Positions 1 through 22,685 of a DNA stretch of 22,685 nucleotides are shown here, one piece after another. Numbering within the stretch: the stretch's first letter is position 1; every line of letters starts with the position of its first letter. The stretch comes from a virus. Both the position numbers and the translations under genes were made by a program. Under the pieces are notes generated by a model. That model was not told the origin of the DNA. It worked only from the letters and a program-made list of their open reading frames with translations, and did not search any database. The stretch is from positions 1-22,685 of IMG/VR virus record IMGVR_UViG_3300042453_005799. One strand, written 5' to 3'.

Positions 1-65
1 CAGCTCTTTAACTTTTTAATCTCGCTTTCTATACCTTCTTGACTATATTTGATTTCTACTTTCAT
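1..65 (-). CDS. 5' end of a hypothetical protein gene, cut by the window edge
   Basis: The minus strand reads ATG at 65-63 and stays open to base 1, giving 21 residues that start MKVEIKYSQEGIES and are rich in Lys and Glu. The start is supported by a GGAACT-N4-TAAAAT promoter just upstream with exactly 6 nt between the -10 box and ATG, so the message would be leaderless. It lies downstream of the tRNA-Thr gene. The fragment is too short to assign a family. Confidence 0.55.
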   Translation of the reverse strand, partial: MKVEIKYSQEGIESEIKKLKS

Positions 66-71
66 TACTAT

Positions 72-87
72 ATTTTACCCTAGTTCC
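72..87 (-). promoter_or_regulatory. GGAACT-type promoter, copy 1
   Basis: On the minus strand it reads GGAACT, AGGG, TAAAAT. It lies between the 3' end of tRNA-Thr and the ATG at 65, with 6 nt between TAAAAT and ATG. It is one of seven copies in the window with the same 4-nt spacing. Confidence 0.65.
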
Positions 88-92
88 TAAAA

Positions 93-167
93 TGGAGGCC
101 CCGCCCGGGTACGATCCGGAGATAGCTGATTACAAATCAGCCGTTTTACCAACTAAACTACAAGGCC
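93..167 (-). tRNA. tRNA-Thr (anticodon UGU)
   Basis: The minus strand folds as a 75-nt cloverleaf. The acceptor stem GGCCTTG pairs with CGGGGCC (two G-U pairs), the D arm is GTTT/AAAC, the anticodon stem GCTGA/TCAGC encloses loop TTTGTAA (anticodon TGT), and the T arm is TCCGG-ATCGTAC-CCGGG. CCA is encoded at 95-93. The T loop begins with A instead of the usual T54, a small oddity. It presumably helps the phage read ACA/ACN codons. A GGAACT-type promoter sits 36 nt upstream, inside the end of the preceding gene. Confidence 0.93.
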
Positions 168-168
168 A

Positions 169-375
169 TTAATAACGAATATAAAATTCGTATTCATAAA
201 ATATTCTATCTAAGTTCCTTTTATCTAAAAGAGCAACAAACCCTTCCCAATCGTTGCAACTTTCATTCCATCCCTTTGCTATCATCTCTTTAATAATAGC
301 TGCTGTGGATAGTTTGTTATTAAAAGATTTTTTGAGAAAATCTATAACGTCATTTGTTATATTTAACTCTCTCAT
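169..375 (-). CDS. hypothetical protein, 68 aa
   Basis: Small acidic to neutral protein beginning MRELNITNDVIDFLKKSFNN, with no recognised domain. It ends 1 nt before the tRNA-Thr gene, and the last third of its coding sequence contains a promoter pointing at the tRNA. It follows the 61-residue membrane protein gene after about 40 nt. No Shine-Dalgarno is visible. Its status as a gene rests on position, strand agreement and tight packing with its neighbours. Confidence 0.6.
   Translation of the reverse strand: MRELNITNDVIDFLKKSFNNKLSTAAIIKEMIAKGWNESCNDWEGFVALLDKRNLDRIFYEYEFYIRY
203..218 (-). promoter_or_regulatory. GGAACT-type promoter, copy 2, for tRNA-Thr
   Basis: The minus strand reads GGAACT, TAGA, TAGAAT inside the 3' part of the 68-residue gene, 36 nt upstream of the mature tRNA-Thr 5' end. 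It would make a short precursor for RNase P trimming. Confidence 0.55.
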
Positions 376-415
376 GTTTAGTTTGAACTCAATAGTTTAA
401 GTAAAACTTGATCTA

Positions 416-601
416 TTATGCTTTTTTTAAACTCTCGACAAACTCAATCTGAGCCTTATTATCAGCTTCTCTCTTCTTTGAGTATGAGGCTATTGCTACA
501 TACAAAAATACAATTACAGATAATATAACGACTGCGATTAATTCGTCACGACCCTTACTAGACTTGCGAGTAACCCTTACACTGCTTAAGAATGGTCTCA
601 T
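416..601 (-). CDS. small single-pass membrane protein, 61 aa
   Basis: Residues about 21-40 (LIAVVILSVIVFLYVAIASY) form one hydrophobic segment. A basic N-terminus (RVTRKSSKGR) and a charged C-terminal tail (KKREADNKAQIEF) flank it. This is one transmembrane helix, and charge bias suggests the N-terminus is inside. The start ATG overlaps the upstream stop as ATGA, which implies translational coupling. Function is unknown; small phage membrane proteins of this shape can be holin-like or superinfection factors, but nothing here proves that. Confidence 0.65.
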   Translation of the reverse strand: MRPFLSSVRVTRKSSKGRDELIAVVILSVIVFLYVAIASYSKKREADNKAQIEFVESLKKA

Positions 602-1173
602 AATAGTTCTTTAATTTTTTCAATAGTACCAAAATCGTTATAGCAAAAATCGAAAATATATGGCTCAATATCTTCACTAAGATTATAATCAGCAATGAGC
701 TTATCATAATAATAATCTCTCGCTTTTTGTAGATTGGTTACTAGATCGCGTGTTTTAACTATCGCGTCAGCTACTGGCGTAGTTTCTGGATTAATAATTT
801 CTCCCTCTGTGCTAGTGGTAAAATCGCTAATTGACATTACAAATCCTCCTACAAGATGAGCTCTATAGTCGACCCATTTTGAATGATCTTCGCCTATACT
901 AGTATAAAATACTATATACCCGGTATATGGATAAAACTCCCACTCGTGAGAGATCTCTTCGTATCTAGGCAATCTATCAAACAGAGACTCACTGTCTGGA
1001 TTGCCATCGATAGCTTTATACTTACATCTTTTAACAAAAAGCTGCTTGTTCTCTCTAATTTCATATTCAAGCATAATGCAATCCAGATCTTTTGTTTGAA
1101 AGACTGGACCCTTGTCTTTAGGAAAAGAATCAGGAAGATCACACTTTACCGTAATTGTATCAAACATTCCCAT
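598..1173 (-). CDS. conserved phage protein with MGMFD N-terminus, 191 aa
   Basis: The frame is open further upstream, but the best start is the ATG at 1173, giving MGMFDTITVKCDLP. This N-terminus recurs in many phage proteins of unknown function. It overlaps the preceding 60-residue gene by 14 nt. The protein is soluble, rich in aromatics and acids, and has no catalytic motif that I recognise. It is part of the small-gene operon running from 2129 down to 169. Confidence 0.72.
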   Translation of the reverse strand: MGMFDTITVKCDLPDSFPKDKGPVFQTKDLDCIMLEYEIRENKQLFVKRCKYKAIDGNPDSESLFDRLPRYEEISHEWEFYPYTGYIVFYTSIGEDHSKWVDYRAHLVGGFVMSISDFTTSTEGEIINPETTPVADAIVKTRDLVTNLQKARDYYYDKLIADYNLSEDIEPYIFDFCYNDFGTIEKIKELL

Positions 1174-1342
1174 TTTCGTCAAAAATAAAATAGTTACTGA
1201 TTTCAAGAAGAATAGCTTCTTCAATTTTTTCTTTTATAGCTTCCTCTCCTGGGGTATCTGTATGCTTGTGAGCTCGATACCATCCAGCGGATATGCCTCT
1301 CTCAAGACAATCTTGCAATATTACATAGGTATTTGGTTTCAT
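1160..1342 (-). CDS. conserved small phage protein, 60 aa
   Basis: Short protein with the pattern ILQDCLERGISAGWYRAHKH, TDTP, then an acidic helix and a SNYFIFDE end. I recognise this pattern from small conserved proteins in many phage genomes, with no known function. Its ATG overlaps the upstream stop by one base (TAATG). The pattern conservation makes it a confident real gene. Confidence 0.8.
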   Translation of the reverse strand: MKPNTYVILQDCLERGISAGWYRAHKHTDTPGEEAIKEKIEEAILLEISNYFIFDENGNV

Positions 1343-1677
1343 TAATAGACGTATTTTTTATCGTAGCATTTTTGTTCAACTCTATCTACAAGATTACTAA
1401 TCTCTTTATCTTGCTCAGTCGTGATATCTTTCACAACATCATAATAAATTCTGATGCCTCCATATTTAACCTTAATTTGCTCAAACTCAACACAATTTGG
1501 CTCAATCTGCTGAATTGCGTCACAAAGAGCTTCTACCTCTGGAAACCATTCATCAGGAATATCTGCCCCCCAGCACATGCATGTCTCTCTCATATGGAGG
1601 TTAACGCGACGAAACATATCCGGATATTTATTAAATAAATTTTGCTCTTTTTCAGAAAATTTTTCAAATAAACTCAT
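1342..1677 (-). CDS. conserved phage protein, 111 aa
   Basis: Residues about 31-50 read ETCMCWGADIPDEWFPEVEA, and the centre has the motif KVKYGGIRIYY. This resembles a family of small phage proteins with a Cys-Trp-Gly segment followed by a Gln/Lys-Val-Lys-x-Lys/Tyr-Gly-x-(L/I)-Arg strand. Function is unknown. Cysteines at the N-terminal CxC and near the C-terminus could bind metal, but that is speculative. ATGA overlap with the upstream lipoprotein gene shows operon membership. Confidence 0.72.
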   Translation of the reverse strand: MSLFEKFSEKEQNLFNKYPDMFRRVNLHMRETCMCWGADIPDEWFPEVEALCDAIQQIEPNCVEFEQIKVKYGGIRIYYDVVKDITTEQDKEISNLVDRVEQKCYDKKYVY

Positions 1678-1868
1678 AGATGTTGCATTAGAGCGTTAGT
1701 AATGAGTAGAATATTTTGCAATGATAATTGCCGTCCTTGCGGGGGCATATCATTATTATATGATTCAATTATAGAGATATCATCTCTACGCATAAGCTCA
1801 GACCAGTCAGTGTCTGTAGTTTTACATGCCGATAGAAAACAAGCGACAAAAATTGCGAGATATTTCAT
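1674..1868 (-). CDS. small putative lipoprotein, 64 aa
   Basis: The N-terminus MKYLAIFVACFLSACKTTD is a short signal peptide ending in the lipobox LSAC, so Cys15 should be lipidated. The rest is about 49 residues with no known domain. The start follows the upstream stop by 3 nt and the end overlaps the next start by ATGA. Candidates include an outer-membrane spanin-like (Rz1-type) protein or a superinfection-exclusion lipoprotein, but it is far from the endolysin gene and lacks the proline-rich tract of many Rz1 proteins. Only the lipoprotein call is well supported. Confidence 0.68.
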   Translation of the reverse strand: MKYLAIFVACFLSACKTTDTDWSELMRRDDISIIESYNNDMPPQGRQLSLQNILLITNALMQHL

Positions 1869-1871
1869 AGA

Positions 1872-2129
1872 TTATACAGCGGATAGCTTTTCGAGAGCTC
1901 TACCTAGAGCAATTCTTACCCCCATCTTCTTATCGTAATTATCTTTGAGAGAGCATATAGCAAGGCCGGAGCAAAGCAAATTACCCTCCTTGTTATAAAT
2001 GTCAATCTTAGTTGATCCGCCTTTCTCATAAACACGCGACCTACCTTCATTATCTAGGAAGATATGTTGGCGTGAATGAAAAACACGAACCTTTAGTCCT
2101 TTTTGTCTCAGCGATTTTACTGTTTCCAT
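1872..2129 (-). CDS. conserved small phage protein, 85 aa
   Basis: Basic protein whose C-terminal half contains KGGSTKIDIYNKEGN, GLAICSLKDNYDKKMGVRIA and GRALEKL. This G-x-A-x-CS-x-x-D-x-Y-x-KK-x-G-x-x-IA-x-GRAL pattern is familiar from small phage proteins of unknown function. It is the first gene after a GGAACT-type promoter whose -10 box ends 6 nt before the ATG, so it should be made from a leaderless message. Confidence 0.75.
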   Translation of the reverse strand: METVKSLRQKGLKVRVFHSRQHIFLDNEGRSRVYEKGGSTKIDIYNKEGNLLCSGLAICSLKDNYDKKMGVRIALGRALEKLSAV

Positions 2130-2135
2130 ATTTAA

Positions 2136-2151
2136 ATTATATAAAAGTTCC
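2136..2151 (-). promoter_or_regulatory. GGAACT-type promoter, copy 3
   Basis: The minus strand reads GGAACT, TTTA, TATAAT, then TTAAAT and ATG. With standard -10 spacing, transcription would begin at or next to the ATG of the 85-residue gene. No TTGACA-like -35 is seen. Confidence 0.7.
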
Positions 2152-2162
2152 TTAATATTTGT

Positions 2163-2333
2163 TCATGCTATTTTTTGAATACACATTTCTAGCTCTTTAC
2201 ATGCTTGCTCGTTGCAGCATTTTTCTCGCGAACACTCGAATGGTAGTTTTCGCTTGCGAAAAATCCTATCATAGTTCGCTGCATATTTCTTTTGATCTAC
2301 CGGCCTTGGCCTATCTCCTTTACCCGCGCTCAT
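2163..2333 (-). CDS. small conserved phage protein (SAGKGDRPRPV type), 56 aa
   Basis: The minus-strand frame from ATG 2333 to TGA 2163 encodes 56 residues starting MSAGKGDRPRPVDQKKY, followed by ANYDRIF. I recognise the S-x-GKGD-x-PRPV...Y-x-x-NYDRIF signature from a widespread small phage protein of unknown function. Its ATG overlaps the upstream stop as ATGA. Five cysteines lie in the last 23 residues (C-x5-CC-x4-C-x5-C), which suggests a small metal site. It is easily missed because of its length. Confidence 0.82.
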   Translation of the reverse strand: MSAGKGDRPRPVDQKKYAANYDRIFRKRKLPFECSREKCCNEQACKELEMCIQKIA

Positions 2334-2596
2334 TGTTTTTTAAATTGAATATTTTTAGCAAAATCCGGGTCTCCGCTCCCGTTTCTTACATTCTCTTTAT
2401 GAATTTCTCTTAGAGAAGGGTTTATAGATGTAAATCGCACATAATGCTCAACATCTAGCCAGGAGACGCCAATAGCATTAGCAATTAGATTTACAATTAT
2501 TAGCCATAAAATATTTCCAAATACCCATATTTCCGCAAATATAATAAAGATGGCTGTAGTTGTTTTCTTTCGTATTTCGTTAACTAAGTTGATCAT
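2330..2596 (-). CDS. membrane protein, 88 aa
   Basis: After a short charged N-terminus (MINLVNEIRKKTT), residues about 14-43 are strongly hydrophobic (AIFIIFAEIWVFGNILWLII and following VNLIANAIGV). This fits one long or two short membrane helices. The C-terminal 40 residues are polar. No family is recognised. The end overlaps the 56-residue gene by ATGA and the start lies 13 nt after the upstream 42-residue gene, so it belongs to the same operon. Confidence 0.65.
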   Translation of the reverse strand: MINLVNEIRKKTTTAIFIIFAEIWVFGNILWLIIVNLIANAIGVSWLDVEHYVRFTSINPSLREIHKENVRNGSGDPDFAKNIQFKKQ

Positions 2597-2609
2597 ATAA
2601 TGTTTTTAA

Positions 2610-2738
2610 TTAACTCCCCATACAGATTTTAAAACATAAAATAAGAACTTTATTCATAAGCCAAGTATACGCTAAAATGCATAATAAGGCAATTGGAATG
2701 CTTATAGCACATCCAGAGCATCCTTTTTTATATTTCAT
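2610..2738 (-). CDS. tiny Cys-rich membrane protein, 42 aa
   Basis: ATG 2738 to TAA 2610 encodes 42 residues. It begins MKYKKGCSGCAISI, has one hydrophobic stretch (PIALLCILAYTWLM), then a second hydrophobic stretch, and carries five cysteines including CSGC near the N-terminus. The start overlaps the stop of the 69-residue gene in an ATGA arrangement, as in four other junctions of this operon. That overlap is the main evidence that it is translated. No family is recognised. Confidence 0.55.
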   Translation of the reverse strand: MKYKKGCSGCAISIPIALLCILAYTWLMNKVLILCFKICMGS

Positions 2739-2944
2739 TTCTTACTCTCTTTTACAATTTTATCTACGACGTATGCAGGCAACACTTCTAAATTTTCCTT
2801 TGTAAATGTTTGAATTACAGCGTCATCGTCATTAACGAGTATTCGACGAACATATCCATCTTCAACAAGTTTATTTGCGATTGGAGCGATTAGTTTTCTA
2901 TCCTCTTCACTGTTCCCCTTCGTTAGGCCTAGAATGATACTCAT
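2735..2944 (-). CDS. hypothetical protein, 69 aa
   Basis: Small soluble protein, MSIILGLTKGNSEEDRKLIA then ANKLVEDGYVRRILVNDDD, predicted mixed alpha/beta. It overlaps the end of the metalloprotease gene by 38 nt. The end is coupled (ATGA) to the 42-residue membrane protein. No known domain is seen. The start at 2944 gives the only ATG that keeps the full frame. Confidence 0.6.
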   Translation of the reverse strand: MSIILGLTKGNSEEDRKLIAPIANKLVEDGYVRRILVNDDDAVIQTFTKENLEVLPAYVVDKIVKESKK

Positions 2945-3389
2945 TTGCTATATTTTTACTATACGATAAACAATTATATATTTCAAGGGCTTTTATTCCG
3001 ATTAATTCCCAATTTTCTGCTTCAAGTTCTGCGTCTTCGCAATCCCACCTATTCGGTCTTTTAGCTACCATACTATTACTCGGCCTGTTATCAATCATAT
3101 ATTGCTTCCAATGACAGAATTCGTGAAAGATAGTTTTTACAAATTCTTCATATGTTTCATTATTATTGATGTTAATGTACAATGTATTGCTATAATTATA
3201 CCATCCCGCAAGGGAGTCGTCCTCGCGTATTTTTACATAAATGTTAGTTGTGCCTTTAGCTCTATTTGGCTTTATCCAATTGTATGCTGTTGTTAAGCAG
3301 TAGGATAAGAGCTTCCAATCAGTCGATACATTATATCTTGCAATAGCCTTTTCGTTGTCCTTGTCATTTAATCGCAACCGTATTTTCAT
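2907..3389 (-). CDS. putative zinc metalloprotease (HExxH), 160 aa
   Basis: Counting from the ATG at 3389, residues 89-93 read HEFCH within the helix VKTIFHEFCHWKQYM, a classic HExxH zinc site. An acidic helix CEDAELEAEN (117-126) about 25 residues later could supply the third ligand in the gluzincin or SprT-like manner. The upstream part is a beta-rich N-lobe with a GWYNYS hairpin before the helix. No signal peptide is seen, so the enzyme would act in the cytoplasm. A longer frame exists from a TTG at 3428 but ATG 3389 is preferred. It overlaps the radA-like gene by 26 nt. The peptidase fold is inferred from the motif; the substrate is unknown. Confidence 0.7.
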   Translation of the reverse strand: MKIRLRLNDKDNEKAIARYNVSTDWKLLSYCLTTAYNWIKPNRAKGTTNIYVKIREDDSLAGWYNYSNTLYININNNETYEEFVKTIFHEFCHWKQYMIDNRPSNSMVAKRPNRWDCEDAELEAENWELIGIKALEIYNCLSYSKNIANEYHSRPNEGEQ

Positions 3390-4293
3390 AATTTGCGTGT
3401 TTCCAGATAGCTGTATCTCCGCGACCAAACTTAACTAGAGTCCCATCTTGAACTAGAGCTCTCAATAGATACCCAGCGCGGGTCGCATCTATATTTAGTT
3501 CTTTGCACACCCTGGCAATAGTAATTCCAGGCGGCTCTTGTAGAGCTTTGATCTTCTCAAACTCTTCATCCTTACGTTTTGCTTTAGGTATCGAAGTAGA
3601 ACTCTTCGGCTCAACCTTCCTGTCAAAGTCGAACCCGCCATAGCCAAAATACATTGAAACCTCAGCGAGAGATCCATAGCGATTTTTCGTGGTAGTAATA
3701 GTTCTAAACGACGTATCATCCTCATCGATAGAAATATCCATATTGATATCTACGGCATGAGGAATAGTCGTCGAACCTTTGTACATACCGTTCTTCGTAA
3801 TATGAAGAATAATACACATGGCAGTTTCATGTTGCTTGCATGCGCTAACAATGCGACCAATAGCGGCATCTTGACCGGTTCTATTAAGCCGGGCGCCGTT
3901 TTCTGACAATGTCGGAAATGAATCGAATACTACATAGTCCATATCCTCCATGAACGAAATAAGCCTATCAATATCAGTCTCGCTTGCGACATACACATTC
4001 GAGATATTAAGACGCTTACAAGTATAAGCGATCATTTCAACAGATTCTTCTCCGGTAATATAAGCTGTCTTATATCCATTATTGGAGAGAGATTCACATA
4101 GTTGAAGCAATAGAGTGGTTTTACCCGATCCCGGTGCAGCGGCGATAGTCGATACCGAGCCAGGTAGAATACCTTCGCCTCCATATAGAGTATCAAGCTG
4201 CGAGATTCCTGTAGCCATTCTGCTAAAGAACGAAGCAGGAACATTAATTTCACTAACCTTAGTTAACTTAGTTTTGTTATGATTAATTATCAT
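3364..4293 (-). CDS. radA-like: RadA/Sms-like RecA-fold ATPase with C-terminal winged helix, 309 aa
   Basis: The N-terminal part matches the RadA/Sms core: GISQLDTLYGGEGILPGS (29-46), Walker A APGSGKTT (53-60), GEES (81-84), Walker B YVVFDSFPT (120-128), and the RadA signature KNRYGS (203-208; KNRFG in bacteria). Bacterial RadA also has an N-terminal zinc finger and a C-terminal Lon-protease-like domain; both are missing. Residues about 238-305 instead look like a winged helix (ITIARVCKELNI, ATRAGYLLRALVQDGTLVKF). A recombination or replication role, such as branch migration or strand loading, is inferred from the family. It is the first gene of the early operon, behind two GGAACT-type promoters. 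Confidence 0.82.
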   Translation of the reverse strand: MIINHNKTKLTKVSEINVPASFFSRMATGISQLDTLYGGEGILPGSVSTIAAAPGSGKTTLLLQLCESLSNNGYKTAYITGEESVEMIAYTCKRLNISNVYVASETDIDRLISFMEDMDYVVFDSFPTLSENGARLNRTGQDAAIGRIVSACKQHETAMCIILHITKNGMYKGSTTIPHAVDINMDISIDEDDTSFRTITTTKNRYGSLAEVSMYFGYGGFDFDRKVEPKSSTSIPKAKRKDEEFEKIKALQEPPGITIARVCKELNIDATRAGYLLRALVQDGTLVKFGRGDTAIWKHANYENTVAIK

Positions 4294-4319
4294 TTGTTTG
4301 TTTTTTATTGTTTGATATT

Positions 4320-4335
4320 ATTTTATCAAAGTTCC
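4320..4335 (-). promoter_or_regulatory. GGAACT-type promoter, copy 4, for the radA-like gene
   Basis: The minus strand reads GGAACT, TTGA, TAAAAT, 26 nt before the ATG at 4293. The leader is A-rich with no Shine-Dalgarno. Confidence 0.68.
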
Positions 4336-4414
4336 TTAATTTTAACTCTGCACATTAAGGAAGAAAATACAGTCCAAATTTTTTATTGGCTGCTCTAATC
4401 TTTCCTTTAATAAT

Positions 4415-4430
4415 ATTATATTAAAGTTCC
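4415..4430 (-). promoter_or_regulatory. GGAACT-type promoter, copy 5, upstream tandem
   Basis: The minus strand reads GGAACT, TTAA, TATAAT, immediately after the endolysin stop and 95 nt upstream of copy 4. It is preceded by the small palindrome CCCTTTTAAAGGG (4429-4441). The 140-nt gap 4294-4433 holds only these two promoters; I see no ORF or clear RNA in it. Confidence 0.6.
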
Positions 4431-4433
4431 CTT

Positions 4434-5201
4434 TTAAAGGGTTGCGAGAGCTTCTTTCAGCTCGCTCACTGGAGCGATAGTCTGTCGAGTAGCAGAATCA
4501 TATCGTGCTCTTTCAAGCCAATGATTATTATATAGATAAAGTTTACCCTCACGTTTTAAAAGGCTAGCAGCCGTTTTAAAATCCACTTTACGCTCTCTCA
4601 TCATGAAATCAACAACAGATTCAAATTTATCTTGAGGATTTACGATAGGGACCGGGGGAGGCGATACTAAAACTGTATTGGCTTTAATGAGATTAAGAAT
4701 CCAGTCTTTGGTAACTTTCTTTCCCGGACACGACTTAGATGTTTTGGGATCGTCTCTATGAAAGAGAACTGTCTTAGATGAGGGCTCAACCCCGATCCAC
4801 TGCAATAAATCTGCAGTACATTGAGCTGTAACCTTCCAGCACTCCAATCCTCTACCAGAAAGCGGATCTTCTACATCATAGTCTCCTAATACTTCAATGC
4901 CTATAGACGAAGAGTTAAAAGAAACTGCGTGAATACCAGGGGTAGTAAGAGGAGTCATTCCGAATATTTCATTCTCATCAATAAAGAGATGAGGCCCTCT
5001 ATTCCATCCTAACTTGTTCTTGTAATATGATGCAATGTTGTTAATATGCTGAATGGTAAGACCTGTTGGTCTTTGAGCAAGCGAAGGGGCTGAACAGTGA
5101 TGAAGCGTCACAGTTTTGACCCAAGATGGTTTACTTATAGTTTTAAGATAGTCTTTAAAAGAACTATTTGACCAGACTTTCCCGACGTTTGCGTATGACA
5201 T
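4434..5201 (-). CDS. endolysin, N-acetylmuramoyl-L-alanine amidase, 255 aa
   Basis: The N-terminal domain (about 25-175) is an Amidase_2/T7-lysozyme type zinc amidase. Ligands fit His34 or His35 in VTLHHCSA, His148 in LFHRDDP, and Cys158 in SKSCPGKK; Lys156 occupies the catalytic Lys place of T7 lysozyme. GWNRGPHLFIDE (65-76) and SIGIEVLGDY (99-108) are typical core strands. After a proline-rich linker (SPPPVPIVNPQ), residues 190-255 form a small extra domain, possibly for wall binding. It cuts the bond between MurNAc and L-Ala of peptidoglycan. There is no signal peptide, so it would need a holin, not identified in the window. The start sits 5 nt after a late-type promoter box. Confidence 0.9.
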   Translation of the reverse strand: MSYANVGKVWSNSSFKDYLKTISKPSWVKTVTLHHCSAPSLAQRPTGLTIQHINNIASYYKNKLGWNRGPHLFIDENEIFGMTPLTTPGIHAVSFNSSSIGIEVLGDYDVEDPLSGRGLECWKVTAQCTADLLQWIGVEPSSKTVLFHRDDPKTSKSCPGKKVTKDWILNLIKANTVLVSPPPVPIVNPQDKFESVVDFMMRERKVDFKTAASLLKREGKLYLYNNHWLERARYDSATRQTIAPVSELKEALATL

Positions 5202-5249
5202 AAAAATATTTAGGTGGATAACACGAAACTATCCACCTAAAATATTTTT
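5202..5249 (-). terminator. hairpin terminator after the DUF932 gene
   Basis: TTAGGTGGATA (5210-5220) pairs with TATCCACCTAA (5230-5240) around a 9-nt loop. The stem extends through flanking A/T tracts with one bulge. Read on the minus strand it directly follows the DUF932 stop and ends in a U-rich run. The stem contains the endolysin late promoter box. Confidence 0.8.
5207..5214 (-). promoter_or_regulatory. late promoter box for the endolysin gene
   Basis: The minus strand reads CCTAAATA, then TTTTT and ATG (5201). The TAAATA core and the 5-nt spacing match the other late genes. The first two bases deviate from TATAAATA, perhaps because they also form the terminator stem. Confidence 0.5.
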
Positions 5250-6083
5250 TTATGCTGCTTTTAGATACTCGAGCGTCTTGGTAGAAAGAGTATTGAACGT
5301 AAGATTACGAATAAACTTGTTAGGAGAAGTTTTTTGATGGGTTTCAAACTCAGTCACTGCATTGAGAGCATCCCACTTCGTGGCGCCTTCGTTAGCAATA
5401 CCTCCGCCAAACTTGAGCATAATCTTCTCTCGCTTGGTTTGAATCCGAGAACTCTCGTCCTTATCTTTAGGGATAATAGTCTCAACAAGCTTCACCATAT
5501 CGTCCTTGGTGAAGCGCTGATTGCGAAGAGTTTCAGCAGTTTTAGCAAACCCAGTAGCATACTCGATATTGAAAGCAATATTTGCTCGAAAGTCCTCAAC
5601 ACGCTGATCGAAGTTAGTGCTATGCCGCAGAGAAGGCGATCTACTCTCTCTCGCATCCTTCATCACCAAATGAAGAGCATTGGTACAAGCAATACGAATT
5701 GTAGAGGGAACGATCTTATTTGAAGATTTGCCTCTATGATCGATAATAGTATAGAAATATCCTTCGACAGGGTCAGAACTAATACCAATATCGCCGATTT
5801 TACTCTGAATAACGAGCTGAGATCCAGTGCTATTTTCAGCAAAGCCGACATGGTCAATATGAGCATTAATACCTCTACAGGCAGTCTCAATAGTATCGAC
5901 CATTTCATCAATCTGAATAGGTCGGTAGATGTTAGAGCAGATACCAATATGATTATTAGTATCGTCCCGGGTTAAGCTAAACAGCTTCGGGATTTGAATC
6001 CCTGCCGCGGTAAACAGCGGCTGCTTAGTAACGTTAAAATGAGGAATATCCCCCAATCCATTTATTTGTTTGAATACTTTCAT
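5250..6083 (-). CDS. DUF932 family phage protein, 277 aa
   Basis: The pattern fits the DUF932 / phage-plasmid-like family: ICSNIYRPIQIDEMVDTIE near residue 48, an early strand block, then STIRIACTNALHLVM and SPSLRHSTNFDQRVEDF. The family is common in phages and plasmids; its biochemical role is not established. It is a single-gene unit, with a GGAACT-type promoter upstream and a strong hairpin terminator directly after its stop. That suggests a separately regulated and probably abundant early product. Confidence 0.8.
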   Translation of the reverse strand: MKVFKQINGLGDIPHFNVTKQPLFTAAGIQIPKLFSLTRDDTNNHIGICSNIYRPIQIDEMVDTIETACRGINAHIDHVGFAENSTGSQLVIQSKIGDIGISSDPVEGYFYTIIDHRGKSSNKIVPSTIRIACTNALHLVMKDARESRSPSLRHSTNFDQRVEDFRANIAFNIEYATGFAKTAETLRNQRFTKDDMVKLVETIIPKDKDESSRIQTKREKIMLKFGGGIANEGATKWDALNAVTEFETHQKTSPNKFIRNLTFNTLSTKTLEYLKAA

Positions 6084-6093
6084 TGTACTTTCG

Positions 6094-6109
6094 ATTATAT
6101 GTTAGTTCC
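6094..6109 (-). promoter_or_regulatory. GGAACT-type promoter, copy 6, for the DUF932 gene
   Basis: The minus strand reads GGAACT, AACA, TATAAT, then 10 nt to ATG 6083. This leaves a leader of only a few bases. The box overlaps the last codons of the upstream 62-residue gene. Confidence 0.7.
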
Positions 6110-6283
6110 TTTTTCTTTATTTTTTGATTTGTTAGCGATAATGTTAACAGCGCTATATTCATCAAACCCTTCTTCAATAAGTCTGTCGACTATTTTTTTT
6201 ATATTTGTAAAGATTTCCCCTCTAAAGTGAAACTCTCTTCCCCCTGGCAAGTCTATAACCTTTAATGAAACAAAGTCAATCAT
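6095..6283 (-). CDS. hypothetical protein, 62 aa
   Basis: Small protein starting MIDFVSLKVIDLPGGREFHF, followed by an amphipathic helix and ending in a Lys-rich tail. It overlaps the end of the helix-hairpin-helix gene by 8 nt. Its own 3' end carries promoter copy 6. No domain is recognised; coding status rests on tight operon packing. Confidence 0.58.
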   Translation of the reverse strand: MIDFVSLKVIDLPGGREFHFRGEIFTNIKKIVDRLIEEGFDEYSAVNIIANKSKNKEKGTNI

Positions 6284-6839
6284 ACAAAGGTATATTTAAC
6301 TTCGATAAAAGAACTTCTCCATTGGTTTGTCTGTAGTGGTAAAATTTATTAATCTGGTCAAGCAATGCCTTTACCATAGTTTTACTAGGGGTAGCGTTGC
6401 GCTTATTACGGTCACTTACAAAGTTTCTCAAATGACATTTGCATAGCAGAGCATATGGACACTCGTTACATCCCGTGGACGATCTAACAAGGTCAGGTCG
6501 CTGGCAGGTATCTTTAACCAAGTCTTCGTAAAATGCTATACGGGTATTGTATGACAGTTCATTAAAGGGTGTTTTTGGAGTTAGAGAAAAACTAGAAATA
6601 TACTCGGTCAACTCAACAAGTTGCTGCTGCTTAGTTTTCTTCTTCTCCCTTGCTGGTAGCTCAATACCGAGCTTTTTAAGAGTATTACCCCCAATGCCTT
6701 TAATTTTTAGCAAATCCTTTGCACTCTTAATAGTATATTTAGATCGGTAAGAAATAAGCCTATTTGCTGTATTCTTACCAATACCAGGAAGCTTAACTAG
6801 TTCTTTAAGATCCAGGGTGTTAAAATCATCTATATTCAT
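6276..6839 (-). CDS. helix-hairpin-helix protein with Cys cluster, 187 aa
   Basis: The N-terminal 60 residues hold two helix-hairpin-helix motifs, LPGIGKNTANRL (17-28) and IKGIGGNTLKKLG (46-58), as in ComEA-like or (HhH)2 DNA-binding domains. A Lys-rich linker (KKKTKQQQ) follows. The C-terminal half has a cysteine cluster: C112, C124, C127, C133 and C135 with H136 (GCNECPYALLCKCH). This could bind zinc or an iron-sulphur cluster, as in some nucleases and glycosylases. The HhH part supports sequence-independent DNA binding. The combination is not one I recognise, so no enzyme activity is assigned. It lies beside a RecB-like nuclease gene. Confidence 0.7.
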   Translation of the reverse strand: MNIDDFNTLDLKELVKLPGIGKNTANRLISYRSKYTIKSAKDLLKIKGIGGNTLKKLGIELPAREKKKTKQQQLVELTEYISSFSLTPKTPFNELSYNTRIAFYEDLVKDTCQRPDLVRSSTGCNECPYALLCKCHLRNFVSDRNKRNATPSKTMVKALLDQINKFYHYRQTNGEVLLSKLNIPLYD

Positions 6840-7047
6840 GGAAATTTACTGAAATGACATTAGCAGGGGTTCTTTGAATGGATTCATCTATTAGGGTTAT
6901 AATGCTAGCAATTTCTCCTAAGCTAACATCATCTTCAGAAATAGTTTCGTAAATAACCTTTTGCTCTTCGAGAGTAAGTAAATGATAAACACATACGAAG
7001 TCAAATATATTTTTACACAGACCTAACTTAAGATCGTTTAATTTCAT
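6826..7047 (-). CDS. hypothetical protein, 73 aa
   Basis: Mostly helical acidic protein (LTLEEQKVIYETISEDDVSL near the middle). The best start is ATG 7047, which overlaps the upstream stop as ATGA; a longer frame from a TTG at 7056 is less likely. The end overlaps the HhH gene by 14 nt. No family is recognised. Confidence 0.6.
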   Translation of the reverse strand: MKLNDLKLGLCKNIFDFVCVYHLLTLEEQKVIYETISEDDVSLGEIASIITLIDESIQRTPANVISVNFHEYR

Positions 7048-7439
7048 TGATGCCAATAGTCATCGTCATTAGGAATCATAAACAGAAAGATATCTTCAAT
7101 CTCGAGAAAACTTTTTGTTGAGATATCGTCAACAACTTTGCTCATACTATTCTCCAATCTAACCAATCCGTTATACCCTTCTTCGCCAATTACATTTGAG
7201 CAATATGCTTTTGCATCAAATATTTTATTAAAATTATATTCAGACGATAATTGCTCTGCAAAGTTCTCGCAAATATAATCTAAAATACGTCTATATCTTG
7301 ATGATTGCGATGGAGAAAGCTCTTTTAAAAGCCTTACTTTACAGTTAGTTTTTGGCGCCCATTTAATTGAATCAATAAATTGCCAAAATAAATTGATCTC
7401 GTTACTATCGAATGTGTTTAAGCACTCAGTTAATTTCAT
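7044..7439 (-). CDS. hypothetical protein, 131 aa
   Basis: Soluble, mainly helical protein, MKLTECLNTFDSNEINLFWQ at the start and an acidic end (IEDIFLFMIPNDDDYWHQ). It overlaps the nuclease gene end by 4 nt and is coupled to the next gene by ATGA. It is the first gene behind GGAACT-type promoter copy 7, so it can be expressed apart from the nuclease. No domain is recognised. Confidence 0.65.
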   Translation of the reverse strand: MKLTECLNTFDSNEINLFWQFIDSIKWAPKTNCKVRLLKELSPSQSSRYRRILDYICENFAEQLSSEYNFNKIFDAKAYCSNVIGEEGYNGLVRLENSMSKVVDDISTKSFLEIEDIFLFMIPNDDDYWHQ

Positions 7440-8185
7440 TGGTTATTTTCTTTTTCGTTCATTGTTTTTATATTATAGAAAAGTTCCTTTTGGTATTTAT
7501 TTGATAAAATTTTTTGAATGTCCGATTTTAAATACGGCATATAAAACTCCTCGACGATAGAAGTATTATCGGGATTCTTCTTGAGATAAATTATTTTCAG
7601 TTCTTCGCATTTTTTGTTAGAGAGCTCTTCTTTCATATAAGCATACAAACTTAATTGAAGGGCGTAATTACTATATTCGCAATTCACTAAATGATCAACT
7701 GGGGAAAGTAAAAACTTATCCGTTGTAAATGTATTAGTAAATCTGAACTTTTTGTTTGTCTTTAAGTCCCAGACTTTAAATGTATCTTTTCCTTCTAGTA
7801 TTATATCAGCCATCCCTGCTACTCTAAAATGATCATTATACAAAACTTGTTCAGAATGTATCGTATACTCTTTATTTTTATTGAGCTGATCTTCTATATA
7901 GCTTATAAGCTCTTGCTCTTCCCCTGTTGACACTCTCGATTCAATATAGGTCTCCATTATCTTATGGATAGCAGTGCCGCGGGTTGTTGATATTCTATTT
8001 AGATCTGCCCAATATGCTTTTACTTCTTCAACAAGAAGACCCTCTCTCCTTGCTACATTAGCTGCTTGGCCGTCGAGATCGAACTTTGGCTTATATTGCC
8101 CGAGTAGTGTCGTAACCGAGATATAGTTTTCTCCTGTTCGAGAGTTAGTGTATCTGTGTTCCTTATCATTAAAAACAACGGGCAT
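7436..8185 (-). CDS. RecB-like PD-(D/E)XK nuclease, 249 aa
   Basis: The motifs of the RecB/Cas4-like nuclease superfamily occur in order: GTAIHKIMETY (70-80, His73), VAGMADIIL (122-130, Asp127), VWDLKTNK (138-145, Asp140 and Lys142), and ALQLSLYAYM (176-185, the QxxxY motif). The length is typical of single-domain phage exonucleases of this type. No iron-sulphur cysteines of Cas4 are seen. It likely degrades or processes DNA ends in replication, recombination or host DNA turnover. Its start lies beyond a 36-nt gap with no recognised promoter. Confidence 0.85.
   Translation of the reverse strand: MPVVFNDKEHRYTNSRTGENYISVTTLLGQYKPKFDLDGQAANVARREGLLVEEVKAYWADLNRISTTRGTAIHKIMETYIESRVSTGEEQELISYIEDQLNKNKEYTIHSEQVLYNDHFRVAGMADIILEGKDTFKVWDLKTNKKFRFTNTFTTDKFLLSPVDHLVNCEYSNYALQLSLYAYMKEELSNKKCEELKIIYLKKNPDNTSIVEEFYMPYLKSDIQKILSNKYQKELFYNIKTMNEKENNQ
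7472..7487 (-). promoter_or_regulatory. GGAACT-type promoter, copy 7
   Basis: The minus strand reads GGAACT, TTTC, TATAAT, 32 nt before ATG 7439. It lies inside the 3' end of the nuclease gene. Confidence 0.66.
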
Positions 8186-8221
8186 AATTAAAATTAGCCC
8201 CTAAAAATAAAAAAACAACTC

Positions 8222-9013
8222 TTAATCATAACTTCCATACGGGGAAGTATTATTAGCGTTCATATCAAAAATATTGTCTTTGCTATATTGATCGATATCA
8301 AAGCTGTATGTTTTATCCTCTGTCTTAGGATTATCTCCTCCTGACAATCTGCCAGAGAAATTATTGTCGTATATGAGATTATTAGCCCCTTCAGCGGAAA
8401 GACCAGGCTGATAAGAGAACTCAAATCGCTTTGCTCTTATTCTCCACACATAATGACCACCAAGTGCGTTAAGCTTGCCTACGTCAGACTCCATTCTTTC
8501 AGTGACTATAAACTGTTTTCCAGTTCTTCCGTTTGGTCTAGTTGAGCCATATTCAGCTAATTCAAAAACATCATCTGATTTAGGCTCAATATATTGATCG
8601 TTATTTGAATGGACACTGTCTCCAGCAAAAGCTGTTTCAAATGAGCTAATATGAACATAAGCGGTAATAGTGTCGTCTGCTCTTATACCAAATTTGGAAA
8701 ACTGAATAGCGTCCTCGTCAAGCTCTATATACATCACTATATTCTTCGGCGGATGGTAAACAGCTTGTGGCTGCTCTCCATAAATTAAATCAGCGCTTAA
8801 TGTAGAGGTTGTATTGACATAGTATTTTACAGGGATGCCGTAGAGATTAATTGCGTCTTTTATTATCTCCGATATAGTGTCTATATCGTTAGTATTGCAG
8901 GTTTTATTTGTAAAGCGAGATGTGCAATCCTCATTACCGTTTTGGGCCCCGGTAAAGAAGCAACTCCCTCCAGACTGGGAAAGCTGATAATAATTTCCGC
9001 AAGAATCACTCAT
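8222..9013 (-). CDS. putative gp14-like neck / head completion protein, 263 aa
   Basis: The core reads IYGEQPQAVYHPP, IVMYIELDEDAIQFSKFGIR, ADDTITAYVHISSFET, EPKSDDVFEL and WRIRAKRFEFSYQPGLSAE. The order (ligament-like GE, a Y-[IV]E segment, FxKFG, a P-x-x-x-D segment, and a C-terminal FE-[YF]S strand) resembles T4 gp14 neck proteins, which join the head to the tail. The N-terminal 40 residues are Cys-, Gly- and Asn-rich (six cysteines), which is unusual for that family. It overlaps the 116-residue late gene by 8 nt, so it is late-expressed. The gp14 call is by pattern only. Confidence 0.5.
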   Translation of the reverse strand: MSDSCGNYYQLSQSGGSCFFTGAQNGNEDCTSRFTNKTCNTNDIDTISEIIKDAINLYGIPVKYYVNTTSTLSADLIYGEQPQAVYHPPKNIVMYIELDEDAIQFSKFGIRADDTITAYVHISSFETAFAGDSVHSNNDQYIEPKSDDVFELAEYGSTRPNGRTGKQFIVTERMESDVGKLNALGGHYVWRIRAKRFEFSYQPGLSAEGANNLIYDNNFSGRLSGGDNPKTEDKTYSFDIDQYSKDNIFDMNANNTSPYGSYD

Positions 9014-9356
9014 CTCTCTTTAAAATAAAACATTGTTTAGTCGGTTCAAACATTATAGTAATCGGCATGTTAGAGAGCTTTTTAGGATGCCCTTTATCTA
9101 AATCTGTTATTTTATACATCTGACATATTTTTTGAACATCGACAGGGGTTAAAAGCTCAATAGTTGCAGCTCCTAGCCGTAATCTTTCTACTTTAGGATG
9201 TAAAGACGCATCATGTTTGCGACTATCAGCTATAGATTTATCAAGACCTTCTCCTGATCTTAATTCTCCGTCTGTGTTAAAAGGCATATGAATCGGAGAC
9301 ATCTTTCTCTGCGCAGTGGAGAGCTTAGCTCCGAAGTATTCTAAGAAAGTAATCAC
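9006..9356 (-). CDS. hypothetical late protein with GTG start, 116 aa
   Basis: The start is a GTG at 9356, fixed by the late promoter box CATAAATA lying exactly 5 nt upstream, as for the other late genes. The protein begins MITFLEYFGAKLSTAQRKMS and ends with a beta-rich segment (SNMPITIMFEPTKQCFILKR). No domain is known. It is followed with overlap by the neck-like gene, so a structural or assembly role is plausible. Confidence 0.7.
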   Translation of the reverse strand: MITFLEYFGAKLSTAQRKMSPIHMPFNTDGELRSGEGLDKSIADSRKHDASLHPKVERLRLGAATIELLTPVDVQKICQMYKITDLDKGHPKKLSNMPITIMFEPTKQCFILKRDE

Positions 9357-9361
9357 ACTAT

Positions 9362-9369
9362 TATTTATG
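9362..9369 (-). promoter_or_regulatory. late promoter box for the 116-aa gene
   Basis: The minus strand reads CATAAATA, ATAGT, GTG. The spacing is exactly 5 nt to a GTG start. Confidence 0.7.
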
Positions 9370-9374
9370 GTTGG

Positions 9375-9412
9375 AGATAAAAAAAGACCGGATCTAATAG
9401 ATCCGGTCTTTT
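9375..9412 (-). terminator. strong rho-independent terminator
   Basis: AAAAGACCGGATCT (9382-9395) pairs perfectly with AGATCCGGTCTTTT (9399-9412) around a 3-nt loop. Read on the minus strand, seven T follow. It closes the scaffold-like gene and lies 5 nt before the next late promoter. Confidence 0.92.
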
Positions 9413-9433
9413 GAGTTAATATTGAACTTATTA

Positions 9434-9955
9434 TTAGTTACCGAACGCGTGAGAGCCGGGGGCTCCAGGACGACGAGCTTTAACTTTCATGTTACCGTGA
9501 TCAGACTTACCGCCGTGACCCTTCTTGAGACCTGAGCCAACAAGAGAGTGCCCATAGTCTCCATCTTCGCCGACTTGGTCAGTATACTTGCCATCGCCCC
9601 CACCAGAGCTAACAGGCAATTTACCGACCTTGTTATCCTTACCGGTAAGCTTGGAAACACCGTCAGGGGCATTTTCGAATTCAACAGCTTCGGGGAAAGG
9701 AGAACCCATATCTTCGTCCTCATCTTCCATTTCGCCCATATCTTCGCCCATATCTTCGTCTTCTCCGAGCATCGCATTAAGAGCATCGCAAAGCTGTTTT
9801 GCAACATCTCTAGGAAGTGAGACAGTGACTTCATCACCACCATCCTCATCTCCCATATCAACAAAATCATCTTCCCCAGCATCAAGGCCGAGAGCAGCAT
9901 TTTCATCGTCCATTACCTCTTCATAGAGCCGATCAAATAAGTTATTTATACTCAT
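9434..9955 (-). CDS. nested short form of the scaffold-like protein, 173 aa
   Basis: Same frame and stop as the 255-residue protein, but starting at the internal ATG 9955 (MSINNLFDRLYEEVMDDENA). A late box CATAAATA sits exactly 5 nt before this ATG, the spacing seen at the other late genes. The short form drops the whole Lys-rich region and keeps the acidic core. Nested scaffold products from an internal start are known in other phages, such as lambda Nu3 within C. Translation of this form is inferred. Confidence 0.55.
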   Translation of the reverse strand: MSINNLFDRLYEEVMDDENAALGLDAGEDDFVDMGDEDGGDEVTVSLPRDVAKQLCDALNAMLGEDEDMGEDMGEMEDEDEDMGSPFPEAVEFENAPDGVSKLTGKDNKVGKLPVSSGGGDGKYTDQVGEDGDYGHSLVGSGLKKGHGGKSDHGNMKVKARRPGAPGSHAFGN

Positions 9956-10201
9956 AACACTATTTATGCCCTCCTTGACCATTTTCTTTGGTTTTTTAGA
10001 GGTCTTCTTATTTTTTTCTTCCACAGGCTTTTCGACTCCCTTTACTTTTGGCCCTCCCTTTTTATCCAATTTCATTGTCCCTTTAGGATTTTTGCCTTTG
10101 GCGCCTGGCAAGTCTTGGTCTTTAGCCTTTGCTTTTTTGGCTTCGGTTAAAAAGTTGGTTTGATAAGCCTTATAAATATCAGCAATGTCGTTGTGTGTCA
10201 T
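9434..10201 (-). CDS. scaffold-like late protein, long form, 255 aa
   Basis: The protein has three parts: an N-terminus MTHNDIADIYKAYQTNFL; a Lys/Gly-rich basic region (about 20-75, for example KNKKTSKKPKK); and, from residue 83, an acidic region with DE-rich runs (GDEDGGDEVT, GEDEDMGEDMGEMEDEDED) around one ordered stretch (VSLPRDVAKQLCDALNAML). It ends in a Gly-rich basic tail. Charge segregation and low complexity suit a prohead core or scaffold protein, but no homology is certain. The upstream box is TATAAATA with a 5-nt spacer to ATG. A second promoter and start lie inside the gene. Confidence 0.7.
   Translation of the reverse strand: MTHNDIADIYKAYQTNFLTEAKKAKAKDQDLPGAKGKNPKGTMKLDKKGGPKVKGVEKPVEEKNKKTSKKPKKMVKEGINSVMSINNLFDRLYEEVMDDENAALGLDAGEDDFVDMGDEDGGDEVTVSLPRDVAKQLCDALNAMLGEDEDMGEDMGEMEDEDEDMGSPFPEAVEFENAPDGVSKLTGKDNKVGKLPVSSGGGDGKYTDQVGEDGDYGHSLVGSGLKKGHGGKSDHGNMKVKARRPGAPGSHAFGN
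9961..9968 (-). promoter_or_regulatory. internal late promoter box
   Basis: The minus strand reads CATAAATA, GTGTT, ATG, inside the scaffold-like gene. Confidence 0.55.
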
Positions 10202-10206
10202 AACTT

Positions 10207-10214
10207 TATTTATA
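10207..10214 (-). promoter_or_regulatory. late promoter box for the 255-aa gene
   Basis: The minus strand reads TATAAATA (exact T4 late consensus), AAGTT, ATG. It is divergent from the plus-strand box at 10253. Confidence 0.78.
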
Positions 10215-10252
10215 TAAACTAGACACTTTTTCTAAAAAAACTTCGTTAAGAA

Positions 10253-10260
10253 CATAAATA
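10253..10260 (+). promoter_or_regulatory. late promoter box for the 131-aa gene
   Basis: The plus strand reads CATAAATA, ATCGT, ATG (10266). The spacing is 5 nt. Confidence 0.72.
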
Positions 10261-10265
10261 ATCGT

Positions 10266-10661
10266 ATGGCAACTTTTACAAACAACTCTCTTAACGTCAC
10301 TCTCCCTGAGCCTGATTTACTTTTAACCGAACTATCTACAGATGTAGACTTTATTAGCGCTGGAACCGTTAATGGTAAGAACGTTCTTGGCATCGCTTTT
10401 AATGAATTATCTACTATCGTTGGCGCTCCGACCGCTCTTGCTGGCAATATGGTTACACTTAGTGCCTCTAACGGTGTTAAATTTGCAATTGACGAAGCCT
10501 ATAACGGTCAAGAAATGGGAGTTATTCTCGAAGATAGAACTGTTTGTCTCTTTACAGCTGCTACCGCAACGGGCCAGACTGGGCCTCAGACTCTTGGAGC
10601 TGCTTCCGATTCTAATAGTTATGCCGAGCTTCGCAGACTTAAAGCTCTCGGATATATCTAA
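10266..10661 (+). CDS. hypothetical late structural-like protein, 131 aa
   Basis: Ala-, Thr- and Gly-rich beta-type protein, starting MATFTNNSLNVTLPEPDLLL and ending ELRRLKALGYI. There are no cysteines beyond one central Cys and no transmembrane segment. The composition resembles small head decoration or tail proteins, but I do not recognise a family. It stands alone between a late promoter 5 nt upstream and a strong terminator 20 nt downstream, which implies a separately and strongly expressed late product. Confidence 0.72.
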   Translation: MATFTNNSLNVTLPEPDLLLTELSTDVDFISAGTVNGKNVLGIAFNELSTIVGAPTALAGNMVTLSASNGVKFAIDEAYNGQEMGVILEDRTVCLFTAATATGQTGPQTLGAASDSNSYAELRRLKALGYI

Positions 10662-10681
10662 TATATATTACAAACCTTCTG

Positions 10682-10712
10682 AAAAAATCGCTAGCATTGC
10701 TAGCGATTTTTT
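10682..10712. terminator. bidirectional terminator between convergent genes
   Basis: AAAAAATCGCTAGC (10682-10695) pairs with GCTAGCGATTTTTT (10699-10712) around loop ATT. A T-run follows on both strands (eight T on plus, six on minus). It serves the 131-residue gene and the terminase C-part gene. Confidence 0.92.
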
Positions 10713-10716
10713 TTGT

Positions 10717-12216
10717 TTAAAAATGATATGTTGGCTCTAATAATTCCCAACCTAATGATTCTAGCTCATTAATATCAGTTTCTTCTATGCTATCATTAAA
10801 AACAACTGGCATACCGATACTTTCTTTATTATTATCAGCTAACGTATAAACTGATTGAGGGTTAGAGAAATATCTAAGACCATAATCAAGCGGTCTAATA
10901 ACTCTGGGCTTACCATTTAAATCAAGCTCAACAATTTCAAAATATCTTTCTACAATATCGCTATGTAATATCATAAGAGCCCAGGTCAATGCCATTACTC
11001 TATCGTCGTGGAAACCAGGCTCAGCTGCCCAGCTTTTATTTGGTTTTCTAATGAAATGTTTAAACTCATTCAAGCATTCCTTGCTGTATATTCTTAAAGA
11101 GTCTAAATCGTTCATCCAATATCTCATATTAGCTATTGCTTGATATTTTGTATTAGTATGAGATATCATGCCATGCTGCTCTCGCTTTCTATTAGCTTTT
11201 CCAGCTCCATATGAAACGATATTATCGTAATGCTCTTCCATTACAAGCTTGTCAATAATTTGAGCTCCTGGCCCGTTACGCTCTATTAATGCGAGTGGGT
11301 TGCCATAATGGGATAAAACTTCCTTTACTTTTGTAATAAAGTTGAAGGGAGATATATCATTTGCGGCATATTCTGCGACTTGCTCAATGCATTGTAAATC
11401 TGTAATATCGAGGATTTCAATAATAGAAAAATCTTGACCGATCCCTTCTGCAATATCTACTCCCGCTACATATACCCGCTCTGGGTCTGGTGATTTGTAT
11501 ATTCTATATGCCCCATCGTCGAGTGTTAAATCTGGCTCGCATAGACGCATTTTAAACTGCTCAAGCTGCTCGTAGTTAATCGATGATTGCCCGGCAGAAT
11601 GAAACTCTAGCTCAAACTCTTGCGCCCATAAGTCTTCGCTTTCCAGGGATGATTTGGTGATTCTTGCCCATTCCGCATCTCTGCCAGGTATTTCAGACCA
11701 ATGGATTCTCAATGGAGCCCATCCATTTTCGCCGCGTTCAGCTCCAGACCATAACTGATAGAATAAGTTATCAGTCCCGTTCGGGGTAGAGGCGATTATT
11801 ATTTTAGATTTCTTGGAGGCAGAAATAATAGGATATACAGCAGCCCAAAACTCTTTCATGAGGTGGGTATTGTGGTTTGATATATTATTGCCGTAAAATG
11901 TGCGGCAATCTGCTACATTGGCCACATCATATAATTTACACTTTTTAATAGATTTAATAGACACGACAGTTGACGAGGTATTTTTATTATTATCTCTATC
12001 ATATACCTTTATATTTCGTCCCACGCTATCCTTAGCATAAACAAAATCTCCATCGGCTGTTTCAAACTCGTGGTCAGGCGACACAACGATATTATTTTTA
12101 TCTTCAAAGAAAACTCTAATAGCTTGCCGGTTTTTATATTCTTCAATTCCGCCGAAACTCTTCCATCCCTCCGAGGTCCTAATCTCCCAATCACATGTTA
12201 AATTATTTTTTTTCAT
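10717..12216 (-). CDS. terL: terminase large subunit, C-terminal gene (C-intein + C-extein), 499 aa
   Basis: Residues 1-116 are the C-terminal part of a split intein. The C-extein (383 aa) follows: THLMKEFWAAVYPI, then IIIASTPNGTDNLFYQLW (terminase motif III region, T4 gp17 TTTPNGLNHFYDIW). The RNase H-like nuclease has Asp in VAGVDIAEGIGQDFS, Glu in ALIERNGPG, and the Asp pair in FHDDRVMALTW, all matching gp17. It cuts concatemeric DNA during headful packaging. ATG 12216 overlaps the homing endonuclease stop by 14 nt; an upstream in-frame start at 12249 would lie further inside that gene. Spliced to the N-part, the terminase would be 563 aa (T4 gp17: 610). Confidence 0.93.
   Translation of the reverse strand: MKKNNLTCDWEIRTSEGWKSFGGIEEYKNRQAIRVFFEDKNNIVVSPDHEFETADGDFVYAKDSVGRNIKVYDRDNNKNTSSTVVSIKSIKKCKLYDVANVADCRTFYGNNISNHNTHLMKEFWAAVYPIISASKKSKIIIASTPNGTDNLFYQLWSGAERGENGWAPLRIHWSEIPGRDAEWARITKSSLESEDLWAQEFELEFHSAGQSSINYEQLEQFKMRLCEPDLTLDDGAYRIYKSPDPERVYVAGVDIAEGIGQDFSIIEILDITDLQCIEQVAEYAANDISPFNFITKVKEVLSHYGNPLALIERNGPGAQIIDKLVMEEHYDNIVSYGAGKANRKREQHGMISHTNTKYQAIANMRYWMNDLDSLRIYSKECLNEFKHFIRKPNKSWAAEPGFHDDRVMALTWALMILHSDIVERYFEIVELDLNGKPRVIRPLDYGLRYFSNPQSVYTLADNNKESIGMPVVFNDSIEETDINELESLGWELLEPTYHF
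11869..12216 (-). other. C-part of a split intein, 116 residues
   Basis: Seen in the translation: block-B-like VVSPDHEFETADGDFVYAKD (Ser in place of the usual Thr of TxxH; His49), block F LYDVANVADCRTFYG, and block G NNISNHN followed by Thr as the +1 nucleophile. There is no endonuclease domain inside. The part holding block B onward is all here, so the split falls just after block A. This is the arrangement known for the AceL-TerL intein, not that of DnaE inteins. Confidence 0.9.
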
Positions 12217-13414
12217 TAATTTCTTTCTCTGTAATGAGCTTAAACTCAAAATTATTTGCGTCGCACCATTTTTCCGCGGCTCTAAATTTTTGTATATTTA
12301 ATTCTGTTTCAGCAAACGCTGCGGGCTTTATTTCGTAAAGTATACGGGATGACATATCTACAAAATCCACTATATATATTTTATTCTTATTTTTATATAA
12401 GTATGGTATTCTTATACTCTCATATAAACAGTTAGGATTTTTTTCATGAAATATTTTTTCCCACTTTGATCTGTATCTTTTTATACCGGTTATATTCGAT
12501 GAAATTTCATCCCGGCAATTAAAATAATTGTTCGATTGGGGAGTAAATTTACCGTCTAGTATAGACTGCTTAATTCCCTGGCTAATACGTTGAGGAGTGC
12601 CAGACAATTTGTTTTTATAAATTATGTTCTCCCTATACCCTGGCTCTGACCATTTATTTTTTAAAGATTTGCTTATTTTTTGGCGCGTCTCCGTGGATAC
12701 TAGTCTGCCTCGATTTTTTTCGGCTGATTTTCTTCTCGCTTCAATCGTTTGCCCAGATAAATAAGATTTTCTATCTTTCGCATTTGCGGACATATAGCGA
12801 TGAGCACATTCTTTACTGCCGCAGGTCTTTAAAACACTAGAGCTATAGCTACATTTCTTACGAGAATTTAGGCAAAAAGGACATTTAATATCTTTTATAC
12901 ACATTACGCCTGCTAAAAATAAAACTCTAAATTTAAAGGGAGTGTCTAATGGAAGATCTTCAGTATATTTATATATCGAGGATATATAACAAATATTAAA
13001 TTTTGATATATCATTTATCCAGTTAACAATCCCGCCCGATTTATTAAAAATTGATTTTTTTAAATATTTCTTAGTTTCTTCTATATCAATTAATGGAAGA
13101 GAAAGAGATTCAATCGATGGTTCCCGTCTTATTGTATGCTTCTTTCCTTTTCTATAACCTATCTTAAGATTGACAAACGGTCTACATGGGATATCGTCTG
13201 GTGATATATTATGCGTGAGATGATATATTTTTTGTGCAAGAGGCGCGTCTTCTAATTTAGTATTATTAAACAACACTTTAATACTACACCATACTTTTTT
13301 TTTATTTCGTGACAGATAAAAATTAATTCGCGTATGATTTTTATTTAATTTGCCGCCGCATTCATTTTTAAAAAAATTTAACACCTCAAACCGGAGATCA
13401 GGATCGTAGATCAT
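12203..13414 (-). CDS. homing endonuclease between the terminase halves, PD-(D/E)XK-like with NUMOD3, 403 aa
   Basis: Residues about 60-110 share a HEG-type pattern with the other homing endonuclease here (IYHLTHNISPDDIPCRPF, IGYRKG). A zinc-finger-like cluster follows (CPFC about 175, later CGSKECAH). A NUMOD3-like DNA-binding repeat is at about 240-265 (RQKISKSLKNKWSEPG). The C-terminal catalytic part has helix SKWEKIFHE (about 317), strand IYIVDFVD (about 347) and LYEIKP (about 359), the E...D...ExK order of PD-(D/E)XK or TnsA-like nucleases. It starts 8 nt after the N-part stop and overlaps the C-part start by 14 nt. It should cut intein-less terminase genes and so drive spread of the whole cassette. 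Confidence 0.85.
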   Translation of the reverse strand: MIYDPDLRFEVLNFFKNECGGKLNKNHTRINFYLSRNKKKVWCSIKVLFNNTKLEDAPLAQKIYHLTHNISPDDIPCRPFVNLKIGYRKGKKHTIRREPSIESLSLPLIDIEETKKYLKKSIFNKSGGIVNWINDISKFNICYISSIYKYTEDLPLDTPFKFRVLFLAGVMCIKDIKCPFCLNSRKKCSYSSSVLKTCGSKECAHRYMSANAKDRKSYLSGQTIEARRKSAEKNRGRLVSTETRQKISKSLKNKWSEPGYRENIIYKNKLSGTPQRISQGIKQSILDGKFTPQSNNYFNCRDEISSNITGIKRYRSKWEKIFHEKNPNCLYESIRIPYLYKNKNKIYIVDFVDMSSRILYEIKPAAFAETELNIQKFRAAEKWCDANNFEFKLITEKEINEKK

Positions 13415-13422
13415 AATATTAT

Positions 13423-14064
13423 TTAGTCATTTTGGAACATTTTATATGCTTCTAATATAGGGATATTTTTGATTTCTCCGGTTTTAGTATTTCTAATCTC
13501 AATGAGCGTATCGCCACCTACACACTCAACGTGAGCTAACTCGTCCAATATCAACAAATCGCAAGAACTACCACGGCCAGCCGAACTTGTTGTTGTTGTA
13601 ATGCCTATTCGCGAGCCATTCTCAAACTCAGCAGATGTTTTTCCATATTCTTTTACAGGAGGCTTTAACCAGTTTGGAAGCTCCTCATACGCTAATCTGA
13701 CCCTTCTAAATATTTCTATCGCGGTTGATTCCTTGTTTGCTACGAGAAGTATTCTTTGATCAGAGTTAAAGCAAGCAACCCAGAGAGCAAATATAGTCAT
13801 AATAGTCGATTTCCCTATTTGTCGTGATGCACAAATAATGCTAAATCGCTCCTTTTCGAGCATTTTTAATGCTTTTTTCTGACATTTATGTAGCTTAATC
13901 TTATTTCTTCCTTCTCCAGGCGCAATAATATAGAAGAAGTTTTCTGCAAAATAGATGATATCTTTACTAGCTTTCTTTAAATCTGCTATCTGCTCCGGCG
14001 TATATTCGAACTTTGCCCCTCGCTTAGGCAGGTTGGGGTTGTTCATGTAGAACTGATCTTCCAT
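13423..14064 (-). CDS. terL: terminase large subunit, N-terminal gene (N-extein + N-intein), 213 aa
   Basis: Residues 1-180 are the N-terminal ATPase part: HKCQKKAL (Q-motif-like), Walker A ASRQIGKST (79-87), LLVANKESTA, and Walker B LLILDELAHVE (170-180) with the catalytic Glu175. Cys181 begins the intein. The gene then ends after 33 intein residues with a stop. Alone it lacks the motif III region and the nuclease, so it should work only after trans-splicing. It follows the 456-residue gene by 11 nt. A GTAAATA box overlaps that stop, but at 8 nt from ATG it is a poor fit to the late pattern. Confidence 0.94.
   Translation of the reverse strand: MEDQFYMNNPNLPKRGAKFEYTPEQIADLKKASKDIIYFAENFFYIIAPGEGRNKIKLHKCQKKALKMLEKERFSIICASRQIGKSTIMTIFALWVACFNSDQRILLVANKESTAIEIFRRVRLAYEELPNWLKPPVKEYGKTSAEFENGSRIGITTTTSSAGRGSSCDLLILDELAHVECVGGDTLIEIRNTKTGEIKNIPILEAYKMFQND
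13426..13524 (-). other. N-part of a split intein, 33 residues
   Basis: It begins CVGGDTLIEI (block A; Cys1 is the splicing nucleophile) directly after DELAHVE of the terminase Walker B and ends EAYKMFQND at the stop. At 33 residues it is far shorter than the roughly 100 residues of a normal N-intein. From memory, AceL-TerL has about 25 and 104 residues and begins in the same way. Confidence 0.92.
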
Positions 14065-14075
14065 ATTTTTTTTAT

Positions 14076-15446
14076 TTACACTCTATCCTTTATACTCTCA
14101 ATTCCGAAATCAGTATATTTTTCGTATTCATATACTTCCTCTCGCGGAACCATCTTCGCTTGTGATTCTGCGTTTCTAAATGAAGATACCTTAGCAAAGT
14201 AATTTTTATCTCCTCTTTCAGGTCTTTCAGATTCTGGCACATCTTTAAAGGTATTAAAATAAGCTATATCATAAAAACTGGAATTTACATTATTACTGTA
14301 ATCGATGTTGTCTCCATCCTTATCTGTAATACTTATGTGCTCTATTTTATTATTTCTGTCTGTCGACCAAAGCATGCGTTTAATATTTGCGTTCTGTAAT
14401 ATATATACTCTACGTTTAAATACCGGGGTATCGGAATAACGAATCATTACAAGAGGGCCATAGGGATTTTTCTGCATGAAAGTATTTGTGTTTATTATAG
14501 ACTTTGAAAATCCTTTCCCGCCCTCGTCGCTGCGAGTAATCAATACATGATCATTATCAACCTCAATAACATCAGAAAATGAGTATAATCGGTCAATCTC
14601 TTCAAGAGCTATATTACTTAAATACTTTTCGTATTCCGTATTTTTTACAGCTTTACGCAGTATATAGTTTAGATAGTAAAATTTATCATCTTCATTCAAC
14701 CCGATATCATTTTTGTCCATGAATTGGCCGGATTTATAGTGAAACTGATATTTTTCTTCTGGGTCCTTTTTATTAATAAAAATGATTAGCTGGTCTTCCT
14801 CAGCGTAGTTTTGATAGTAGCCGAGACCTGGGGCAGCGGTGCACCAATCAGTACCCTTGCCAAGAGCGCAAGCAGCTCCTTGTGTTTGCGGGAAATAGAT
14901 CACCCACGTATCATTCTCGTAAACTTTTAACTGACCTTCGCCCTTTGTTGATTTTTCTTGTTTCTGGGCAAGATATTCTCTATATTTCGGAGCTATTTCC
15001 TCTATAGACTCTACAAACTCCTTAAAACTGCTATATTGCTCTATCGCTTTTTTTGGAAGTAATCTATCCATCTTTTGCTGCTTGATCTGATAAAAGAGCT
15101 CAAGCTGTCTTTTTAACAAGTTTGATCCTCCCGAAAGCGGAAGAGTGCCTCCTGGTCTTCTAAGAAAAAAACGATTTTCAGGATACTGTTGATCGTCTCT
15201 TACAATACGAGTTATTATCCAGTTTAATGCGTTTGCTCTATCTTTTTCCGGTATATCGCGTGGTATGCTTTCTATAATAGCAGATCTAAGCATTCCGTAA
15301 TCATGCTTTTGAAAAGAGTCCATATCTTCAATTGATTCTGCACCAGTAATTAATCTCTTAAATTTAGGGTCATCCATGCGCTTTACAGTTTCGCTATACG
15401 AAAGCTCGAGCAGCAAATGTCTATATGTATTATAAAACGATTCCAT
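14076..15446 (-). CDS. conserved phage protein with GTDWCTAAPG motif, 456 aa
   Basis: The N-terminal third is helical (MESFYNTYRHLLLELSYSET). The centre holds a domain reading DTWVIYFPQTQGAACALGKG, then TDWCTAAPGLGYYQNY, QLIIFINKKD and KYQFHYKSGQFMDKND. This pattern (G-x-x-WCTA followed by a Tyr block and a Y-Q-F/Q-F-M-D stretch) recurs in phage proteins of unknown function and weakly recalls PcfJ-type domains. The C-terminal third is a polar beta-rich region. Its position before terL in the same operon and a late box upstream suggest a virion or packaging role. No function is assigned. Confidence 0.72.
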   Translation of the reverse strand: MESFYNTYRHLLLELSYSETVKRMDDPKFKRLITGAESIEDMDSFQKHDYGMLRSAIIESIPRDIPEKDRANALNWIITRIVRDDQQYPENRFFLRRPGGTLPLSGGSNLLKRQLELFYQIKQQKMDRLLPKKAIEQYSSFKEFVESIEEIAPKYREYLAQKQEKSTKGEGQLKVYENDTWVIYFPQTQGAACALGKGTDWCTAAPGLGYYQNYAEEDQLIIFINKKDPEEKYQFHYKSGQFMDKNDIGLNEDDKFYYLNYILRKAVKNTEYEKYLSNIALEEIDRLYSFSDVIEVDNDHVLITRSDEGGKGFSKSIINTNTFMQKNPYGPLVMIRYSDTPVFKRRVYILQNANIKRMLWSTDRNNKIEHISITDKDGDNIDYSNNVNSSFYDIAYFNTFKDVPESERPERGDKNYFAKVSSFRNAESQAKMVPREEVYEYEKYTDFGIESIKDRV

Positions 15447-15459
15447 ACAAATTTGAATG

Positions 15460-15467
15460 AATAAATA
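15460..15467 (+). promoter_or_regulatory. late promoter box for the tail tube gene
   Basis: The plus strand reads AATAAATA, TATTT, ATG (15473), with 5-nt spacing. It is part of the perfect palindrome ATAAATATATTTAT (15461-15474). Confidence 0.6.
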
Positions 15468-15475
15468 TATTTATG
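15468..15475 (-). promoter_or_regulatory. late promoter box for the 456-aa / terminase operon
   Basis: The minus strand reads CATAAATA, 21 nt before ATG 15446. It directly abuts the oppositely facing plus-strand box. Confidence 0.55.
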
Positions 15476-16072
15476 GCTATAAACCCAAATAATCAAAATT
15501 ATATACCATCCCCTCTTAACAAGGCTTTAACAGATAAGTTTTTAATGGTTTTAAAATTGCCTGAAGCGCTTAAACCTATTAACGAAAAGTTTCGTCGAGA
15601 TAATAAAACTTTACAGCTTGATACATTGCAGTTTTCTATCTGGGGCTCTGTTGTGCCAAAAATAAGTGTTCCTTCAGTTCAGATGCAATATATGGGAGGC
15701 AATTTCCCTATATCTTCTCATGCTTATCCTCAATGGGACCCTATTACTGTAAAATTTGAAGTAGATAATATGTGGTCTAATTATTGGGTCATATACCAAT
15801 GGCTAAACTTGATGCGTAATGATAAAGCTGGTATTATGAGAGGGATATCTGATAAGCAGGGACTGATAAGCGGAGACTCTCCTGTAAGTACATACTCCTC
15901 TGATATGACCGTGTATGCTCTCGATGAGTACGAGCAGCCTATTATTAAATGGACTTATACCTATGCTTTCCCAACTAATCTATCTGATATTAATTTCTCT
16001 GAAAGAGATACAAAGCAAATCGAGTGCTCTTTTACCTTTCAATTCTCTCAGCTTTTTTGCGAGTTAATATAA
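15473..16072 (+). CDS. 19: tail tube protein, gp19-like, 199 aa
   Basis: The pattern fits T4-type tail tube proteins: ISVPSVQMQYMGGNFPISSH, then YPQWDPITVKFEVDN, WVIYQWLNLM, a DMTVYALDEYEQP strand, and KWTYTYAFPTNLSDINF followed by a C-terminal strand CSFTFQFSQL. In T4 gp19 the W-x-P-TN-[VI] motif near the end is equivalent. The protein would stack as hexameric rings to form the inner tube. The length is slightly above T4 gp19 (163 aa). It lies upstream of the sheath gene, the reverse of the T4 order. It could be a paralogue such as a tube-like terminator, but major tube is more likely. Confidence 0.82.
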   Translation: MAINPNNQNYIPSPLNKALTDKFLMVLKLPEALKPINEKFRRDNKTLQLDTLQFSIWGSVVPKISVPSVQMQYMGGNFPISSHAYPQWDPITVKFEVDNMWSNYWVIYQWLNLMRNDKAGIMRGISDKQGLISGDSPVSTYSSDMTVYALDEYEQPIIKWTYTYAFPTNLSDINFSERDTKQIECSFTFQFSQLFCELI

Positions 16073-16146
16073 ATTAGCAAATTATAGATCAATATTTATA
16101 CTAGATAATAAATATTACCGTTTTTTAAAAAAATGGGTTGAAAATC

Positions 16147-16154
16147 TATAAATA
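16147..16154 (+). promoter_or_regulatory. late promoter box for the tail sheath gene
   Basis: TATAAATA, exact T4 late consensus, with a 6-nt spacer (GGATAT) to ATG 16161. Between 16073 and 16146 I see nothing else. Confidence 0.8.
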
Positions 16155-16160
16155 GGATAT

Positions 16161-18518
16161 ATGAGAACAATACAATCCCCAGGGGTAGAAATTCGAGAAT
16201 TTGATTTAACATCAAGATTAGCCACATTTGCAGGAACTGATGTCTTTGTTACCGGCTTTGCTGATAAGGGGCCGACTGATGAAGTTATTAGGCCTTCGAG
16301 CTTAAGAGAATTCGAGGCTATTTACGGCGTACCTAAAACTCCAGCTGAAAGATATTTTTATTACAGTGTTGACCCGCTTATTAAAGCTGGTGCAAACGTT
16401 TATGTTTCAAGAATGCCGTACGGAGCTAATACAGGGGAAGGGTTCGGATCTTACTATGGTGCGCTTGTTTATCCAGTCGTAGCTGTTACAGGGCCTGCTC
16501 TCTCTTCTCTTAGTACAGATCTTAATCAAACATCGGCAACTTATGTGCTCGGTCAACCAAGAGCTTTTAGTCTTACAAAAAGCGAATATCTTGGATGTTT
16601 GGATGGAACAGGATTTACCTGGAGCTCAACTGGATTGAGCGGCGCTAATATAAGTATGACTCTTAATGCTGGATCTTCTGCGCTTAGTTCGACTGTAAGT
16701 TTTAACAGTGTTAGCTCGTTTGGATATGCAGGACTTGTTGTTCTTAACAAGGGACAAACTACTGTTAATCCTAGATTCGAAGGATACTATGTCGGTATTG
16801 CTGATAATACCAATTTTAATCCTGCAACTCAATATGATTCCATTAGAAGTGTAAAGGTCTTAACAACATCTGCTTCTAACACAGGGTTAACTCTCAATAC
16901 TAATTTGCCTGCAAATAGAATTAACTTCGCTCTTAGTGGTTCGAATACTTCTAGCGGGACTGTATCAGAGGTAATGGAAGGATTAGCTGGATTTGATATT
17001 TCTCAAGCTAATTATAGCGATATACTTAACGTTGGGGTGTTTAAATTGCGCCAATCAATATTTACCCCCGACACAATTAAGCTTGACTACGTTCTTGAAG
17101 ATTCTGCTGCAGGATCTATAAGTTATGGGCGTCAAATTGGCGATCCTAACGGTGGTTCTCCTCTTCCATTCTTCATCGAAGATAGACTTAATCCGATGTC
17201 GAGAAATGTAACTGTGCTTGTTAATGATTATATTAGCAATAGAACCGTCGGTAATACAGAAGGTCTTGATTCTGACGGAACCCCGCTCAAGAAAGTAAGA
17301 GTTTATAACAATACTCTTATCGAGACATTGACACAATCCACAAGCGCCTCTTACGGCATTAGCAATACTATAATGAGTAATCTTTCCGGTCTCGGTGTCG
17401 CCGATAACTTAAACCCTATCGGAGCTTATTCGGATGAAACATTTACTAACAAGGATCTTGGATCTATTCCGTTGAAGCTTGATCGTATTCTCGATCTTGT
17501 ACGTAATGATGAGATTTATAATATCGATGTTTCTGTTGAAGCTGGTCTTGGCACTATATATGCTATGACTAAAGCTCTTGGTACATCTACATTTGATGAC
17601 ACAGCAACTGGAGCTGGTCTTACAACCGGTCTCAATGCTCTTCAAACTACCGGAAGTTATAGCGCTCCCGGTCTTGACACAGATTTGAGAGGAAACTACA
17701 ATACTATATTCTCTAAGTTCCAAACATTCGCTGAGCTAGAGCGTAAAGATCATATCTTTATTGCTGATCCTCTCAGACCGATCTTTGTTACTGGTGTCAA
17801 TAACAAAACTCTCAAAGATACTAGCAAAAACTGGTCTCAGCACATCTTTAGTGCTCTCAGACATCAGTTTAGCCTTGCTAACTCTTCGTATGCTACTACA
17901 TACGCTAACTGGGCAAGAGTCAATGATAAGTTCTCTGGCAGAGATGTCTGGGTACCGTTCTCTGGCATTGCAGCGTCTATCATGACTACAACCGATACTA
18001 ACAACGATCCCTGGTGGGCCCCTGCTGGGTTTACAAGAGGTCGGGTGTTCGGCGTTAACGATATTGCTGTTGAGCCTAATCAAAAGCAGAGAGATGATCT
18101 TTATAAGTTCTCTCTTAACCCGATTACAGCTTTCAGAGAAGGTATTACAGTGTTTGGTCAAAAGACCTTGCAGAAAATGCCTGGGGCGTTTGATAGAATC
18201 AATGTTCGTAGATTGTTCTTGTATCTTGAGAAAGTTACAAAAGCTACTTGTCGCTATTACGTCTTCGAACCCAATACCATCTTTACTCGTACCCGTGTTA
18301 AAGATGATCTTAGACCTCTTTTTGAGCGGGCTAAGAATAACGAAGGCGTTTATGATTATATAATTGTCTGCGACGAAAGAAATAATACTCCAGACGTAAT
18401 AGATCAAAATGAGCTTATAATTGACATATATATTAAGCCGGTAAGAGCCGCTGAGTTTATTTTGGTGAATTTCTATGCGACCCGCACTGGCGCGGACTTC
18501 CAAGAGTTTATTGGTTAA
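16161..18518 (+). CDS. 18: contractile tail sheath protein, gp18-like, 785 aa
   Basis: The N-terminus IQSPGVEIREFDLT is the sheath signature, followed by FVTGFADKGPTDEV and REFEAIYG. The C-terminal conserved core has NVRRLFLYLEKVTKATCRYY, FEPNTIFTRTRVKDDLRP, YDYIIVCDERNN and IKPVRAAEFILVNFYATRTG. These two parts carry the arm exchange that links subunits in contractile sheaths. The middle (about 120-400) is Ser/Thr/Asn/Gly-rich and variable, probably outward-facing domains. It is longer than T4 gp18 (659 aa). A perfect hairpin terminator follows. Confidence 0.95.
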   Translation: MRTIQSPGVEIREFDLTSRLATFAGTDVFVTGFADKGPTDEVIRPSSLREFEAIYGVPKTPAERYFYYSVDPLIKAGANVYVSRMPYGANTGEGFGSYYGALVYPVVAVTGPALSSLSTDLNQTSATYVLGQPRAFSLTKSEYLGCLDGTGFTWSSTGLSGANISMTLNAGSSALSSTVSFNSVSSFGYAGLVVLNKGQTTVNPRFEGYYVGIADNTNFNPATQYDSIRSVKVLTTSASNTGLTLNTNLPANRINFALSGSNTSSGTVSEVMEGLAGFDISQANYSDILNVGVFKLRQSIFTPDTIKLDYVLEDSAAGSISYGRQIGDPNGGSPLPFFIEDRLNPMSRNVTVLVNDYISNRTVGNTEGLDSDGTPLKKVRVYNNTLIETLTQSTSASYGISNTIMSNLSGLGVADNLNPIGAYSDETFTNKDLGSIPLKLDRILDLVRNDEIYNIDVSVEAGLGTIYAMTKALGTSTFDDTATGAGLTTGLNALQTTGSYSAPGLDTDLRGNYNTIFSKFQTFAELERKDHIFIADPLRPIFVTGVNNKTLKDTSKNWSQHIFSALRHQFSLANSSYATTYANWARVNDKFSGRDVWVPFSGIAASIMTTTDTNNDPWWAPAGFTRGRVFGVNDIAVEPNQKQRDDLYKFSLNPITAFREGITVFGQKTLQKMPGAFDRINVRRLFLYLEKVTKATCRYYVFEPNTIFTRTRVKDDLRPLFERAKNNEGVYDYIIVCDERNNTPDVIDQNELIIDIYIKPVRAAEFILVNFYATRTGADFQEFIG

Positions 18519-18534
18519 ATAGATATACTATCAA

Positions 18535-18565
18535 TTAAAAATCCAGGCTTAGCCTGGATTTTTAA
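18535..18565 (+). terminator. terminator after the tail sheath gene
   Basis: TTAAAAATCCAGGC (18535-18548) pairs perfectly with GCCTGGATTTTTAA (18552-18565) around a 3-nt loop, with a T-run on the plus strand. Confidence 0.9.
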
Positions 18566-18594
18566 TATATACAAATTAAATTTTATCTATAGAC

Positions 18595-20433
18595 ATGATT
18601 GACTATAATTATATATCAACAGATATAGAGACTATTCTGCGTCTTAAAGAAAAATTTCCTAAGCATTTTTCAGCTATGGTTAAGCGCCAGCATGTCGATA
18701 TATATTCTCGTATTATAGAATATAATAACTATTATAAATTGCATACAGAGACATTAAGTCAGAGTATTTACAATTATATACATCAGATAACAGCAATTCC
18801 TAAATGCCCCGAGACTGATAAACCTCTAAAATGGTGGGGAGCTAATTGGTCTTATAGAAAGTATTCGAAGCGTGGGATATTATCAAAAGAATCTATAATT
18901 GCTAGATCAAATAAAAAAAAGAATAAATCCTTTAAAAAGAATATAATAGACTATAAAACCCTCTCGCCTCCAGCAGCTACATTCGACGAGCTGAGATATA
19001 AATTACACGATCTTTTCCCTAGCGAGGGCTATAATGCTATAAGTCAATTATTATCATCTCGATATCCCGAACTCAAAAAGCAAATTCACGACTTCTACGC
19101 TACTAAATATATCGCTGATTTTAAAGAGTATTTATTCCTACTTTGCAACAATCTTACCGATCCTCCGCGATGTGAAGTAAATCCATTAGATTATTGCACG
19201 TTTATATCTTGTAAAGAGGGCTATAAACCATATAATGTAAAAAATGTAGCAGAGAAAAAAATAATAGATAGAAATAACAAGATAGAAAATTCTATTACAT
19301 ATGATATATGTGAAACGAAAAAGCTGCTACAGCATTATATAGATAGTGGGGATATATGCAAACAAAATTTAAAACAATCTCTTACAAAAATTGACCCTAA
19401 TATTGTAAAATCTATTATAATACATGGCGATAAATCTGCAGATACCTTTTCACATAAATGTCATTTATTGATATACGGCTCTCCTGAGCAGCAAAACCGC
19501 ATTAAACATCAGTATATGGGATTCGATACTGGATACGCAGAAAGGTTTAAACACACCAATACTAGTGCGGGAGAGGAACAGTTAGCAGAATTTATTTCTC
19601 AATTTTCAAAAATTGAAAAATATAGAGATGATAAAGAAATTGATATATACATCCCCGAAAAGCAAATCGGTTTTGAATATAACGGAGAGTATTATCATTC
19701 AAATGCTTATAAAAGCAAAAACTATCATTTAGATAAAACCCTACATTTTAATAAGAACGGGATAAGTTTATTTCACATATTTGAAAATGAGTGGTGTAAT
19801 AAGAGATCTATAGTTGAATCTATAATCAAAAGCAAATTAGGGGTGATAGATAATAGGATTTTTGCGAGAGAGTGTATTGTTAAAGCAATCGACTCAGAAC
19901 AAAAAGGGAAATTTTTAACATTAAATCACATTCAGGGTAACGATAAAGGCTTTCTCAATCTAGGTCTGTTTTATCAGTCAGAGCTGGTTAGCGTAATGAC
20001 TTTTGCAAAAAGAAAAATTACCGGTAAAAGAACATTTGAGCTTTCAAGATTTTGTAATAAGTTAAACACTACTGTTATTGGAGGGGCATCTAAGATGTTT
20101 AAACACTTTATTAATAACTACTATGAATATGGTCAGGAAATCACCACATATTCCGATTTAAGATATTCTCAAAACTCCCAACTATATGAAACGCTCGGGT
20201 TTAAATTCTCGCACCGATCGTCTCCAAATTACTATTACTTTAAGCCTGCTGGTGGTGGTAAATATATGAAATTGATACACCGAAGCGGATTCATGAAACA
20301 TATGCTTAAGTTTAAGCTCAATATATATGATGAAAATAAAACAGAGAAGGAAAATATGTCAGATAACGGGTATTACTGGATTTATGATTGCGGTAACAAC
20401 GTATATAAGTATAGCGCAGAACCGCTCTCTTAA
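18595..20433 (+). CDS. free-standing homing endonuclease, Vsr-like with GNAT-like C-terminal domain, 612 aa
   Basis: The N-terminal region has a HEG pattern (IYNYIHQITAIPKCPETDKP, WSYRKYSKRG). At about 325-400 lies the Vsr-like (EDxHD, I-Bth0305I-type) nuclease: GEEQLAEFISQF, EIDIYIPEKQIGFEYNGEYY, HSN, HLDKTLHFNKNGISLFHIFE, NEW. At about 420-570 a domain reads NHIQGNDKGFLNLGLFYQSE, then LVSVMTFAKRK, FELSRFCNKLNT, TTYSDLRYSQNSQLYETLGF, which resembles the GNAT fold of phage Mom-like proteins. It stands alone after the sheath terminator with no late box. AT content is higher than in the sheath gene, as expected for a mobile gene. It likely targets a neighbouring late gene in related phages. Confidence 0.86.
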   Translation: MIDYNYISTDIETILRLKEKFPKHFSAMVKRQHVDIYSRIIEYNNYYKLHTETLSQSIYNYIHQITAIPKCPETDKPLKWWGANWSYRKYSKRGILSKESIIARSNKKKNKSFKKNIIDYKTLSPPAATFDELRYKLHDLFPSEGYNAISQLLSSRYPELKKQIHDFYATKYIADFKEYLFLLCNNLTDPPRCEVNPLDYCTFISCKEGYKPYNVKNVAEKKIIDRNNKIENSITYDICETKKLLQHYIDSGDICKQNLKQSLTKIDPNIVKSIIIHGDKSADTFSHKCHLLIYGSPEQQNRIKHQYMGFDTGYAERFKHTNTSAGEEQLAEFISQFSKIEKYRDDKEIDIYIPEKQIGFEYNGEYYHSNAYKSKNYHLDKTLHFNKNGISLFHIFENEWCNKRSIVESIIKSKLGVIDNRIFARECIVKAIDSEQKGKFLTLNHIQGNDKGFLNLGLFYQSELVSVMTFAKRKITGKRTFELSRFCNKLNTTVIGGASKMFKHFINNYYEYGQEITTYSDLRYSQNSQLYETLGFKFSHRSSPNYYYFKPAGGGKYMKLIHRSGFMKHMLKFKLNIYDENKTEKENMSDNGYYWIYDCGNNVYKYSAEPLS

Positions 20434-20459
20434 TTTACTAGTCTATATAAAATATATAA

Positions 20460-21149
20460 TTAATCGCCCTCTCTCACCTTGTATCGTTGTTGGAACCTTG
20501 CTTCTGTACCGCTACCAACATATTCGGCTCTTAGTACGCCTAAAGCAGCTTTAAGCTTTTGTCGCACATCTTTTTCTGTTTTACCTATTGCCGCAATAAA
20601 ACTCTCGACTCTGCCTTCGCCGCCATGGAATGACCAATCCCATTCAGTATTTCCGATTACACATTCTGGAAGTTTGTCCCAGGAATCACCAACGAGAAGC
20701 CTATAACTCTCCGGGGTTAATGCTATTCCTACATACGGGAATAATTCTTGAGCTTTATTTCGAGCCTCTTTAAGCTGTTGCATCTCTTCCGGAGATCTTT
20801 TATAACGTGATTGAAAAGTAGGGTTAAGCGCTATATCTGATAAAATTTTACATTTAGGTATGAATAAGTTATGAAGAAGTGATTCAAAGAAAGTAGCTAA
20901 ATAACTACTAGATATATTATGCCCTTTAGCAAACTCGCTAAATTTTGCATCATATAGAGTCTGTTCTTGTTGTCCTCCGCCACCGCTAGTTGGGTCAAAA
21001 TAATGGTCAATAGAAGAAGTACCCCAATCTGTAAATGTACTTACTTCAACATTGAGTAAATCTGCAATTTCAATTGCAGGAACGATATCTCCATATTTCT
21101 TTTTAGAGGAAGTATAAGCCTCCCAGATTAACTCCGCATCTTGTTTCAT
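20460..21149 (-). CDS. hypothetical late protein with ELIWEAY N-terminus, 229 aa
   Basis: It starts MKQDAELIWEAYTSSKKKYG. The ELIWEAY segment also opens the protein at 21553-21858. The remainder is helical with a Gly-rich bend (TSGGGGQQEQ) and a conserved-looking TEWDWSFHGGEGRVES segment. No domain is recognised. A late box CATAAATA lies 5 nt before the ATG, so this is a late, probably virion or head-internal protein. It converges on the homing endonuclease gene with a 26-nt gap and no obvious terminator. Confidence 0.72.
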   Translation of the reverse strand: MKQDAELIWEAYTSSKKKYGDIVPAIEIADLLNVEVSTFTDWGTSSIDHYFDPTSGGGGQQEQTLYDAKFSEFAKGHNISSSYLATFFESLLHNLFIPKCKILSDIALNPTFQSRYKRSPEEMQQLKEARNKAQELFPYVGIALTPESYRLLVGDSWDKLPECVIGNTEWDWSFHGGEGRVESFIAAIGKTEKDVRQKLKAALGVLRAEYVGSGTEARFQQRYKVREGD

Positions 21150-21154
21150 TATTA

Positions 21155-21162
21155 TATTTATG
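21155..21162 (-). promoter_or_regulatory. late promoter box for the 229-aa gene
   Basis: The minus strand reads CATAAATA, TAATA, ATG. The spacing is 5 nt. Confidence 0.72.
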
Positions 21163-21175
21163 AAAACAGACAGGA

Positions 21176-21547
21176 CTATTCTATAATCTCGATATTACAT
21201 TTAGCAATGCCTCGGCTAATGAGCTGTAAATCTCTTGCTGCGGCCTGAGATACATCTAATACTCTTCCAGCGATATAAGGCCCTCTATCGGTAATAACCA
21301 CAGTAGTTTGCAAATCTGGATTATCCTCACGAACTACCTTTACCTTTGTATTAAAAGGCAAGGTCTTATGAGCAGCAGTTCTCAGAGAATCATTTAGAGG
21401 TATACCTGATGCTGTTGTTGTAGAGTTTGTTCTCGTAGAATAATGAGAAACAATACCACTCTGATAGAGGGTAGTTTTTGCTTTTTCAGTTTGAGCGCAA
21501 CCTATAAAAAATAGTATTGGGAGTACAAATATAAAATTTTTAATCAT
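21176..21547 (-). CDS. RlpA-like double-psi beta-barrel lipoprotein, 123 aa
   Basis: The ATG at 21547 gives a short signal peptide ending in lipobox FIGC (Cys17); an earlier TTG at 21556 is less likely. The mature part is one RlpA-type domain: SGIVSHYS, TASGIPLND, LRTAAHKTLPFNTKVKVV (His60) and VVITDRGPYIAGRVLDVSQA (Asp87). In bacterial RlpA the matching Asp and His act in lytic cleavage of stem-peptide-free glycan strands. There is no SPOR domain, so it would not be guided to septal peptidoglycan. It lies in a late operon, 5 nt after the 101-residue gene. A role in wall remodelling at lysis or entry is inferred. Confidence 0.85.
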   Translation of the reverse strand: MIKNFIFVLPILFFIGCAQTEKAKTTLYQSGIVSHYSTRTNSTTTASGIPLNDSLRTAAHKTLPFNTKVKVVREDNPDLQTTVVITDRGPYIAGRVLDVSQAAARDLQLISRGIAKCNIEIIE

Positions 21548-21552
21548 ATAAA

Positions 21553-21858
21553 TCAATCATCAAAACCATCGTGCTCGTCTCTATAACCTTGCCCTGTTAT
21601 TAACTCCCACAAATGGCTACTATCAATATCTTGCAGCGGTTGAGCTTCCCTATTGTAAATTTTGACAGCTTGCTTCAACGCGTCAAGATCGTCTTGATTG
21701 CGAAGGAAATTCAACTCATTAGCAGCTTTAATATAGGTATCGTCTAAGTCCCAATTACCCTCGTTGTCATTTAAGATGTCGAGGATATCATCTAGAAGAG
21801 ACTGTTGTCTAGGCCGCTGGGAATATGCCTCCCAAATTAATTCTGATTCATTGTCCAT
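21553..21858 (-). CDS. hypothetical late protein with ELIWEAY N-terminus, 101 aa
   Basis: Acidic helical protein starting MDNESELIWEAYSQRPRQQS and rich in Asp and Leu. The N-terminal ELIWEAY is shared with the 229-residue protein, while the rest is unrelated. A late box 5 nt upstream marks it as late and fixes the start. It lies between the tmRNA and the RlpA-like gene. No family is recognised. Confidence 0.7.
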   Translation of the reverse strand: MDNESELIWEAYSQRPRQQSLLDDILDILNDNEGNWDLDDTYIKAANELNFLRNQDDLDALKQAVKIYNREAQPLQDIDSSHLWELITGQGYRDEHDGFDD

Positions 21859-21863
21859 ATTGT

Positions 21864-21871
21864 TATTTATC
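21864..21871 (-). promoter_or_regulatory. late promoter box for the 101-aa gene
   Basis: The minus strand reads GATAAATA, ACAAT, ATG. The spacing is 5 nt, and the box sits 28 nt after the tmRNA 3' end. Confidence 0.68.
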
Positions 21872-21899
21872 GCTTTTATTTGCTCTTCCTATCTAAAAG

Positions 21900-22343
21900 T
21901 GGTGGAGGTGAGGGGAGTCGAACCCCTGTCCAATACAATCTAACAAAATAACTTTCTTCATACTTAGCTAAATTCCAGATTTCAATGACAATAGGTTCTG
22001 GTGGTTTTAGCAACCTATGTTTTTATGTCTACCTACTATAGTGAAGAGCCTACAGCCGCCCCGCTTCTATTTTATTATTGGTATTCAGCGCGTCAACCAT
22101 ACTCATTGCTATACCCAAATACTTTAATGAGAATCCGTATTTGTTTTTTCAGGCAGTGAGAAGAGAATCTTCTTCAACTTCAACGAGAAACTCGTCGGCG
22201 TTGTTGAAGATATACTCAGCTTCTGCAAGAAGGTCTCCGTAGTCTTCTTCGGCTGTTATGTTTTTTAATCACTTTAACGAGTTAGATTATTCTCGGTATG
22301 CTTATTATTTTCTCAATCTACTGTCGAAACCAATTACACCCCC
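21900..22343 (-). ncRNA. ssrA: phage-encoded tmRNA (ssrA), 444 nt
   Basis: The 5' end GGGGGTG TAATTGGTTTCGACAG matches the universal tmRNA start (E. coli GGGGCUG AUUCUGGAUUCGACGG). It pairs with CACCTCC near the 3' end, which reads GGACAGGGGTTCGACTCCCC then TCACCTCCACCA, with CCA encoded. CATACCGAG and CTCGTTAAA match the E. coli CAUGCCGAG/CUCGUAAA elements before the tag, and TAAGTATGAAG matches the helix near the 3' end. The resume codon is at nt 91, as in E. coli (about 90). It is a one-piece form. It should rescue stalled ribosomes and tag their products. An inverted repeat sits upstream. Confidence 0.95.
22149..22253 (-). other. tmRNA tag reading frame, 34 codons plus stop
   Basis: From the resume codon GCC (22253-22251), the frame is open to TGA (22151-22149). 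It encodes 34 residues that begin AEEDYGDLLA and end VEEDSLLTA, with 12 acidic and no basic residues. Typical tags are about 8-27 residues and usually end LAA or similar. The resume position is set by alignment to E. coli tmRNA. Confidence 0.8.
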
Positions 22344-22348
22344 CTTTC

Positions 22349-22385
22349 TATTTGAATATATAGTATTTTTTTATTTATTCAAATA
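22349..22385. repeat. inverted repeat at the dehydratase / tmRNA junction
   Basis: TATTTGAATA (22349-22358) and TATTCAAATA (22376-22385) are exact inverted copies with a 17-nt spacer. They lie 5 nt upstream of the tmRNA 5' end and over the dehydratase stop. On the minus strand the repeat also holds TTGAAT, 16 nt, TATATT, a possible promoter for the tmRNA. It may be an operator, promoter or weak terminator. Confidence 0.5.
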
Positions 22386-22685
22386 TTGTTTTACAGTATT
22401 TTCTATACCATATTTAAAGTTAAAAAGCGGAGACCATCCCAGCTCATTTTCAATTTTAGTTGTATCTATTGCATATCGTACATCATGGCCAGGTCTATCT
22501 TTAACATATGATATGAGGTTATGGCGATCCTTTAAATTAGTTTGCTGCTCTATAATATCGCATATTATCTTTACTACTTCGATATTTTGCATTTCAGCAT
22601 TGCCTCCTATGCAATATGTTTCACCAGATTTACCACGGTTAAAAACTTTTATGAGCGCGTTTGCGTGATCCTCCACATAAAGCCA
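22371..22685 (-). CDS. rfbB: dTDP-glucose 4,6-dehydratase, C-terminal part, cut by the window edge
   Basis: The frame is open from the window end (WLYVEDHANAL) to TAA at 22371. It matches the C-terminal third of RmlB/RfbB enzymes: WLYVEDH, ETYCIGGNAEMQNIEVVKII, YVKDRPGHDVRYAIDTTKI and ELGWSPLFNFKYGIENTVKQ. The family is an NAD-dependent extended short-chain dehydrogenase that makes dTDP-4-keto-6-deoxyglucose from dTDP-glucose. The Rossmann fold and active-site Tyr-x3-Lys lie outside the window. In a phage it would be an auxiliary nucleotide-sugar gene for glycan or surface modification. The tmRNA follows 27 nt after its stop. Confidence 0.9.
   Translation of the reverse strand, partial: WLYVEDHANALIKVFNRGKSGETYCIGGNAEMQNIEVVKIICDIIEQQTNLKDRHNLISYVKDRPGHDVRYAIDTTKIENELGWSPLFNFKYGIENTVKQYLNK

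Follow-up and report, generated by a model that had tools for sequence, protein, structure and literature searches.

The window, that is the whole stretch of 22,685 nucleotides analysed here, carries repeated copies of GGAACT-N4-TANAAT on its minus strand. This raises the question whether they form a promoter class of their own and, if so, what reads the GGAACT box. In this study, comparison with related virus sequences confirms the seven sequences as real copies of a predicted promoter family in a group of uncultured T4-superfamily phages, with the form WAAGGAACT-N4-TATAATA and no -35.

The phage and its seven motif copies

The window, a virus record of 22.7 kb, comes from a low-G+C phage of the T4 superfamily. 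It contains T4-like genes for sheath, tube and terminase, and membership of the superfamily is shown by homologues of gp17, gp18, gp45 and gp55 in the window and its relatives taken together. Among cultured phages the best match of the sheath is about 41% identical across one third of the length, the terminase reaches about 36% identity, and no nucleotide-level match was found. The large terminase gene is split (10717-14064). Its N-part (13423-14064) ends intein-like, its C-part (10717-12249) opens with an intein-like sequence ending HN/T, and a separate ORF (12203-13414) lies between them; the gene is uninterrupted in G001-G003. The arrangement in the window resembles a split intein accompanied by a free-standing endonuclease. 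Directly after the sheath gene, a 612-aa ORF (18595-20433) without a match in G001-G004 looks like a homing endonuclease. Proteins encoded at 20460-21149 and 21553-21858 share an N-terminal ELIWEAY-like or RLIWEAF-like peptide with a protein of relative G035 (79403-79648).

The sequence-only reading had reported seven copies of GGAACT-N4-TANAAT on the minus strand. Exactly seven are present, as compared to 0.03 expected (mean of 100 dinucleotide shuffles, maximum 1). A search of the window allowing up to two mismatches found 16 sites where 13.2 were expected, i.e. no excess over chance. Numbering TATAAT as -12 to -7 makes the seventh base past it +1. The copies and the genes around them are as follows.

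72..87, minus strand: promoter copy GGAACT-AGGG-TAAAAT; predicted +1 at 65, the A of the next gene's ATG (leaderless); the gene runs out of the window
93..167, minus strand: tRNA-Thr (TGT), downstream of the copy at 203
203..218, minus strand: promoter copy GGAACT-TAGA-TAGAAT; +1 predicted near 196, which is 29 nt ahead of tRNA-Thr; lies within ORF 169-375, at its 3' end, a place kept in L001-L004
2136..2151, minus strand: promoter copy GGAACT-TTTA-TATAAT; predicted +1 at 2129, the A of the ATG that opens ORF 1872-2129 (leaderless); position shared by L001-L004
3364..4293, minus strand: RecA/DnaB-like ATPase gene, apparently served by the tandem copies at 4415 and 4320
4320..4335, minus strand: promoter copy GGAACT-TTGA-TAAAAT; proximal of the tandem pair before the ATPase gene; leader predicted at about 20 nt, without a visible Shine-Dalgarno
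4415..4430, minus strand: promoter copy GGAACT-TTAA-TATAAT; distal of the tandem pair, directly after the endolysin gene
5250..6083, minus strand: DUF932-like gene (phrog_1221), apparently served by the copy at 6094; anchor for finding relatives
6094..6109, minus strand: promoter copy GGAACT-AACA-TATAAT; ATG of the DUF932-like gene 10 nt past the -10; predicted leader about 4 nt
7472..7487, minus strand: promoter copy GGAACT-TTTC-TATAAT; inside the exonuclease-like gene 7436-8185, at its 3' end, and ahead of ORF 7044-7439
16161..18518, plus strand: tail sheath gene; no box, ATAAATA-type late promoter just before the ATG (contrast class)

What the sequence-only reading had missed is that the ATG lies exactly 6 nt past TANAAT at copies 72 and 2136, which places the predicted +1 on the A of the start codon. 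At the tRNA promoter copy (203-218), which overlaps the 3' end of ORF 169-375, the bases are kept in relatives although nearby synonymous sites vary.

Anatomy and distribution of the element

Taken together, 56 distinct copies give A/T-A-A/G-GGAACT-Y-T-N-A-TATAAT-A as consensus, without a -35. Strong information is limited to the stretch from about -25 through the RNA start, with almost none at -35 to -26; the absent -35 and the A-rich upstream sequence proposed from the window are thus borne out. T occupies -15 in 47/56 copies and G occupies -14 in 25/56, G or A being found at -14 in most. To avoid circularity, all TATAAT-N5/6-ATG sites opening a reading frame of at least 40 codons were aligned without requiring the box. 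This unbiased alignment yields WAAGGAACT at -25 to -17, with its strongest signal at -22 to -18 and no -35 signal. In accessory-rich contigs, GAAC is in place at 89 of 117 sites picked in this way. A TTGACA-like -35 is missing from most boxed promoters and belongs to a separate class in the same phages.

The spacing is rigid. Box and -10 are 4 nt apart in 135 copies of a first contig set, with at most nine at any other spacing, and in 457 copies of a second set, where no other spacing from 0 to 8 nt exceeds three. Variants of the box are GGAACC in G008/G010, GGAACA in G017 and, at the same spacing, C/TGAACT in a sister branch (G021, G025; the 44%-identity group). Conservation, fixed spacing and position before genes strongly support the proposal that these are promoters without a -35 whose additional box, at -22 to -17, is unlike that of MotA.

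Relatives among the IMG/VR records were reached through the DUF932-like gene and the sheath gene. The motif occurs in 4/4 nearest records and in 12/22 further ones, several of the remaining being short fragments or users of a variant. Exact copies number up to 27 per record and nearly always lie on one strand; a reversed-pattern control gave a single match across those 22 further records. The motif is kept in relatives whose marker genes are 63% and 44% identical and whose sheaths are 46-90% identical. It lies in the accessory gene block and not in the virion gene block; in G002, G004 and the window the copies cease at the border with the virion genes. In the 197-kb record G027 it occupies 24-45 kb, apart from two isolated copies. 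Contigs fetched by the strict motif contained 245 further copies not used for fetching. A lack of enrichment upstream of genes had been named beforehand as the outcome that would speak against the motif; across the relatives, enrichment was found.

Viral contigs yield at least 120 stretches with the strict 18-base form. Among 84,980 bacterial species genomes (257 Gb) it occurs 13 times, about 7 being expected from base counts alone (an estimate). These 13 matches come one per contig, many apparently inside reading frames, and look like chance. Ten cultured T4-superfamily phages showed only background motif counts. The group is large and abundant and made up of uncultured T4-related water viruses; the collection searched contained no close relative from culture. 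A sheath scan for the host in genome contigs gave no relative. The promoter family is apparently undescribed in the literature searched, though many subscription papers fall outside that scope. Phage contigs also contain tmRNA genes (L043:5643-6036, with many tRNA genes alongside, and L212:15777-16193), and relative G008 has a QueC-like gene (L037:39-803), which may mean queuosine-type base modification.

Start-codon placement and the other promoter classes

The start codon lies 5-6 nt past TATAAT in 59/110 copies and in 155/245 independent copies (63%), 153 of the latter being ATG; the remaining copies mostly have leaders of tens of bases or tRNA genes downstream. At this distance the mRNA should be leaderless, and we predict leaderless expression from these promoters with high confidence. 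Shine-Dalgarno-like words are at background in the group (10% vs 9%) and in a distant branch (0% vs 13%), as compared to 72% of genes in T4, 38% in Syn9 and 49% in HTVC008M in the regions tested. The tRNA genes following some copies indicate that the element acts at transcription.

Two further promoter classes are found in the same phages. One, without the box, is TTGANN-N16-TATAAT-N5/6-ATG (TTGA-N18-TATAAT), accounting for 27 of 83 unboxed sites in core-rich contigs and with 61 matches in a further search; TTGA-N18-TATAAT-N6-ATG promoters belong to it. The other is the late-gene form ATAAATA-N5-ATG, with 116 occurrences at exactly 5 nt vs about 3 at most other distances. Both are placed against the start codon like the boxed class; in T4, over the regions tested, most late boxes are 27-28 nt away from the ATG. 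Since the group encodes the late sigma gp55, a gp45-like clamp and UvsY, the T4 late transcription scheme is likely retained, and gp55 fits the ATAAATA class.

Candidate readers of the box and known systems

The sequence-only reading had offered a phage activator, an altered sigma or an extended -10 used by the host polymerase as reader of the box. The near-absence of the strict form from bacterial genomes and the swap to C/TGAACT in the sister branch favour a phage-encoded reader. We think it probable, with some reserve, that the boxed promoters are a dedicated class working like T4 middle promoters, with a different box at a different position and a phage factor as reader. Host RNA polymerase would read TATAAT as the -10, and a putative phage-made protein, seated on polymerase or sigma, would read WAAGGAACT at -25 to -17 in the -35's stead, about 10 bp closer than MotA contacts its box in T4. 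Given the invariant 4-nt gap, the factor and sigma region 2/3 would touch DNA side by side from one rigid platform. The predicted +1 falls 6-7 nt past the -10, so that most such mRNAs would start at the AUG or within one nucleotide of it and be translated as leaderless messages. Timing of the boxed promoters would be pre-late. That the factor is a phage activator is our best guess from the analogy to MotA (PMC2988021) and the virus-only distribution.

Could host holoenzyme alone read GGAACT as a long extended -10, sigma contacting -22 to -13 at early promoters? The box adjoins the -10 with rigid spacing, most copies have T at -15 and G or A at -14, and the promoters serve the accessory gene block, which in T4 is early. 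Known sigma contacts upstream of the -10, however, stop near -17 and resume at -35, and the boxless TTGA-N18-TATAAT class in the same phages resembles a plain host class. The strict motif, moreover, is only near chance level in the bacterial genomes, which makes a host promoter class as its source unlikely, even if the host may be missing from the set searched. We regard reading by the host holoenzyme alone as unlikely. Part of the boxed signal could still be a TGn extended -10, given T at -15 in most copies and G at -14 in about half; and a host-made factor may read the box.

Less probable again is a phage-encoded sigma, instead of an activator, that recognises GGAACT-N4-TATAAT. In three box-rich records, G027 (L213:10743-11906, minus strand), G035 (L225:17823-18725, plus strand) and G042 (L316), the box-bearing cluster includes a gene for a full-length RpoD-like sigma. 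The proteins of G027 and G035 score 437-446 bits to the NCBIfam RpoD model, under its curated cut-off. A gp55-type sigma is present too, in G027 besides the RpoD-like one, but it suits the late class. As universal reader of the box the RpoD-like sigma was rejected, since it occurs in just 3/39 records, many of them fragments, and several box-rich ones are without it. Its region 4 recognition helix looks, by eye, like that of ordinary RpoD, and the protein more likely serves the TTGA promoters.

Two other explanations appear very improbable to us. Were the element a conserved protein-binding or replication site with TATAAT incidental, start codons would hardly pile up 5-6 nt past it; tRNA genes downstream of some copies, a strand bias that matches the genes, and the parallel -35/-10 and late classes placed alike also speak for a promoter. 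A phage single-subunit RNA polymerase reading the whole 20-bp element, just as improbable, would agree with its length and near invariance, but the -10 half is a sigma70-type box common to the TTGA class. The PF00940 (phage RNA polymerase) profile had no match in 12 records, nor in the control set.

For the favoured phage factor, two candidate proteins were examined and rejected. A conserved 112-aa family directly follows the gp45-like clamp (L217:12842-13180 and relatives L232-L311) and occurs in at least 586 viral stretches; it has no clear Pfam, PHROG, PDB or cultured-phage match. Its predicted fold (helix-five strands-helix, pLDDT 81.6) gave nothing significant in Foldseek, and no link to the box was found. 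An 81-aa Cys-rich protein, whose CxC...R...CxxC pattern recalls by eye the DksA/TraR zinc finger, has a poor fold (pLDDT 57) and no family match.

More tentatively, and with rather less than even confidence, we propose that all three promoter classes have moved against the start codon, that promoter-proximal mRNAs are leaderless and their genes without Shine-Dalgarno, and that the accessory genes are expressed through a new phage factor reading -25 to -17 beside sigma region 2/3. The boxed promoters give this abundant uncultured group of phages a promoter class that is clear and open to test. They point to an activator or sigma-remodelling factor at a position that MotA does not use, and to viruses in which promoter-proximal messages seem to lack leaders throughout. 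When genes are called and operons mapped in these genomes, an ATG 5-6 nt past the -10 can serve as a rule.

Among known systems, T4-superfamily cyanophages (Syn9 and others) likewise are without T4-like middle promoters, lacking motA and/or asiA (PMC5780444). They differ from the present group in that GAACT-N4-TANAAT is at background in Syn9, S-SKS1, S-T4 and P-SSM7, and Syn9 differs further by its Shine-Dalgarno-like sites and by having no start-codon-adjacent promoters in the 49 kb tested. ECF sigma promoters carry GGAAC in their -35, about 16 nt from a different -10; they share the letters GGAAC(T), but the box described here always lies 4 nt from TATAAT. Extended -10 (TGn) sigma70 promoters also have an extra signal right above TATAAT and no -35; their signal is at -15/-14, whereas the main signal here is at -25 to -17, with G at -14 in part of the copies. 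In T4 middle promoters (PMC2988021) the MotA box, (a/t)3TGCTTtA, has its centre at -30 and leaves 12 +/- 1 bp to the -10. The present group instead has WAAGGAACT 4 bp from the -10 and no TGCTT box at -30, and the start codon adjoins the -10. No MotA activation domain (PF09114) was found in 11 relatives of the window, some of which may be fragments, while the T4 control was detected. In both, a sigma70-type -10 is kept and the -35 is replaced by a phage-specific box (PMC2988021), tRNAs and non-structural genes are served, and late genes of the gp55/gp45 type are encoded by the phage.
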